NCBI GenBank assembly: GCA_016208495.1
Contig: JACQXX010000091.1
Coordinates: forward strand, 1-64,000
Direction of reading: 5' to 3'
DNA: 64,000 nucleotides
Source of the DNA: Acidobacteriota bacterium
Lineage (GTDB): Bacteria > Acidobacteriota > Blastocatellia > Chloracidobacteriales > Chloracidobacteriaceae
Part shown: positions 1 through 64,000 of the stretch, one piece after another
Position numbering within the stretch: position 1 is the first letter of the stretch
Layout: each line of letters starts with the position of its first letter
The notes under the pieces: generated by a model
Database searches by the model: none
Seen by the model: only the letters and a program-made list of their open reading frames with translations
What the model was told of the DNA's origin: nothing
Program-made: the position numbers and the translations under genes

Positions 1-1351
1 GGATACCGGATCGTGCTTCGTCAAGATTCACGACCCATTTTCCGTCGGTCCAGGAGGTATGAAGTGCGAGATAGGCTGAAAATTCATCTCTGGGAGCGGT
101 GAACCCGCATTCAGTACAGCGGTGGGTTCGCTCCGAGAGGGACTTTTTCTTTCGATTCCCGCACAGGCAGGTTTGAGAAAGGGCGGTTTGGAAGGTGTTG
201 ATCTTCACGCTGCCACCCCCGAGCGCTTCGGCTTTGCGGGTTAAAATGCCTTCCAGGGCTGATGGCGCGTGATGCTGGATTGATCGTCCAAACTGCTTTT
301 GCCAGCCGCGATAGCTGACTTTTTCCGTGTGAATTTGATTGCCAAACCGGACGATCCGGTTCGCCAACCGTCCGTGGAGACTCTTTCGATGAGCGGCTTT
401 ACGGCGTTCCAGATCCTTGAGTTGCTGTCTGGTCTGTCGGTAGCGGGAGGACTGGTGCCACCGCTTCCGGCCCTTTTTGACCGTTCCCTTTGACTGGTAG
501 TTGTGTGGATTGGTCGCCCTCCGGCTGCGGCCCAATCGTCGCTGGAGTCTCCGGATTTCAGCCTCTCGGCGGTCAAGTTCCCCGCCGAGCGATTCCTGAA
601 AACTTTCGGTGGCGGTCGAAACCGCCATCAGCGAGGGGCCGAAATCGAGTCCCACCCGCTCTCCATTCTGAGTCGTGTGTTTCTCGGGATCACGGTGGGT
701 TTTCCCTTCCAGAATCAGTTGCACATACCATCGTGACCGGCCATTGATCACTCGCTTGACGATCCGGGTGTATTTGACCCGATGTTTGAGCGCGTGGACG
801 TGATACGGATTTGTCTCATCCGCCTTGAATTCAAAGGTCAACTTTCCAACACACACCGTCCCGGTCCCGATCACCACCCGGATTCCAGTGTCGTTGGCGT
901 TGGTCTCGAACGAATGGAATTCATCCCGTCGCTTGAACCGCACCCGGTTGGCCTTCCCGAACATCACTTTCTCAATCGCTCGCCACGCCCGTTTCGCCAC
1001 CTGCTGCACAATCCGCGAATTCGTCAATTCCTTGAGATGTCCCTGGCTCAATCGTTGCGCTATCTTTTGCGCCTCTCCAACCGAAAGTCCATATTTCCTC
1101 CGCACTTCGGCAAACGCGACTTTGCGTTCCGGCGACCCTTTCGGCAGTTTCCGCGCCGCTTCCCATTCCGCCGATTTCCGCGCCCGCTTCAACCGCCGGT
1201 GCAGTTCGCCCAAGATCGCATTATAGACTTGTCGATAGGCATTCAGCCTCTTCTCCAACGCCGTGCACCCCGCCGAATTCGATTCCAATTCAAACTCAGC
1301 CACAAACGATGGTGTTGGGGGTTGCCGGAGTTTATCTGCTTTTTTTATCAT
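1..1351 (-). CDS. tnpB: TnpB-family RNA-guided nuclease (IS200/IS605 OrfB), 3' end outside window
   Basis: An uninterrupted reading frame of 450 codons starts at ATG 1351 and runs off the left edge. All parts of a TnpB RuvC nuclease are visible. RuvC-I is GLDFGPS with Asp236. The RuvC-II Glu343 lies in HTEKVSY. The zinc ribbon is Cys395-x-Cys397 with Cys412-x2-Cys415. The RuvC-III Asp422 lies in PRDEFSAYLA. The SQTC-CG-KKK-LSER-H context is typical of one OrfB subfamily. In known elements TnpB uses an omega RNA made from the element's end near the tnpB 3' end, which here would lie beyond the edge. No TnpA transposase is seen upstream, so this may be a solo tnpB or a non-autonomous element. 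Family assignment is firm. Mobility is unknown. Confidence 0.9.
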   Translation of the reverse strand, partial: MIKKADKLRQPPTPSFVAEFELESNSAGCTALEKRLNAYRQVYNAILGELHRRLKRARKSAEWEAARKLPKGSPERKVAFAEVRRKYGLSVGEAQKIAQRLSQGHLKELTNSRIVQQVAKRAWRAIEKVMFGKANRVRFKRRDEFHSFETNANDTGIRVVIGTGTVCVGKLTFEFKADETNPYHVHALKHRVKYTRIVKRVINGRSRWYVQLILEGKTHRDPEKHTTQNGERVGLDFGPSLMAVSTATESFQESLGGELDRREAEIRRLQRRLGRSRRATNPHNYQSKGTVKKGRKRWHQSSRYRQTRQQLKDLERRKAAHRKSLHGRLANRIVRFGNQIHTEKVSYRGWQKQFGRSIQHHAPSALEGILTRKAEALGGGSVKINTFQTALSQTCLCGNRKKKSLSERTHRCTECGFTAPRDEFSAYLALHTSWTDGKWVVNLDEARSGI

Positions 1352-2074
1352 AGTTTAACTCTATCGCAAAGCTACCGTTTTCGGCAAGATTTATTACTAT
1401 GTTCAGGGTCGTTCAGGCTGGTTTTTCAGCGGTTGCGATTTATCCCCGCCTTACCGCTTCGCGGTTGGAGACAGGGCTTTCTCGCATTTTTTCTGGTAAA
1501 TCATTGAACGATTCTTCGAGGTTCGGAGGGGGTCGCCAGCCAGCAGGCTGAACTTGAACAGCAGGCACCCACACTCTGCAGCAAGGCTACAAAAACTTCA
1601 AGCCATCCAGCAGTCACCTTCATTCGAGGTTGGCCAATTTGTCCCACGGCTGTCCAGTTCATCCCCTTGAAGCAGCGATTCCTCCCTTTTCCATTTGTTG
1701 TCTCCTGAAATTGGACTACGTTTGTAAGCGAGGCCCGTCACTTCAATCAGAGTGACGGCTGCCAGGGTGGCGCCTGGATTTTCACCGTTTCATCAGAAGT
1801 ACAGGATTGCCACCAGTGATTCAGTTTGGATTGAAACTGATTTTCTCATCGGGTAGGAATCAGGCCCGGTGTGGAGGACAAGGTTGACCTCAGTTCCTGA
1901 AACCCGGCCTTTCGTTCAAATCGGATCACTCCAAATCAATGACCTCCAGAGATGCTCTTACCCGAGCAACAGGCAGGATTTCTGATGTGGTCAAATGACG
2001 ATGGCAGTGGGGGGGGTCGTTTTTGGGTAGTTCCATCAATGACAGCTTTGCCTCACAACCATCCAGGTCAGAAG

Positions 2075-2160
2075 CCATGCCAGAACCTGCCGCTTTTTTT
2101 CAACTGACATCATATAAAGCCAGAAACATAAATACGTTTTTCATTAAAAACTTTTTTGCA
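2075..2160 (+). promoter_or_regulatory. Conserved upstream block, copy 1
   Basis: A stretch containing CCTGCCGC, then ACGTTTTTCATTAAAAACTT in near-identical form, recurs at 6470-6560 upstream of the second TonB receptor. The two copies agree over most of about 85 bp, including CCTGCCGC and TTTTTCATTAAAAACTT. The AT-rich end suits a promoter or UP element, or a regulator site. Here it lies about 840 bp before the receptor start, with repeat elements in between. Function is inferred only from the conservation. Confidence 0.4.
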
Positions 2161-2214
2161 TATGTCACTTATTGCACAATAGCGTTTTCATATTTTTGGA
2201 TTCAAAGTCAACTG

Positions 2215-2400
2215 AACGGGGCATACGCACCAGAGAGAAGGAAAATTGAGTCTGTAGAGGACAAGGGGAACAAGGGAAACAAGGGGAACAAGGCATACGC
2301 GCCAGGAGAAGGAAGTTTGAGCCTGTGTGAGACAAGGAGACGGGGAGACACGGAGATGGGGAGACACGGAGACAATTCACCAGGTTTGTCAGGTTGAATC
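2215..2400. repeat. Period-9 tandem repeats with dispersed GCGCCAGG element
   Basis: Tandem words of about 9 bp (ACAAGGGGA, then AGACACGG-like) lie between two copies of a CATACGCGCCAGGAGAAGG-like sequence near 2218 and 2290. Related copies occur at 2464, 18047 and, inverted, near 2611, 12160 and 18205. An open frame across it encodes only low-complexity peptide and is not a gene. Confidence 0.6.
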
Positions 2401-2514
2401 AGTTCCGATTGAGAGCCGGGGAAGGCGATCAGTTGTTTTTTCTCCTGGTCTCCCTGTTTCCCCATAAGCGCCAGGATAAGAAACCTTGTGTCTTTTCCGT
2501 TGGTATTGAACGAT

Positions 2515-2625
2515 GCTTTTGTCGGGCTTGGGTCTCGTCCTGGCCATGACCGTGGGCTTCGCGCACCACGGCGATTACACGACAACCCTTCGGGCCTAAA
2601 ACCCCTTAACCTGGCGCGTATGCGC
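2515..2625. repeat. Dispersed repeat shared with 12095-12170
   Basis: The segment with GGGCTTCGCGCACCACGGC followed by GATTACACGACAACCC and CGGGCCT recurs with few changes at 12105-12160. Both copies end in a GGCGC-[T/G]-TATG-like arm that matches, inverted, the GCGCCAGGATAAGG core of the neighbouring repeats. It looks like a mobile or mosaic intergenic repeat rather than a gene. Confidence 0.5.
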
Positions 2626-3002
2626 GTATGGGTACCATCCCATACCTGAAGCGAACCCCCGTGTCACTTCAAAAAATCGAAGACCTGCTCCAACCTGGTT
2701 CAAATCCATTTATCAGGTGGAGATTCCAAAAAATTAGATCGCCTGCCTGCCCCTCTCTCTGTCCATTTCGTCACCCAGAATCAGCTATTCCTCACTTTTT
2801 CATTGTTGTCCTGAGAATTTGGATTAAGTTTCGGTCCAAAGTACAAGCCAATTCAGATACTCAGTTCACTGGCGTCAAGAGATGTACCCATCAAGAGGTG
2901 CACATTGGCGTTTCTGGGGGTGTTTTTGTCTCTCAACGGCCCTTTGAGGCTCAATCGGGAACTATCACCCTCAACCAACAAGAAAAACAATGGGAGGACC
3001 CA

Positions 3003-6000
3003 ATGAATAACGGGTTAATTCGGTTTTGCGTACTCTCCATTCTGTTGCTCTTCGCGACGGTCGCGGCCTCTGCCCAGGCCACCGATGGTGGCATCAATGG
3101 GAAAGTCATTGATGAATCTGGGGCAGTCATCAGCGGCGCGTCGGTGAAGGTCACCAACATGGAAACAGGCTTCAGTTCAAGCGCCACAGCCGATGCTTCC
3201 GGTCTGTTTCGAATCAATTACCTTCCGGTTGGAAAGTATTCGATCTCAGCCGAAGCCAGCGGCTTCAAAACAACATCCATTGATAATATTGGGATTGCAC
3301 TCAATTCCATTATCGATGTCACCATCAAAATGCTGCCCGGTGAAGTCAGTGAAGTCGTCACTGTTTCAGGCGGCGATGTGCTGGTCGAGACCAGCAGCTC
3401 GATTCTCGGCAACACGTTTGAAGCCCGTAAGGTGGTTGAACTGCCCAGCTTCAACAATTCGCAACTCGAACTGGCGCTGCTGGCGCCAAATATCACGTCA
3501 CAGGCTGGCGGCACCGCTGGCGAAGGTGGTTCGGTCGGTGGCAATCGCCCCCGCAACAACAGCTTCACCCTGGATGGCGTGGACAACAACGATACCATTT
3601 TGACCGGTCACGTCATTGATGTGATTCCAGAAGCGGTGGCGGAATTCACCTTGCTGACCAATCAGTACACGGCTGAATTCGGGCACTCTTCCGCTGGTCA
3701 ATTCAACACCGTCACCAAATCCGGCACCAACGAATTTCACGGCGGTGCAAGCTGGTTCAACATCAACAAAAATTACAAGGCGGTTGACCACTTGACCAAG
3801 GAGTCAATTGCCCGTGGCGAAGCGCCAGACCGGCGACCGCGATTTGACTTCAACCGGGTGGCGGGGTATCTCGGCGGACCAATCGTCAAAAACAAGCTCT
3901 TCTTTTTCGGTGCCTATCAGTATGACACGACTGGCACGGCAGGGAACCCAGCGAGCTTTTTGACCCCAACCGCCGCCGGGTTTGCTCAGCTTGAAAACTT
4001 GAACGGGATCAGCCCCGTGACGCTCGGAATTTTCAAGCAGTATACAGTTCCTGCCGCCGCCGCCGAAGACTCAGTTCAGGTTTTGGGCCAGAATATTCCG
4101 GTTGGCACGGTCAACTTTCTGAATGCCAGCTTCCTGACCAACAAAATTTTCAATGTGAATGTGGATCAGGCGTTGGGTAACGGCGACCAGATCCGGTATC
4201 GCTACAATTATGCCAAATCCATTGCACCCAATAATGGCAACGGCAACCCGGTGTTTAACGGAGACTTTACCCAACTCAACCAGTTGGCTTCGGTTACCTT
4301 TATCCACAATTTTTCGCCGACATTGATTAACGAAACGCGAATTTCCTATCGCCGCAAAAACAACTCGTTTGGGATTCCGGAGGAATTTGCCAATTTCCCG
4401 AACTTTAGCTTTAACGATACCGGGTATGTCTTTGGGCCCCAGGGTGAATCACCCCAGGGTGAAACCACCAACAGCTACCAGTATGTCAACAACCTGACCT
4501 GGCTCAAGGGCAAACACACGCTGAAATTCGGGGTTGAATTCCGCAACGTCATTTCCTCCAACGGCTTCCTGCCACGCGGACGGGGTGAATATGACTACTC
4601 AACCCTCGAAGAGTTCCTGCGTGACCTCAAACCGACCGGCTTTAACGGTGGCTTGAAAGGTGTTGGCGCATCAACCTTTGCGGCCAATCGGAAATCCATT
4701 TACTGGTTTGCCCAGGATGACGTCAAACTCACCCAAAACCTGACGTTGAATTTGGGTCTGCGCTATGAGTTTTACACCATCTTCCGCGATGAAAAACTCC
4801 AGGCGCTCAACGCGATTGCCAATGTGCCAGGTGTCATCGAATTTGGTGTACCAAAGACCGACAAAAATAATTTTGCCCCACGCATCGGCCTGGCCTGGGC
4901 ACCAGATTTCAAAGAAGGCGTCGGTCACTTCCTGTTTGGCAACAACGGCGAAAGCTCAATCCGCGCCGGATTTGGAACATCCTTTGACGTCGCTTACGGC
5001 AACCTTGGGACGCTCCAGTTACCGCCGCAATTCCAGCAGGAACTCAATACTGCCACTGGTGACGGCGGTCCCTTTGGCACCCCTACCAATTTCATCGCCA
5101 ACGGAGGACTGGGCAATACCCCTGCTCCACCAAATACCCCAGCCGAAGCTCGCGCCGCAACATCCGCCTTTATTCCAGACCGGGTGTTGCCCTACACCAT
5201 GAGCTGGAGTTTGAGCTATCAGCGTCAGTTGCACCGCGACTGGAGTGTTGAACTCCGATACTTAGGCACGCGTGGTGTGAAACAGATTGCCCAAATTCGG
5301 ATTAACGGTGGGAATTCGATTTTCCCAATCGCCGGATTCAGCCTGCCAACCTATTTCAATGCGTCACAGGTGCCGGATCAGGGAACACTGGATTCAATGC
5401 GAACCCTGGATGAACTGGTGAATATTTCAATCTATGGAAATGGTGTTGGTGGTCTGGGTGTGGCTGATTTTGTCACCCCAACCGTGACCACGTTCCTTCC
5501 AGTGGGAAGCTCAACCTATCATTCTGGATCAGTTGATTTGACCAAGCGGTTTTCACATGGCTACACGATGTCAGCCGCTTACACGTTCAGCAAGACGATT
5601 GACTTTGGAACGAACGACCTGTTTACGAGCTTCATCAATCCACGCCGGGCCCAAGATGGCTTTAACCTGGGTGATATGCGTGGAACCTCAGCTCTGGATC
5701 GGCCACATCGGTTTGTAACCTCAATCATTTGGGAGCTGCCGTGGTTCCGCCAGCATCAGAATCGGCTTGTCCGCACACTGTTGGGCGGTTTCCAGTCCAA
5801 CCTGATCTACACGGCTGAAAGCGGTCAACCGTTTACGGCGTTGAGCGCCACTGACAGCAACCTCAACGGCGATACCGCCGGTGACCGGGCGTTGTTTAAT
5901 CCAAATGGTGTTCCAGGAACTGGCAGTGGCGTAACAGCAGTGACCAACTCAAACGGTCAAGTCGTCGGCTATCTCGCCATCAACCCAAATGCCCAGTACA

Positions 6001-6323
6001 TTCGGGCCGGCCAGGGCGTCATTGCCACGGCTGGTGCCAACACACTGCGCTCACCGGGCCTCAACAACTTTGACATTTCCATCTTCAAGGATTTTGAACT
6101 CCGCGAAGGAATGAAACTCCAATTCCGAACCGAAATGTTTAACGCGTTTAACCACGAACAACTCACGGTCGGCAACGGGAGCGTGATTGATCCCGGCCAA
6201 CTCGGAATCGCCAACGCGACCAACCTGGCGTTTGCCAATGTGGCGAGCCCCTCGTTTAACAACCCGCGAGTCTTTGCGGGTCGTCCACGAACCATTCAGT
6301 TTGGTCTCAAACTGATTTTCTAA
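3003..6323 (+). CDS. TonB-dependent receptor with N-terminal carboxypeptidase regulatory-like domain (Oar type)
   Basis: Outer-membrane beta-barrel protein of 1106 aa, probably for TonB-driven uptake of large or poorly diffusible substrates. The substrate cannot be read from sequence. A signal peptide ends at about ASAQA. A CarboxypepD_reg-like beta-sandwich follows at residues 28-110, then a plug domain at about 115-245 with the NSFTLDGVDNND stretch, then a long barrel. The protein ends in LKLIF, the C-terminal Phe signature of barrels inserted by BAM. I chose ATG 3003 because GGGAGG precedes it and the signal peptide follows at once. The frame is open upstream to 2628 but without signal-peptide logic. 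It is highly similar, residue for residue, to the minus-strand receptor at 55535-58837. Confidence 0.92.
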   Translation: MNNGLIRFCVLSILLLFATVAASAQATDGGINGKVIDESGAVISGASVKVTNMETGFSSSATADASGLFRINYLPVGKYSISAEASGFKTTSIDNIGIALNSIIDVTIKMLPGEVSEVVTVSGGDVLVETSSSILGNTFEARKVVELPSFNNSQLELALLAPNITSQAGGTAGEGGSVGGNRPRNNSFTLDGVDNNDTILTGHVIDVIPEAVAEFTLLTNQYTAEFGHSSAGQFNTVTKSGTNEFHGGASWFNINKNYKAVDHLTKESIARGEAPDRRPRFDFNRVAGYLGGPIVKNKLFFFGAYQYDTTGTAGNPASFLTPTAAGFAQLENLNGISPVTLGIFKQYTVPAAAAEDSVQVLGQNIPVGTVNFLNASFLTNKIFNVNVDQALGNGDQIRYRYNYAKSIAPNNGNGNPVFNGDFTQLNQLASVTFIHNFSPTLINETRISYRRKNNSFGIPEEFANFPNFSFNDTGYVFGPQGESPQGETTNSYQYVNNLTWLKGKHTLKFGVEFRNVISSNGFLPRGRGEYDYSTLEEFLRDLKPTGFNGGLKGVGASTFAANRKSIYWFAQDDVKLTQNLTLNLGLRYEFYTIFRDEKLQALNAIANVPGVIEFGVPKTDKNNFAPRIGLAWAPDFKEGVGHFLFGNNGESSIRAGFGTSFDVAYGNLGTLQLPPQFQQELNTATGDGGPFGTPTNFIANGGLGNTPAPPNTPAEARAATSAFIPDRVLPYTMSWSLSYQRQLHRDWSVELRYLGTRGVKQIAQIRINGGNSIFPIAGFSLPTYFNASQVPDQGTLDSMRTLDELVNISIYGNGVGGLGVADFVTPTVTTFLPVGSSTYHSGSVDLTKRFSHGYTMSAAYTFSKTIDFGTNDLFTSFINPRRAQDGFNLGDMRGTSALDRPHRFVTSIIWELPWFRQHQNRLVRTLLGGFQSNLIYTAESGQPFTALSATDSNLNGDTAGDRALFNPNGVPGTGSGVTAVTNSNGQVVGYLAINPNAQYIRAGQGVIATAGANTLRSPGLNNFDISIFKDFELREGMKLQFRTEMFNAFNHEQLTVGNGSVIDPGQLGIANATNLAFANVASPSFNNPRVFAGRPRTIQFGLKLIF

Positions 6324-6750
6324 TTGAAGACGGGAACGTGACCGGGATGAGCTGGTTATGTCAGATGGGTGTATAGACCAACTCCCTTGGCCACTTCCCT
6401 ACCCTCACTGGATTGGTATGGGTTTCCTGTAACCCCGATTTCAGGGCAGGTTTCTGGGACTGCTGATCAAAGCTGACTTCAGGGCCTGCCGCATTTTTCA
6501 TTCAGCCCTGTAAAGCAAAAACATTGATGCGTTTTTCATTAAAAACTTATTTATCTTTTGAACTTCAAACAATGCTGGCCAGCACTACCTGAATTGAATG
6601 CTCTCATACCAAAGGAAGCATAGTTGAGAGGGTAAAGCCTCGAAAAAAGGCTTCACACGCTAAAACAAAAAAGTGTTCATCCGGTGAACTTTGGAAGACG
6701 CCACGGGATGAACACAAAGGTAACAGTAGACGAATTACCTGGAGGTTTTT
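6324..6750. other. Intergenic region between two TonB receptors
   Basis: 427 bp with no gene. The region 6470-6560 holds the second copy of the conserved block described at 2075-2160. The last bases carry TGGAGG at about 6740, the ribosome binding site of the next gene. I see no strong terminator hairpin after 6323. Confidence 0.6.
6470..6560 (+). promoter_or_regulatory. Conserved upstream block, copy 2
   Basis: Matches 2075-2160, including CCTGCCGC and TTTTTCATTAAAAACTT. It lies about 190 bp upstream of the receptor start at 6751, a normal distance for a promoter or activator site. The shared position upstream of two TonB receptors suggests common control. That is an inference. Confidence 0.45.
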
Positions 6751-9700
6751 ATGTATCAAAAATTGTTGGGAAATACCATCACAAAGGTGTTGACCGGAGC
6801 GGTGTTCGCCCTGGGTCTGGTATTTCTGCTGTCGAATGCTCCGGTCACACTGGCCCAGGGCACCAATGGTCGCCTGGTGGTCACCGTCAAGGATCAGACG
6901 GATGCCGTGATCCCTGGAGCAACGGTCAAGGTCGTCAACCAGGGAACAGCCCAGGAAATAACAGGAACGACCAATGACTCTGGAGTTAGTATTTTCCCAC
7001 AAATGGCGGTGGGCCTGTATACCGTCCGGATTGAAGCACCAGGCTTTAAGACGGCAGCCCGAGAAGACCTGAAAATTGACGTCGGGCAAGAATACGGGAT
7101 TGTGGTTCCACTCGAAGTCGGCTCAGAAGCCGATGTGGTGACAGTCGCCGCCGGTGAAGAACTGGTGCAGACCACAACGTCTGAAGTTCGGAACACGGTG
7201 ACTGAAAAACAAGTTCAAGAGTTGCCGATCAATGGTCGTGACCCGCTGCAGTTGATCCAACTGCAAGCTGGCGTCAACTCAGGCGTGAACAACGCCCGGG
7301 CACAGGCCACCACCACCATCAACGGCCAGCGTGCCTCAACCGCTAACCTTACCCAGGATGGGATCAACATCCAGGATAACCTGTTGCGGCGCAACTCGCT
7401 GGACTTTTCACCCAACCGTCCGACGGTGGCTCAAATTGCTGAATTTACCGTGACCACCCAAAACGGCGGCGCTGAAGTTTCAGGCGGGGCATCGGCCATT
7501 CGTGCGGTATCTCCAACGGGTACCAATGAATATCATGGCTCGTTGTTTGAATATCACCGAAACAGTGCCCTGGGCGCCAATGACTTTTTCAACAACCTGC
7601 AAGAAGTTGCCAAACCACAGTTGATCCGCAACCAGTTTGGTGGAACGGTTTCAGGTCCGATTTTAAAAGAAAAACTGTTTTTCTTCGCCTTTTACGAAGG
7701 GTTACGTGAACGCATCGGGACGCCATTTACCGGAACGGTTTTGCTTCCCAATGCACGCCAGGGTGTATTTACCTACCGCGATAATTCGGGTCAAACCCGC
7801 ACGATCAATATCCTGGGTTTGAGAAATCTGGATATTGACCCGGCAATTGCCAGCATCCTGAATGCATCGCCACAAAGCGCCAATGCCACAACCGTTGGCG
7901 ATGGCCTCAACACCTCGGGTTTTGCCCTCAACCGGTCGTTTAACCAGGACCGCAATGTGGGCGGGTTCCGCCTGGATTATGTGTTAAATAGCAACCATCG
8001 GATTGAAGGTGTCTTCAATCGGGCAACCGAACTGGTTGACCGCCCGGATGCTGATGTCTCCTTTGCCGCCAAGCCAGGCGCCAATAACACGCTTAACACC
8101 TACTTTGCCGTTGGCGCCTGGAACTGGCAAATCACGCCAAACCTGACCAACGAACTGCGGATTGGTGGCAACCGCCCTGAAGGAAATTTTGGCTCCAATG
8201 CCAATCTCAACAGTGTCTTTTTGACATTACCGCTCATTACCAATCCGAATAACCAGTTTACGCCTGAGGGCCGAACCACCTCGACGATTTCCTTTATTGA
8301 TGGAATGTCCTATACCCGTGGAGATCACTTCTTCCGGTTTGGTGGCCAGCTTAACCGGATCCGGACCAATCCATTTGTATTCAATGTTGGAACACCACCA
8401 GCTTTTACAGTGGGATTTGGTGTCGGAGCACCAGATGAAGTCCCACTCACCTCGCGTGATTTCCCAGGTGGAATTGACCCAACTCAGTTGAACACCGCCA
8501 ACAACCTGCTTGCTCTTTTGAGCGGCGCGCTGGCTGATGGTCAGGTCAACTATGAAGTCACATCCCAAAACTCAGGGTATGTTTCGGGGATCCCCAATCA
8601 ACGCAACTATGAATACAAAGAGTATTCAGGATACTTCACCGATTCCTGGCGCACACATCCACGCCTGACGGTTAACCTGGGACTGCGTTGGGATTACCGA
8701 ACACCACTCAAAGAACGTGACAACCTGTTACTCGCGCCAGTGCTCAATGGCCGCAATGTCCGCGAAGCCATCCTGGATCCAAATGGATCCTATGGGTTTG
8801 TGGATGGGTTTATTGCCAATCCAGATCGGGCCAATTTTGCACCAAACATCAGCTTTGCCTGGGATATTCCAGGGCTGGGCCGTCAGACGGTTTTGCGCGG
8901 TGGATATTCGATTTCCTATGTGAACGATCAGGCAATTGCCGCCCCACGCAACGCGCTGGAGGGCAATGATGGATTGAGCGCCGTGGTCAATCGCAACGAC
9001 ATTTTCGGCTACCTGAGCCGGGATGTGCAGAACTTGCTCCAAACTTCCTTTGCGGCACCTGAATTTGTCGTGCCGCGCTCTTACCTTCAGAACTTCAACC
9101 TGGATAACACCGCGGCTGCCTTTGCGGTCAATCCGGATATCAAAACCCCATACTTCCACCAGTGGAACGTCAGCCTCGACCGTGAAATTTCAAACAACAT
9201 GGTGCTGTCGCTGCGCTATGTCGGCAATAAGAGCACCAATCTGATTCGCGGGATTGACTTGAACCAGGTGGATGTCATCAACAACGGGTTTGCGGCGGAC
9301 GTACTTCGTGCCCAGAGCAACGGCTTCCTGGCCCTGGCTCAGACTGGACGTTTTGATCCACGCTTTAACCCCAATATTGCGGGCAGTCAGCAACTGCTGG
9401 TCTTCCCGAACATCGCGGGCGGCGGATTGCTCACCAACACCGGCACCATCCAACCGCTGATTCAGCGCGGTGAAGCTGGAACACTGGCTCAGGTGTACCA
9501 TCAATTCGGATTGGCTGGAAACGTCAATTTTGTTCCGAATTCAAACATCTTCGTGGCTGATGTGCTCGAAAATGGCGCCGAATCCAACTACCACGCGCTC
9601 CAGGTTGAAATGCGTCGTCGTTTTTCAAATGGCTTGACGTTCCAGGCCAACTACACCTGGAGCAAAAACCTGACCAACAGTTCCGGTACCAATGCTCAAG

Positions 9701-10392
9701 TCCTGTTTGAGCCGTTGCTGGACAACAACCAGCCAGGGTTGGAATATGCCCGATCCATTCTGGATATTCCACACACCCTGAAAGCCAACGTGATCTATGA
9801 ATTACCATTCGGCCCTGGAAAACGGTTTAATCCAGGCAATCCGATCCTGCGCAAAGTCGTTGGTGGCTGGCAGGTAACTTCAATTGTCACGGTTCAGTCA
9901 GGCAGCCCATTCTCAATCGTGTCAGGACGCGGAACGCTCAATCGTGGTGGTCGCTCGCTAACCACGAACACGGCCAATACGTCATTGACCAACGATCAAA
10001 TCAAAGACCTGATTGGATTTTTCCCAACTGAAAATGGAATCTACCTGATTAACCCATCCATCCTCGGAACGGATGGTCGCGCCGTTTCCCCAGATGGCCG
10101 TGGTCCATTTGCCGGACAGGTCTTCTTCAACCCAGGCGCCGGCCAGGTTGGTTCACTGGCGCGTCAGTCATTTAACAACCCACGCTTCTCAAATTGGGAC
10201 TTTAGCGTCATCAAGCGCACCCCAATCACTGAAAAGATTGATACCGAATTCCGCGCCGAGTTCTTTAACTTCACCAACTCGCCGATGTTCGGGATCGAAG
10301 ATCCAAACATCAACAGCGCCGTGTTTGGACAGGCGCGATTCCAGTTGAACAGCCCACGTATTGTTCAGTTGGCGTTCAAGATCGTTTTCTAA
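6751..10392 (+). CDS. TonB-dependent receptor with carboxypeptidase regulatory-like domain (Oar type)
   Basis: Outer-membrane receptor of 1213 aa, same architecture as the upstream gene but a distant relative. There is a signal peptide (cleavage near VTLAQG), a CarboxypepD_reg-like domain at about 38-120 (GATVKVVNQGT, TGLYTVRIEAPGFK-like strand pattern), a plug at about 130-270 with the INGRDPLQLIQL and NLTQDGINIQDN features, and a barrel ending in FKIVF. The start is supported by TGGAGG seven bases before ATG 6751. A strong terminator follows at 10426-10468. This class is expanded in Acidobacteria. The ligand is unknown, and large peptides or glycans are possible. Confidence 0.92.
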   Translation: MYQKLLGNTITKVLTGAVFALGLVFLLSNAPVTLAQGTNGRLVVTVKDQTDAVIPGATVKVVNQGTAQEITGTTNDSGVSIFPQMAVGLYTVRIEAPGFKTAAREDLKIDVGQEYGIVVPLEVGSEADVVTVAAGEELVQTTTSEVRNTVTEKQVQELPINGRDPLQLIQLQAGVNSGVNNARAQATTTINGQRASTANLTQDGINIQDNLLRRNSLDFSPNRPTVAQIAEFTVTTQNGGAEVSGGASAIRAVSPTGTNEYHGSLFEYHRNSALGANDFFNNLQEVAKPQLIRNQFGGTVSGPILKEKLFFFAFYEGLRERIGTPFTGTVLLPNARQGVFTYRDNSGQTRTINILGLRNLDIDPAIASILNASPQSANATTVGDGLNTSGFALNRSFNQDRNVGGFRLDYVLNSNHRIEGVFNRATELVDRPDADVSFAAKPGANNTLNTYFAVGAWNWQITPNLTNELRIGGNRPEGNFGSNANLNSVFLTLPLITNPNNQFTPEGRTTSTISFIDGMSYTRGDHFFRFGGQLNRIRTNPFVFNVGTPPAFTVGFGVGAPDEVPLTSRDFPGGIDPTQLNTANNLLALLSGALADGQVNYEVTSQNSGYVSGIPNQRNYEYKEYSGYFTDSWRTHPRLTVNLGLRWDYRTPLKERDNLLLAPVLNGRNVREAILDPNGSYGFVDGFIANPDRANFAPNISFAWDIPGLGRQTVLRGGYSISYVNDQAIAAPRNALEGNDGLSAVVNRNDIFGYLSRDVQNLLQTSFAAPEFVVPRSYLQNFNLDNTAAAFAVNPDIKTPYFHQWNVSLDREISNNMVLSLRYVGNKSTNLIRGIDLNQVDVINNGFAADVLRAQSNGFLALAQTGRFDPRFNPNIAGSQQLLVFPNIAGGGLLTNTGTIQPLIQRGEAGTLAQVYHQFGLAGNVNFVPNSNIFVADVLENGAESNYHALQVEMRRRFSNGLTFQANYTWSKNLTNSSGTNAQVLFEPLLDNNQPGLEYARSILDIPHTLKANVIYELPFGPGKRFNPGNPILRKVVGGWQVTSIVTVQSGSPFSIVSGRGTLNRGGRSLTTNTANTSLTNDQIKDLIGFFPTENGIYLINPSILGTDGRAVSPDGRGPFAGQVFFNPGAGQVGSLARQSFNNPRFSNWDFSVIKRTPITEKIDTEFRAEFFNFTNSPMFGIEDPNINSAVFGQARFQLNSPRIVQLAFKIVF

Positions 10393-10425
10393 GCTTTTGC
10401 TTGTTGTTGTGACGGTCTCTTTTAC

Positions 10426-10468
10426 GGCCTGGCCCCCTATGTTCCATCGGGGGGTCAGGCCATTTTTT
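10426..10468 (+). terminator. Rho-independent terminator after the second TonB receptor
   Basis: GGCCTGGCCCCC pairs with GGGGGGTCAGGCC across a short loop, followed by T6. It is placed 34 bp after the receptor stop and before the nuclease gene, so the two genes are probably separate transcripts. Confidence 0.85.
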
Positions 10469-10597
10469 CGTTTCAAGACCGGTGCCTTTCAGCTATCCTG
10501 TGGACATCATCCACACCAGGCTCAGGTGGCCCGACCAAACAAATCGCTCTAACCAATACATCACTCAACCTACAAACCTCTTTCTTTCCAATATCTT

Positions 10598-11989
10598 ATG
10601 GCAAAAATACATTTTCTTGGCGCTGCCGGAACAGTTACCGGTTCCAAATTTGTCCTGGAGGTCAATGACAGTCAGGTCATGATTGATTGCGGATTGTTTC
10701 AGGGATTAAAGGAACTCCGGTTGCGAAACTGGGACCCATTGCCAATCAATCCAGCCTCGATTAACTGGGTGGTGCTCACACACGGGCATATTGACCATAC
10801 CGGGTACCTGCCCCGGCTGGTCCGCGATGGGTTTGATGGACCAGTCTATGCGACCCAGGGAACAGAAGAACTGGTTGATTTACTGCTTCCCGATTCAGCC
10901 CGGCTCCAGGAAGAAGATGCGGAATATGCCAACAAGAAACACTATTCAAAACACGAACCGGCGCTTCCGTTGTATACCGAGCAAGATGCCCGCATCGCAC
11001 TGAGAAAAGTGGTTGGGTATCCCTATAACCAGGAGTTTCAACTTGGAAAACATATGACAGGCCGGTTTATCTCGGCGGGGCATATCCTGGGATCAAGTTT
11101 TGTTTCGATTGATGTCAAGGAACGCAACTCCAAACCCTTTACAATTCTGTTTTCGGGGGATTTAGGGCGGTATGACGAGCCAATCCTCAATGACCCATCG
11201 CCAGTGTATGAAGCTGACTATTTGTTGGTGGAATCAACCTATGGCAACCGTCTGCACGAAGATACTGATCCGAAAAGTGAGCTGGCGGAGATTATCAATA
11301 CAACGGTTGCCCGGGGTGGGAAGATCATCATCCCGGCCTTTGCGGTCGGACGAACCCAGTTGCTGATCTACTATTTAAGAGAACTGGAAGATGAAAAACG
11401 GATTCCAGTCATTCCAGTCATCGTTGACACCCCAATGGGTGCCTCCGCAACCCGGCTGTACCTGAAACACAAAGAAGACCACGACCTGGACATGCTCAGC
11501 CTTCAGGAGGAACGCCGAAATCCACTTTCGACCCGGAATTTCAGTCTGGTTCACGGCAAAAACGAATCCAAAGCGCTGAATAATCTGAAAGGCCCGGCGG
11601 TCATTATCTCAGCCTCGGGAATGGCCACTGGTGGGCGGGTACTGCACCACCTGGCGCGTGCGTTGCCAGACCCAAACAGCACCGTGGTGTTTGTCGGATA
11701 CCAGGCAATTGGAACTCGTGGCCGACGACTCCAGGATGGGGAAAAAGAGATCAAGATTCACGGAGAAATTGTTCCGGTCAAAGCTGAAATTTGCAGCATT
11801 GGCAGCCTCTCAGCCCATGCCGATTCATCTGAAATCATGCGATGGCTCTCAAATTTCAAACGCCCACCGAAAATGACCTACATTGTCCACGGTGAACCCG
11901 AGTCATCCGAAGGGTTACGACGCCTCATCTCGCATGAACTTGGCTGGAAAGTCACGATTCCCCAATATCTGGATGTGATTGATTTATAA
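10598..11989 (+). CDS. MBL-fold beta-CASP nuclease (RNase J / CPSF73-like)
   Basis: 463-aa cytosolic metallo-beta-lactamase-fold protein of the beta-CASP class, which act as RNA or DNA nucleases. The metal-binding motif 2 is H62-G-H64-I-D66-H67. Further metal ligands are plausible in SAGHILGSS (about 158-166) and SGDLGRYD (about 185-192). The beta-CASP cap starts at about 215 with VESTYGNR and ends with the ASGMATGGR and GTRGRRLQDG segments. The C-terminal SAHADSSE and VHGEPESSE motifs match the RMMBL region. Length and motif order fit bacterial CPSF73-like exonucleases rather than RNase J1/J2, which are about 555 aa. It is monocistronic here, after a terminator. The RNA target is unknown. 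Confidence 0.88.
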   Translation: MAKIHFLGAAGTVTGSKFVLEVNDSQVMIDCGLFQGLKELRLRNWDPLPINPASINWVVLTHGHIDHTGYLPRLVRDGFDGPVYATQGTEELVDLLLPDSARLQEEDAEYANKKHYSKHEPALPLYTEQDARIALRKVVGYPYNQEFQLGKHMTGRFISAGHILGSSFVSIDVKERNSKPFTILFSGDLGRYDEPILNDPSPVYEADYLLVESTYGNRLHEDTDPKSELAEIINTTVARGGKIIIPAFAVGRTQLLIYYLRELEDEKRIPVIPVIVDTPMGASATRLYLKHKEDHDLDMLSLQEERRNPLSTRNFSLVHGKNESKALNNLKGPAVIISASGMATGGRVLHHLARALPDPNSTVVFVGYQAIGTRGRRLQDGEKEIKIHGEIVPVKAEICSIGSLSAHADSSEIMRWLSNFKRPPKMTYIVHGEPESSEGLRRLISHELGWKVTIPQYLDVIDL

Positions 11990-12241
11990 GCGAATAGCTC
12001 TGGCTGGTGTCTTCGAGTGAAGTGAAAACGAAGGGGGGACGAATGAGGCGTGAACATTGGCCTTTCCGTCACCCTGTCCCCCTTGTCACTGTGTCTACCA
12101 CCGACCCTGGGCTTCGCACCACGGCTATTACACAACGACCCTCCGGGCCTGAAATGGCGCTTATGCCCTGTCACCTTGTCACCTTGTCACCTTGTCACCC
12201 TGTCACCCTGTCACCCTGTCACCCTGTCATCTTTGATTGAC
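11990..12241. repeat. Convergent intergenic region with an octanucleotide array
   Basis: Contains the dispersed block shared with 2515-2625 (12095-12170) and an array at about 12171-12231 of ACCTTGTC/ACCCTGTC units, period 8, about eight copies. It separates the convergent nuclease and GntR genes. No protein is encoded. Confidence 0.7.
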
Positions 12242-13018
12242 CTATCCGACAAAGGACCAGTTTGGGTCTGGGTCATTTGGATCACGAACCATTTTGACGG
12301 AATATTGCAAAATATCGCTTCGATACAGCGTGTGGGTATACACCACCGGGCGCTTTTCCGAAGTGTAGACCACCCGCTCGACACACAACAGCGGTGATCC
12401 GACCCGAATTTCCAGGAGCGGCGCCGTGTAGGCATCAGCCAAATCAGCCAGGATGGTTTGAGAGAGTTCAGTCAACCGAATATTCAATCGTTTTTCCAGT
12501 ACCGACAGCAACGAGCCCTGTTGAAAATCACTTTCGTCCAACTTCATTCCAATCGAATCTGGAATCCAGGTTGTCACCAGGGCATAGGGAGTATTTTGGT
12601 AAAAGCGGATAGCTTTGAGGTACGTGATATCTTCATCAGGCTCAATATTTAAGACCTCAGCTTCTTTGAGACCGGCCTGGACATGTTGAATCTCCAGCAC
12701 CTGGAGTTTGGTTTCACCAGCCAGTTTCATCAAATCCTGAAATGAGCCACGCACACTGGCCGTGCTTTTGAGAATATCCCGGTTTTTGACATAGGTTCCA
12801 GAACCTTGCCGGCGTTCAATTAACCCATCACGAACCAGCGATGCCAGTGCCTGACGAACGGTAATCCGACTCACCTGATACTGAAGTGAGAGTTCGACTT
12901 CAGTTGGAAGGCGCTCCCCCACCGTTATGTCGCCGGACAAGATTTTTTGGCGCAACACGTTTTCCAATTGGTAATAAAGCGGCACGCCGGTTTTTGCAAA
13001 TTTTGTTGACTTCTTCAT
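12242..13018 (-). CDS. GntR-family transcriptional regulator, HutC/UTRA subgroup
   Basis: 258-aa DNA-binding regulator. The N-terminal winged helix-turn-helix (about residues 10-75) carries GERLPTEVELSLQYQVSRITVRQAL and the wing ERRQGSGTYV, both classic GntR. The UTRA effector domain follows from about 95 to 240. The wHTH plus UTRA pair places it in the HutC/FarR subgroup, which usually binds small metabolites. ATG 13018 is taken as the start because the alternative seven codons upstream is TTG. The gene is divergent from the CpcT/CpeT-family gene, with a palindrome of the expected GT..AC type between them, so that gene and its own promoter are candidate targets. The effector cannot be told. 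Confidence 0.88.
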   Translation of the reverse strand: MKKSTKFAKTGVPLYYQLENVLRQKILSGDITVGERLPTEVELSLQYQVSRITVRQALASLVRDGLIERRQGSGTYVKNRDILKSTASVRGSFQDLMKLAGETKLQVLEIQHVQAGLKEAEVLNIEPDEDITYLKAIRFYQNTPYALVTTWIPDSIGMKLDESDFQQGSLLSVLEKRLNIRLTELSQTILADLADAYTAPLLEIRVGSPLLCVERVVYTSEKRPVVYTHTLYRSDILQYSVKMVRDPNDPDPNWSFVG

Positions 13019-13165
13019 ACATCCCAATTCCCCAAACAAGGTGGTGTGCTGTTGATGGCCTCAGACATCTATTTTCAGCCACACGGTGTCGCGGCCAATC
13101 ACCTGGGCAGGATCGAAAGGTTGTTCAATGAGGCAAAAAGCAAGTTGCGGTAGAATGATTGATTT

Positions 13166-13189
13166 AATTGTTATATGACTATAACATTT
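13166..13189. promoter_or_regulatory. Candidate GntR operator
   Basis: A 24-bp near-perfect palindrome: arms AATTGTTATA and TATAACATTT (9 of 10 pairs) around TGAC. GT...AC palindromes rich in TA are what HutC-type regulators bind. It lies in the divergent region about 150 bp from the GntR start and 84 bp before the CpeT-like start. Binding is inferred. Confidence 0.5.
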
Positions 13190-13272
13190 ATAAACTTACC
13201 TATTCTTGAGTATCTCCGTTGTTTTCGCAAGTATCTTGCGGTTTAAAGTCAAAAATTTTTCCTGGAGGGTGA

Positions 13273-13998
13273 ATGAAATCTCTGACCTTATTATGTGTTG
13301 TGGCATTTGGGATTGCAGCTTCAGGGTATGGAAATGTATCGGGTGTGTTTTCCAAGGACGGTTCACTCAACAGTGGCATCCGGTACCAACAACCTCAATC
13401 TCCGGAAAAAGATGAGGAAATTGCACTTTTGGCGTCGTGGCTTCATGGTGATTACAATTCCCATGCTCAGGCAGACCGGGATGCAGCAGGAAAAGACCCG
13501 CTCGTTTTCAAACATCGAAAAATCACGATGCACCTCACCCCCTGCGCGATAGAAGGTCTGCCTGGCCCAACAGTGTATATCGAACAACACGCCTCCGAAG
13601 CGCCTGATCAACCCTATCGCCAGCGGATTTATCAGATTTTTCGGAAACGCGGCGAGGTTACGATTCGGACCTATGAACTCATCGGGGGTCGTGAAGCCGC
13701 TAAACCTTACATCATGGGCTATAAAAATCCCGAGGTCTTAAAATCAATCACCGCCACTAAACTCACACCCGTCTGTGATTTAGTAGTTCATCGCAAAGGC
13801 AAGGAATTTGTTGGAAAAACTCCCATGCCCTGCCCCAATATGTTTAATGGAGCGGTTGAAGTGACTTCAGACGTCACCATTGGTCCGGATTATCTGTTCA
13901 GCCTTGATCGTGGTTGGGCAGCCGACGGCCAGCAAGCCTGGGGTCCAAATGATGGCGTGGCTTTTGAATTTCGGCGGGTTAATTCTGCCAGTCAGTAG
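13273..13998 (+). CDS. CpcT/CpeT-like domain protein, secreted
   Basis: 241 aa with an N-terminal signal peptide (about 1-20). The body matches the CpcT/CpeT fold pattern: LASWLHGDYNSHAQA at the start, YIEQHASEAPDQPYRQRIYQI in the middle, and the C-terminal MPCPNMFNGAVEV and YLFSLDRGW stretches. In cyanobacteria this family attaches bilins to phycobiliproteins. No phycobiliprotein gene is visible here, and export argues for another role, perhaps lipocalin-like ligand binding. The start follows GGAGGG. The last two residues and the stop codon are formed by the first units of a CAGTAGT array. The gene is divergent from the GntR regulator, which may control it. Confidence 0.78.
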   Translation: MKSLTLLCVVAFGIAASGYGNVSGVFSKDGSLNSGIRYQQPQSPEKDEEIALLASWLHGDYNSHAQADRDAAGKDPLVFKHRKITMHLTPCAIEGLPGPTVYIEQHASEAPDQPYRQRIYQIFRKRGEVTIRTYELIGGREAAKPYIMGYKNPEVLKSITATKLTPVCDLVVHRKGKEFVGKTPMPCPNMFNGAVEVTSDVTIGPDYLFSLDRGWAADGQQAWGPNDGVAFEFRRVNSASQ

Positions 13999-14163
13999 TC
14001 AGTAGTCAGTAGTCAGTAGTCAGTAGTCGAGTGTTGGGAATTGAGAATCTGTGTCAAGTGTATTTGATTCTATTTATGCAATTTACGCGTGCGTTTTCCA
14101 AGGAAACATCAGACTTAAGTACCTGATTTTGGTCTACTAACTACTGACTACTGACTACTGACT
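13988..14163. repeat. Inverted pair of CAGTAGT heptamer arrays between convergent genes
   Basis: About five CAGTAGT units at 13993-14029 and the complementary ACTACTG units at 14134-14163 face each other across about 105 bp. The transcript from either side could fold into a long hairpin, a plausible bidirectional terminator. The upstream gene's stop codon lies inside the first array. Confidence 0.75.
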
Positions 14164-14167
14164 CATA

Positions 14168-17100
14168 TCAAGAACGACTCACCGTGATCTCGGCACTCTG
14201 TCCATCAGGGTTGACCAGTCGAATCACAGCGGATTTACGCCGGGGGAGGAGTTTCTTGCCTTTTGGAAGTACAATTTGAGTGGGTGTCACGCTATAGGCC
14301 GAAGGATCAACGGGCGTCCCGTTCACGGTCAAGGTTAAACCTTTTCTGAATCGAAGGCCCTTGAGGTAGAGCGTTTTCTTCGTGAGTGAAAAGGAACTCA
14401 AGCGTGGTTGAAACCGGGTGGGTGTGGTGCCGCGAGCCAATCCGGTCAAGAACCCAACCCGTTTGTTGGTCAGGTCAACCGGCACTCCCAAATCAAAAAC
14501 CCACGGCATTGCCAGGCCCTCTGCGGCTGGTTGAAGCTGATAGATCGTGTATTGAGGCAGCACCAGGGGACCAGCTTGAAACCCCGGAAAGGCACCAATT
14601 ACATAGACTTCCCCACCCGGTCCAAACTCCAGCCCTGAATTCGTAATGTTTGGACTCACCGAGTTCAGGCTGAGGTCCTGAGCGACTTTGACCAGCGCAT
14701 CTCCCTGGTTGTTTCCATCCATATCCGGAATCGTAAACAGGGCGCCGGCCAGCGGAATAAACCGCGTGTCCTGAACTGTCACACTTGAAAAAAACAGGCG
14801 GTCATCCGACTCACGCATGCGAAGTCTGGCTAAACCACTGAGTCCGGTTGTGGTCGGTGTGACCATAAACGGCAAGAGTTCCAGTTTATCCGGATACCCA
14901 TCGGCGTCGGTGTCGTTCGCCAGTTGAATCGAGGTAATGTTTTTCAGTGTATTTCGAGCCGCGAAAAACAACCGATCCCGCTGGTCAATGGCCATCCCAC
15001 CACTCACTTCGGTGATATCCCGGAGCGCCAGTTCGTCAGTTGTGATTACCTGTCGGGTCACGGTGCCATCAATTTTTCCATCGCCGTCTGAATCCTCACA
15101 GGCCACAATCGCCGCCTTCAAGGGTGCCACAGTGCCTGGTTGGCGATTAAAAAAGCTTCTGGCATCGGAAAAATTACTGGCCAGGATCAAGGCTTCACCA
15201 CTTGCCGTCGAAGTGACGACCAGATCCTGGATATCAGCCGTGCCGGTCTCGAAATAATCAATCACCTCGGCAACCCCATCACCATCTGAGTCGGTCAATC
15301 GCCAGACAATGGCGCTTTTGACCTGGATCGGCTGGGTTTGACGACCGATTTCAGGATCCGGTGCTGACCAGGGGCTTTCCGGGCTGAGAGTGCTGGCAGC
15401 CGAAGACGATTCTTCCCCCTGAACCAGAAAAACTGAAGTTCCGGCAAACCCATGCGCCACATAGAGGGTTTTTCCATCCAAACCAAACGCCATTTGGGTG
15501 ATGCGTCCTTGAGACTGGTTGGGGCCTCTGATTTCCGGAAGGGTTGCCAGCAAACTCCCCTTCCGTTGTGCGGTGGCTGCGGTTTCGCCAAGTTCAATCA
15601 CTCGAACCTGAAAAATAAAAGGTGGCTCGTCTTCAGAGAGTTTGATTTCACCCACGGCCAGTTTGCGAGTGACAGGCAGATTTGGTGAGAACGGAGTGAA
15701 TTCAGGCTGGTCACTGGCGGCCCCAACTACCAGCGTGGTCGGAAGATACCCTTCCGCCCGGACCTCAAACCCGGCCACCCCTGGGCTTAATCGAGGAAAC
15801 TGGATTTGAACCGATGTCTTTCCAGCCGGAATGAGTATGTCCTGGTCGGCCAAAACCTGCTTGTTGCGAGAGCGCAGGGAAACCATCACTCCCGGTGGTG
15901 GCGCTGGATCAGTAATTCCAATGGTCGCGATGGCTGGCGACGTCACACCAGATGAAACCGTAATTGCCGGAAATGAAAGAAGTTCCCGGGCTGAAGCGGC
16001 ATTGACGATAAAATTGATCCCCTCGGTTTGTTTTCCAGCCCGTGGACGAATAGGGGTTTGCAGATTGGGGTTATCAGTCTCGGGGTTGCCGGATTCGCCT
16101 GTGTTAAAAAACTCACTGGTGATTTCAAAAGTGGTGAGTGAGCTAAACGACCCGCCAGCAGTTGGTTCCATCAAGACCACATATTCCTGATCCGGACTGA
16201 GTCCTGGCAATTCGTATAAATTTTGCAATGCGGCGGGCCCTGGAGGATCACTGGTCAAACCGGAATTGAAAAAGGGAGGAACATAGCGGGCGCCTGACAA
16301 TTGGGAAACAGCATCAAAAAACGGATCATTCACATTTCGAGCAATGACATTAGCCCCCTGTAACGGGGTCACGCCATCGGGCTGAAAGACTCTGCCGGAA
16401 ATCGTGCTGGCCTGGGGATGAGCTGGATCCGGGTACAACTGAGCCAGCGCGACCTGATCATCCCGTGCCGGAGTTCCAGCCGCCACCCCAGTTTTTGGGA
16501 TGCTAAATGGATTCATGGTTTCAATTGATTCGACCGGTGCTTTTCCAAACCCAAATAACTCCCGGTCAAAAATGATGGAGGGTCCATTGACCTGAGAATG
16601 ACCCAATCCAAGGAAATGACCGATTTCGTGAGTGACCACCCCCTGAAATTCCTCATTGGTAAAGTCATAGAATGAATTGTCCGGGTTGTCGTCAACATAC
16701 TGGCTATTAAAAAAGGCAACCCCTTCCACCACTCGATTTGGCGACTGGTTTTCCACGACTTCAAAACCCGCCAGACCAATCACTCCTGACCGTGGACCAA
16801 ACAACGAGTCGAGGATTTTTCCGTCATTGTCGAAAATAATTGGGCTTTGCCCATCTGGGAGAGGATAAGCACTCCCAGGTGCCGCTTCATCAGACAGAAC
16901 CTGATCCACATTCTCAACCGTCACATCAATTGGATTTCCATTTTTATCCTTCAGTGATGGACCCTCGTGAACTGTTATTTTCGCTCCCGGCACCGTGGAC
17001 CAGTTGGCAAAGGCAATCCGGACCAGGGCACTGGCTTCAGATTCCGACAACCGTCCCAATGGTCCATGATCCAGGTTATAGAAAATTTGATTGGGGTTCC

Positions 17101-17269
17101 AGACAATCGGGGTTCCGCTGGTTTCATCAACCGCGAGCGGTCCCGCCGCCTGGACTTTCCCCGATTCTGGTCCACCACCCCATCTCGCCATCAGGTGTGG
17201 AGCAATCAAGAGAGTCAGGCACATCAGTATCAGATACTTTTGTTTTGGTTGATGGATTGCCAGTTTCAA
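14168..17269 (-). CDS. Secreted matrixin-like zinc metalloprotease with C-terminal repeat domains
   Basis: 1033 aa with a signal peptide (about 1-29, ending near HLMA). The catalytic domain holds the metzincin motif H214-E215-x2-H218-x2-G221-x2-H224 (THEIGHFLGLGH), and a short N-terminal segment typical of M10 enzymes precedes it (VRIAFANWSTVPGAKITV). After the protease come a carboxypeptidase-regulatory-like stretch (about 290-340, SGRVFQPDGVTPLQGANVIAR), Ca-binding-like DSDGDG motifs around 650-735, a propeller-like portion, and a C-terminal IPT/TIG-like domain (about 955-1030). The enzyme probably degrades or processes extracellular protein. The gene lies 62 bp downstream of the small secreted protein at 17332-18021 and is likely co-transcribed with it. 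The start is ATG 17269. Confidence 0.85.
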   Translation of the reverse strand: MKLAIHQPKQKYLILMCLTLLIAPHLMARWGGGPESGKVQAAGPLAVDETSGTPIVWNPNQIFYNLDHGPLGRLSESEASALVRIAFANWSTVPGAKITVHEGPSLKDKNGNPIDVTVENVDQVLSDEAAPGSAYPLPDGQSPIIFDNDGKILDSLFGPRSGVIGLAGFEVVENQSPNRVVEGVAFFNSQYVDDNPDNSFYDFTNEEFQGVVTHEIGHFLGLGHSQVNGPSIIFDRELFGFGKAPVESIETMNPFSIPKTGVAAGTPARDDQVALAQLYPDPAHPQASTISGRVFQPDGVTPLQGANVIARNVNDPFFDAVSQLSGARYVPPFFNSGLTSDPPGPAALQNLYELPGLSPDQEYVVLMEPTAGGSFSSLTTFEITSEFFNTGESGNPETDNPNLQTPIRPRAGKQTEGINFIVNAASARELLSFPAITVSSGVTSPAIATIGITDPAPPPGVMVSLRSRNKQVLADQDILIPAGKTSVQIQFPRLSPGVAGFEVRAEGYLPTTLVVGAASDQPEFTPFSPNLPVTRKLAVGEIKLSEDEPPFIFQVRVIELGETAATAQRKGSLLATLPEIRGPNQSQGRITQMAFGLDGKTLYVAHGFAGTSVFLVQGEESSSAASTLSPESPWSAPDPEIGRQTQPIQVKSAIVWRLTDSDGDGVAEVIDYFETGTADIQDLVVTSTASGEALILASNFSDARSFFNRQPGTVAPLKAAIVACEDSDGDGKIDGTVTRQVITTDELALRDITEVSGGMAIDQRDRLFFAARNTLKNITSIQLANDTDADGYPDKLELLPFMVTPTTTGLSGLARLRMRESDDRLFFSSVTVQDTRFIPLAGALFTIPDMDGNNQGDALVKVAQDLSLNSVSPNITNSGLEFGPGGEVYVIGAFPGFQAGPLVLPQYTIYQLQPAAEGLAMPWVFDLGVPVDLTNKRVGFLTGLARGTTPTRFQPRLSSFSLTKKTLYLKGLRFRKGLTLTVNGTPVDPSAYSVTPTQIVLPKGKKLLPRRKSAVIRLVNPDGQSAEITVSRS

Positions 17270-17331
17270 ATCATCACCTCTGCATTTTAGAAAATGAGTT
17301 CTGGACAGAACCTTTTTTGAAGACTCCTCAG

Positions 17332-18021
17332 TTATTGATTCCTTGCGGCTTTCAGGATTTCTTTGGTTGCCAAAATCAAGGTTTCGACTGGGAGCGGGCC
17401 CTTTCCCTGGGCTGAATAGGCTTTCTCAAGTGGGGTGAGTTGTCGCTTCAACCTGGATTCAAGAGGAGTTGTCTGGGGAAACAAACCCACATTTTGATTT
17501 CCGTTGGTTGCCACCACCTGACCGGCTTTATCTTGCTGAAGACGAAAAGCCCCCTGGAACAGGCCGACTGGCGAACACAACCCAACCTCACTTTCCTGGG
17601 TGAGAAATAGCAAATACTCCCGGCCAATTTCATAGTGAGGCATTGAGTGCAACAAAGATTGCCCGTTGAGACCGGTAAGCGAATGTATCTGTTTAAATTG
17701 AATGGTTTGGCTTTTTCGACCTTTGAGTGTCTGCTCGATGCTAAAAACATATTCCATGATGCGTCCAGTTCCTGGCAACCGAAGCCTGCCTGCCATCTCT
17801 CGGGAAAGGAACTGAGGAGTTGCGCTCAGGCATCGGCCAATGACAATTTTTCCGGCGGCCTTTGCCATTTGATCAAGATTGACTGGGGCAATGGTTTCAA
17901 CCCGAGGAGCAGCATGGCGCAGCCCTGGTGTCGAGCTGGCCAACAGGCAGAGCTGATCAACCTGAAACAACCAGATCAAGGTCAGTCCAAGACACATCGT
18001 CAATTGGATCCTGGATATCAT
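17332..18021 (-). CDS. Small secreted protein of unknown function, partner of the metalloprotease
   Basis: 229 aa. ATG 18021 is chosen because it opens a hydrophobic export signal (IQLTMCLGLTLIWLFQV). The frame stays open upstream to 18285 but that part is repeat-derived. The body has VIGRCLSATPQF, an EYVFSIEQTLKGR strand, a YLLFLTQ strand and a GLFQGAFRL segment, a pattern I associate with acidobacterial proteins found beside matrixin proteases. No catalytic motif is visible. With the 62-bp spacing to the protease gene it may be an inhibitor, chaperone or co-secreted factor, but this is only suggested by position. Confidence 0.7.
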   Translation of the reverse strand: MISRIQLTMCLGLTLIWLFQVDQLCLLASSTPGLRHAAPRVETIAPVNLDQMAKAAGKIVIGRCLSATPQFLSREMAGRLRLPGTGRIMEYVFSIEQTLKGRKSQTIQFKQIHSLTGLNGQSLLHSMPHYEIGREYLLFLTQESEVGLCSPVGLFQGAFRLQQDKAGQVVATNGNQNVGLFPQTTPLESRLKRQLTPLEKAYSAQGKGPLPVETLILATKEILKAARNQ

Positions 18022-18677
18022 CTTTTTATGAGAATGAGGTGTGATAGGCATAGGCGCCAGGATAAGGAAATGTGAGTCTGTTTGAGACAAGGAGCTGGGG
18101 AAACAAGGAGACAAGGAGATCATCCTCCCGACGTTGGGAGCGGGAGAATGTTTTTCTCTCCGTGTCCCTGTGTCCCCTTGTCCCCTTGTCCAGCTCTGGC
18201 CTTGTTCCCTTATCCTGGCGTTTATGGGTGTGATACGTGTCATCATGATCATTTTCCACAAAAGAGTTATTACGCAAAAACACAAAAAAGCAAAAACTGA
18301 TCTCTTTCTAAATAAAGAAGTTAGAATTTTACCAATCCTTCATAACAGCGTCCATTAAGGCAAAAAAAACAAATACTTTTTTTCAGTTAATACGTTTTTA
18401 CAAGTTTAAAAGCCATTCAGTCAGGTTTACTGACGGCTCTGGTGCTGGTTGATGAAATCAAGGCCGGAGTAAAATTTCCGACCAGAAATCCACCTCAAAA
18501 ACAGCCGTCAAATGCGTTTATTTGCCCGTATAGCGATTTTCTCCCTCAACACCATCTTACTAGACCATGTCGCATCAAAAAACCGCTTAAATCGCCTATA
18601 AACGCAAAAACTCATCTCAGCCGCCCTGAAATCAAGCCCCATCTGGCTTTTCCTCTCGCAAGCCAATCGCACACACA
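18022..18677. other. Intergenic region with inverted copies of the GCGCCAGGATAAGG element
   Basis: 18047-18240 is an inverted structure: GGCGCCAGGATAAGG near 18052 faces CCTTATCCTGGCG near 18205, with purine/pyrimidine-rich tandem words between. 18286-18677 is AT-rich and includes TTAATACGTTTTTAC, loosely like the conserved blocks upstream of the TonB receptors. Nothing further is recognised. The 3' end of the rep gene lies at 18678. Confidence 0.55.
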
Positions 18678-20285
18678 CTACTCGTCCGCACCTTCCGTGG
18701 CCAGGATAACCCCCTGCTGGGCGCACCAGGAAGCAAACGATTCAGCTTGCTGCGCCGCCAGACTCCGGCCAACCAGTCGCCGCAAATGATCGCTGAGCAC
18801 TTCCGCCGACCACCGTTCATAAATCCGTCGCTTGTCGGAAGCGAGAAGCTTTTCGCGCTCCTGGTCAATGCGCTGCTTGAGTTCGGTTTTTCTCATCCGC
18901 ACCAGCAATTCCTCACCCGTCCGCTCGAGGTAGTCAATGTAGCCAAGCTCAAGCAACTGCAGTTGTTCCGGATCGGTGATTTCTTCGAGGGCCGGTGCAT
19001 CAAGCGACTTTTGCGGTTTGGCCGGTGGTGCAGTCGGGGCCGGATCTTCACGCTCACGACCGCTCAGATCGTTCACGATCAAGGTGTAAAGAAACCCACC
19101 CGGGTTGATGAGTTTGCGGGTGCGATAGTGGCGGTCAAAAAAGCTGATTGATTTTTCGATGGCATCCAGTTTGCCCTGGGTGAGCATACTCTCCACCAGC
19201 CGCCCGGCCACGGTCGGAATCATTCCCCGCTCGGCCAGTTGCCGTTCGAGATGAAGTCCAAGGTCGTGATACGCCCGCTCTTCGGGTGACAAATCGTCTT
19301 CCTGCATATCGTCCACCGCGCTATAGAGCGGAAGGGCCAGTTGCATAATCCGCTGCCCGAATTTGGGGTTTTTGTAAAAATGCAGGGTTTCCTCGGTCAG
19401 CTTCCAGTCGGCCAAAAACTGCCGATCAACCAGTTCGTCAATGCCCGGCTCCAGGCGCTGCATAATCTGCGAGGTGTAAAGCAGATCCCGTGACATTCCG
19501 ATGTGTTCAAATGCCAGTTTTCGGGCGTTGATCACAAAATAATCCCCGCCCCCAAACTTCTTGTCGAGGTATCGAAACAACCGCTTGGCAATCGGCGAGG
19601 CCAGGGTGAAGTAAAACCCGGCGTCCAGCTTTTTGAACATTTTTTCGTTCAAGCTTTGGGCGACCCGGTCGCTCCAGAGGATGTAACTTTTGGCTTCGCC
19701 CTTTTTGCCCGAGGTTTCGTCAAAGATCTTGAATTCCTGGATGATACTCATCCCCACGTCAACCAGCTTGTTGGTTTGCCGGTCAACATAGGCGTTTTTG
19801 GCCTCGATGCGAACCGCCGCCAGTTTTTTGAGCGAGCTTTCGAGTCGTTCGTAGTGTTTGGCGTTCATGGGCCATCCCAGGCGGCGAATCAGATCGTACC
19901 GGCTGAAATACACTTTCTTCGATGCCCCTTGCTCGTGTGACAACTCCATCAAGGCCACATAGACATCTTCATCCGTCGTACTTGGTAAACCTTCAATCGG
20001 GTGAGCCAGCACGGTCCACGTTCGAGTAATCTCTCGACCATTGGAGTTGATGTTTTCAGTGAAGGTCAAATAGGACGTGATTTTTTGAGCGCGTTTATCC
20101 AAAACCGCAATTGGAAAAATCGCCAGATTGAATTCATCTTGCGAGATTCGAATCTGATCAGTGCGTTCGGTTTCTTCAGGCAAATTTTCAACGGCTTTGG
20201 GGGTTCGTTTCGGCGTTTTTTTGCGAGGTGATTCAGTCGTATCAAACAAACCTGTCGCACCCGGCTTGGGCGTTTTCTTGCGCAT
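18678..20285 (-). CDS. Plasmid-type replication initiator protein (RPA family)
   Basis: 535 aa from ATG 20285. A GTG twenty codons upstream is an alternative. A basic N-terminal tail of about 50 residues precedes the initiator core, which begins DQIRISQDEFNLAIFPIAVL and runs through FSRYDLIRRLGWPMNAKHYERLESSLKKL (winged helix) and SPIAKRLFRYLDKKF to about residue 300. The C-terminal third is helical and charged, as in other RPA initiators. Proteins of this family bind iterons and open plasmid origins. Twenty-three iterons lie directly upstream (20491-21150), so gene and origin form a complete replication module. No ParA/ParB is in the window. A palindrome at 20394-20419 may let the protein control its own promoter. 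Confidence 0.9.
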   Translation of the reverse strand: MRKKTPKPGATGLFDTTESPRKKTPKRTPKAVENLPEETERTDQIRISQDEFNLAIFPIAVLDKRAQKITSYLTFTENINSNGREITRTWTVLAHPIEGLPSTTDEDVYVALMELSHEQGASKKVYFSRYDLIRRLGWPMNAKHYERLESSLKKLAAVRIEAKNAYVDRQTNKLVDVGMSIIQEFKIFDETSGKKGEAKSYILWSDRVAQSLNEKMFKKLDAGFYFTLASPIAKRLFRYLDKKFGGGDYFVINARKLAFEHIGMSRDLLYTSQIMQRLEPGIDELVDRQFLADWKLTEETLHFYKNPKFGQRIMQLALPLYSAVDDMQEDDLSPEERAYHDLGLHLERQLAERGMIPTVAGRLVESMLTQGKLDAIEKSISFFDRHYRTRKLINPGGFLYTLIVNDLSGREREDPAPTAPPAKPQKSLDAPALEEITDPEQLQLLELGYIDYLERTGEELLVRMRKTELKQRIDQEREKLLASDKRRIYERWSAEVLSDHLRRLVGRSLAAQQAESFASWCAQQGVILATEGADE

Positions 20286-20379
20286 AAGGCACTGTTTCCC
20301 TGGTTTTTCCCGATCTGGTGGGGAGTAAAGCTGATTTTGCACCACTTCGGAGGATGGATTTCTTGCCTACGCGTGCGCA

Positions 20380-20391
20380 CATGCGCGCATG
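20380..20391. promoter_or_regulatory. GC-rich palindrome upstream of rep
   Basis: CATGCGCGCATG, a perfect 12-bp palindrome in a run of alternating purine/pyrimidine (Z-DNA-prone) sequence, directly beside the AT-rich palindrome. Role unknown. Confidence 0.4.
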
Positions 20392-20393
20392 CG

Positions 20394-20419
20394 TGATGTA
20401 TATATAAATATATACATCA
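20394..20419. promoter_or_regulatory. AT-rich palindrome, candidate rep promoter/operator
   Basis: Arms TGATGTATATATA and AATATATACATCA pair with one mismatch over 26 bp. It lies about 110 bp upstream of the rep start. The site may hold the -10 region and an autoregulatory operator, as in other iteron plasmids. This is inferred from position and symmetry. Confidence 0.5.
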
Positions 20420-20490
20420 TTCTTATAGTTATCACCATACAGTTAATGCGGCCACAAAGTGTTGAAAATAAAGGACTTAAGTGGCATTTT

Positions 20491-20684
20491 TTATGTCAAA
20501 GGTCAATAGTCTTTATGTCAAAGGTCAATAGTCTTATGTCAAAGGTCAATAGTTGTTTATGTCAAAGGTCAATAGTTCGCTGCGGTTTTATGTCAAAGGT
20601 CAATAGTTGTTTATGTCAAAGGTCAATAGTTCGCTGTGTTTTTATGTCAAAGGTCAATAGTTGTTTATGTCAAAGGTCAATAGT
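20491..20684 (+). repeat. Iteron cluster 1, eight copies
   Basis: Eight exact copies of TTATGTCAAAGGTCAATAGT start at 20491, 20513, 20534, 20557, 20588, 20611, 20642 and 20665. Start-to-start spacing is 22, 21, 23, 31, 23, 31 and 23 bp, so some pairs sit on different helical faces. Confidence 0.95.
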
Positions 20685-20742
20685 TTGCCCCATTTTTAAG
20701 AAAATTTCGCCCATTCTTTCTGATTGTGGTTTTAGTTTGAGT

Positions 20743-20764
20743 GAACCACAACATATTGTGGTTC
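20743..20764. promoter_or_regulatory. Palindrome in the spacer between iteron clusters
   Basis: GAACCACAA and TTGTGGTTC form a perfect 9-bp inverted repeat around CATA. A partial third copy (TTGTGGTTT) lies just before it at about 20725. Its place inside an AT-rich gap between iterons suits a binding site for a host factor or the melting region. Confidence 0.5.
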
Positions 20765-20809
20765 AGAGGGCGTGGGAAAGCGCTCAAATGCCAGTTTTTA
20801 GCTCGTTTT

Positions 20810-21150
20810 TTATGTCAAAGGTCAATAGTTTTTATGTCAAAGGTCAATAGTTGTTTATGCCAAAGGTCAATAATTGTTTATGCCAAAGGTCAATAGTGAC
20901 TTATGCCAAAGGTCAATAGTGACTTATGTCAAAGGTCAATAGTGGCTTATGTCAAAGGTCAATAGTGGCTTATGTCAAAGGTCAATAGTGACTTATGTCA
21001 AAGGTCAATAGTGACTTATGTCAAAGGTCAATAGTGACTTATGTCAAAGGTCAATAGTGGCTTATGTCAAAGGTCAATAGTGACTTATGTCAAAGATCAA
21101 TAGTGACTTATGTCAAAGGTCAATAGTGGCTTATGTCAAAGGTCCATACC
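20810..21150 (+). repeat. Iteron cluster 2, fifteen copies
   Basis: Fifteen copies, all in the same direction as cluster 1. From 20878 to 21131 they recur every 23 bp exactly, with TGAC or GGC in the 3-bp gaps. Three copies read ATGCC instead of ATGTC (20855, 20878, 20901), one has CAAAGATCAA (21085), and the last (21131) decays after GGTC. Confidence 0.95.
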
Positions 21151-21584
21151 TTACCATCAGGGAAAGAAAATGGTATCAGAAAATCAAATCTGGATAATAT
21201 CAAAGCTTTCGTATCCCGTTGCAAACCTTCCTAAAACATAAGGCGCGCACAGGGGCAAACTGAGATACCCTATAGTATAAGGACATAAGTGAGGGTATAT
21301 CGTGAAAAAAGACCCTTCTCACGGGAAAAAATACGAAAGCTCAAGCGAGTGCTTTTGAAATCAGTCCATCCTGAAGTATCATAGTCCTTTCAACGTCAAT
21401 AAAGCGTCTGTATTCAATCCCCAGTGTCGATTGGCATGATCTTTTTACCGATACGGATCCGATTCTCTTTGGCGAGATGAGGCCACCCGGGCTTTGATCC
21501 ATGTCCAAACCAATGACTCTCCTATCTTTCATAAATTCTTTGGATTAGAGGATTTAGATTTTTCAACCAATCGAACCAGGCAAC

Positions 21585-23741
21585 ATGAAGCAGCAACATC
21601 AAGCCAAATTTACCATCATTTCACCCCACGGCCAGCGAACTGAATACCCCATAACGGCAACACCTGTCTCTATTGGACGCAATGAGCAGAACATGATTGT
21701 GCTGTTTGACGAGCGGGCGTCACGCTTTCATGCGGTCATTGAACAAAACGGCAGTTCCTTTGTCATTCGTGATGACCTCAGCCGTAATGGAACATTTGTC
21801 AATGGGTTAGAACTTCCTCGCAAGGTCAACCGGGTTTTGATTGATGGAGATGAAATCCGGGTCGGTAACTTCCGACTGCAGTTCCATCTCACCCAAACTT
21901 CCGCTGCCAACCTCGACTACGATGACCGGCCAATTGCTGAAGGAACGGTCGTTTTTAAGAGTGCCGCCGATTTATTAAAGCCTCTGACCACGCTTTCAGG
22001 GGATGTTTCCCGGCTGGCCAGTGGGGGCTTTCCTTCAGTTCCCTCGGGTTCCAAATTGAATCAGGTTGAAGCCGCCGCTTCACCGTTCACCATGATTGAC
22101 CAGTCGTTTGCCACCGAAATGGAGATCCTGGCCAAACGCAGCCGCATCCTGGAGTTTGTTTATGAACTCAACAAGATGCTGAACCGGGTTTTCAAAATCG
22201 AGGAAATTTACGAAAAGATTGCCGAGCAGATTTTTAAGATCTCAAATGCGGGGCGAATCATCTTTGCCCAGCCGAATGAAGAAGAGGTAGAGATCAACTG
22301 GGGGAAATATCGGGATGAATCGGTGTTAAAGAAATATGACGGTATTCCGGTCAGCCGAACCATTATTCGGCGGGTGATTCGGGACCGGGTCTCGTTGCTT
22401 TCGGTTGACCCGATGGCTGACCCAGGGCTGAAGCAGCATGATACCTTTCGATTAGGCCGGATTCGGTCGGTGATGTGTGTGCCGATGCTTGGCCAGGAGG
22501 AAAAGGCGTTGGGTGCCATTTATGTTGATCGCCCGGACCCGATCAGTTTTACCAACGAAGATCTCAACTTTCTCACCGCGCTGGCTGCCAATTCCGCCAT
22601 GGCGGTCGAAAACATCAAAGTTCACGAGAAATTGTTGCATGATGCCGAAGCCCGGCTGGCTTATCAGCGGTTTCTGCCCCCGTTTGTGGTTGAACAAATT
22701 ATGGCTGACCCAGACAGCCTGGCTCTGGGCGGAGTCAATCAAATTGTCACGGTGCTCTTTGCCGATATTCGTGGGTTTACCACCCTGTCGGAACGGAAAT
22801 CACCTCAGGAAATCGTCAGCTTGTTGAATCGGTACTTTGAGCGGGCCGCCGCCGCCATTTTCAAATACAACGGCACCCTGGATAAATTTATTGGCGATGG
22901 CATCATGGCGTTGTTTGGCGCTCCAAAACCGTCTGATGCGGATGCCGTGAATGCCATTCAGGCCGCGATTGAACTGAAACGGCAGGTGACTGAATTCAAC
23001 CAGGAGCTCGAAGCTGAAAACTCGGATATACAACTCACCATTGGAATTGGCATTAACACGGGTGAGGTCACGGTCGGGTATATCGGGTCAAAATTGCGAA
23101 CCGATTATACGGTGATCGGAGACCCGGTGAATTTGGCGGCCCGGTTGGAGTCAAATGCGAAAAATGGTCAGATTTTGATTGGAGAACAAACTTATGTTGC
23201 CGCTCGGGCTTATATGCTTGGGTTGCACGACGATGTGTTGAATAGCAGTCTGGATGGAACCGCCTGGTCTGAATCCGGAAGCCAGAAGTTTGATTTTTCC
23301 ATGCGGCCTATTGGAGGCTTGAAAGTAAAGGGCAAAACCAAGTCGGTTCAGGTCTATCAGGTCTATTGGGATGGCCAACCCCCGGAGTCCAGATTGGAAC
23401 CGGCCTCTCCGCCACCTCAAGGGAGCCCCGATCCAAAGGCCGAAGCCGGCTCCGAACGCCGCAAGGAACCACGTATCTTGCTGGCCATTAAAATTCAGGT
23501 CCGGGGCAACGGCATTGATGGCCGCCCTTTTGACGAGGTGTGTGTGACCGAAGATATCAGTGTGTCTGGCGCCTGTCTGGCCCTGGTCCATGAGGTTCGC
23601 GTTGGGGACCATCTGGTCATTCGCGGAACCGATAGCGTATTTCAGGCCCAGGCCGAGATTCGGTCAGTGAAATTTGCCCACAACCACTATCGGACCGGCA
23701 TTCAATTTATTTCCAATTATCCAGTCTGGCAATTAAAGTGA
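21585..23741 (+). CDS. FHA-GAF-class III nucleotidyl cyclase-PilZ signalling protein
   Basis: 718-aa soluble multidomain protein. The FHA domain (about 5-105) has IGRNEQN, SRFHAVI and SRNGTFVNG, the phosphothreonine-binding signature. The GAF domain spans about 180-345. The class III adenylate/guanylate cyclase domain (about 385-580) carries both metal-binding aspartates, Asp394 in FADIRGF and Asp438 in FIGDGIMALF, plus GDPVNLAARLE, so it should be active. The C-terminal PilZ domain (about 622-718) has R626-x3-R630 and D657-x-S659-x2-G662, the c-di-GMP binding motifs. The protein thus appears able to read phosphorylation, a GAF ligand and c-di-GMP, and to make cAMP or cGMP. It lies beside the rep origin and seems monocistronic. 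Confidence 0.92.
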   Translation: MKQQHQAKFTIISPHGQRTEYPITATPVSIGRNEQNMIVLFDERASRFHAVIEQNGSSFVIRDDLSRNGTFVNGLELPRKVNRVLIDGDEIRVGNFRLQFHLTQTSAANLDYDDRPIAEGTVVFKSAADLLKPLTTLSGDVSRLASGGFPSVPSGSKLNQVEAAASPFTMIDQSFATEMEILAKRSRILEFVYELNKMLNRVFKIEEIYEKIAEQIFKISNAGRIIFAQPNEEEVEINWGKYRDESVLKKYDGIPVSRTIIRRVIRDRVSLLSVDPMADPGLKQHDTFRLGRIRSVMCVPMLGQEEKALGAIYVDRPDPISFTNEDLNFLTALAANSAMAVENIKVHEKLLHDAEARLAYQRFLPPFVVEQIMADPDSLALGGVNQIVTVLFADIRGFTTLSERKSPQEIVSLLNRYFERAAAAIFKYNGTLDKFIGDGIMALFGAPKPSDADAVNAIQAAIELKRQVTEFNQELEAENSDIQLTIGIGINTGEVTVGYIGSKLRTDYTVIGDPVNLAARLESNAKNGQILIGEQTYVAARAYMLGLHDDVLNSSLDGTAWSESGSQKFDFSMRPIGGLKVKGKTKSVQVYQVYWDGQPPESRLEPASPPPQGSPDPKAEAGSERRKEPRILLAIKIQVRGNGIDGRPFDEVCVTEDISVSGACLALVHEVRVGDHLVIRGTDSVFQAQAEIRSVKFAHNHYRTGIQFISNYPVWQLK

Positions 23742-23839
23742 AGTATTTTATTGCTTAATTGGGTAAAAACGCAAAAACTTAAAGATGTTTCAAGGTGAAA
23801 ACATCTATTCCATCGAAAAAAGGGGAGTATCACAACCAC

Positions 23840-24694
23840 ATGTTTGAAGGTAAACCACTTACGGGTGATGTTGCAGTTGTGACCGGTGGCGGTACCGGCC
23901 TTGGTCGGTCAATGGCGCTTCGGTTTGCTGAATTAGGTGCCAGGGTGGTCGTCACCAGTCGAGCCCTGGATAATTTGGAAGCCGTCGTCAACGAAATCTC
24001 TGAAAAAGGTGGCGAAGCCCACGCCATCGCCTGTGATGTTCGCGATTATGGCCGCGTCGAGGAAGTCGCCGCCGAAGTCGCCGACCGCTTTGGCCCAACC
24101 ACCATCCTGGTCAACAATGCCGCGGGAAACTTCCTGGCACCAACCGAAACCCTGTCGGCAAACGCCTTTAACAGCGTGGTTGGCATTGTGCTCAATGGAA
24201 GTTTTCATTGTACCTCAGTGTTTGGAAAGCAAATGATTGCGGCTGGAAATGGGGGCCGCATCCTGAGTATCGTTACAACCTATGCCTGGATGGGCTCAGC
24301 CTTTGTGGTGCCGTCAGCCTGTGCCAAAGCGGGTGTGCTGGCGATGACCCGCTCGCTGGCCGTGGAATGGGGGCGGCATAAAATTCGAGTCAATGCTATT
24401 GCCCCAGGCCCCTTCCCTACGCCAGGTGCCTGGGAAAAATTGATGCCCAGCCCCGAGTTTGAAGCCGAGGCCAAACGCCGCAATCCATCACGCCGCTTTG
24501 GTGAGCATATTGAGTTGGCGAACCTGGCGGCATACCTGGTTTCGCCCTACAGTGACTATATCAATGGGGAATGTGTGGTCATTGATGGTGGCGAGTGGTT
24601 GATGGGAGGCGAATTTAACCATCTGGCAACCCTTCCACCAGAAATGTTAGCTGCCATGGCCTCGAAAATCCGCAAACCAAAGAAAGACGGGTAA
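23840..24694 (+). CDS. Short-chain dehydrogenase/reductase, 2,4-dienoyl-CoA reductase type
   Basis: 284 aa. ATG 23840 is taken; an in-frame GTG at 23795 is the alternative. The Rossmann motif is TGGGTGLG, followed by NNAAGNFLAP. The usual YxxxK is replaced by S159-x3-K163, with Tyr148 eleven residues before Ser159. That is exactly the Tyr-Ser-Lys spacing of mitochondrial dienoyl-CoA reductase (human Y199, S210, K214, recalled from literature). This supports NADPH-dependent reduction of 2,4-dienoyl-CoA in unsaturated fatty-acid degradation, rather than FabG activity. No beta-oxidation genes adjoin it, so the pathway link rests on the motif alone. Confidence 0.82.
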   Translation: MFEGKPLTGDVAVVTGGGTGLGRSMALRFAELGARVVVTSRALDNLEAVVNEISEKGGEAHAIACDVRDYGRVEEVAAEVADRFGPTTILVNNAAGNFLAPTETLSANAFNSVVGIVLNGSFHCTSVFGKQMIAAGNGGRILSIVTTYAWMGSAFVVPSACAKAGVLAMTRSLAVEWGRHKIRVNAIAPGPFPTPGAWEKLMPSPEFEAEAKRRNPSRRFGEHIELANLAAYLVSPYSDYINGECVVIDGGEWLMGGEFNHLATLPPEMLAAMASKIRKPKKDG

Positions 24695-24859
24695 GGGTCG
24701 CATTCCTTTCAGGAGGTGCTGATTGTGAGGCCAGGATGAACGCCCTTGAGGATTGGTTCAATCCAACCAAACCGGAAAGTACCTCCGCCGTTACTCAAAC
24801 GGGTGGTAAAATTTCAACTGAAGTCAAAAACTGGGACAAGGGGAAAATAAGAAAAACTT

Positions 24860-25261
24860 ATGAAATACGACGTTGGTGGCGAAGTCGATACCTATTGCGG
24901 AAAGTGCAAACTTGAACGGACTCACAAAATTGTGGCGGTTGATCCAGATGGTTCAATTGTAAAGGTCGTTTGTGCAACCTGTGAGTCATACCACAAATAT
25001 AAAGCACCAAAGGTTGTAAAAGAGCGGACGACGCGGGTTTCCAAATCCACGAAGAAGGACAAACCGGCTCAAATTGATTTTTCCATGATTGAAATGATGA
25101 CTAAGTCTGCGGTTCCATACTCAGTCCGAACCCTGTACCAAATTGGGGATGTGATTGACCATACCACTTTTGGTTTAGGACAGGTGGTGGCCATCGAAGA
25201 AGACAAAATTGATGTCCACTTTGGGGTCGGAATCAAAAAACTGGTCCATGGCCGAAACTGA
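24860..25261 (+). CDS. Zinc-ribbon protein with a UvrD/PcrA C-terminal (Tudor)-like module
   Basis: 133 aa. An N-terminal zinc ribbon has Cys13-x2-Cys16 and Cys38-x2-Cys41. A basic Lys-rich linker spans about 50-72. The C-terminal 39 residues (GDVIDHTTFGLGQVV, then FGVGIKKL) resemble the small barrel at the C-terminus of UvrD/PcrA helicases that contacts RNA polymerase. It has no helicase, so it may be a free-standing transcription- or repair-associated adaptor. That role is inferred. The gene starts after GGGGAAAATAAG and ends at a convergent repeat region. Confidence 0.72.
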   Translation: MKYDVGGEVDTYCGKCKLERTHKIVAVDPDGSIVKVVCATCESYHKYKAPKVVKERTTRVSKSTKKDKPAQIDFSMIEMMTKSAVPYSVRTLYQIGDVIDHTTFGLGQVVAIEEDKIDVHFGVGIKKLVHGRN

Positions 25262-25471
25262 AGAAAGCGGGCTGAAAAATCTCGGGCTTGGGGCTGAAGA
25301 AACTGGGCTCAGGGCTTGGGGCTGAAGACTCGCAAGCTCGGGGCTGAAGACGTCGGGCGGAAAACTTTGGGCTGAGGGTTGAAAAAAATGGGATTTCAAC
25401 CCTCAGCCCGTTTTCTTCAGCCCCAAGCCCTGAGCCCGAGGATTTTCAGCCCGTTTTCTTCAGTCCTGGTT
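25262..25471. repeat. Inverted GGGCTGAAGA-type repeat between convergent genes
   Basis: Words such as GGGCTTGGGGCTGAAGA run forward from 25266 to 25380 and their complements (TTCAGCCCCAAGCCC) back from 25396 to 25466, so transcripts could form a long hairpin. 46 bp (25305-25350) are identical to 53018-53063 at the end of the NRPS gene. Confidence 0.8.
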
Positions 25472-26434
25472 TCAAGCCGGATCATGCGTCAATTTTGAAT
25501 GCCGATCATAAGCCTGAATAATCATTTGAACCAACCGGTGGCGAACCACGTCGCGGTGGGTAAATTTAATAAACGAAATCCCTTCGATTCCCTCCAAAAT
25601 CTGCTGAACCTCAATCAAGCCAGAGGTTTTTCCAAAGGGAAGGTCAATTTGGGTCACGTCACCGGTAATGATTGCCCGTGAACTGTGACCAATTCGGGTG
25701 AGAAACATTTTCATTTGCTCTGAAGTTGTATTTTGGGCTTCATCCAAAATGATAAATGCATCTGACAGAGTTCGACCCCGCATAAAGGCGAGCGGGGCAA
25801 TTTCGATGATGCGCTTTTCCAGCATCTTGGCAATTTTATCGTATTCAGCCAGGTCAAACAGGGCATCATAAAGCGGTCTGAGATAGGGATCCACCTTATC
25901 TTGCAAATCCCCGGGCAAAAACCCAAGCCGTTCTCCGGCTTCCACGGCGGGCCGGGTCAAAATAATGCGAGTGACCCGTTTGTTCCACAGCGCCTGCAAC
26001 GCCATGGCCACGGCTAAAAAGGTTTTTCCCGTACCGGCTGGCCCAATTCCAAATACAATATCATTGGTATCAATTGCTTCGAGATAGCGCCGCTGGTTAG
26101 TGGACCGGGCAGACACCATCTTCTTCCCGGTCGGGTTAAATCGCACCGTTTTGGTGAAATAGGTTCGCAGCGTCAGGGTCCGATCATCGGCAATCTGTTT
26201 AAAAGCCACTTTCAGTTCGTCGCTGCCTGGTGTCACACCTTCATTCATCAAACTGACGAAGTCTTCAAGAATCTGTTCTACCAGCCGTGTATCTTCGTCG
26301 CTACCCTCCACCATCAGGTCACTGCCACGCATTCCAACACGGACATTGAGTAAGGTTTCAAGATACTTGATGTTTTCATCAAAAGAACCAAACAAAACTT
26401 CGATGCCTTTTTCAGGAAGGAGCAATTTCTTCAA
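25472..26434 (-). CDS. phoH: PhoH-family ATPase (PhoH/YbeZ-like)
   Basis: 320 aa from TTG 26434, chosen because GAGGAAA precedes it and [10 protein letters not shown] begins the conserved N-terminal KH-like region. A longer frame exists to 26536. The ATPase core has Walker A GPAGTGKT at about 131-138 and Walker B IILDEAQN at about 229-236, and [20 protein letters not shown] between them is typical of PhoH. In other bacteria PhoH/YbeZ works with YbeY in rRNA and RNA handling. Neither ybeY nor a 7TM-HD gene follows here, because the gene ends at a convergent repeat. Family confident, precise role not. Confidence 0.9.
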
Positions 26435-26885
26435 TTGAATTTCCTCACAAAAACCTTGAATCAAGGGGTTGGGGGTGAATGTACAGGCTCTGGGACGACC
26501 GTTCCAACCCTCGAAACTCCAGCAACCATGGCTCAATGAGCGTCAAAAACAACGAGGGTGGTGATCAAAAATCCCAGTCCAACTATAAAAAGCGATGCTA
26601 AAACTAGCTAAAGATTAGACTTATGTCAACGAGGAAGTCAGAGGTGGGTCCATATCCATAAATTTTTACAACCGAAGTTGGACCCGACTTCAAAAAACTT
26701 CCAGATCCTTGAAAAATCATAGGTTATCGCCCACACAACCCAGGATTGACCCTCAGCTCAAGAATAAAAGAAGTGCCTTGTCGGCTGGAAGGGTTTGGAC
26801 CATAATCACAGACCCGTGTAACGTGGCCATTAACTCATCTCACCATGCAGCCTAGCAGCCATCCCCGAAAAATCCAGGTTTTTCT
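26435..26885. other. Divergent promoter region
   Basis: 451 bp between phoH and the giant secreted protein gene. It must hold promoters for both directions, but I see no clear palindromes, tandem repeats or hairpins. Confidence 0.5.
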
Positions 26886-29800
26886 ATGCCGTGCTCTGAA
26901 TCTTTCCAAGTTGCAATCACCCGTATTTGTCTTTCCGTGATCTTCCTGTTCTGTTTGAGCCAATCGGCAGTCGGCCAGTCACCCACCATTACCTCGGTAA
27001 AACCAGAACAGACCCCGGTTGGCCAGATTCCGGCGAAAGTGGTGTTAAAAGGAACCGGTTTTGAAGCCAATTCAGTGGTGGTGATCAATACCACGCCGGT
27101 CAGTGCCAAAATAAAACCTTCGGGGAAAAAAATTGTCATCAAGGAGCTCCCGGCTGAGTTGTTTCAAACCAGCGGATTGCTTGAGATAAAAGTGATTCCA
27201 GCAACCGGCCAGGAATCAAATATTATTCGTCTGACGGTTGGAAGTCTCAATACGATCCAGCTCATAGCCCCGGCTGAACTGGTGGTAAATGTTGGTGACA
27301 CCGTGTCCCTGCAGGCTCAGGTCCTGGATGCCCAGGGCGTCCCGCTCCCCAATGAAGTGATTTCCTATTCCACCCTCACGCCTGATCAGGCGACCGTTGA
27401 CCAGACCGGTATCGTCACTGGAGTCCAAACCGGGGCGGCAACGATTCGGTTAACCTCGGGTGAAGCCATTCGGGACCTGGTGATTACGGTTACAGATGTG
27501 GCGAGTATTCCTTCAGGAATTGTCGGCGATGGCGATATCAAAGTTGATTCCCAAAATCGCGTGTATGCGACCGATCTCCGACGACACATCATTCGGAGCG
27601 CCCCAGTTGGCCAGCCGCTGGTTGAATTTGCTGGTGCACCTGATCTACCGGGAAATATTGATGGTGCGTTGACGTCCTCGCGCTTTAACGGCCCACTCGG
27701 GTTAGGGTTAGGAAACAATTCCCAGTTTGTGTATCTGGCTGATACTGCCAACCAGTCAATTCGGCGCTTTAATCGTGAAACCGGAACGGTCGAAACCGTG
27801 GTTGGTTTGGCCGATGTGGCCGCTGTGGCTGGTGTGGATTCCTGGGGACCGCGCGGAGTCGTCGAAGCCCAGCCCGGGGACCTCTACATTACGGATGCCG
27901 ATAACCATGTTGTCTGGAGAGTCCGCCTTGGAACCCCAAATGAAATCTCGGTTTTTGCCGGCACAATCGGTCAGCCGGGAATCCTGGATGGCGTTGGAAA
28001 CAATGCGTTGTTTAACGCACCACAGGATCTGGTCAGTGGGACGCAGCAAAGCATCCTGGTTGTCACAGACCGTGGAAATCGTCTGGTGAGATTAATCGCG
28101 TTACCCGACGGCCAGGTCACCACGGTTGGCAGTATTGTCAGTGCCCGTGCCTTGACCCGAACCAACCGGTATGTACCAAAGCAAAGTGTGACGTTTGGTG
28201 ATCCACAGGGCGTTGAAATTGATTCGATTGGCAATTTGTATGTCACGGATGGAAACACGGTTCGGGTGGTTGAACTCCAGGATACAACCTTTGTGGTCAG
28301 TGACTTAGCCCAAAGCGGCACCTTTCAAAATGCCACGGGAATTTCCCTGGCTGGTGGTTCAGCTTATGTTCTGGATTCAGGAAAGCAGCAAGTCATCCGG
28401 GTGACACTTGGGGCGCCGCCTTCAATTTCCGACCTCAACATCAACGAAATCAAAGCTGGTCAAAGCACTGAATTGACGATTAACGGGTCAAATTTTATTC
28501 CTAACACCCAGGTCAAAATCGGAGCTCAATTGGTGTATACGGTGCGGGTTGAAAATGCCAGCCGAATCCGGTGTTTGCTCCCACCGCAACCGGAAAGCGG
28601 TCCGCTCCAGATTACGGTTCAGCATCGGGGTGGTTCGGCGACAACCACGGTGAATGTGGTCAGCGCGCCATTTTTCCAACTGGCGCTGGAACCCTTTGAA
28701 CGATCCGTAACAGCGGGTCAAATGATTGATTACAAGGTTCGAATTCAGCGGTCCAACTTTGAAGGAAATGTAGCCTTGTCAGTCAGCGGTCTTCCGACTG
28801 GCGCCCAGGCCCGATTCCAGCCAAATGTGACTACGGCAGGTGAATCAACGCTGACAGTTGCCACCGCCAACACGATTGAACCCGGCAAATATCCAATTCA
28901 GGTGACTGGGTTTACCAGCGGGGTAACCGCGACGGCGGAAGGCTTGCTGATTGTAACCCGCCCGGAACCGGGCACCGTTGCCATTTCGATCAATCCATCA
29001 ACCAAAACTATCGCACCTGGGCAAAATGCGACCTTCCAAATTGCCCTGAACCGCTCAAATTTCATCGGACCAGTCAAATTACTGGCTGAAGGTGTACCAG
29101 GTGGTGCCCGGGTCGATTTTGCTCCATCTGAATTGAATGGAAATAGTTCAATTCTGACGATTACCACGCTCAACACGGTGGCTGAAGGTACTTATCGAAT
29201 TTTAATTAAAGGACTGGCGGAAAATACACCAGTTCAAGCTGCCACATTGACCTTGACGATTCAAAAAGCCGCCAGTGGGGGAGGCGTACGCATTGTGGCG
29301 ACGCCAGCTTCCCAAACCATCACTGCCGGCCAGGCAGCCACTTTTAATTTAGAATTGCAGCGAACCAATTTCAGCGGTGACGTCCGCTTCTCGGTATCTG
29401 GTCTGCCACCTGGGGCCACGGCGAGTTTTCGGCCAGAAAGCACGACTGGAACCAACTCACAATTGATTGTCACGACTGCTGCCAGCACTCCGACCGGAAC
29501 CGTCAAAATCAACATTTCCGGTTCCGCCTCGGGGACTTCAGTGACACCGACCTCGGTGACTTTAGCAATCAATTCAAGTGGTGGAGGAGGATCCACTGTC
29601 AGGGTCCAGGTATCTCCGGAGACAAAAACCATTCAGGCCGGGCAATCAGCCAGTTTTGCCGTGAATTTGGTTCGAACCAATTTTACAGGTGAAGTCCGGT
29701 TTGCGTTGCTTGGATTACCAGCAGGTACCCAGGCCACCTTCAATCCAGAGAAGACCACGGGCACCACTGCCACGCTGACCATTGCGACTTTGACCAGCGT

Positions 29801-30512
29801 GACCCCAGGCAGTTATGCGTTGACGGTTTCGGGAACTGCCTTCGGCGCCGGTATTTTTCCAGCGACGGCAACCCTGGTGGTCTCGGGCAATGGCGGCGGC
29901 AATGGCAGCGTTTCCCTTTCAACCAATCCAACCAGCCAGACAGTTCAAGCTGGTGAGGTGGCCCAATATTCAATTCGATTAAATCGAAACAACTTTGATG
30001 GCGAGGTCAAACTTGGGATTGGCACTTTGCCGGCGGGAGTCACCGCCCGGTTCGACCCAGATCGAACCACGGGAAATAGTTCGCAATTGACCTTGCAGGT
30101 GGGTGTCAGCACTCCAGGCGGTACCTACCAGATTCCAGTGGGTGGCCTGGCCACTGGCGCGACGATCAGTGGCACAACCCTGATGTTGATCGTAAACACA
30201 GCTCCGCAAGCCTCGGTCACCATTTCGGTTTCACCACCATCCCGAACCCTTACGCTGGGTGGCAGCGCATCTTTCTCGATCAATCTGGCCCGAATGAACT
30301 ACACTGGCGCGGTCTCCCTCAGCGCGGCGGGTCTTCCTACGGGCGTGACCGCCGTTTTTAATCCCGAAAGCACGCTTGGCAACAGCGCAAATTTAACGCT
30401 TTCGGCCAGAACTGATGCTCCGACGGGCACCTACACGATTCGAATCAACGGCGCCACCACCGGAGGCGTCACCATCAATCAACCAACCATAACCATAACC
30501 ATTCAACGATGA
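26886..30512 (+). CDS. Giant secreted IPT/Big2/NHL protein with six Ig-like repeats, overlapping hpnC
   Basis: 1208 aa with a signal peptide (about 1-30, cleavage near AVGQS). Order of domains: IPT/TIG (about 32-112), Big2-like (113-190), an NHL-type six-bladed propeller (about 195-510), a second IPT/TIG (about 515-595), then six repeats of about 100 residues (597-1208). Each repeat is built on the pattern P-x-x-x-x-I-x-x-G-x-x-A-x-F, then N-F-x-G-x-V, GLPxGxxAxFxPE and L-x-I. The repeats look like Ig-fold modules of surface proteins. No anchor or sorting signal is obvious. The TGA stop overlaps the ATG of hpnC (ATGA at 30509-30512), so translation is coupled to hopanoid synthesis, which is unexpected for a surface protein. 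Confidence 0.8.
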   Translation: MPCSESFQVAITRICLSVIFLFCLSQSAVGQSPTITSVKPEQTPVGQIPAKVVLKGTGFEANSVVVINTTPVSAKIKPSGKKIVIKELPAELFQTSGLLEIKVIPATGQESNIIRLTVGSLNTIQLIAPAELVVNVGDTVSLQAQVLDAQGVPLPNEVISYSTLTPDQATVDQTGIVTGVQTGAATIRLTSGEAIRDLVITVTDVASIPSGIVGDGDIKVDSQNRVYATDLRRHIIRSAPVGQPLVEFAGAPDLPGNIDGALTSSRFNGPLGLGLGNNSQFVYLADTANQSIRRFNRETGTVETVVGLADVAAVAGVDSWGPRGVVEAQPGDLYITDADNHVVWRVRLGTPNEISVFAGTIGQPGILDGVGNNALFNAPQDLVSGTQQSILVVTDRGNRLVRLIALPDGQVTTVGSIVSARALTRTNRYVPKQSVTFGDPQGVEIDSIGNLYVTDGNTVRVVELQDTTFVVSDLAQSGTFQNATGISLAGGSAYVLDSGKQQVIRVTLGAPPSISDLNINEIKAGQSTELTINGSNFIPNTQVKIGAQLVYTVRVENASRIRCLLPPQPESGPLQITVQHRGGSATTTVNVVSAPFFQLALEPFERSVTAGQMIDYKVRIQRSNFEGNVALSVSGLPTGAQARFQPNVTTAGESTLTVATANTIEPGKYPIQVTGFTSGVTATAEGLLIVTRPEPGTVAISINPSTKTIAPGQNATFQIALNRSNFIGPVKLLAEGVPGGARVDFAPSELNGNSSILTITTLNTVAEGTYRILIKGLAENTPVQAATLTLTIQKAASGGGVRIVATPASQTITAGQAATFNLELQRTNFSGDVRFSVSGLPPGATASFRPESTTGTNSQLIVTTAASTPTGTVKINISGSASGTSVTPTSVTLAINSSGGGGSTVRVQVSPETKTIQAGQSASFAVNLVRTNFTGEVRFALLGLPAGTQATFNPEKTTGTTATLTIATLTSVTPGSYALTVSGTAFGAGIFPATATLVVSGNGGGNGSVSLSTNPTSQTVQAGEVAQYSIRLNRNNFDGEVKLGIGTLPAGVTARFDPDRTTGNSSQLTLQVGVSTPGGTYQIPVGGLATGATISGTTLMLIVNTAPQASVTISVSPPSRTLTLGGSASFSINLARMNYTGAVSLSAAGLPTGVTAVFNPESTLGNSANLTLSARTDAPTGTYTIRINGATTGGVTINQPTITITIQR

Positions 30513-31420
30513 GTTCCAAAGCGAAACCTGTTCCGACTGAAACCGAATCGCATCAGTCACTTGCCGCACGATCCTGGACCCTTGACCAGGCGTTTGAACA
30601 TTGCCGCCGGATTGCGTTGGGGCATTATGAAAACTTCCCGGTTGGCTCGCTTTTGATCCCCAAAGCGCATCGTCCGCATGTCTACAGCGTCTATGCTTTT
30701 GCCCGGGCGGCGGATGATTTTGCCGACGAAGGAACGTTGAGTCAGGCTGAACGCCTGGGACTTATGGAAAACTGGCGAGAGCAGCTTGTTGATTGTGTTA
30801 ATGGAAAGGCAACCCACCCGGTATTTCTGGCGCTGGCTGAATCAATCAAAGTCAACCGACTGCCACTCCAACTGTTTCATGATCTGCTGGATGCCTTTAC
30901 GATTGATATTGAGCGGTCACGTCACCAGACTTTTGACGCCTTGCTTGACTATAGCCGCTGTTCAGCCAATCCGGTGGGTCGGCTGATTTTGCTGTTGTTT
31001 GGGCACCGTGACGAGCAACTGGCGTGCTGGTCGGATGATATTTGCACGGCATTGCAACTGACCAATTTCTGGCAGGATGTTCTGGTTGATCTGGCCAAAG
31101 ACCGGATTTACATCCCACTGGGCGAAATGGAACGCTTTGGCTATACCGAATTGGACCTTAAAGCTGGTCGTTACACCCCGGAATATATTGCCTTGATGCA
31201 GTCGCTGGCTGATCGAACCGCTGCCCTGTTTGAACGCGGCAAACCATTGTGTTCGGCGGTTGGAGGTCGCCTTGGGTGGGAATTGCGGTTGACGTGGCGC
31301 GGAGGAACGAGCATTTTGGAAGCCTGTCGGCGCAATCAATTCAATGTGTTCCAGAATCGTCCTGTGATTGACACCCGGCAGAAACTCAAAATTGCCTTGA
31401 CAGCCTGGCTCCCGCTATGA
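30509..31420 (+). CDS. hpnC: Hydroxysqualene synthase HpnC
   Basis: 303-aa member of the squalene/phytoene synthase family, likely the enzyme that turns presqualene diphosphate into hydroxysqualene. The first Asp-rich motif is AADDFADE (Asp69, Asp70, Asp73). The second is in NFWQDVLVDLAKDR (about 185-198). The RSRHQTFDALLDYSRCSANPVGRL segment fits HpnC rather than HpnD. It begins inside the stop codon of the preceding secreted-protein gene and is followed by hpnD and hpnE in the usual C-D-E order, separated by about 180 and 106 bp. Intergenic material between hpnC and hpnD is repeat-like (AAACCACGG words). Confidence 0.92.
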   Translation: MSSKAKPVPTETESHQSLAARSWTLDQAFEHCRRIALGHYENFPVGSLLIPKAHRPHVYSVYAFARAADDFADEGTLSQAERLGLMENWREQLVDCVNGKATHPVFLALAESIKVNRLPLQLFHDLLDAFTIDIERSRHQTFDALLDYSRCSANPVGRLILLLFGHRDEQLACWSDDICTALQLTNFWQDVLVDLAKDRIYIPLGEMERFGYTELDLKAGRYTPEYIALMQSLADRTAALFERGKPLCSAVGGRLGWELRLTWRGGTSILEACRRNQFNVFQNRPVIDTRQKLKIALTAWLPL

Positions 31421-31602
31421 AGAGTCTCCCCCGATTCTGAAGTTCCCCAGTGGCATGGATTTTCAGCATAAGAAACCACGGAAACCACGGAATACACAGA
31501 AAATAAATCCAGGTTCTTCAACGATTTCTGAGATTCTACCGAAACACGAACCGAGGAAATAGTTGTCTGAAAAACGAGAGCCGCCATTTTCAAACCGCAG
31601 CC

Positions 31603-32463
31603 ATGTCCCAGACCATTGACCAATCCAATCAAACCGCCGAAGTCATTACCCATCAATCGAGTACCAATTTCCTGTACTCTTTTTTGGTCTTACCACGTCC
31701 AAAACGCGAAGCAATTGAAACAGTCTACGCCTTTTGCCGGGTGGTTGATGATATTGTGGACGAAGAACATCCCGCCACCGACCCACGCCAGGAACTCAAC
31801 CGCTGGCGCGCGGAAATTGCCAGTTGTTTTGACGACCAGACACCAGCCACGCAACTTGGCCGCGATATTAAACGGATTGTGGCCCAGTTTCCCATTCCCC
31901 AACATTTGTTTGAGGACATGATTGATGGAATGGAGATGGATCTGGATCAGCGTCGGTATGCCACATTTGAAGAACTGGAAGAATATTGTTATCACGTGGC
32001 AAGCGTGACCGGTCTGATGTGCATTGAAATCTTTGGGTACAGCCAGCCAGGCACCAGAGACTATGCCATCAAACTGGGAAAAGCCCTGCAAATGGTCAAT
32101 ATCATGCGGGATTTGAAAGAGGACACACGGCGCGGACGGGTATACCTGCCCCAGGATGAACTCATCCAGTTTGGATATTCTGAAAAGGACCTGTTTTCCG
32201 AAGTGTACAATTCGAATTTTGTGGCCCTGATGCGACACCAGGGAGAACGAGCGCGGACCTTTTTCAAACAGGCTCGCGAAGCACTGCACCCAACTGACCG
32301 CCCACGGATGGTCTCAGCCGAGATTATGGGACGGATTTACTTCAAAATTCTCGAACGGATCGAAGCCGCCAGCTACAACGTGTTTGACGATACCTTCAAA
32401 TTGAGCAAAGCCGAAAAAGCACTGGTTGCCATCAGTACCTGGTTAAGAATGCGACTACGATGA
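31603..32463 (+). CDS. hpnD: Presqualene diphosphate synthase HpnD
   Basis: 286 aa, squalene/phytoene synthase fold. Condenses two farnesyl diphosphates to presqualene diphosphate, the first step of the HpnD-HpnC-HpnE squalene route. Asp-rich motif 1 is VVDDIVDEE (Asp49, Asp50, Asp53) and motif 2 is NIMRDLKEDTRRGRVYLP, with the strongly conserved DxxxDxxRGRxYLP. The FEELEEYCYHVASVTGLM segment is typical for this branch. Neighbours hpnC and hpnE confirm the assignment. Confidence 0.93.
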   Translation: MSQTIDQSNQTAEVITHQSSTNFLYSFLVLPRPKREAIETVYAFCRVVDDIVDEEHPATDPRQELNRWRAEIASCFDDQTPATQLGRDIKRIVAQFPIPQHLFEDMIDGMEMDLDQRRYATFEELEEYCYHVASVTGLMCIEIFGYSQPGTRDYAIKLGKALQMVNIMRDLKEDTRRGRVYLPQDELIQFGYSEKDLFSEVYNSNFVALMRHQGERARTFFKQAREALHPTDRPRMVSAEIMGRIYFKILERIEAASYNVFDDTFKLSKAEKALVAISTWLRMRLR

Positions 32464-32495
32464 GTCAGTACCATCTGCGTGAGCGGGTGGGTGGC
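32463..32495. repeat. REP-like element, single copy
   Basis: GTCAGTACCATCTGCGTGAG followed by CGGGTGG, nearly the same as the left half of the 61352-61420 hairpin. It overlaps the stop codon of hpnD. Confidence 0.5.
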
Positions 32496-32569
32496 GGAGA
32501 AAAAAGGACACAAAGGACATAAAAGACGGAAACGACATTCTTTCGAAGATCTCAAACCTTTAAGAAACT

Positions 32570-33934
32570 ATGACGAACCCATTGTTACCACTCTCAAAAA
32601 CAGTCGTCGTCATTGGCGGAGGCTTTGCCGGGCTGGCTACGGCCACGGCGCTGGCTGAGGCTGGGTATCAGGTTCAGGTCATTGAACGCCGGCCATTTTT
32701 GGGTGGGCGAGCTTACTCGATGCGCGATGCGAAAACCGGTGATGTGATTGATAACGGCCAGCATTTGATGATGGGGTGTTATCGCGAGACATTTGCGTTT
32801 CTGCGCCGAATTGGGAGTTTCGATCTGGTTGAATTCCAAAATCAGTCGCGGGTGGATTTTCTGGACCGCGATAGTCACCAGACGTTGGAATGTCCAAACC
32901 TTCCGGCGCCGCTTCACTTGCTGGCCGGATTGTTCCGATTGGGTGGGATTTCATTCGGAGACAAACTCCGGACGCTCAGAATTGGCGGTGCCTTGCGCTT
33001 GAGAAATGGCGCGCTGGAAAAAAAACTCGGCCATTTGACAGTTGATCAATGGTTGTCGGCCTGTGGGCAATCGGCGCTGATGAAAGAACGGTTCTGGGAA
33101 CCACTGACAGTGGCCACGCTCAACGAAGCGCTCACCGTGGCGCCCGCCAAACTCCTGGCCCGGGTGCTCCAGGATGGCTTTGGCGGCACGAAGCAGGATT
33201 CCTGCATGGTGACTTCAAAAGTTGGCTTGAGTGAGCTTTATACTGAACAATCAAAACAGTTTATCGAAGCGCGTGGTGGAAAAGTCCTGGTCAACACGGC
33301 GGTTTCAAAGGTTGTGATTGAATCAAACCGTTTTGTGGGCATTGAACTGGCTGGCGGTGAGCGTATCACTGCCGAAAGTTGTGTGAGTGCTGTTCCCTAC
33401 TTTGCCCTCAAGAAGCTCCTGCCCGCCGAAGTTTTTGAAACCTCGCCTTTTTTTGCCGGCTGGAAAGATTTTCAATCAGCCCCAATTGTATCCATCAACG
33501 TGTGGTTTGACCGACCCGTGATGGATCTGGCGTTTGCCGGAATGATTGGGACGCGAATCCAGTGGGTGTTTAACAAAGAAGTCATCGTCAAACACAATCC
33601 GCGCGATTTGCAACACCTGGCGCTCATCATCAGCGCCGCGCACGACTTTGCCAAAATTCCGAAAGAACACCTGGTCGAACTGGCCGTGGAAGATCTTCGC
33701 TCGGTGTTACCCGCCGCACGCGAAGCGAAGGTGGTGCATTCGTTCGTGGTCAAAGAACACGACGCCACGCTTTCCGCTTCGCCCGAAGTCGAAAAAGCCC
33801 GTCCAAATCCCCAGACACCGATTTCAAATTTTCTGCTGGCCGGAGATTGGACCAACACTCACCTGCCAGCCACGATTGAAGGCGCGGTTCTGAGCGGGCA
33901 TCTCTGTGCGAGACTGGTGTCAGGTAGCCTGTGA
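32570..33934 (+). CDS. hpnE: Hydroxysqualene dehydroxylase HpnE (FAD-dependent)
   Basis: 454-aa flavoprotein of the amine-oxidase/phytoene-desaturase class that reduces hydroxysqualene to squalene. N-terminal dinucleotide motif VVVIGGGFAGLATA (about 12-25), then ERRPFLGGRAYS, the FAD ribose-binding and GGR motifs. A C-terminal FAD contact is seen in LLAGDWTNTHLPATIEGAVLSG. DNGQHLMMGCY is characteristic of HpnE. It closes the hpnCDE set. The squalene-hopene cyclase (hpnF) is not next to it. Confidence 0.92.
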   Translation: MTNPLLPLSKTVVVIGGGFAGLATATALAEAGYQVQVIERRPFLGGRAYSMRDAKTGDVIDNGQHLMMGCYRETFAFLRRIGSFDLVEFQNQSRVDFLDRDSHQTLECPNLPAPLHLLAGLFRLGGISFGDKLRTLRIGGALRLRNGALEKKLGHLTVDQWLSACGQSALMKERFWEPLTVATLNEALTVAPAKLLARVLQDGFGGTKQDSCMVTSKVGLSELYTEQSKQFIEARGGKVLVNTAVSKVVIESNRFVGIELAGGERITAESCVSAVPYFALKKLLPAEVFETSPFFAGWKDFQSAPIVSINVWFDRPVMDLAFAGMIGTRIQWVFNKEVIVKHNPRDLQHLALIISAAHDFAKIPKEHLVELAVEDLRSVLPAAREAKVVHSFVVKEHDATLSASPEVEKARPNPQTPISNFLLAGDWTNTHLPATIEGAVLSGHLCARLVSGSL

Positions 33935-34069
33935 CCGGTTTGGTTTCATTCGTGGCCTTCTGATTTTGGAACAACGCATAGTATTTCAAAACCTGCTTGT
34001 TTAAAGTGGTAACTGAATTACATCCTCCTCTTCGATTCCCAATTCCACAAATGCACAGTGAGGTAAGCG

Positions 34070-34924
34070 ATGAGTACTCCAATCACGCAAAAAATTGCCA
34101 CGACGGATGGTCATGAAATTGCCGCCCGTTTTTATTTTCCAGATCAAGAAGCAAAAGCAGTAGTGGTGATTGTTCCAGCCATGGGAGTGCATCAGGAATA
34201 TTATGGTCCGTTTGCCCAATGGCTGACAGAGCAAGGATTTCTGGTGGCGACGTTTGACTATCGTGGGACGGGGTTTTCGCGCGTTCGACCTCTGCGCGAA
34301 GTCAAAGCCAACATTTTTGACTGGGCGCGCTATGACACCGGCGCCGTGGTCGAAGCAGTTTTTCAGCAAGCAAACGGCAAACCCGTTTACTGGATTGGAC
34401 ACAGTCTGGGTGGCCAAATCGTGCCATTTGTCCCGCGCCACGAACAAATCACCAAAGTGATAACGGTTGGAACCGGAAGCGGCTACTGGCGGGAAAATGC
34501 ACCAGAACTTCGCCGCCGGGTGTGGTGGCTCTGGTTCTTTGTGGCGCCGGTCTCGATGCGACTGTTCGGCTATTTTCCAGGAAAACGACTCCGGAAAGTG
34601 GGCGATGTTCCACGCGGTGTGATGGAACAATGGCGCCGGTGGTGTTTGCATCCGGAATATGCCGTCGGCGTTGAAGGTGAAGCGGTTCGGAAACAATTTG
34701 CCGCCGTCAATACTCCGATTGTCTCGCTTTCCTTTGAAGATGATGAGTTTATGTCTGCGCGCAACACTGAATCGTTACACGGTTTTTATGTCAACGCTCC
34801 GCGCGAAATGAAGCGGTTTGCCCCAGCCGATATCGGTGAAAAGCGAATCGGCCACTTTGGGTTTTTTAAAGCCAAATTTAAACAGAAGCTATGGGAAGCA
34901 GTTCTTTTGCCTGAGTTAACCTGA
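34070..34924 (+). CDS. Alpha/beta-hydrolase (serine hydrolase)
   Basis: 284 aa, single alpha/beta-hydrolase domain. The nucleophile elbow is GHSLGG with Ser112. An oxyanion segment VIVPAMGVHQEYY and the DYRGTGFSR strand-turn are typical of carboxylesterase and acylglycerol lipase relatives. The acid residue probably lies in SFEDDEFM, and the catalytic His in KRIGHFGFF. It follows hpnE by 135 bp in the same direction and could be co-transcribed. No link to hopanoids is known to me. Substrate unknown. Confidence 0.82.
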   Translation: MSTPITQKIATTDGHEIAARFYFPDQEAKAVVVIVPAMGVHQEYYGPFAQWLTEQGFLVATFDYRGTGFSRVRPLREVKANIFDWARYDTGAVVEAVFQQANGKPVYWIGHSLGGQIVPFVPRHEQITKVITVGTGSGYWRENAPELRRRVWWLWFFVAPVSMRLFGYFPGKRLRKVGDVPRGVMEQWRRWCLHPEYAVGVEGEAVRKQFAAVNTPIVSLSFEDDEFMSARNTESLHGFYVNAPREMKRFAPADIGEKRIGHFGFFKAKFKQKLWEAVLLPELT

Positions 34925-35084
34925 AAGGCAAAAAGGCAAAAAGGTAAAAAGGCAAAAGGGACATAAAGGACATAAAGGACATAAGCAAAAAGGGGAAAGA
35001 ACTGTAGATTCTTTCCCCTTTTTGCTTTTTCGAAAACCCGGAACCCGGAACCCGGAACCCGGAACCCGGAACCCTGCTCTTCCC
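34925..35084. repeat. Convergent intergenic repeats with a 19-bp perfect hairpin and ACCCGGA array
   Basis: AAAAAGGC words (period 8) and ACATAAAGG words (period 9) lie at 34926-34985. A perfect 19-bp inverted repeat follows (34983-35001 / 35009-35027, loop CTGTAGA), flanked by A- and T-rich tracts, so it can terminate both strands. Five ACCCGGA heptamers occupy 35036-35070. Confidence 0.85.
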
Positions 35085-36275
35085 TTACCGTGACGCAAAT
35101 TTTCCAATCAGTTCGAACAACGGCAAATAGAGTGAAAAGACCAGAAATCCGACAATGATTCCGACCACCACCAACGAAACGGGTTGAACGTAGCTGGCCA
35201 GTTCGTCACGAACGCAATTGGCATTGTGTTTGAGCAGCTTCACATATCGCTCAAGCTGGGCCAGGCTCGCGTGTTCCTCATATGATTTCAACTGTGCATA
35301 CAATGATGAAGCCTCGGAAAACACCGGATGCATGGTGGCAAGCGACAAATGGATGTATTGCGGTGTGCCGCGTTCAAAATTCAACGCGGCTTCCTGGCCA
35401 GCTTCGCGCAGTTCGGAATTGGACATCGCTTCAACCGCCAGGGCAAAGGCATTGGTCATGGTTTCACCAGCTTCACGAAGCAAAATAAAGGTGCTCAAAA
35501 AGTTCACCGTGTCAATGAGCGCAATGTAGCGGTTGAGTCTGGGAAACCTGAGCCAGCATTGATCTTCAAACCGGCGCACGTTCGGATTGGTTTGACGAAA
35601 CCAGAAATACCCTAAAAAGCTCCCAGCCAGCCCAATTACCATCACCGGCCAGTTGGTTGAGGCAAAGGCCGAAATATCGAGGACCAGTTGGGTTGTCCAG
35701 TGGAACTCAGCCTTTCCAAGCAGCCCTTCATACAGTAGCGTAAACCCCGGTACAATTTTGATCAGCGCCACGGCCAGCACCACAGTCGCCACCACAAACA
35801 CAAACACCGGATAGCGCAACACGCTTTTCAAATGATCCTTCAGGATTTTTTGCTCGGTGAGGTAATCTACCTGACGACGAAGCGCCATCCCATAGCGTCC
35901 GGTTTGTTGCGCGGCATTCAAAATCGCCAGAAATTGTGGGTCAAACACTCCAGGAAACTGCTGGGCCGCCGTATGAAGCGGTTGTCCCAGATCAGCCACC
36001 AGCGACGCCAGTTCCCGGATAAACTCCTCGCCCTGTGGTTTGCCGCTCAGCAGAAAAGCCAGCGGGTCCTGGGCGGTATCCTTAAAGTGATCAATGGTCC
36101 GAACTCGAGTTTGTAAAGCGGTCACCAGAGGGATTCCTGATTCGAGTTCGGTTGCCAGTTGATCGAAAATCTGGATTTTTTCTTCGAGCGGAAGCTGAAG
36201 CTGCCTTCGCTGAAGGGCTTTCTCGTTCTCAAGTGTGGTTGTTGCGGTTTGCATGGTCATTGTCCGGGTTGTCAT
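35085..36275 (-). CDS. Type IV pilus/type II secretion inner-membrane platform protein (PilC/GspF family)
   Basis: 396 aa, last gene of a five-gene operon. Two T2SSF-type helical domains are visible: QLATELESGIPLVTAL to LDYLTEQ (about 36-150), and FLSTFILLREAGETMTNAF to VRDELASYV (about 260-365). Hydrophobic segments lie at about 160-185 and 210-230, and one ends the protein (VSLVVVGIIVGFLVFSLYLPLF). The length is normal for PilC/GspF, which anchors the motor ATPase in the inner membrane. The sequence diverges from standard PilC, as do all members of this operon. Confidence 0.85.
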   Translation of the reverse strand: MTTRTMTMQTATTTLENEKALQRRQLQLPLEEKIQIFDQLATELESGIPLVTALQTRVRTIDHFKDTAQDPLAFLLSGKPQGEEFIRELASLVADLGQPLHTAAQQFPGVFDPQFLAILNAAQQTGRYGMALRRQVDYLTEQKILKDHLKSVLRYPVFVFVVATVVLAVALIKIVPGFTLLYEGLLGKAEFHWTTQLVLDISAFASTNWPVMVIGLAGSFLGYFWFRQTNPNVRRFEDQCWLRFPRLNRYIALIDTVNFLSTFILLREAGETMTNAFALAVEAMSNSELREAGQEAALNFERGTPQYIHLSLATMHPVFSEASSLYAQLKSYEEHASLAQLERYVKLLKHNANCVRDELASYVQPVSLVVVGIIVGFLVFSLYLPLFELIGKFASR

Positions 36276-36418
36276 ATATTTAGGGCTCAGGGTTCAGGGT
36301 TGTTTGGAAGAATGAAGAATGTGGTTAGTGGTTAGTGCCTGGCTCTTCTTCGAAAGTATTGCTTTCCAACCATTAATCATTCTATGGGCTCTTCATTCTT
36401 CATTCTAAATGGGTATTA

Positions 36419-38608
36419 CTACATTTCCATCGTTTCAAAGACTTCGGCTTCAATGACCGAATCATTGATTGGCGAAGCGTTACGGGGTGCCTGGGGTGCG
36501 GTTTCTGTGTCTTGTGATGGTTGAGTTCGTTTATATGCTTCGACTTCCGTATCGAGGTCACGGACATATTGTTCGAAATCCTCAAACCGGTACCCAGGCA
36601 CACCTTCATAGGTTGGATCAATGCCGTTATAAACTGTCATCGCCGTCGCCAAATCAATCACTCCAGCCTGCACATAACATAATGCGGATCGCAAAATCGT
36701 CCAGTGGTTCAACTTTAAGGCAGTTGAGCGAATTTCGCCTAAACTGGTCTGGGTTTGTAATTGTCGGCGTTGAAACGGAGCATCCCAAATTTCAAACAGG
36801 CCCATTCGACCCCGGTATCCTCGACCCCGGCCCTGGTAACTGCAATGGGGGCAGGGTTTCCCATCTAAAATTCCAGTTGCCCGGCGCGGGCGAAATCGCA
36901 TGACATCCACGTTCCAATGTTCAAGCACTGCCCGCAGGTGCGGATATTGCTGGTTGTTCCAAACCGTGGTTGGGTCTTCATCCATCGCACAATAGTCACA
37001 CAATTTGGGAACGAGTTTTTGATAAATCACCCCAATCAGGACTTCACCGACCATTTCCGGCGGAATGCCGTACATTTGCAGGCGCGGCAAAATATCAAAC
37101 GGAGACTTGGCGTGCAGCGTGCATTGGGTGTAATGGCCAGATTGGGCGGCTCGAATGGCAAACTGGGCTTTGTCGGCATCGTTAATTTCGCCCATTTGAA
37201 TCACCTGCACATTGCTGCGTAAAATGGACGGTAAATAATCTGAAGTTTGCATCCCGCGATGGCGCGCCACCTGGGTCTGGAAAGCAAACGGAATGTCTGT
37301 TTCAACCGGATCTTCAAGGCTGATGAAGGCTTTCCCTGGAAATCGCCGATGAATTTCAGCGCTGATTGACATTAAGGTTCCGTTTTTGCCTGAATTCATC
37401 ACCCCGCAGACCGGCAGTAAGCCGGTTGAACCCTGGACATATTTTTCAATCATCCGTTGCTGGAATGGAAGCAATCCCAGTTCCCCCAACCCTCGGATCT
37501 CTTCATTTTTTCGCAAAATCCGAATGGTGATCATGGCCAGCGGCACCTGCCGGGCTGAAGCTTTCAGGTATGGGAAAATACAAATTCGACCGTCAAATTC
37601 CAGGATTTTGCCCTGGTTCGAAATCTTAAAATGAATGTCTCCGTCGTGGGTTTTATGGGTTTCAAGGTCTGGAATTCCAGCATCTGATTTGGCCAGGTTG
37701 ATCATTGACTGGTACACGGCAAAATCGAGGGGGATTTCCGCCTGACGCCGCCACTCGCCATCCAGAAACAATTCGTGCTGAATGGCACGCCGATCCCAGT
37801 CATAGAAGATTCGAACGTCCGAGGCTTCCTGACGAAAAGCGGAACCCGCGATATCGTAAAAGACCTGCTTGGTGTGGCTAAAGCTTTGGGAAACTTCAGT
37901 CTTTGGACGAGCGGTTGAATCAACCGACTGGGCGGCCCATTCACGTCTGACCGCCTGAACGTAGCGCCGGGTATCTCGCTGGGTAAATCCTTCATATCGG
38001 GTTTCGGCATAGAGTCGCTTGATTTCCCGGTCAATCACCTCGCGCGGAACCCGTCGAGGTTCACACCGAAACTCTCCGGCCAGACTTTCGTCCACTTGCG
38101 CCGCTGCGGCTATCGCCTTGCGAATATCAGCCCGATTGAGGAGGAATTCCAGCGTCTGGCGTCCATTTCCGTCGGCATACAAGGCATGAATGGTTGTTCC
38201 AACCAGGCATTCAATCAAGATTGCGTGACGTTCCGCCGTTTCACGAGGGATAACCGTTGCCACTGCGGTCTGGAATCGAAGTTCCAGATCCTTAGGATAT
38301 GAATTTGAAATTCCCTTGAGGACATCTTCAGCGGCATGCCGGTTGGCTTTGAGTACCAGCCGGGAAACTTCGGGCAACGTCAATCGGGCGGCACGGGCCA
38401 GGCTTCGTTGAAAATTGAGCTGCTGCATCGCCTGAGTCAAATAGGCACAGCCGGCATCGTCAACCACGGCGGCTTTCAGTTCCTGTGGCGTTACTCCCAA
38501 CAGCAGAACTTTGTGTTCCAGAGCTTCATTGATAGGAATCACTCCGGCCAGTTGCGGGTTTGATCGCAAATTGGGGCGGGTCATAAGTGAAAGTGCTGGT
38601 TTAAACAT
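36419..38608 (-). CDS. Divergent secretion/pilus assembly ATPase (PilB/GspE family)
   Basis: 729 aa. The N-terminal part (about 1-190) corresponds to MshEN/GspE-N domains. The ATPase domain (about 240-640) has the Asp box SLEDPVETDI, a Walker B-like VIQMGEINDAD, the His box GHYTQCTLHA, and the late zinc motif CDYC ... CPHC. The Walker A loop reads G402-VMNSG-K408-N409-GT where relatives have G-P-T-G-S-G-K-T/S, so the conserved Ser/Thr is Asn. The extra C-terminal tail (about 650-729) is acidic. It is followed in the operon by the PilC/GspF gene, and should drive that platform if it can still hydrolyse ATP. Confidence 0.88.
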   Translation of the reverse strand: MFKPALSLMTRPNLRSNPQLAGVIPINEALEHKVLLLGVTPQELKAAVVDDAGCAYLTQAMQQLNFQRSLARAARLTLPEVSRLVLKANRHAAEDVLKGISNSYPKDLELRFQTAVATVIPRETAERHAILIECLVGTTIHALYADGNGRQTLEFLLNRADIRKAIAAAAQVDESLAGEFRCEPRRVPREVIDREIKRLYAETRYEGFTQRDTRRYVQAVRREWAAQSVDSTARPKTEVSQSFSHTKQVFYDIAGSAFRQEASDVRIFYDWDRRAIQHELFLDGEWRRQAEIPLDFAVYQSMINLAKSDAGIPDLETHKTHDGDIHFKISNQGKILEFDGRICIFPYLKASARQVPLAMITIRILRKNEEIRGLGELGLLPFQQRMIEKYVQGSTGLLPVCGVMNSGKNGTLMSISAEIHRRFPGKAFISLEDPVETDIPFAFQTQVARHRGMQTSDYLPSILRSNVQVIQMGEINDADKAQFAIRAAQSGHYTQCTLHAKSPFDILPRLQMYGIPPEMVGEVLIGVIYQKLVPKLCDYCAMDEDPTTVWNNQQYPHLRAVLEHWNVDVMRFRPRRATGILDGKPCPHCSYQGRGRGYRGRMGLFEIWDAPFQRRQLQTQTSLGEIRSTALKLNHWTILRSALCYVQAGVIDLATAMTVYNGIDPTYEGVPGYRFEDFEQYVRDLDTEVEAYKRTQPSQDTETAPQAPRNASPINDSVIEAEVFETMEM

Positions 38609-38769
38609 GACGGTTTGTCCTTTGGTTGAATCAGATTATGGAAACAGAAACATCAAATATTCAGGGTTCAGGGTTCAGGGTTCAGGGTTCAGAGATTTCA
38701 AATTTATGTCGTTTGTGTCCCTTTAGTCTTTTATGTCATTTTGGAACCTTGAACCCTGAACCCTCATTC
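38609..38769. repeat. TTCAGGG array and complementary GAACCCT words in the pilus-like operon
   Basis: TTCAGGG repeats at 38660-38693 face AACCTTGAACCCTGAACCCT at 38745-38764 within the 161-bp gap between the PilO-like and PilB-like genes. Sequence between the arms is unique. Confidence 0.75.
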
Positions 38770-39345
38770 TTATCGTTTTGCCAGAATCGTGCTGGTCGCT
38801 TCCACGATTTCTTTGGTTTGAACATCAACTGGAGCAAACCCTTTGAGGGTCATCGTGGTTGTGCCATCAACACTGCGCACTTCCTGTTCTGCAAAAACCA
38901 GCAACCGTTGATGGGTCCCCATCCATTCCAGGAATTTGAGTTGATTGAGAAACTGTCCACGCAACTGGATCACCAGTTTTGATTCATTGATTCCTGGCTT
39001 GTACGGAGCGTGGGTGTCGTCTTTGCGTTCGATAACCAGGTGGGCAGCGCGGGCTTGATTTTTCACCTGCTCAAATAACTCACCAAGTCCATCAACTGAC
39101 GGTAAATACTTTGCCACTTGCTGATAGCGCTCACGGGTGGATTCAACTTCGGCAAGCAACTGGTCGTGTTCCTGGCGATACCGATCCGTGATGTCATTTT
39201 CCTTCTTTTGTTTGGCAATCATATCTTGCTGGGTATTAAGGGTTGACTGCCATTCCGAAAACCAAAACTGGTCACCGACGACCCAGCTACTGGCTGCCAT
39301 CAAGGTGGCGATAATGAGTTGCTTTACAATTCGTTGAATCTGCAT
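38770..39345 (-). CDS. PilO-like inner-membrane alignment protein
   Basis: 191 aa. One N-terminal membrane helix (about 9-25, LIIATLMAASSWVVGDQ) is followed by a coiled coil (about 32-80) and a small alpha/beta domain (about 95-180), the layout of PilO/GspM. The sequence match is weak. The assignment leans on this layout and on the position between the PilM-PilN fusion and the ATPase. Confidence 0.7.
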   Translation of the reverse strand: MQIQRIVKQLIIATLMAASSWVVGDQFWFSEWQSTLNTQQDMIAKQKKENDITDRYRQEHDQLLAEVESTRERYQQVAKYLPSVDGLGELFEQVKNQARAAHLVIERKDDTHAPYKPGINESKLVIQLRGQFLNQLKFLEWMGTHQRLLVFAEQEVRSVDGTTTMTLKGFAPVDVQTKEIVEATSTILAKR

Positions 39346-39481
39346 GGTTCAAATCTCCGCTGTTATGAATTATGAATTATGAATTATGAATTATGAATAT
39401 TTAAAATGTTGATTATCAGCTAGATATAGTGATATCAGATGAATTTCTCATGCTTCATAATTCAATTTTTGACGGTTTAGT
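39346..39481. repeat. TTATGAA heptamer array in the pilus-like operon
   Basis: Five TTATGAA units at 39363-39397 and a complementary TTCATAATTCA at about 39450-39461, in the gap between the PilM-PilN fusion and PilO-like genes. Confidence 0.75.
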
Positions 39482-41029
39482 TCATTTCGCTTTTTTGGCC
39501 GGTTCCCCTGGCTTTGGTGTCGCAGTCGCCGTGTTTTCAGTGGCCTTGACAACCAGTTCCGGAATTGGCTGGGTCTCAATTGGGTCGGTAAACACTTTTC
39601 CCTGATACTGGCAGGTGATGGTGAAGTCGCTTTTTTCTTCCCGGGATTGCAGGACGTAATTTGACCGCACATTGGTATAGTGACCCGCACCTTCCAGGTT
39701 GCGAACAAAGTCCGCAACTGGATCCACCACATCAATGACCAGCGGCTGACCAGCTTCCGCCTGGGCTTGAGTCACAGTGGTGGGTGTTACATATCCACTG
39801 ATCGTTACATTGCGGCCCTGGACTTTGAGAACGGTTAGAACCAGCCCGGTCGGCACCTGCCAGCTCACGTCATTTGAAATCTGATAGTTCATACCCTGGG
39901 CTTCACGCATCTTATTTACCACTTCAATGCGGTGGTTTAAGGCTTCAAGGTATTGTTTGTACTGCTCAGCTTCCCGCTTCAAAGTCTGGTTGGCTTCGGC
40001 GCGCCTGGTTTGGACGGATTGTTCAACGCGTAACTCATTTTCTCGGCGAATCAGCAAGGTATACTGTCCGCCAATCAGAACCCCAATCGCAATCAGCCCC
40101 AATACCACACCCAGATATTCAAACCGCCGGGCGCCGCCAGGTGAAACATTGACCAGACCACTGGCCATCATCCCTTTAAGCTGATCAAAGAAACCGGGTG
40201 ATCGCGTTGCAACAGGTCGGGAACGAACCATCCCACGAAAATCGGCGCCGTGGTCGTTGAGGTAGGCATAAACGCCCCCAAGCATCGGCACCATTTCGGT
40301 GATGACCAAACTGGTTGCTGGAGTTGACCCCGTTTCAGTTTGCAACCCTGAAAGATCAAAAACCTGAATCAGTTCCACCTGGAGTTGTGCCCGAAGCCAG
40401 TCCATCCGGGACCGATGATCGCCAGTACATTCGCCCGAAACAACCACCAGTTCAAATGCTGATTGGAGTCGGGTTTGGACATCATCAATCATCAGGGTCA
40501 TCGCATTTTCAAACCCTTGCTCATCGTTGACATCCACCAATTCAAGACTATGGGCAACCAGTTCTCCGCGTTCATAGACGAACCAGTCAATTTGGGTTCT
40601 GGAAATGTGAAGGTGACCGACCCGAACGGCACGTTCGGTTTCTTCGCGATACACCGTGGTAAATGCCTCAGCCAGGCAGGCGGCTTCACACAGAACCGAT
40701 CCGACAGGAAGTTGCTCCACAATCATTGGGTCCACATAGGCCAACATCAGCGTGGAGTCAAAATCGCACCGGGCAGTTACCAGGTTGCCCAGTGACACAA
40801 CTGCCCCGATATCGGTCAGATAGGCTTCACCTGGGCGAACTTCAATTGGGCTCGGGTAGATGGTCAATACTGGGATATTACCAGCAATTGACTGGAGTGT
40901 GGCAACGGCATCTGATTGTGATGCAACTGTTTCCAGATGAACAATGGATGGACCAGTTGTTCCGTCGGTTTTGACGATACCAAGGGTAACCTCGGCTGAT
41001 TGATAGCCAAAGCGAATGACTCCTAACAT
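39482..41029 (-). CDS. PilM-PilN-like fusion protein (GspL-like)
   Basis: 515 aa. The N-terminal half (about 1-290) has the broad pattern of a degraded actin-like PilM/GspL cytoplasmic domain. A membrane helix follows (about 308-330, LGVVLGLIAIGVLIGG), then a coiled coil (about 335-385) and a small periplasmic domain with PTGLVLTVLKVQGRNVTISGYV, which is the PilN core. PilM and PilN are separate genes in most type IV pilus operons, but GspL joins both. It begins 14 bp after the HD-GYP gene, so the two are surely co-transcribed. Confidence 0.75.
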   Translation of the reverse strand: MLGVIRFGYQSAEVTLGIVKTDGTTGPSIVHLETVASQSDAVATLQSIAGNIPVLTIYPSPIEVRPGEAYLTDIGAVVSLGNLVTARCDFDSTLMLAYVDPMIVEQLPVGSVLCEAACLAEAFTTVYREETERAVRVGHLHISRTQIDWFVYERGELVAHSLELVDVNDEQGFENAMTLMIDDVQTRLQSAFELVVVSGECTGDHRSRMDWLRAQLQVELIQVFDLSGLQTETGSTPATSLVITEMVPMLGGVYAYLNDHGADFRGMVRSRPVATRSPGFFDQLKGMMASGLVNVSPGGARRFEYLGVVLGLIAIGVLIGGQYTLLIRRENELRVEQSVQTRRAEANQTLKREAEQYKQYLEALNHRIEVVNKMREAQGMNYQISNDVSWQVPTGLVLTVLKVQGRNVTISGYVTPTTVTQAQAEAGQPLVIDVVDPVADFVRNLEGAGHYTNVRSNYVLQSREEKSDFTITCQYQGKVFTDPIETQPIPELVVKATENTATATPKPGEPAKKAK

Positions 41030-41043
41030 GATGGTAGCTTCCT

Positions 41044-41703
41044 TTATGCAAAAATTCGAAGGGGGTGGTTTCCAAGGGCTGATTGCAACAATTCGGTTTC
41101 CTCAAAGGCATCCAGAACCCGCGGATCAAACAAAGTGTGACGCTGACGCTGCATATCTTCCCAAACTTCCACTGGGAACTGGCCTCGACGATGTGGACGA
41201 TGTTCAATTCGAGCAACGAAATGATCAGCCACGGTGACAATGCGGGCAATCAGTGGAATCTGGTCTCCGGTTAATCCGCAGTTTGGATAGCCACCCCCGC
41301 CATATCGAAGGTGGTGGTAATACGCGGCGGCGACAATTTCCTCGTGGCATCCAACTGATTCAAGGAGCATTTTGCCGTAGATCGGATGGTATTCCATCAC
41401 CTGGCGTTCCGATTCCGAATACACCTGCCGCGACAGCCGAATTTCATCAGGCACCACGATCTTGCCGTAATCGTGCAGCGTTCCCGCCAGGTATGCCAGG
41501 TGCGCTTTTTGCTCGCAATCAGGATGATTGCGGTGCAGGACGCGGGCGATTTGCTCTGCCGCGAGGCCGACTTCTTCGCCGTGAACCACCAGCGAGTAGC
41601 CTGACCCGGCGTATTTTTGAGCCATGACCCGGCGCAAATTGCGTAAAAGTTGCGGCATAATCAGTTGAGTGACTTCAAGCTGTGCAGGGGAAACGGCGCC
41701 CAT
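41044..41703 (-). CDS. HD-GYP domain protein, putative c-di-GMP phosphodiesterase
   Basis: 219 aa from ATG 41703, which has GAGGT upstream. The frame stays open to 41904 but that portion is unlike protein. HD metal motif HDYGKI (about 124-129), then EYHPIYGKMLLE, YHHLRYGGGGYP (the GYP signature, with GGGGYP for the usual DGxGYP) and ARIVTVADHF. Together these identify HD-GYP phosphodiesterases that hydrolyse c-di-GMP. It is the first gene of the pilus-like operon and probably ties motor activity to c-di-GMP. Confidence 0.85.
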   Translation of the reverse strand: MGAVSPAQLEVTQLIMPQLLRNLRRVMAQKYAGSGYSLVVHGEEVGLAAEQIARVLHRNHPDCEQKAHLAYLAGTLHDYGKIVVPDEIRLSRQVYSESERQVMEYHPIYGKMLLESVGCHEEIVAAAYYHHLRYGGGGYPNCGLTGDQIPLIARIVTVADHFVARIEHRPHRRGQFPVEVWEDMQRQRHTLFDPRVLDAFEETELLQSALGNHPLRIFA

Positions 41704-42269
41704 ACGGCAATACCTCGCAGATCGAGTTTCAATTTTGCCCACCGATTGATCCTGATGGTGCGGATGCCTGAGTAAGAGCAACCCTCGTGCCAGAAACTTT
41801 ATCCAGAAAACCACCTTGAAAATCCTGCCTGAGCGCCTGAACCCACCTCTTTGAATTAAACTCTGTTGCCTGATGATGGCTTGAACCAGTCCAGCCGATG
41901 GCATTCTTTTGAATGGTTGAAGTTACCTTAAAATATTGAAAACAAAAGTATTTTATTCTGATGTGTGGTTAGGTGAGCCCGGTTTGCGGCTCTCAGAACT
42001 TTGAAACCCAGTCTGCATTTAATTGATTCAATTCATTTAGATTCAGCAATCTGATGAAAGTTAAATTAAACCGATTGGGAAAAACGAAACACAATCCAAC
42101 TTTAATTAAATTGATGAATTGAAAAGTGACGCTATCGCCTGAGTTCTTCACCCAAAGATATTCCATCTCCTGTCTGGACAACACGATAGGTTGTCCATAC
42201 AATCGGCGATTCGAAGTCCTTCGAAATCAACACACTCACCTGACACCTCAAAAATCACTCACTCACGAC
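41704..42269. other. Divergent promoter region, AT-rich
   Basis: 566 bp between the pilus-like operon and the FabG-like gene. 41930-42125 is strongly AT-rich, with several ATTGATTCAATT / AATTGATGAATT-like imperfect inverted words near 42018-42122. Both neighbouring transcripts probably start here. No gene is supported, although open frames extend upstream of both start codons. Confidence 0.5.
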
Positions 42270-43019
42270 ATGACAAAATTACTTGAAGGAAAAACTGCAT
42301 TGGTCACTGGTGGCTCACGGGGACTGGGGCGGGCCATCTGCGAAGTTTTTGCCCGCGAAGGTTGTAACATCGCCTTTAATTACCACAGTCAGCCCGAGGC
42401 CGCTCAAACCGTAGTTGACAATATTGAGCACCTGGGCCAGCGCGCCCTGGCCTTTCAGGTTTCAGTCACAGATCGCGCAGCAGTGAAACAAATGGTGCGG
42501 CAAATTATTGAGCAGTTTGGGCGAATTGATATTTTGGTGAATAACGCGGCGATTAACCGGGCAGATATGTTTTTGACGATGACGGACCGCGCCTGGGATG
42601 AAGTCGTCAACACCAATTTGAACGGCCTGTTTAATGTCACCAAACCTGTGTTTAAACAAATGGTGCGTCAGCGGTATGGCCGGATTTTGAATATCAGCTC
42701 AATCGGAGGCATCCGTACCGTTCCGACGAGTGTTCATTACGCCACAACCAAGTCTGCCGTGGTCGGCTTTACCAAAATGCTGGCCCGCGAAGGAGCGCCC
42801 TTTGGCCTGGTCGTCAATGGCATTGCCGCTGGTATTTTTGACACGGACCTGGGTCACACCTTGCCTGATAAATTCCGCGAAACATACGAAGGCTGGTGTT
42901 CACTGGGGCGCTATGGACGACCGGAAGAAATGGGCGAACTGGCCGCCTTTCTGGTTTCTGACCGCAATAGTTATATGAATGGCGAGATGATCATCCAGGA
43001 TGGGGGGACAGTGACTTAA
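42270..43019 (+). CDS. FabG-like 3-oxoacyl-ACP reductase (SDR)
   Basis: 249 aa from ATG 42270. Rossmann motif TGGSRGLG (about 13-20), NNAAINRA, and a full catalytic set Ser143/144 (NISSIGG), Tyr157, Lys161 (YATTK). Typical size of FabG. It reduces a 3-oxoacyl thioester or related ketone with NADPH. It precedes the GT2 and GT-NRPS genes by 133 bp and may make a hydroxyacyl starter for them or act in fatty-acid synthesis. The sequence alone does not decide. Confidence 0.87.
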   Translation: MTKLLEGKTALVTGGSRGLGRAICEVFAREGCNIAFNYHSQPEAAQTVVDNIEHLGQRALAFQVSVTDRAAVKQMVRQIIEQFGRIDILVNNAAINRADMFLTMTDRAWDEVVNTNLNGLFNVTKPVFKQMVRQRYGRILNISSIGGIRTVPTSVHYATTKSAVVGFTKMLAREGAPFGLVVNGIAAGIFDTDLGHTLPDKFRETYEGWCSLGRYGRPEEMGELAAFLVSDRNSYMNGEMIIQDGGTVT

Positions 43020-43152
43020 TCAAGTTGAAACTGATTCTGCACAATGAAGAAGAAAGACTGTAGAATCTATAGACCTTCAGCGGCTGAACCTTATTTTATG
43101 CTTCCGGCTTGCGTGTTCATTCTTCATTCTTTCAGGATCCAGAGATTTTCTT

Positions 43153-44172
43153 ATGCCGCAGATAACCATCCTGATCACAACTCGCGAACAGTTTTCCCAC
43201 ATCCGCAAAAACCTTGAGAGCATTTATGCTCATACACCACAGCGTTTTGACTTGATTTATGTCAATAGCGGCGCACCTCCTTCTGTTTCAACTTACTTGA
43301 AGCAACAGGCTCGCGAAAAAGGGTTTCAGTTGATTGAATTCTCTCATCAGATTCACCAAAACTATGCTCGCAATGTGGGGCTGAAATATGTCAAGACTCC
43401 ATTTGTGATGTTTTTGGATAATGATGTCGAAGTCACGCCGGGGTGGCTAGAGCCATTGCTCACCTGTGCTGAAGAAACTGGGGCCTGGATCGTCGGGCCA
43501 ATGGTGTTACTTGGGCCACCCGAAGATCAGATCATTCATTTTGCCGGTGGTGAGGCGGGAATTAAAGAAGTTGGTGGACAACGAATCTATCATGCCCACA
43601 TGCAATACTGTACCTGGCCAATCAGCGCGGTTCCGGTTCCACTCCGGCGGCAGGAAACAATCAATGTTGAATTTCATGGAATGCTGGTGCGGAAATCAGC
43701 GCTGGACCAGATTGGTGGGCTGGATGAAAAGATTTACAGCACTTCAGACCACTTTGACATTGGCCTGGAAGTGAGCCAACGGGGAGGCAAAGTCATTTTT
43801 GAACCAGCCTCTGTGATTGCGTATCATCCCCCACTCAATATGGACAACGATGATCGGCAGGTTTTTCGAACCCGGTGGAGTGAAGCCTGGAACCAGGCCA
43901 CACTGGACCATTTTTACTCCAAATGGGGACTGACTCCAAACCTGAAAAAACAAGAGTGGATCAGAAAACATCGCCGTAAATGGCTGTATCCGGTTTTCAA
44001 TCGAGTTGAGAGAATGGCTGGTAAACGTGGGCGTGATCTGGCTGAAAAATTGATCTCACCGCTTGAAATTATCCATAACCGATTATTTTACCATTTGCCC
44101 CAGATTTCCCACTCTTTCGTGACGGGTGTTCATTTAGGTGAGATTGATCATTCCAACCCAACCGTCCTGTGA
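43153..44172 (+). CDS. Glycosyltransferase family 2
   Basis: 339 aa, GT-A fold at the N-terminus (about 1-220). ITILITTREQF starts the nucleotide-sugar fold, LDNDVEVTPGWLEPLL holds the DxD metal motif, and ISSTSDHFDIGLEVSQRGGKV-like residues form the acceptor end. A basic C-terminal part (about 255-300) may contact membrane or partner. The stop codon overlaps the start of the GT-NRPS gene by four bases, so the two are translated together and likely act in one pathway. Confidence 0.88.
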   Translation: MPQITILITTREQFSHIRKNLESIYAHTPQRFDLIYVNSGAPPSVSTYLKQQAREKGFQLIEFSHQIHQNYARNVGLKYVKTPFVMFLDNDVEVTPGWLEPLLTCAEETGAWIVGPMVLLGPPEDQIIHFAGGEAGIKEVGGQRIYHAHMQYCTWPISAVPVPLRRQETINVEFHGMLVRKSALDQIGGLDEKIYSTSDHFDIGLEVSQRGGKVIFEPASVIAYHPPLNMDNDDRQVFRTRWSEAWNQATLDHFYSKWGLTPNLKKQEWIRKHRRKWLYPVFNRVERMAGKRGRDLAEKLISPLEIIHNRLFYHLPQISHSFVTGVHLGEIDHSNPTVL

Positions 44173-47100
44173 GGTACTCTGTTTTGAAACTTCTGTTAAG
44201 TATGAATTTGCCCTATTTGCGGTTGAATGGGGCCAATAAAGGCAATCGGATTCTGGCTGAAGCCCTTTCTGCTCAAGGGCACCCGTTTCGCGTGATTGTT
44301 CCTTCCTTTAGCCCAACCGACCAGTTAACCCGGTCATCGTTTCAGGCGTTGCTCCGGAGCCGGGAAATTTCATTTCGGGCCCAAGATCACACAGATGTGT
44401 TCACCCTCAATGGGGTCGAAGTGCATTCAGTTGCCGACCCGGCGCAGCTTCGGACGGAATTGGTCAAGGAACTTGAGCGCGATGAGCCTGACTTCGTGTT
44501 TATTTCGACCGAAGATCCAACCCAAAACTTGCTCGACGCCGCGCTCCGGACGTGTCCATCGAAAGTTGTGTATATTGTTCACACACTTGAGTTTCTTCCG
44601 TTTGGGCCACATGCTTTTTTCCCAAGCCAGGCGCGTACCCGCCTGATTGGGCAAACCGCCGGGATTGTTTCGGTCAGTCAATTTGTGCAGCAATATATAA
44701 AGGAATGGAGTGGGCTCGATTCGCTGCAACTCTACTGGCCAGCCTATGGCGAGCCTCCATTTCCGCATCTTGGGCAGTTTGAAAATCCGTTTGTGACGCA
44801 TATCAACCCCTGTGCGGTCAAAGGTATTTCAATTTTGCTGGGTCTGGCAGATGCCCTTCCCCAGGTTCAGTTTGCCGCCGTACCGACCTGGGGTGCCACG
44901 CAGGAAGACCGGGTGGCACTGACACAGCGCGCCAATATTTCGCTCCTGACGCCGACTGAGCACATTGACGAACTCTTCCGACACACAAAAGTATTGCTGG
45001 TGCCATCGCTGTGGTTTGAAGGACTTGGATTTGTCACGCTTGAAGCCATGCTGCGCGGGGTTCCAGTGCTGGCGGCCAGTTCGGGTGGAATCCCAGAGGC
45101 AAAACTTGGCACTGAATTTGTGATTCCGGTCCATCCCATCGAGCGCTTTACCGATCAGCTTGACGAACACCACCTGCCGATTCCGATTATTCCCGCGCAG
45201 AATCTTGCCCCGTGGCGTGCCGCATTAGAGAAATTGCTTTCAGATTGTGAATTCTACCAGCAGCACGCCGCGGATGCCCGATCACGTGCCATAGAATTTG
45301 TGAGCCGGTTGAGTTTTGAACCACTGGTTGCGTACCTGCACCATCTTGCCTCCAGGCCGAAAGCCCTGGCGGCGGCCACAACCGTTGACCAGCCTGCAGT
45401 TTCCAGCCAGCGTCGAGAGAATCCTGCCCCGAGTGCCGCGAACCTGACACCTGAACAGCGAGCGCTTTTGCTTCAACGGCTCCGCAAAAAAAGCCAGACT
45501 CAGGCCGCAACGTCCACCGAGCCACCTGTCGGAATCCAGCCAGCTTCCCGGACACACCCACTGCCGCTCTCGTTTGCCCAGCAACGACTCTGGTTTCTCG
45601 ACCAGCTTGAACCAGGCAGTGCCGCCTACAACCTTCCTGGCGGCTTTCGGGTTCGACTACCGGTCAACACCGCCATCTTGCACCAGAGCATTCTGGAAAT
45701 TATTCGCCGGCACGAAGTACTTCGCACCACATTTCAGGTCATTGATGGCGAGCCAGTCCAGGTAATCAATCCAGAGCCAGGCTGTTCATTTTCGGTGTCT
45801 GATGTTTCACATCTGGCTGATAGACCCGATGGGCGACAGCTTCTGGCGGCTCAGATCATTGAAGAAACCCAAAGTTCGTTTGATCTGGCCACTGGACCAC
45901 TGGTTCGGGTGAAGGTTCTCAAACTCGGCGCTCAAGACTGGGTGATTGTGGTCACGATGCACCACATTGTTTCGGATGGCTGGTCGGTTGGGGTGTTTTT
46001 GCGTGAACTCCAGACCCTCTACGCGGCTTTTTCTCAGGGGAAGCCATCTCCATTGCCACCGCTCCCAATTCAATATGCTGATTTTGCGGTCTGGCAGCGC
46101 GAGAAATTCAGCGGTGCCGCGCTTGAAACACAACTGGCGTTTTGGCGGCAACAACTCGGCGACACAACCGGGATTCTTGAGTTGCCAGCCGATCATTCAC
46201 GTCCGGTCAACCCATCACATCGGGGCGGCTGGGAACAGGCAACGTTTGCTCCACATCTGGTCGAACCGTTGCGAAGGCTTTCGCAAAGTGAAAGCTGCAC
46301 CATGTTTATGACCCTGCTGGCAGCCTTTGCGGTTCAACTGAGCCGGTACACCGGGCAGCAAGACATTCTCATCGGCACCCCGATTGCCAACCGGACCCGA
46401 TCCGAAATTGAGAATCTGATTGGGTTTTTTGTCAATACACTGGTCATCCGGGTCAACGTCTCGGGCAAGCCTCGATTTCGGGATGTGCTCCGGCAAGTTC
46501 GGGAAACGGCACTTGGGGCCTTTGCCCATCAGGATGTGCCGTTTGAAAAACTGGTTGAGCTGCTTCACCCGGACCGCGACCTCAACCGCACGCCGCTGTT
46601 TCAGGTGATGTTTGCCTTTGGCCAGGAAGGCCGTGCCAGTCAAAAATCCACGCCACCCAATCGAACCCAGCTTATTGACACCCTTGAAGTTGAAAACCGT
46701 ACTTCCAAATTTGACCTGACGCTGTCAATGGCTGAGACCGACGCCGGAATCATCGCCGGGTTTGAATACAAAACGGAACTCTTTGAATCAGCCACCATTC
46801 GCCGGTTTCTGACCCATCTGGAAACGCTCTTGCAGGGGGTTTGTGCCAATCCGGAAGCCCCGATTTCCAGCCTGCCGTTGATGTCAGAAGCTGAACGCGA
46901 TCAAATTTTGGTGCGATCAAACCAGACCGAGCGGCAATTTCCGACTGGCGAACTGCTCTATCAACTCATTGAAATCCAGGCACAGCAAACACCTGATGCC
47001 ATTGCGGTTGTTTTTGGAGATCAGCATCTCACCTACCACCAGCTCGATTCACAGGCCGGTGTACTGGCTGAGTACCTCCAGCATCTGGGCGTTGGACCTG

Positions 47101-50100
47101 GCGCACTGGTGGGAATTTTTGTTGAACGCTCAATTGAGATGGTAACGGCCTTACTCGGCGTGCTGAAAGCCGGTGGGGCCTATGTTCCACTTGACCCAGG
47201 ATACCCGGCGGAACGGCTGGTGTTTATGATTGGCGATGCCCAGGCATCGCTTATTCTGACCCAATCCCACCTGGTCGAACGTCTGCCCCAAACTTCCGCC
47301 CAGACGATTTGCCTGGATCAGCCGCTTCCGGTGCCAGCCATCACCAGCAAAACCACCCCGTCACCACAACCGACTCCTGAAGATCTGGCTTATGTGCTGT
47401 ACACGTCCGGGTCAACAGGTCAGCCCAAAGGTGTGATGATTCCGCATCGGGCAATCTGCAACCACATGCACTGGATGCACGAGACTTTTCCGCTCTCAGC
47501 CGATGATCGCGTGTTGCAAAAAACGCCGTTGAGTTTTGACGCTTCGGTGTGGGAATTCTGGGCGCCACTGATGGCTGGTGCTCAACTGGTGATGGCTGAG
47601 CCAGGGGTTCATCAGGATGCGGAAAATTTGTCACAAGTTATTGCAGTTCAAAAGATTACCATTCTGCAAGTTGTTCCGACCCTGCTTTCGCTGCTGCTTG
47701 AAGAACCCACCTTTTCTCAAAGTACTCAACTTCGACGGGTTTTTGCCGGTGGCGAAGCCCTTTCCGGCACCCTGCGGGATCGGTTCTTTGAAAAACTTCC
47801 AGCCGTGGAACTGGTCAACCTGTACGGTCCAACCGAATGCACGATTGACGCCACTTTTTTTGTCTGCCGGCCAGATGATGTGAGCCGCACAGTTCCCATT
47901 GGAAAGCCAGTTTCAAATATGACCGCGCTGGTGCTCGACGCTGAAGGGCAACCCGTTCCGATTGGCATTCCCGGCGAACTCTACCTGGGCGGCGCGGGTG
48001 TCGGGCAAGGATACTGGCGGCGACCAGAGCTGACGCAAGAGCGATTCAAGGCAGGGTTCGGGGTTCAGGGTTCAGGGTTCAGGGATTCTGAACAAGAGAT
48101 GATTGATCAAGCTACCAATCAACAATTTGGGACTTCAAGAAAAAATTTTGAGGATAAAGCGAGATTTATTTCCGCTAAACCCCGAACCCTGAACCCTGAA
48201 CCCCGAACCCTGGCTTTGTACCGAACCGGTGACCGGGTCCGCTGGCTTCCGGATGGGAATCTGGAGTTTCTTGGTCGGATGGATACCCAGGTCAAATTGC
48301 GCGGATATCGGATTGAAACTGATGAAATTGAAGCTGTTTTGCAGCGTCACCCGCTGGTGCGCGAAGCGGTGGTCGTGGTGCGGCAGGATTCGGCAAACGA
48401 TCAGCGACTGGTGGCCTACATGACGCTTTCGGCGGATGATTCCCACTCTGAAACGGTTCATCCGGCGCAACTGGTCGCCTTCCTTCAACCTCATCTGCCT
48501 GAATTTATGCTCCCATCGGCTGTGGTGATCCTGCCCAAACTGCCCCGGCTTCCAAATGGAAAAACTGACCGCCGGGCACTTCCGGCACCAGACCAGGGCG
48601 CATTGAGAGCAGATCGAAGTGTGGATTTGCCCCGAACGCCTATCGAAGAAATGCTGATCGAACTTTGGAAACAGGTGCTCAAAGTTGAGGCGATTGGCAT
48701 CCACGACAATTTCTTTGCCCTGGGTGGGCATTCCCTGCTCGCAGCGCAATTGATCACGCGCCTGCGAAAAACCTTTGAAGTTGAACTGCCACTCAAGCGG
48801 ATTTTTGAAGCCCAAACCATAGCCCAACTGGCAACGATCATTGCTCACGCACAAACCCAATCAAATCAAGAAACTACCAGTCAAACCAGACCACAACTGG
48901 TGGCTGTTTCCCGAAATCGCCCGCTCGCGTTGTCATTTGCCCAGGAACGGCTCTGGTTTCTCGACCAGCTCAAACCAGACAGTCCACTCTATAACATTCC
49001 ACTGGTCTTTGGCCTGCCGGAAGCCGTCAGCTTACCTGAGCTTGAACAGGTATTTACGGAAATAATTCGCCGTCACGAAATATTGCGAACAACATTCCCG
49101 TCATTTGAAGGTGAGCCAGTTCAGGTGATTGGCCCACCCGTAGATTTCCACTTTGAAGAACACCTGATTCCAGATTCTGAAACCGATGATGAACGTCACA
49201 TAACGGCCTTCTTGCGTCAGCCATTTAACCTCGAACGTGGACCATTGCTGCACGGGGCGATTTTTCGGAGCGCACATCAAAAAACGAAAGTGGCCCTTTC
49301 TGTCCATCACATTGTGTTTGATGGGTGGTCTGCAGGCGTTCTCTTCCAAGAACTCGCCCAAATCTATCGGGCACGGCATCAGCATCACTCACCGGGTTTG
49401 CCAGAGTTGCCGATTCAGTATGCCGATTATGCCGCCTGGCAGCGCAACTGGTTCCAGGGAGCTGTTTTTGAAAGCGAACTGGCATTTTGGAAAAACCAGC
49501 TTGCTGGTATCCCACCACTGCTGGAGCTTCCAACTGACCGACCGCGACCGGTTATCCGCTCGTTTCAGGGCGCCCGCCAGTTTTTTGAATTCGATGAATC
49601 AGCCACCGAAAAGCTAAAAACACTGAGTCGTCAGGAAAATGTCACCCTGTTTATGGTGCTCCTGACGGCTTATGTCGTGCTGCTGGCACGGTATTCAGGT
49701 CAAAATGACATCAGTGTTGGAACGCCAGTTGCCAATCGGACCCAGGCGGAAACCGAAGCCTTGATTGGGTTTTTTGTGAACACACTGGTCATTCGAACCC
49801 AACTGGAAGCTGAACCAACTTTTCTGGAGGTCTTGCTCCAGGTCAAACAGACCGTCCTTGACGTGTTTGCCCATCAGGAAATGCCGTTTGAGAAACTGGT
49901 TGAAGTGCTGCAACCGGAACGAAATCTCAGCCACACGCCACTGTTTCAAGCCTTTTTTGTTTTTCAGGCCGCCTCACCGGCTGAATTTAAACCTTTTAGC
50001 GGGTCAGCTCCGGTTTCGCCCCGGTCCGCTCAATCCCAGCCGGCGGCAGCGGACCAGCGCGTGGCACCTGGAATGGCGAAATTTGACCTCACGCTGTCAA

Positions 50101-53060
50101 TTTTTGAAAAAGGGGCAAAGTTATCTGGTGCGTTGGAATACAGCACCGATTTATTTGACCATGACACCATGCGTCGAATGATTGGCCATTTCCAAACTCT
50201 GGTTTCTGGAATTATCACTCAGGCCGACCAATCTATTCGGCGCATTCCATTGCTGACGCAACCTGAACTTGATCAACAACTGATTGAATGGAATGAAACC
50301 ACACGTCCGTACCCGATTGACCGTTGCCTGCAAGATCTTTTTATGGAGCAGGTTACACAAACTCCAGACGCAATTGCGGTTGAATTTGGCGACCTCGGAG
50401 ACCAGCGTTCATCCCCTCGCACACTGACGTTCCGACAATTGAATGACCGGGCTGAACACCTGGCCCGGTTGCTCAGGGCCGCTGGTGTTGGCCCAGATGT
50501 GCTGGTTGGGCTTTGTATTGAGCGCTCGCTGGAAATGGTGGTCGGGGTGCTTGGCATTCTCAAGGCCGGCGGTGCCTATGTTCCAATGGAGCCGGGATAT
50601 CCGCTGGAACGACTCCAGTTTATGGTCGAAGACACCCGGATGCCCGTGGTGCTGGTCCTTTCCAAAGAGGCACATCGGTTTGCCGAAATGACGGTTACCG
50701 CTCTGTGCCTGGATGCCCTTCCCGAGTCCATTCAGGTGGAACCCATTGAAGAGAAATCAGTTACGCAATCAGCAACCTCACTGGCCTATGTCTTATACAC
50801 CTCCGGTACAACCGGCAAACCCAAGGGCGTCCAGATCGAACACCGCCAGATTGTGAACTACATATTTGGGGTCTCAGAGCGGGTTGGGTTTGAACCCGGA
50901 ATGAGCTATGCCATGGTCCAGCCGCTCACGGTGGATTCCTGCAAAACAGTTTTGTTTCCACCATTGCTCTTTGGTGGGTGCCTGCATGTCATTACCAAAG
51001 AACTGTCTCTCAACCCTGAAGCACTTAGCCAGTATTTTGAAGACTACGGCATTGATGTGCTGAAAATTGCACCTTCGCATCTGGCAGCCCTTCAAATACC
51101 ACCCTTTACCCAAAAGCTTTTGCCCAGAAAACGGCTGGTGGTGGGTGGAGAAGGCTCCACCTGGGAGTGGATCCATTCCTTTGATGAAGTGTCAGACCCG
51201 GCCTGTTTGTTCTTTAACCACTATGGTCCGACCGAAACCACGGTTGGCGTTTTGACCAATCCGATTCAAAAAGGCCGCCGCGAGCACATCAACCCAAATC
51301 TGCCGCTTGGCAAACCACTGCCAAACTGCACCATGTTTATTCTGGATCCGTTTTTACAGCCCGTGCCGGTGGGTGTTGTCGGAGAATTATTTATCGGTGG
51401 TGACTGTGTGGCTCGGGGCTATCTCAATCGTCCAGAGTTGACGGCGGAACGCTTCGCTTTAGGGGACAGGGGACAGGGGACAGGGGACAGCTTTACACCA
51501 GGGGACAGGGGACAGGGGACAGAGGACAGTTCAAAACCTGTTTCATCTGCTTTCAGCTATCCCCCATCCGCCATCCCCCATCCCCTTTACCGAACCGGTG
51601 ACCTTGCCCGGTACCGACCCGATGGGACGATTGAATTTCTTGGCCGGAATGATTTGCAGGTGAAAATTCGCGGCTTCCGGATCGAATTGGGCGAAATCCA
51701 GGCAGCCCTCAATCAACATCCAGCCGTCCGCGAGTCAATTGTCCTGGCTCGCACCGATCAACAAGGCAACAAACGGCTGGTGGCCTACTGTACCCTGCAT
51801 CCCGACCATCAAGAAGCACAGGTTGAAACAGCCATTTTACGTTTTCTGGCGGATCACCTGCCTGATTTTATGGTGCCATCGGCACTGATGGTGATTGAGG
51901 CGCTGCCGCTCTCAGCCCATGGCAAAATTGACCCCAACCGCCTGCCTGAACCTGAATTTGGCGACCCGTCACACGCTCAAACCTATGTGCCAGCCAGAAA
52001 TGCCATTGAAACGCTGCTGGTTCGACTCTGGGAAGAAACCCTTGGGGTCTCACCAATTGGTGTGACCGACAATTTCTTCCATCTAGGCGGGCATTCCCTG
52101 CTGGCAGTTCGACTGATTACCCGGATTCAGCAACTCACCCGCCGGAGCCTCTCAGTGGCAACCCTGTTCCAAAAAGCCACGATTGAGCACCTGGCCCAGG
52201 TGCTTGGTGAGAACCAGCCCGCCAGGGCGACCTCGCTGGTGCCGCTCCAGCCAGGCGGCCACCGTCCACCAGTCTTTTGTTTTCATGCCTTGAGCGGAAC
52301 GGTCGCACCGTTTGTCCAATTCAGCCGACTCCTGGGAACGGATCAACCAGTGTATGGACTGCAGTCACGTGGAATTGATTTTGTTTCGATCCCGTTGGAA
52401 GACATACCCGCCATGGCCGTAGCGTATCTGGCTGATGTAAAAGAAGTTCAACCCACCGGGCCTTATCAGCTCTGCGGCTGGTCAATGGGCGGATTGATTG
52501 CTTATGAAGCTGCCCGGCAGCTTGTTCAACAAGGTGAGTCAGTCGTCCGGCTGATTTTGATTGATGCCGAAGTCACCACGCCGGATCCTGAACCAGTTGT
52601 GGACAATGCGGTTTTGCTGGCTTCACTGGTGGATCCACTACTTGGCATTACCCCAGATGATTTGCGGTCGCTTGACCTTGATCAGCAACTGGCCTTTGTG
52701 CTGGAGCGAAAACAGACTTCACCTGATTTGCAGGGACTCCTTGGCCTGGAACACGCCCGACGGGTGTTTCAGGTGGTCAAACTGAACTCAATTGCCGCGC
52801 GAAAATATGAGTGTGAACCGTACTCTGGAGACGTGATTGTGCTCAGATCCGAAGAACATGGACCGGATGAACCACTGGATTTAGGCTGGGGAAGACTGGT
52901 TCAGGGTGGGGTGGACGTCGTTCAGGTTCGCGGAACACACCAGCGGTTGTTACGCGAACCCTTTGTTGAGAACGTTGCTGCGGAAGTACGGAAAGGGCTC
53001 GGGGCTGAAAAAAACTGGGGCTCAGGGCTTGGGGCTGAAGACTCGCAAGCTCGGGGCTGA
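44169..53060 (+). CDS. Glycosyltransferase fused to a two-module non-ribosomal peptide synthetase (GT-C-A-T-C-A-T-TE)
   Basis: 2963 aa. Residues 1-400 form a GT-B glycosyltransferase of the GT4 sort (VPSLWFEGLGFVTLEAMLRGVPVLA near 280). Module 1: C domain about 460-890 with HHIVSDG near 597, A domain about 945-1440 (TSGSTGQPKG near 1080, YGPTE near 1220), carrier GGHSLL near 1519. Module 2: C about 1580-2020 (HHIVFDG near 1714), A about 2075-2560 (TSGTTGKPKG near 2211, YGPTETT near 2355), carrier GGHSLL near 2640. The thioesterase has GWSMGG near 2771. Each A domain carries an in-frame repeat-derived insert before Y/LYRTGD. GTG 44169 overlaps the GT2 stop. TTG 44184, nine bases after GAGG, is another possible start. 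The last 20 residues are encoded by repeat DNA. Confidence 0.93.
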   Translation: MRYSVLKLLLSMNLPYLRLNGANKGNRILAEALSAQGHPFRVIVPSFSPTDQLTRSSFQALLRSREISFRAQDHTDVFTLNGVEVHSVADPAQLRTELVKELERDEPDFVFISTEDPTQNLLDAALRTCPSKVVYIVHTLEFLPFGPHAFFPSQARTRLIGQTAGIVSVSQFVQQYIKEWSGLDSLQLYWPAYGEPPFPHLGQFENPFVTHINPCAVKGISILLGLADALPQVQFAAVPTWGATQEDRVALTQRANISLLTPTEHIDELFRHTKVLLVPSLWFEGLGFVTLEAMLRGVPVLAASSGGIPEAKLGTEFVIPVHPIERFTDQLDEHHLPIPIIPAQNLAPWRAALEKLLSDCEFYQQHAADARSRAIEFVSRLSFEPLVAYLHHLASRPKALAAATTVDQPAVSSQRRENPAPSAANLTPEQRALLLQRLRKKSQTQAATSTEPPVGIQPASRTHPLPLSFAQQRLWFLDQLEPGSAAYNLPGGFRVRLPVNTAILHQSILEIIRRHEVLRTTFQVIDGEPVQVINPEPGCSFSVSDVSHLADRPDGRQLLAAQIIEETQSSFDLATGPLVRVKVLKLGAQDWVIVVTMHHIVSDGWSVGVFLRELQTLYAAFSQGKPSPLPPLPIQYADFAVWQREKFSGAALETQLAFWRQQLGDTTGILELPADHSRPVNPSHRGGWEQATFAPHLVEPLRRLSQSESCTMFMTLLAAFAVQLSRYTGQQDILIGTPIANRTRSEIENLIGFFVNTLVIRVNVSGKPRFRDVLRQVRETALGAFAHQDVPFEKLVELLHPDRDLNRTPLFQVMFAFGQEGRASQKSTPPNRTQLIDTLEVENRTSKFDLTLSMAETDAGIIAGFEYKTELFESATIRRFLTHLETLLQGVCANPEAPISSLPLMSEAERDQILVRSNQTERQFPTGELLYQLIEIQAQQTPDAIAVVFGDQHLTYHQLDSQAGVLAEYLQHLGVGPGALVGIFVERSIEMVTALLGVLKAGGAYVPLDPGYPAERLVFMIGDAQASLILTQSHLVERLPQTSAQTICLDQPLPVPAITSKTTPSPQPTPEDLAYVLYTSGSTGQPKGVMIPHRAICNHMHWMHETFPLSADDRVLQKTPLSFDASVWEFWAPLMAGAQLVMAEPGVHQDAENLSQVIAVQKITILQVVPTLLSLLLEEPTFSQSTQLRRVFAGGEALSGTLRDRFFEKLPAVELVNLYGPTECTIDATFFVCRPDDVSRTVPIGKPVSNMTALVLDAEGQPVPIGIPGELYLGGAGVGQGYWRRPELTQERFKAGFGVQGSGFRDSEQEMIDQATNQQFGTSRKNFEDKARFISAKPRTLNPEPRTLALYRTGDRVRWLPDGNLEFLGRMDTQVKLRGYRIETDEIEAVLQRHPLVREAVVVVRQDSANDQRLVAYMTLSADDSHSETVHPAQLVAFLQPHLPEFMLPSAVVILPKLPRLPNGKTDRRALPAPDQGALRADRSVDLPRTPIEEMLIELWKQVLKVEAIGIHDNFFALGGHSLLAAQLITRLRKTFEVELPLKRIFEAQTIAQLATIIAHAQTQSNQETTSQTRPQLVAVSRNRPLALSFAQERLWFLDQLKPDSPLYNIPLVFGLPEAVSLPELEQVFTEIIRRHEILRTTFPSFEGEPVQVIGPPVDFHFEEHLIPDSETDDERHITAFLRQPFNLERGPLLHGAIFRSAHQKTKVALSVHHIVFDGWSAGVLFQELAQIYRARHQHHSPGLPELPIQYADYAAWQRNWFQGAVFESELAFWKNQLAGIPPLLELPTDRPRPVIRSFQGARQFFEFDESATEKLKTLSRQENVTLFMVLLTAYVVLLARYSGQNDISVGTPVANRTQAETEALIGFFVNTLVIRTQLEAEPTFLEVLLQVKQTVLDVFAHQEMPFEKLVEVLQPERNLSHTPLFQAFFVFQAASPAEFKPFSGSAPVSPRSAQSQPAAADQRVAPGMAKFDLTLSIFEKGAKLSGALEYSTDLFDHDTMRRMIGHFQTLVSGIITQADQSIRRIPLLTQPELDQQLIEWNETTRPYPIDRCLQDLFMEQVTQTPDAIAVEFGDLGDQRSSPRTLTFRQLNDRAEHLARLLRAAGVGPDVLVGLCIERSLEMVVGVLGILKAGGAYVPMEPGYPLERLQFMVEDTRMPVVLVLSKEAHRFAEMTVTALCLDALPESIQVEPIEEKSVTQSATSLAYVLYTSGTTGKPKGVQIEHRQIVNYIFGVSERVGFEPGMSYAMVQPLTVDSCKTVLFPPLLFGGCLHVITKELSLNPEALSQYFEDYGIDVLKIAPSHLAALQIPPFTQKLLPRKRLVVGGEGSTWEWIHSFDEVSDPACLFFNHYGPTETTVGVLTNPIQKGRREHINPNLPLGKPLPNCTMFILDPFLQPVPVGVVGELFIGGDCVARGYLNRPELTAERFALGDRGQGTGDSFTPGDRGQGTEDSSKPVSSAFSYPPSAIPHPLYRTGDLARYRPDGTIEFLGRNDLQVKIRGFRIELGEIQAALNQHPAVRESIVLARTDQQGNKRLVAYCTLHPDHQEAQVETAILRFLADHLPDFMVPSALMVIEALPLSAHGKIDPNRLPEPEFGDPSHAQTYVPARNAIETLLVRLWEETLGVSPIGVTDNFFHLGGHSLLAVRLITRIQQLTRRSLSVATLFQKATIEHLAQVLGENQPARATSLVPLQPGGHRPPVFCFHALSGTVAPFVQFSRLLGTDQPVYGLQSRGIDFVSIPLEDIPAMAVAYLADVKEVQPTGPYQLCGWSMGGLIAYEAARQLVQQGESVVRLILIDAEVTTPDPEPVVDNAVLLASLVDPLLGITPDDLRSLDLDQQLAFVLERKQTSPDLQGLLGLEHARRVFQVVKLNSIAARKYECEPYSGDVIVLRSEEHGPDEPLDLGWGRLVQGGVDVVQVRGTHQRLLREPFVENVAAEVRKGLGAEKNWGSGLGAEDSQARG
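48052..48212. repeat. Inverted CAGGGTT heptamer pair inserted in frame in NRPS A domain 1
   Basis: A 32-bp array at 48052-48083 and its complement at 48181-48212 match at 31 of 32 positions and enclose about 97 bp. The 161-bp unit lies between ERF and LYRTGD of the adenylation domain, is read through without stop, and adds about 54 residues absent from ordinary A domains. Confidence 0.88.
51459..51586. repeat. GGGGACA and CCCCCAT arrays inserted in frame in NRPS A domain 2
   Basis: GGGGACA units at 51462-51490 and 51501-51529, then CCCCCAT-like units at 51561-51582, again between ERF and LYRTGD. The G-rich and C-rich arms could pair. The insert keeps the reading frame and adds about 42 residues. 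Confidence 0.88.
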
Positions 53061-53127
53061 AGATAACGGGTTTAATACCCTGAGCCCGACGTCTTCAGCC
53101 CGATGTTTTCAGCCCCAAGCCCTAAAA
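52995..53127. repeat. Inverted GGGCTGAAGA-type repeat at the convergent NRPS end
   Basis: Same repeat family as 25262-25471, with 46 bp identical (53018-53063). The forward half encodes the NRPS C-terminus and its stop; complementary words (TTCAGCCC) follow at 53083-53122. Likely a bidirectional terminator. Confidence 0.8.
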
Positions 53128-55110
53128 CTACCGAATCTTGCTTGGTCGTCGGAACTGGCCAGTGCCCGTTCCGCTTCCGTTCGGGAAGCCAACCAGATCC
53201 CACTGTTGGGCGGTGTTGGCTACCAGGCGGCCTTGAATGCGGTTATTTCCCGTGTCACTGACCACCAGATATGGACCGTTGAACACTACACGGTTCAGAA
53301 TATTATTTTGAAACCGGCTGACTGTAACGCCTTCTGGCGCATTGACCTGCCCCAAGCCTGCCCCAACCTGGGCCAGTGCTTTTCCTTGATTGGCATTGCC
53401 GTTTGGAAATTGCAAAACGCGGTTATTGCCCGTGTCGGCAATAAAGAGGTTGCCACTATCATCAACCGCCACACCTTGTGGGTTTTTGACTTTGTTCAAC
53501 CCAACTCCGAGTGATGCCACAATGGTGGCTTTATTCGAGAGGGTAATGGTATTGGCATTGGCAAGTTTCAGAATTCGGCTGTTGGACTGGTCGGCAATAA
53601 ACAACGTAAAGTTGGAATCAATCGCCAATCCGTGCGGGGCGCCGACCTGCCCACTCCCGGCACCATTGCTGGCCAAAACAAACCCAAATCCCGGAACACC
53701 GTCGTCAAATCGCAGCACCCGTCCATTTCCGGTATCAGAAACATAGAGATTCCCCTCGGAATCAACCACCAGTCCTTGCGGTGCGCGGACTTGATTTGGG
53801 GCTGAACCAATCGAGGCAAAGAGTTGCCAGGAGCTGCCGCCATCCGTTGACCACTGAATGCGGTTATTTCCAGTGTCAGCGACATAGAGTCGAGAACCTC
53901 CAAGTTGTCGAGTTTCAACTCCCCTGCCGGAAAGCATGCCAAAATCAAAGGCCACGGCCTCTGGTAATCGGAATTGTCCCAGGGCGCTGCCCGCTGCCCC
54001 GCCCGCGACAACATTCCAGGTAAAGCCGTCAAATGCCTGAATCCGGTTATTGGTGGTATCAGCGGAAAAGAGGACTGGTTGTTCGATTGGCTGCCCTTCC
54101 GAGATTTCCAGACACCAGCAATTAAATGTCCCAGCATCGTCCTCGGCATCATCACAAATTGACAGCGTCCAGGATCCCTGAGCGGGCTCGCCGTCGAAAA
54201 TAGAAAGGGAATCACCTGGCCCCTCTCCAAAACTTGGGAGAAATGAGCCGGTGTAGGTACCAGGAACATCAGGGACGAAAGAAGATGCTTCGTCGTCAAT
54301 GACGAAATTTGGAAACGGAGAACAGGTGGTGCCGAATGATCCAGGATCATCTCCACCTACATCCTCAACGAGGATCGCACTGGTTCCGATTGGGGATTGA
54401 AGTGAAATTTTCAGATCTGATGGATAGTCATGGCTCAGATACAGCCGCACGTTGACATCACCGACGGTGAAATTGGTCGGGACATTCACTGAGGTATTGA
54501 GCTGTTCAATTCCAGGGGTGCAGTTTTCGCCCCCATCCCCAACTGGCGGAAGGGCGCTTCCAGTTCCATTGCAAAAGAGCATCGGCCCGCCCTGGTTGGC
54601 AGTAAAGCCTTTGGTCAAACGTTGTTGCTCCTGAACCAGAGACTTCACCTTGAGGTGGAGCATGCGGAGCTGTCGGTCATCCTGTTTGACCTGGCTTGCC
54701 TGTTCACGAAGCTCGATTTCTTCTTGCAAGACCTGAATTTGAGCTTCGAGGAATTGGGCTTTGATCTGGTTAAAGCGTTCCTGCAAGGCCGTGACATTCA
54801 AAATGTCGAGATCTTCAGCAACTTTGGAAATCTTGAGTTCCTGGGTGGCTTTGTCATATGCCAGTTGCATTTGTTGCTGTTGGTAGAGCTGCTCAGCTAA
54901 CTTTTTTTGTTTTTTCTCAGTCAGCGGGACCTGTTTTTGCAAACCGAGTATTTCACCTTGAAGGACTTTAAGCTGAATTTCCCACAGTTGGGCCTGTAAC
55001 ACTCGCATCCGATTCTTCGCGGTTTCTTGTGTAAACCCTCGTGAAATCGGCGACAGTATCCCAAAGGCAACGACCACGAATAAAACCCATACACCCACAC
55101 GCCATTTCAT
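53128..55110 (-). CDS. Secreted coiled-coil/P-domain/NHL-repeat protein
   Basis: 660 aa with a signal peptide (about 1-27). A long coiled coil spans about 33-165 (QLWEIQLKVLQGEI to LVQEQQRLTK). A proprotein-convertase P-type beta-sandwich follows (about 205-335) with LSHDYPSDLKISLQSPIGT and GSWTLSICDDAEDDAGTFNCWCLEI. The rest is an NHL propeller built on VADTGNNRIQ, VSDTGNGRV, IADQSNSRI, IADTGNNRV and VSDTGNNRI. No catalytic residues are visible, so it is more likely a surface binding or scaffold protein. AGGAG supports ATG 55110. Confidence 0.82.
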   Translation of the reverse strand: MKWRVGVWVLFVVVAFGILSPISRGFTQETAKNRMRVLQAQLWEIQLKVLQGEILGLQKQVPLTEKKQKKLAEQLYQQQQMQLAYDKATQELKISKVAEDLDILNVTALQERFNQIKAQFLEAQIQVLQEEIELREQASQVKQDDRQLRMLHLKVKSLVQEQQRLTKGFTANQGGPMLFCNGTGSALPPVGDGGENCTPGIEQLNTSVNVPTNFTVGDVNVRLYLSHDYPSDLKISLQSPIGTSAILVEDVGGDDPGSFGTTCSPFPNFVIDDEASSFVPDVPGTYTGSFLPSFGEGPGDSLSIFDGEPAQGSWTLSICDDAEDDAGTFNCWCLEISEGQPIEQPVLFSADTTNNRIQAFDGFTWNVVAGGAAGSALGQFRLPEAVAFDFGMLSGRGVETRQLGGSRLYVADTGNNRIQWSTDGGSSWQLFASIGSAPNQVRAPQGLVVDSEGNLYVSDTGNGRVLRFDDGVPGFGFVLASNGAGSGQVGAPHGLAIDSNFTLFIADQSNSRILKLANANTITLSNKATIVASLGVGLNKVKNPQGVAVDDSGNLFIADTGNNRVLQFPNGNANQGKALAQVGAGLGQVNAPEGVTVSRFQNNILNRVVFNGPYLVVSDTGNNRIQGRLVANTAQQWDLVGFPNGSGTGTGQFRRPSKIR

Positions 55111-55534
55111 AGGCTGTCTCCTGGAAAGTGTTGTTTTTACAAGGTAAAAACCTGTTTAAATGGCCATCGTTCATACCTGGCTCGAAAAAGTTTACGGACA
55201 GAATTTTTGATGGAAATGGTTCAACATATTGAAGAATGAATCATTTGTCTGACTCTGCTGATGGCAAGGAGTTTTGATCATCCGCTAGAGATGAAAAAAA
55301 TTTTGAAAGCAGAACGCACAGAAGAAAGAGGGTATTTTTTGATGAAGTGAATACTTCAGGTAACCAGAAAAAAAGGGGGTTGAACTGGATTCATTCTCGC
55401 TTGAAATTGTGGAATTCGTCAAATCAGAAACAAAGTTTTTTTGAAAAATTTCTGCAGCCACATTCATAAAAAAAGGCAGCTTTCCCGAAGAAAAGCTGCC
55501 TGAAAGGAAGAAGTTATAAAAACTTCCAACCATT
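55111..55534. other. Intergenic region with the terminator of the third TonB receptor
   Basis: 424 bp. The promoter of the P-domain protein gene must lie near 55115-55250. An open frame at 55285-55533 crosses low-complexity sequence and a terminator and is not taken as a gene. Confidence 0.55.
55467..55501 (-). terminator. Rho-independent terminator after the third TonB receptor
   Basis: AGGCAGCTTT pairs with AAAGCTGCCT, followed on the minus strand by T7 (A-run at 55468-55474). It lies 33 bp after the receptor stop. Confidence 0.85.
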
Positions 55535-58500
55535 TTAGAAGATCAATTTCAGACCCAACTGGATCACACGTGGACGACCAGCAAAAATTCGCGGATCGTT
55601 AAACGTTGGGCTGGCGGCGTTCGCATAAGACAGATTGGTCGCGTTGGTCAGCAACTGGAACACGCTGCCACCACCGACGGTCAACTGTTCATGATTGAAT
55701 GCGTTGAACATTTCGCAACGGAACTGCATTCTCCAGCCTTCGCGGATTTCGAAATCCTTGAACACTGAAATGTCAAAGTTGTTGATGCCCGGAGCGCGAA
55801 GTGTTCCCGCCCCAGCCGTCGCAATCACACCACGACCCGCCTGGATGTACTGGGCGTTGCCATTGCGAGCCAGGTAGCCGACGATTTGACCACGGGAGTT
55901 GGTCACAGCGCTGACAGCACTGCCCGTTCCCGGAATACCATTGGCGTTAAACACAGTGCGGTCACCCGCCGTGTCAACGTTGAGGTTGCTGTCGGTGGCG
56001 CTCAGCGCCGTAAATGGCTGACCACTTTCAGCCGTGTAAATCACGTTGGCCTGGAAGCCGCCCAGCAGGCTACGGACCAGACGGTTTGAGTTTTTGCGGA
56101 AGAACGGCAATTCCCAAATCACCGATGCCACAAAACGATGTGGACGATCCAGGGCTGATGGGCCACGGTCTTTGCTCACATCAAAGCCATCCTGAGCACG
56201 GCGTGGGTTGATGAAGCTGGTAAACAGATCGTTGGTGCCAAGGTCAATCGTCTTGCTATAGGTGTATGCGGCGGAAGCCGTGTAGCCATAGGAGAAGCGC
56301 TTGGACAAATCAATTGAACCAGCCTGATAAGTTGAACTGCCGACAGGCAAAAATGCTGTGACTGTTGGCTGTTGAAATTCGGGCAACCCCAACGCTCCAA
56401 TCCCGGTACCATAGAATGAAAAGGCAAACAGGTCATCCAGGGTCGGCATGTTGTCCAGGGTATTGCGATCCGGTACCTGGGACGCATTCAGGTAGGTTGG
56501 GAGGCTGAAGCCAGCGATTCCAAATGGAACAAAACCGCCATTCAACCGGATCTGGGCAATTTGCTTGACATTGCGGGTGCCTAAATACCGGAGTTCCACG
56601 CTCCAATCACGATGCAACTGGCGCTGATAGCTCAAGCTCCAGGTCATGGTGTAAGGCAAAATACGATCACTAATAAACGACGAGGTTGCTGCCCGGGCAT
56701 CCGCTGGGGTGATGGGTGGAATTGGGGTATTGCCTAGACCGCCGTTAGCCAGGAAGTTGGTGGCGGTTCCAAATGGACCACCTTCGCCGGCGGCGGAACT
56801 CAATTCCTGCTGGAATTGAGGTGGCAACTGAAGCGTGCCCAGGTTGCCGTAGGCCAGATCGTAGGACATGCCAAAACCAGCGCGCAGTGAGCCTTCGCCG
56901 CTGTTGCCGAACAGGACATGACCGACACCATCTTTGAAATCTGGTGCCCAGGCCAACCCGATACGAGGGGCAAAGTTGTTCTTGTCTGATTTTGGTTCAC
57001 CAAATTCAATCACGCCCGGCACATTTGAAATCGCGTTCAGGGCCTGCAATTTTTCATCGCGGAACACGCTGTAAAATTCATACCGCAGACCGACGTTCAA
57101 GGTGAAGGTCGGGGTCAGTTTGATATCATCCTGGATAAACCAGTAGATTGACTGACGGTTGGCGGCAAATGATGACGTGCCGACGCCACGCAAGCCGCCG
57201 TTAAAGCCGTTTGGTTTAAGGTCGCGGAGGAATTCTTCGAGGGTCGCATAGTCATATTCAGCGCGACCACGCGGCAGGAAGTTATTGGCGGAAATCACGT
57301 TGCGGTATTCGGCGCCAAACTTGAAGTTATGTTTGCCTTTGATCCAGGTGGTGTTGTTCACCAACTGGTACGTGTTGGTCACTTCACCCTGTGGTGATTC
57401 AGCCTGTGGACCGAAGGTGTACCCTAAATCATCAAACGCAAAGTTCGGGAAATTGGAAAATTCATCCGGGATCCCAAAGCTGTTGTTTTTGCGACGATAG
57501 GAAACGCGGGTTTCGTTGATCAGGGTCGGTGTGAAACTGTGGATCAATGACACCGAGGCCAACTGGTTCAACTGTGAAAATGACCCGTTGAACACCGGGT
57601 TGCCGTCACCATTGTTGGGCGCGGTTGACTTGGCATAGTTGTAGCGATAGCGGAGCTGATCGCCATTGCCCAACACCTGGTCAACGTTGACGTTGAAGAT
57701 GTGGTTGGCTTCGAAGTTGGCGTTGAGGAAGTTGACTGTACCAACTGGAATCTGGCGGCCTAATACGGTCACTGCGTCTGAGGCACCACCGGCTGGTACC
57801 GTGTATTGGCGCAAAATGCCCAGGTTGTTGGCGCTGATGCCGTTGAGGCTGCCCAAAATGGCAAAGCCTTCCTGGGTTGGGGTCAGGAAGCTCACCGGCG
57901 CACCCGCCGTCCCGGTGGTGTCATACTGATAGGCGCCAAAGAAGAACAATTTGTTCTTGATGATTGGTCCGCCCAAATAGCCCGCGACGCGGTTGAAATC
58001 AAACCGTGGTTTTTCATCGGGGATTTCGCCACGCGCAATGGCTTCTTTGGTCAGGTGGTCAACCGCATTGTAGTTCTTGTTGATGTTGAACCAGCTTGCA
58101 CCACCGTGGAACTCGTTGGTTCCAGACTTGGTGATGGTGTTGAACTGGCCGGCTGATGAGTGACCAAATTCAGCCGTGTACTGGTTGGTCAGCAGCGTGA
58201 ATTCCGCCACGGCTTCTGGAATCACGTCAATGACGTGGCCCGTCAAAATGGCGTCGTTGTTGTCCACGCCATCCAGCGTGAAGCTGTTGTTACGTGGACG
58301 GTTGCCACCGACCGAACCACCTTCACCGGCGGTACCACCAGCCTGTGAGGTGATGTTTGGTGCCAGCAATGCCAGTTCGAGCTGAGAGTTGTTCAGGCTC
58401 GGCAGCTCCACGACTTTGCGTGATTCAAAGGTATTGCCCAGAGTTGAGGTCGTGGTTTCAACCAGCACATCACCGCTTGAAACGACCACAACTTCGCTGA

Positions 58501-58837
58501 CTTCACCGGTTTGCATGCGGATGGTGACGTCAATGATCTGGTTCAATGCAATCCCGATTCCTTCGAGTGAGGTGGTTTTGAATCCAGCGGCTTCAGCCGT
58601 GATTGAGTATTTTCCGACTGGAAGGTAGCTGGCGCGAAACAGCCCATTGGCGTCTGAGGTAACTGTCGATGTGTAGCCGGTCTCCATATTGGTCAACTTG
58701 ACCGAAGCCCCCGCAATCGAAGCCCCCTGTTCGTCCAATACCTTTCCGTTCATGGCACCGTCTGTTGCCTGTGCAAACACTGGAATGAATGACAGCAACA
58801 GAAAGAACGGCGCCAGCCAGAAGCATTGTTTTGACAT
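55535..58837 (-). CDS. TonB-dependent receptor (Oar type), close paralogue of the 3003-6323 gene
   Basis: 1100-aa outer-membrane receptor. Signal peptide ends near PVFAQA, then the same CarboxypepD_reg-like domain (NGKVLDEQGASIAGASVKL), plug (NSFTLDGVDNND) and barrel as the 3003-6323 protein, closing with LKLIF. Long stretches are identical between the two, including the DNA near the plug, so this is a duplication with later divergence in some barrel loops. ATG 58837 is preceded by GGAGG. The two copies are inverted relative to each other, about 49 kb apart. Confidence 0.93.
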   Translation of the reverse strand: MSKQCFWLAPFFLLLSFIPVFAQATDGAMNGKVLDEQGASIAGASVKLTNMETGYTSTVTSDANGLFRASYLPVGKYSITAEAAGFKTTSLEGIGIALNQIIDVTIRMQTGEVSEVVVVSSGDVLVETTTSTLGNTFESRKVVELPSLNNSQLELALLAPNITSQAGGTAGEGGSVGGNRPRNNSFTLDGVDNNDAILTGHVIDVIPEAVAEFTLLTNQYTAEFGHSSAGQFNTITKSGTNEFHGGASWFNINKNYNAVDHLTKEAIARGEIPDEKPRFDFNRVAGYLGGPIIKNKLFFFGAYQYDTTGTAGAPVSFLTPTQEGFAILGSLNGISANNLGILRQYTVPAGGASDAVTVLGRQIPVGTVNFLNANFEANHIFNVNVDQVLGNGDQLRYRYNYAKSTAPNNGDGNPVFNGSFSQLNQLASVSLIHSFTPTLINETRVSYRRKNNSFGIPDEFSNFPNFAFDDLGYTFGPQAESPQGEVTNTYQLVNNTTWIKGKHNFKFGAEYRNVISANNFLPRGRAEYDYATLEEFLRDLKPNGFNGGLRGVGTSSFAANRQSIYWFIQDDIKLTPTFTLNVGLRYEFYSVFRDEKLQALNAISNVPGVIEFGEPKSDKNNFAPRIGLAWAPDFKDGVGHVLFGNSGEGSLRAGFGMSYDLAYGNLGTLQLPPQFQQELSSAAGEGGPFGTATNFLANGGLGNTPIPPITPADARAATSSFISDRILPYTMTWSLSYQRQLHRDWSVELRYLGTRNVKQIAQIRLNGGFVPFGIAGFSLPTYLNASQVPDRNTLDNMPTLDDLFAFSFYGTGIGALGLPEFQQPTVTAFLPVGSSTYQAGSIDLSKRFSYGYTASAAYTYSKTIDLGTNDLFTSFINPRRAQDGFDVSKDRGPSALDRPHRFVASVIWELPFFRKNSNRLVRSLLGGFQANVIYTAESGQPFTALSATDSNLNVDTAGDRTVFNANGIPGTGSAVSAVTNSRGQIVGYLARNGNAQYIQAGRGVIATAGAGTLRAPGINNFDISVFKDFEIREGWRMQFRCEMFNAFNHEQLTVGGGSVFQLLTNATNLSYANAASPTFNDPRIFAGRPRVIQLGLKLIF

Positions 58838-59421
58838 AGGTTCCTCCGTTTTCTCTCCTAGAAAAATTCTGTGGAAAAGTCGAAAAGACGTCTTGTTTCA
58901 TTCTCCCTGGTTGTGGCAACTATGCTTCACCGGGGCTTTCTTTCAGTATCTCTTCACTTTTCCTGTGGATCAGTTGAGTCAGGGTGTACTGTGGCCCCGT
59001 TTTTACTTCCGAAAAACAAAACTGTGCAATGTTATTGAGTGCCAGTATCCAAGGGAATGGAAAAAGGGGAGTACATTGAATCTGTACTCCCCTTGTGCAA
59101 TTTGAATACCAAACCCAAATCCGAAGATCCAAAGAATCTCCAAAAATATGTATGCGGCTGATTTTATAAAGTTTAGGGGTGATACTGAGTAGGGGTTCAA
59201 AATTCAGGCGGGAATATCCCAAAATTCAAATTCAGAATTCTGGATATAAAATCTAAAATTATGGAAGAAAATCGAAGTTTCTTTACAATTTCATCCAAAC
59301 GATGAGAGGTCGCTGACGACCGCTCCTAACCTTCAAATGTGGCCAGACCTGATCTCTTCTCACAGGCAAATACACTGCTGAGAGCCATGATCAGCACATC
59401 GGTAGGAGTGAAAGCTCTTTT
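58838..59421. other. Intergenic region upstream of the third TonB receptor
   Basis: 584 bp without a gene. It holds the receptor promoter on the minus strand and a hairpin terminator at 59060-59094. I do not find the conserved block that precedes the other two receptors. Confidence 0.55.
59060..59094 (-). terminator. Rho-independent terminator, probably for the SRAP gene
   Basis: Perfect 12-bp stem AAGGGGAGTACA / TGTACTCCCCTT with a 7-nt loop, followed on the minus strand by T5. It is about 330 bp downstream of the SRAP stop and upstream of the TonB receptor promoter. Confidence 0.75.
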
Positions 59422-60120
59422 TTAGGAAAACAAGTCACCTTGCTTTAACTTTGGAACTGAGATCACAGCTTCAATCAGCGACGGGTCATCATTCTTGATT
59501 GAATTCACCCGTGGTGAGACTTCGTAAGCCATCATTTTTTCTGAAGGATAGGGGTGAAGTAAATCCAACAATGTGTTGGGTGTATCCTGCTCCAGCCATA
59601 GCCGTTCGGCTTCGGGCGGCAAAATGACGGCCATTCGTTCATGGAGCGGCGCCAATACCTCGTTTGCCGTCGTCGTAATGATGGTACAGGTTCGTAGCCG
59701 TGTTCCATCCGGCGCTTTCCAGGTATCCCACAAGCCAGCCATCGCAAAGACTTCTCCGCTATGGAGTTTGACCCGATACGGGGTTTTGGTTCCGTCTTCA
59801 TTTTTCTTCCACTCATAAAAGCCGTCGGCCACCACCAGGCACCGCTGGGATTTCAGAATGGTGCGGAAGGACGGTTTTTCAAGCAAAGTTTCAGATCGGG
59901 CATTAATCATGGTGGCTGCCATTTTGACATCCTTCGCCCAGGAGGGCACCAGTCCCCATTTAGCCACCGAAAGTGTTTCCGATGAAGTATTTAACACGAC
60001 CGGGATTGGCTGCGTCGGAGCAATATTGTAGCGGGGCGTTAAGATTAACTCGGTTGCGGTTAATCCAAACCGATCCAACACAGCGGGTTCTTCAACTGTC
60101 AGGGTATATCGTCCACACAT
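59422..60120 (-). CDS. yedK: SOS response-associated peptidase (SRAP, YedK/HMCES)
   Basis: 232 aa, full-length SRAP domain. It begins MCGRYTL, so Cys2 becomes the catalytic N-terminal Cys that bonds covalently to abasic sites in single-stranded DNA. Asn73 (INARSET), Glu103 (GFYEWKK) and His160 (LHERMAVIL) complete the active site. The role is protection of AP sites at replication forks. The start codon abuts a TTATGAA heptamer array (60126-60153), leaving no room for a Shine-Dalgarno sequence. Expression may be leaderless or depend on repeat number. Confidence 0.93.
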   Translation of the reverse strand: MCGRYTLTVEEPAVLDRFGLTATELILTPRYNIAPTQPIPVVLNTSSETLSVAKWGLVPSWAKDVKMAATMINARSETLLEKPSFRTILKSQRCLVVADGFYEWKKNEDGTKTPYRVKLHSGEVFAMAGLWDTWKAPDGTRLRTCTIITTTANEVLAPLHERMAVILPPEAERLWLEQDTPNTLLDLLHPYPSEKMMAYEVSPRVNSIKNDDPSLIEAVISVPKLKQGDLFS

Positions 60121-60153
60121 AGGAATTATGAATTATGAATTATGAATTATGAA
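60121..60153. repeat. TTATGAA heptamer array abutting the SRAP start codon
   Basis: Four TTATGAA units (60126-60153) directly upstream of ATG 60120 on the minus strand. The same heptamer occurs at 39363-39397. Confidence 0.8.
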
Positions 60154-60311
60154 AATCAGGTCGAGGTCCCCGTCTCAAGTGAATTGAACGGTTGACGACC
60201 TGACCCGGCAATATGCGTTTGTCAAACCCTTCGGATTTGATACCTTCTTGCCCCATCATACCCAAATTTCCAAGAAAGTTCAGATATCCTCACTGTTTTA
60301 CCTTCATTGTT

Positions 60312-61328
60312 ATGGGCATTTCACTTCGACAAGCAGTAACCGTTGGTGCGTACGTTTTAAAGCAGCGTTTTAAAGGTGTAAAGCGCTATCCGCTGGTGCT
60401 GATGCTTGAACCATTATTCCGGTGTAATCTTGAGTGCGCCGGTTGCGGCAAAATCCAGTATCCGGAAGAAATCCTGAAAAAAAACCTGTCGCCGGAAGAA
60501 TGTTTTCGGGCTGCTGAAGAATGCGGCGCTCCGGTTGTCACTATTGCGGGTGGCGAACCGCTGATCCATCCCAAAATTGACGAGATTGCCAAAGGGCTGG
60601 TTGAGCGGAAAAAGTTTGTTTACCTGTGCACCAATGCCATTTTGCTTGAGCGGCACATGCATAAATTTACACCTTCGCCCTACTTTACCTTCAGCATCCA
60701 CCTGGATGGCATGAAAAAGCGCCATGATGAACTGGTGTGTCGGGAAGGTGTGTTCGACGTGGCCGTGCGGGCCATTAAAGCCGCCAAAGCCGCAGGCTTC
60801 AGAGTCACCACCAATACCACCGTGTTTGACGGTGAAAGCCCCGAGGAAATGCACGAAATGTTTGATTTCCTGGCTGATCTGGGCATTGATGGAATGACGA
60901 TTTCACCTGGCTACAGCTATGCCTGGGCACCTGACCAGGAACATTTTCTGCGCCGTGAGCAAACCAATGCGTTGTTTCGCCAGGTTTTGTCACCGATGAG
61001 AACCGAGCGTGGCAAACGGTGGCAGTTTAACCAGTCCTCGTTTTTCCTCGATTTTCTAATGGGTGAACGTGACTATGAATGCACGCCCTGGGGAAATCCG
61101 AACTATAACGTCTTTGGCTGGCAAAAGCCCTGTTATTTACTCAACGAAGGCTATGCCAAAACCTTTGGTGAATTGCTTGAGAAGACCAAATGGGAAGAGT
61201 ATGGCCGCAAGAGCGGGAACCCCAAATGTCAGGATTGCATGGTTCACTGTGGGTATGAGCCAACGGCGGTGATTGATGCGACCGCGAATCTCAAGAATAT
61301 GCTGATTTCAGCCAAAAGTTTGCGGTAA
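60312..61328 (+). CDS. hpnH: Adenosylhopane synthase HpnH (radical SAM)
   Basis: 338 aa from ATG 60312. The frame is open to 60213 but HpnH proteins start MGI-like. Radical SAM cluster Cys-x3-Cys-x2-Cys in [10 protein letters not shown] (about 38-45), then GGEPLIHP, and a C-terminal Cys-rich part ([20 protein letters not shown]) that is typical of HpnH. It joins 5'-deoxyadenosyl to diploptene, giving adenosylhopane, the first side-chain step. It lies with hpnJ and hpnK, separated by one minus-strand gene, and about 26 kb from hpnCDE. Confidence 0.94.
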
Positions 61329-61348
61329 ACTTTGAGTTATAGGGACTT

Positions 61349-61425
61349 GTCAGTACCACCCGCGTGAGCGGGTGGGTTTTGTCTGTTCTCATCCACCAGC
61401 CTACGCAGGTGGGACTGACCCGTTC
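61349..61425. repeat. REP-like hairpin between convergent hpnH and the LolA-like gene
   Basis: GTCAGTACCACCCGCGTGAG plus CGGGTGGG contains a stem CCACCCGC/GCGGGTGG. GGTGGGACTGAC at its far end pairs with the opening GTCAGTACCACC, forming a larger hairpin. A related half lies at 32463-32495. Confidence 0.7.
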
Positions 61426-61426
61426 T

Positions 61427-62098
61427 TCATAATTCAAAAAGTTCATCCGCCAGACCAACATCCTTGGTCAGATTTTTCCATTCTGTTTTGGAATCAAATT
61501 TCCCATTGCGGAAGACTTCCCACTGGAGCGGGAGCTTGAGTTCGGCATCAATCAGAATCGTGTCTTTCTTTCCTGGACGTTCCAAAAGCAGTTGATAGGC
61601 ACGGCGCGGACTTTCAATCAGGGTGACAGTGGCTTTGGCACCAGTCATCGTCAGTTGCAAATCCTTGAGGGTGGACCCCAAATCAGTCGTGACAAAACTG
61701 CTATCGCCGTCCTGGAGCCGTTTGTCAGTTGGTTCCATGGTGATGGTAAAGACTCCCAACACCCCACCAGCTTTGGCGCGAACTTTGCCTTTTTTATTCA
61801 AAACGACTTTTGAACCTTTGTCCCCGCCGCTGGTGACTTCGAGACGAATCAGTTTTGGCTTTTTGAAAAAGTAATTGTTGGTATCCACCGCCATCGTTCC
61901 ATCTTTGCGGAGACGGGACGAATGCATCTGGCAGCGATAGTCGGTTAGAGCGTCAAAGCTTTGCACCACTTGTTGTACCAGGTCCGGAGCGGCTGGAAGC
62001 GGTGGACTATCACTTTTCCCCGCCACCGGGGCAGTGAATATCCCCCAACTCATACCTACAATTGCCATGAGTGTCAAAGCTTGTTTCAGCACAGGCAT
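61427..62098 (-). CDS. Secreted LolA-like protein (DUF1571-like)
   Basis: 223 aa, signal peptide about 1-27. Residues 40-220 show the repeated strand pattern of LolA/LolB-fold proteins: CQMHSSRLRKDGTM, NNYFFKKPKLIRLEV, VVLNKKGKVRAK, LPLQWEVFRNGKF. This matches outer-membrane lipoprotein-sorting-like or DUF1571 families. Such proteins carry lipids or lipid-modified proteins across the periplasm. Its place between hpnH and hpnJ, although on the other strand, makes a role in hopanoid transport conceivable but unproven. Confidence 0.65.
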   Translation of the reverse strand: MPVLKQALTLMAIVGMSWGIFTAPVAGKSDSPPLPAAPDLVQQVVQSFDALTDYRCQMHSSRLRKDGTMAVDTNNYFFKKPKLIRLEVTSGGDKGSKVVLNKKGKVRAKAGGVLGVFTITMEPTDKRLQDGDSSFVTTDLGSTLKDLQLTMTGAKATVTLIESPRRAYQLLLERPGKKDTILIDAELKLPLQWEVFRNGKFDSKTEWKNLTKDVGLADELFEL

Positions 62099-62285
62099 TT
62101 TGAAAAGTTCCTTTCAATTCCAGAGATTGTTCGGTATTCTGGCGCACCCCTGCGGGGTCAATCACACCACTGACTCCTGGTTTCACGGCCAAAGTCGCTG
62201 GAGTACAGGGTTCGACCCCGGACCCACAGGTTGGTTTTGATAGCGCCTGGACCTATTTTCAGTTTCATTCAAAGCGAGGCAGTGC

Positions 62286-63752
62286 ATGAATTTCATGAAG
62301 ACGTTGCTCTTAAACCCACCTTCATTCGAAGGATTTGACGGTGGCGCCAGTTCCCGATGGCCGGCGACCCGCGAAATTGCTTCCTACTGGTATCCGGTTT
62401 GGTTGGCATACCCGGCGGGAATGATTCCCAATTCACGGCTCCTGGATGCCCCTCCACATGGGGTGAGTGTTCAGCAAACGTTGGAAATTGCGAAAGACTA
62501 TGAATTTGTCGTCCTTTTTACAAGCACTCCGGGCTTGAACAACGACATTAAACTGGCTGAAATGATGAAAGCCAATGATCCAAAGATCAAAATTTGCTTT
62601 GTCGGCCCGCCGGTGACTTCGAATCCAGAAGAAATCCTTCGCTCTTCCAGTGCCATTGATTTTGCTGCCCGCAAGGAATTTGACTACACGGTCAAAGAAT
62701 TTGCTGAAGGCCGTTCATTAGAGGAAATTGACGGCGTCAGTTATATCAAAGATGGCCAGATTGTGCATCGGCCAGATCGTCCTCAGTTGCATGACCTGGA
62801 TTCGCTGCCGTTTGCCTCGGAAATCTACCACCGGGATCTGGACATCACGAAATACAACGTGCCGTTTTTGTTACACCCATACATTGCCTTTTATTCAACC
62901 CGTGGGTGTCCGGCACTGTGCACCTTCTGCTTGTGGCCGCAAACCATCAGCGGCCATGCCTGGCGCGAACGCAGCATTCCCAATATGGTCGAAGAAGTCA
63001 AAGTGGCGCTCAAACTCTTCCCCGAGATGAAGGAAATTTTCTTTGACGACGATACCTTCTCCTGGAAGAAATCGCGGACAATCAATATCTCGAAAGAGTT
63101 TCAAAAGATTGGCTTTACCTGGTCCTGCACCTCACGCGTCCATTCCGATTACGACACGCTCAAAGCCATGAAAGATGGCGGATGTCGGTTGATGATCGTT
63201 GGGTTTGAATCCGGCGATGATCAGGTGCTCAAGAACATCAAAAAAGGCGCCACGGTCGAAATGGGCCGCAAGTTTATGAAAAACTGCAAAAAACTTGGGC
63301 TGGCCGTCCACGGGGATTTCATCCTGGGCTTGCCGGGCGACACGCCGGAAACCATCAAACGCACGATTGAGTTTGCCAAGGAACTTGACTGCGAAACCAT
63401 TCAGGTCTCGATTGCTCATGCCTATCCGGGAACTGAACTCTATGACTATTTGAAGGAAGCCGGGTTGCTGACCGAACACGCCATGACGGACGAAGAAGGC
63501 CATCAATTGCCGCATATTGAATATCCAGGGTTGACCCGTGGTGAACTGATGCGCAATGTCGAAAATTTCTACGACACCTACTATTTCCGACCCAAAGTCG
63601 TGGCGCGCATTGTTGGAAAAGCCATCTTCGATAAAGAAGAACGCAACCGCCTCTTTACCGAAGCTCGTCAGTTCCTGAAACTGCGGTCAAAACGCAAAGA
63701 GTTTGTTCGTGCCCAGATGAACCGCGAAAGCGGGCTGCATAAAGGGGTGTAA
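62286..63752 (+). CDS. hpnJ: Hopanoid biosynthesis radical SAM protein HpnJ
   Basis: 488 aa. An N-terminal cobalamin-binding-like domain (about 1-150) is followed by a radical SAM barrel with Cys-x3-Cys-x2-Cys in STRGCPALCTFCLWPQT (about 200-216). FDDDTFSWKK, GFESGDDQVLKNIKKG and GLPGDTPETIKRTI are the usual B12-radical SAM landmarks, and CLWPQTISGH is HpnJ-like. In Burkholderia, HpnJ is needed to convert the glucosaminyl head group of bacteriohopanetetrol to the cyclitol ether. It is followed directly by hpnK. Confidence 0.92.
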   Translation: MNFMKTLLLNPPSFEGFDGGASSRWPATREIASYWYPVWLAYPAGMIPNSRLLDAPPHGVSVQQTLEIAKDYEFVVLFTSTPGLNNDIKLAEMMKANDPKIKICFVGPPVTSNPEEILRSSSAIDFAARKEFDYTVKEFAEGRSLEEIDGVSYIKDGQIVHRPDRPQLHDLDSLPFASEIYHRDLDITKYNVPFLLHPYIAFYSTRGCPALCTFCLWPQTISGHAWRERSIPNMVEEVKVALKLFPEMKEIFFDDDTFSWKKSRTINISKEFQKIGFTWSCTSRVHSDYDTLKAMKDGGCRLMIVGFESGDDQVLKNIKKGATVEMGRKFMKNCKKLGLAVHGDFILGLPGDTPETIKRTIEFAKELDCETIQVSIAHAYPGTELYDYLKEAGLLTEHAMTDEEGHQLPHIEYPGLTRGELMRNVENFYDTYYFRPKVVARIVGKAIFDKEERNRLFTEARQFLKLRSKRKEFVRAQMNRESGLHKGV

Positions 63753-63756
63753 AGAC

Positions 63757-63884
63757 CAGGGTTCGGGGTTCAGGGTTCAGGGTTTGAAAACCAGATTCAG
63801 GATTTCTGCAATTTGGTCTTTTTGTCCCGTTGCCCTTTTTCTTTTTACAGGACCTGAACCCTGAACCCCGCAACCCTGAACCCT
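63757..63884. repeat. Inverted CAGGGTT/AACCCTG heptamer pair between hpnJ and hpnK
   Basis: CAGGGTT units at 63757-63785 (one CGGGGTT) face AACCCTG units at 63854-63884. The right arm ends one base before the hpnK ATG. Confidence 0.8.
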
Positions 63885-64000
63885 ATGGAATTTGGTGCTC
63901 AACCTCCCGCTTCAACTCCCCCACCCACCCCAATTCGCCTGATCGTCAATGCTGATGATTTCGGAAAATCCGAAACCGTCAATCGGGCGATTGTTCGTGC
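63885..64000 (+). CDS. hpnK: Hopanoid biosynthesis protein HpnK (YdjC-like deacetylase), 3' end outside window
   Basis: Thirty-eight codons are visible from ATG 63885. After a Pro-rich leader of 16 residues comes IRLIVNADDFGKSETVNRAI, the start of a YdjC/ChbG-type deacetylase with the metal-binding Asp-Asp pair. HpnK removes the acetyl group from the N-acetylglucosaminyl head group of bacteriohopanetetrol, ahead of HpnJ. The start codon follows a heptamer repeat with no Shine-Dalgarno sequence. The frame leaves the window, so the rest cannot be judged. Confidence 0.85.
   Translation, partial: MEFGAQPPASTPPPTPIRLIVNADDFGKSETVNRAIVR

Follow-up and report, generated by a model that had tools for sequence, protein, structure and literature searches.

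An iteron-bearing RPA-type module as the very probable origin of a chromid in the Chloracidobacteriaceae, with putative distal iterons in Chloracidobacterium

Replicon coordination in two-chromosome bacteria is known in detail mainly from Vibrio. On chromosome 2 of Vibrio cholerae, six sites for the initiator RctB are found within 74 kb, at a distance of 40 kb from ori2, where they titrate RctB and inhibit initiation (PMC6090056). An iteron array likewise serves the second chromosome of Deinococcus radiodurans, whose cisII comprises 11 iterons upstream of parAB and is reported to work with DnaA and ParB, with no recognised initiator (PMC7671480); its iteron sequence differs from the one described here. 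In the phylum Acidobacteriota, the genus Chloracidobacterium has two circular chromosomes, the strain B genome being 3,695,372 bp (PMC8245765). The second replicon is termed a chromid and reported for 9 of 10 genomes (PMC12456017), so the chromid status of this replicon is already published. As far as their available text goes, two Chloracidobacterium genome papers describe neither an initiator nor an origin for chromosome 2; the original genome paper belongs to literature outside the search, and the literature searched for iterons in Acidobacteriota yielded nothing but an unrelated paper on plasmid host range. As far as could be checked, the chromid origin, its extension to relatives with large genomes and the distal iterons considered below are new.

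The DNA analysed here (the window) constitutes the initial 64 kb of a 180,098-bp contig, C91, in a draft genome of 8.38 Mb and 177 contigs from the family Chloracidobacteriaceae. It was originally predicted from the letters alone that the window carries an RPA-family initiator gene beside 23 direct iterons and AT-rich palindromes, and a link to the two-chromosome genus Chloracidobacterium was proposed. That link proved sound: both belong to the same family, and Chloracidobacterium chromosome 2 has, like the window, an orthologous initiator, an identical iteron word, the same neighbour gene and the same gene content. The two differ in that the window belongs to an 8.4-Mb genome of a different genus and bears 23 iterons, as opposed to 13–14 in Chloracidobacterium. 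The features are collected in Table 1.

Table 1. Coordinates of the features of the module, its surroundings and related elements in the family
Feature	Sequence	Position	Strand	Remarks
RPA/TrfA-type replication initiator gene	window	18678..20285	-	535 aa from ATG at 20285; ORF open upstream to GTG at 20345
Perfect AT-rich palindrome TGATGTATATAT-AA-ATATATACATCA	window	20394..20419		between initiator gene and iterons
Iteron cluster 1	window	about 20491..20684	+	8 iterons
Central-spacer palindrome ACAACATATTGTGG, core of GAACCACAACATATTGTGGTTC	window	20748..20761		kept between clusters in 9/9 family origins
Iteron cluster 2	window	about 20810..21150	+	15 iterons, 22–23-nt spacing, final copy degenerate
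FHA-GAF-adenylate/guanylate cyclase-PilZ gene	window	21585..23741	+	conserved origin neighbour
hpnC-hpnD-hpnE hopanoid genes	window	30509..33934	+	orthologs on Chloracidobacterium chromosome 2, 894074–908654
hpnJ	window	62286..63752	+	71% identical to Chloracidobacterium chromosome 2 gene 306791–308248
Intragenic distal iterons	G006:C2 (strain B, chromosome 2)	348303, 741774, 908440, 974066, 174642, 555926		orthologs of several in G001, G002, G003, G004, G007, G008
Further RPA/TrfA-type initiators	G000 (genome of the window)	C36 10159–10824; C40 35832–36464; C80 74593–74961; C111 36221–37744; C160 17927–18592; C177 1428–2219

The initiator assignment stands. The minus-strand ORF 18678–20345 matches both the Pfam family RPA (PF10134; E 1.8e-11, 44.5 bits, cut-off 27) and the family TrfA (PF07042; E 2.6e-6, 27.2 bits, cut-off 22) above their curated cut-offs. 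The ATG at 20285 is probably the true start and is preferred because the nearest ortholog begins there. The same sequence family includes plasmid initiators of Planctomycetes, Rubrobacter, Deinococcus and Alcaligenes, whose replicons measure 20–475 kb; in the best plasmid match, 65% of the protein aligns at 33% identity. As a whole, the AlphaFold model is of low quality (mean pLDDT 55.5, pTM 0.25) because just six close sequences were usable, and it can be interpreted only in residues 214–312. This stretch is predicted to resemble the second winged helix (WH2) of iteron-binding initiators, with RepE54 as the closest match (Z 9.5, 92 residues, rmsd 3.2), followed by RepA of pPS10 (Z 7.8) and RctB of V. 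cholerae (Z 6.8). The modelled WH2 match agrees with the Pfam placement among the iteron-binding initiators, and the initiator shows both the domain matches and the predicted RepE54-like WH2 of a Rep/TrfA/RPA-type iteron replicon. Foldseek alone gave no match for the model under E 0.001, searches of solved structures by sequence, using either the initiator or the family profile as query, yielded no true relative, and no NCBIfam model covers these initiators.

The predicted 23 direct iterons are also real, and they lie where they had been placed. The window contains exactly 23 copies of the 19-mer TATGTCAAAGGTCAATAGT with up to three mismatches, all on the plus strand and divided into groups of 8 and 15, while 100 dinucleotide-preserving shuffles gave a mean of 0.01 copies and a maximum of 1. 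Start-to-start distances are 21–23 nt, mostly 22–23 nt (two helical turns), except for two steps of 31 nt and the 145-nt step that separates the clusters. The AT-rich palindromes are likewise present, one between the gene and the array and a second within the spacer. The former is a candidate autoregulation site or part of an unwinding element, and the AT peak of the region (20399–20448, 80% AT) falls here. Thus, direct repeats about two helical turns apart stand beside an initiator gene together with an AT-rich stretch, as in replicons of the Rep/TrfA/RPA type. No canonical DnaA box is conserved across the family origins, and the 64-kb window contains neither a tRNA nor an Rfam match. A similar repeat occurs in the Alcaligenes faecalis TrfA plasmid NZ_CP096917.1, whose iteron shares GTCAAAGGTCAATAGTG with the window; at 2997–3080, beside the TrfA gene, its iterons CGTGGGTCAAAGGTCAATAGTG have 17 bases in common with the window iteron, even though the two initiators show a mere 31% identity or so over 65 residues.

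The module recurs throughout the family. An orthologous initiator, 66–76% identical, is encoded in eight of nine other family genomes (9/10 with the genome of the window), and an iteron word of the TATGTCAAAGGTCAATAGT type adjoins it in every one of them. In all three finished genomes, each of two contigs (about 2.7 and 1.0 Mb), the initiator is located on the 1.0-Mb contig, i.e., chromosome 2; one of them is Chloracidobacterium thermophilum strain B, with contigs of 2,683,362 and 1,012,010 bp. All nine family origins have the same two-cluster layout, with a central spacer of about 110–130 nt that bears the palindrome ACAAnATnTTGTGG, of which one genome (G009) has an additional similar copy in a later spacer. 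In most relatives the AT peak keeps this offset, lying at –66 to –95 nt relative to the first iteron. Aside from these common traits, genera other than Chloracidobacterium have an outlying iteron about 120 nt beyond the second cluster, and the Chloracidobacterium origin includes one iteron in inverted orientation, which is 28 nt from the first direct copy, lies on the side of the main clusters that faces the initiator gene and is likely an autoregulation site. The FHA-GAF-cyclase gene next to the array has a 46% identical ortholog just past the iterons of Chloracidobacterium chromosome 2 (989090–991093) and is adjacent in G009 too. Initiator and iterons have been kept together across four genera (that of the window, Chloracidobacterium and two more), and in the sister family, where three of four genomes have orthologs, the iteron is related but changed (TATTAACAGTTGAAATAA instead of TATTGACCTTTGACATAA). 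Such co-conservation and co-variation indirectly support binding of the initiator to the iterons. One Chloracidobacterium draft (G003, 90 contigs, 99% complete) gave no initiator match, though distal iterons are present in it.

Strand asymmetry changes sign at the module. On chromosome 2 of strain B (1,012 kb), where the iterons occupy 992.2–992.7 kb, keto skew reaches its minimum at 994,373, at one end of the initiator gene (993,017–994,549), and its maximum at 353,029. GC skew is lowest at 1,008,539, some 16 kb away from the iterons, within a near-tie that extends across 992–1,012 kb. On the 180-kb contig C91, the keto-skew minimum lies at 18,826, within the initiator gene, while the GC-skew minimum is broad, less exact, and located at 52,332. 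The skew change suggested for this locus is therefore seen in keto skew, and the GC-skew minimum is elsewhere on the contig. A module sharing its replicon with dnaA/oriC and lacking any skew change is not what was found, since the sole DnaA of the genome is encoded on another contig, C56, which also has the top-scoring ParB, and keto skew turns within the initiator gene.

Gene content and composition complete the picture. The ORFs of C91 and, as a control, those of 100 kb of the dnaA contig were compared with chromosome 2 (1,012 kb) and with 880 kb of chromosome 1. At cut-offs of 50% identity and 70% coverage, the best matches divide between chromosomes 2 and 1 as 15:0 for C91 and 1:8 for the dnaA contig, and at 40% and 60% as 23:2 and 2:10 (Fisher P about 1e-5); one third of chromosome 1 entered the comparison, so that some genes may match better there, a point of which the contrast between the two contigs is independent. 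The expected hopanoid genes (hpnC, hpnD, hpnE and hpnJ) are indeed present on C91, which also carries nicotinate phosphoribosyltransferase. As in chromids, a plasmid-type replication system (an RPA initiator with 23 iterons, dnaA being elsewhere) is combined with a composition close to that of the main chromosome: GC is 50.4% in C91 and 50.8% in the dnaA contig, with a tetranucleotide correlation of 0.87, and the same comparison in Chloracidobacterium gives 61.2% and 60.8%, with a correlation of 0.98.

No ParB is encoded on C91, in accordance with the original remark that no ParA/ParB is visible. The finished chromosome 2 carries parAB at a distance of 19 kb from the iterons; in the genome of the window, the ParB closest to it (45% over 318 residues) is encoded on contig C149, along with the ortholog of a gene situated 18 kb from the chromosome 2 origin. 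Judging from these matches, C149 probably contributes the parAB of the chromid, and C91 and C149 are probably parts of one replicon; the absence of parAB from C91 is then explained by the fragmented assembly. The canonical parS TGTTTCACGTGAAACA, with up to three mismatches, was not found on C91, and only scattered weak matches occur on chromosome 2. Chromosome 1 has two ParABs of its own (G006:C1 1502184 and 2645412), with 60–76% identical counterparts on contigs C116 and C56 of the genome of the window.

Of the two readings left side by side at the outset, a chromid or an integrated megaplasmid, the former is borne out by the ortholog on Chloracidobacterium chromosome 2, its iterons and the shared gene content, and the latter is disfavoured. 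Since the initiator–iteron unit is conserved on chromosome 2, strand skew changes direction at it and the genes around it are those of chromosome 2, the sequence comparisons make it very probable that a chromid common to the Chloracidobacteriaceae and long retained replicates from this module, a reading that in the genome of the window rests on a 177-contig draft, with no separate circular replicon seen directly. It might be argued that the origin of a plasmid or megaplasmid was taken up by the main chromosome, where it now lies idle or plays a secondary part, given that C91 has metabolic genes and no parAB and has not been seen as a circle. Such a capture is highly improbable, however: the genes of C91 match chromosome 2 and not chromosome 1, with the dnaA contig showing the opposite, the initiator has been preserved with cognate iterons across four genera, and skew turns at the module.

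An ordinary accessory megaplasmid, acquired separately by each genus, would fit the abundance of such elements in this genome, in which at least six other RPA-type initiators have iterons of their own, as well as the patchy distribution outside the order, where only 5 of 148 genomes have orthologs. This explanation is nevertheless very unlikely. The initiator is present in 12 of the 14 genomes of the order; in the initiator tree, the family forms one clade, apart from the six other RPA-type initiators of the genome of the window, with the genus Chloracidobacterium staying together and G008, a member of another genus, as its sister; neighbour genes and gene content are conserved, and the composition equals that of the chromosome. 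The simplest reading of the tree and the distribution is that a plasmid was captured ahead of the diversification of the family, and perhaps of the order. The further initiators (at least six; Table 1) each adjoin a distinct iteron array, e.g., TGGGTCCAGCAAATACCCCACT, GGTCCAGAGACTCCCCCATGTT or CACTGGTGCTAATGAAGTACCA; together with 11 ParB genes, the six listed suggest a genome of many replicons.

In Chloracidobacterium, the iteron is not confined to the origin. A whole-genome search for the iteron word (an 18-mer with at most one mismatch, or the exact 16-mer core) in the three finished genomes revealed single copies far from the array, all on chromosome 2, and none on the approximately 7.9 Mb of chromosome 1 that these genomes comprise, even though chromosome 1 is about 2.6 times larger than chromosome 2. 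In strain B, seven distal iterons are located –437, –251, –84, –18, +29, +194 and +368 kb away from the array; the one at +368 kb is 5 kb from the skew maximum. They score 28–40 bits, compared with about 18 for the best word in random sequence of matching composition, and no iteron above 12 bits occurs in the 880 kb of chromosome 1 that were scored.

Five distal sites were compared between species, and all five occupy orthologous positions within coding sequence. When the synonymous identity of a site is ranked among all windows in its gene, it takes rank 1 of 365 in gene A (CobB/CobQ-type amidotransferase), 9 of 252 in gene B (no Pfam family), 1 of 410 in gene C (HpnE-type oxidase) and 1 of 588 in gene D (PPDK N-domain). 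In gene C, a codon of the site alternates between ATG and ACG, matching the variation inside the origin array. Site E (9714) was not accepted as a proven distal iteron, being one core base off the consensus and not exceptional in its conservation. Site D is shared with G008, which has several additional distal sites. Thus, as expected from Vibrio-type distal sites, there are five orthologous initiator-type sites far from the origin in several Chloracidobacterium lineages; four of the five have codon support, and one is also present in a second genus.

Could the scattered words be conserved for another reason, such as a protein motif or a transcription-factor site? Their location, in coding sequence in 5/5 cases, and the behaviour of site E would allow it, but one DNA word recurs, on either strand, in the genes of unrelated proteins (CobB/CobQ-type, HpnE-type and PPDK), its synonymous positions are frozen, the ATG/ACG variation follows the origin array, and chromosome 1 has no such sites; this explanation is unlikely. 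It can be inferred, by analogy with the RctB sites on V. cholerae chromosome 2, that the distal iterons titrate or tether the initiator; alternatively, they may organise or mark the chromosome. In both systems, an iteron chromid has its own initiator and bears initiator-type sites remote from its origin. In contrast, the initiator of V. cholerae belongs to another family and its distal sites are clustered within 74 kb, whereas those of Chloracidobacterium are single, dispersed and intragenic. Nor does the likeness extend to crtS: the absence of the iteron word from chromosome 1 of the three finished genomes means that there is no crtS of the same sequence there, although this search would overlook a crtS with an unrelated sequence. 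The chances are about even that, in the RPA-type chromid of Chloracidobacterium and its sister genus, a replicon-wide system of single iterons within genes has evolved, to which the initiator binds and by which replication of that chromid is reported or limited. Such iterons would parallel the RctB titration sites of Vibrio while having an independent origin, and would range from the vicinity of the replication origin as far as the terminus, in genes under double selection.

In the genome of the window, the orthologs of genes C (hpnE), D and E are devoid of the iteron, and at most two distal sites are present, as exact cores outside the array on contigs C161 and C138, the former of which carries genes matching chromosome 2. 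The distal system thus appears to be a feature of the branch uniting Chloracidobacterium and G008, and its presence in the genome of the window is doubtful. Among four genomes of the sister family, one possible distal copy of the iteron of that family was seen, which provides no evidence of the system there. Gene D is instructive in this respect: at the corresponding place, the genome of the window has LLTFD codons that are related to the word without matching it, whereas Chloracidobacterium and G008 have an exact iteron that encodes ILTFDVK, which suggests a way in which control sites can originate within coding sequence.

By comparison with the Rep, TrfA and RctB families, the following course of events may be envisaged. 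Monomers of the initiator would attach to the direct iterons, bending the DNA. They would open the AT-rich stretch that separates the iterons from the initiator gene and assist in loading the helicase. Handcuffing, i.e., the pairing of iteron clusters bridged by the initiator, together with binding to the initiator promoter, would restrict initiation to about once per cell cycle. The distal iterons would bind the same initiator and, once doubled by the passing fork, draw it off the origin. Such a chromid would differ from that of Vibrio in its phylum and in its initiator, and has been kept across at least four genera. Its origin can now be placed to within about 1 kb in bacteria whose relatives grow in pure culture, and the distal iterons offer a specific, testable prediction on initiator titration.

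Finally, the window has short tandem repeats of 7 and 8 bases at 12166–12229, 13990–14028, 35035–35074, 38660–38692, 48052–48084 and 60123–60153, and similar repeats are found near the initiators on contigs C36 and C80.
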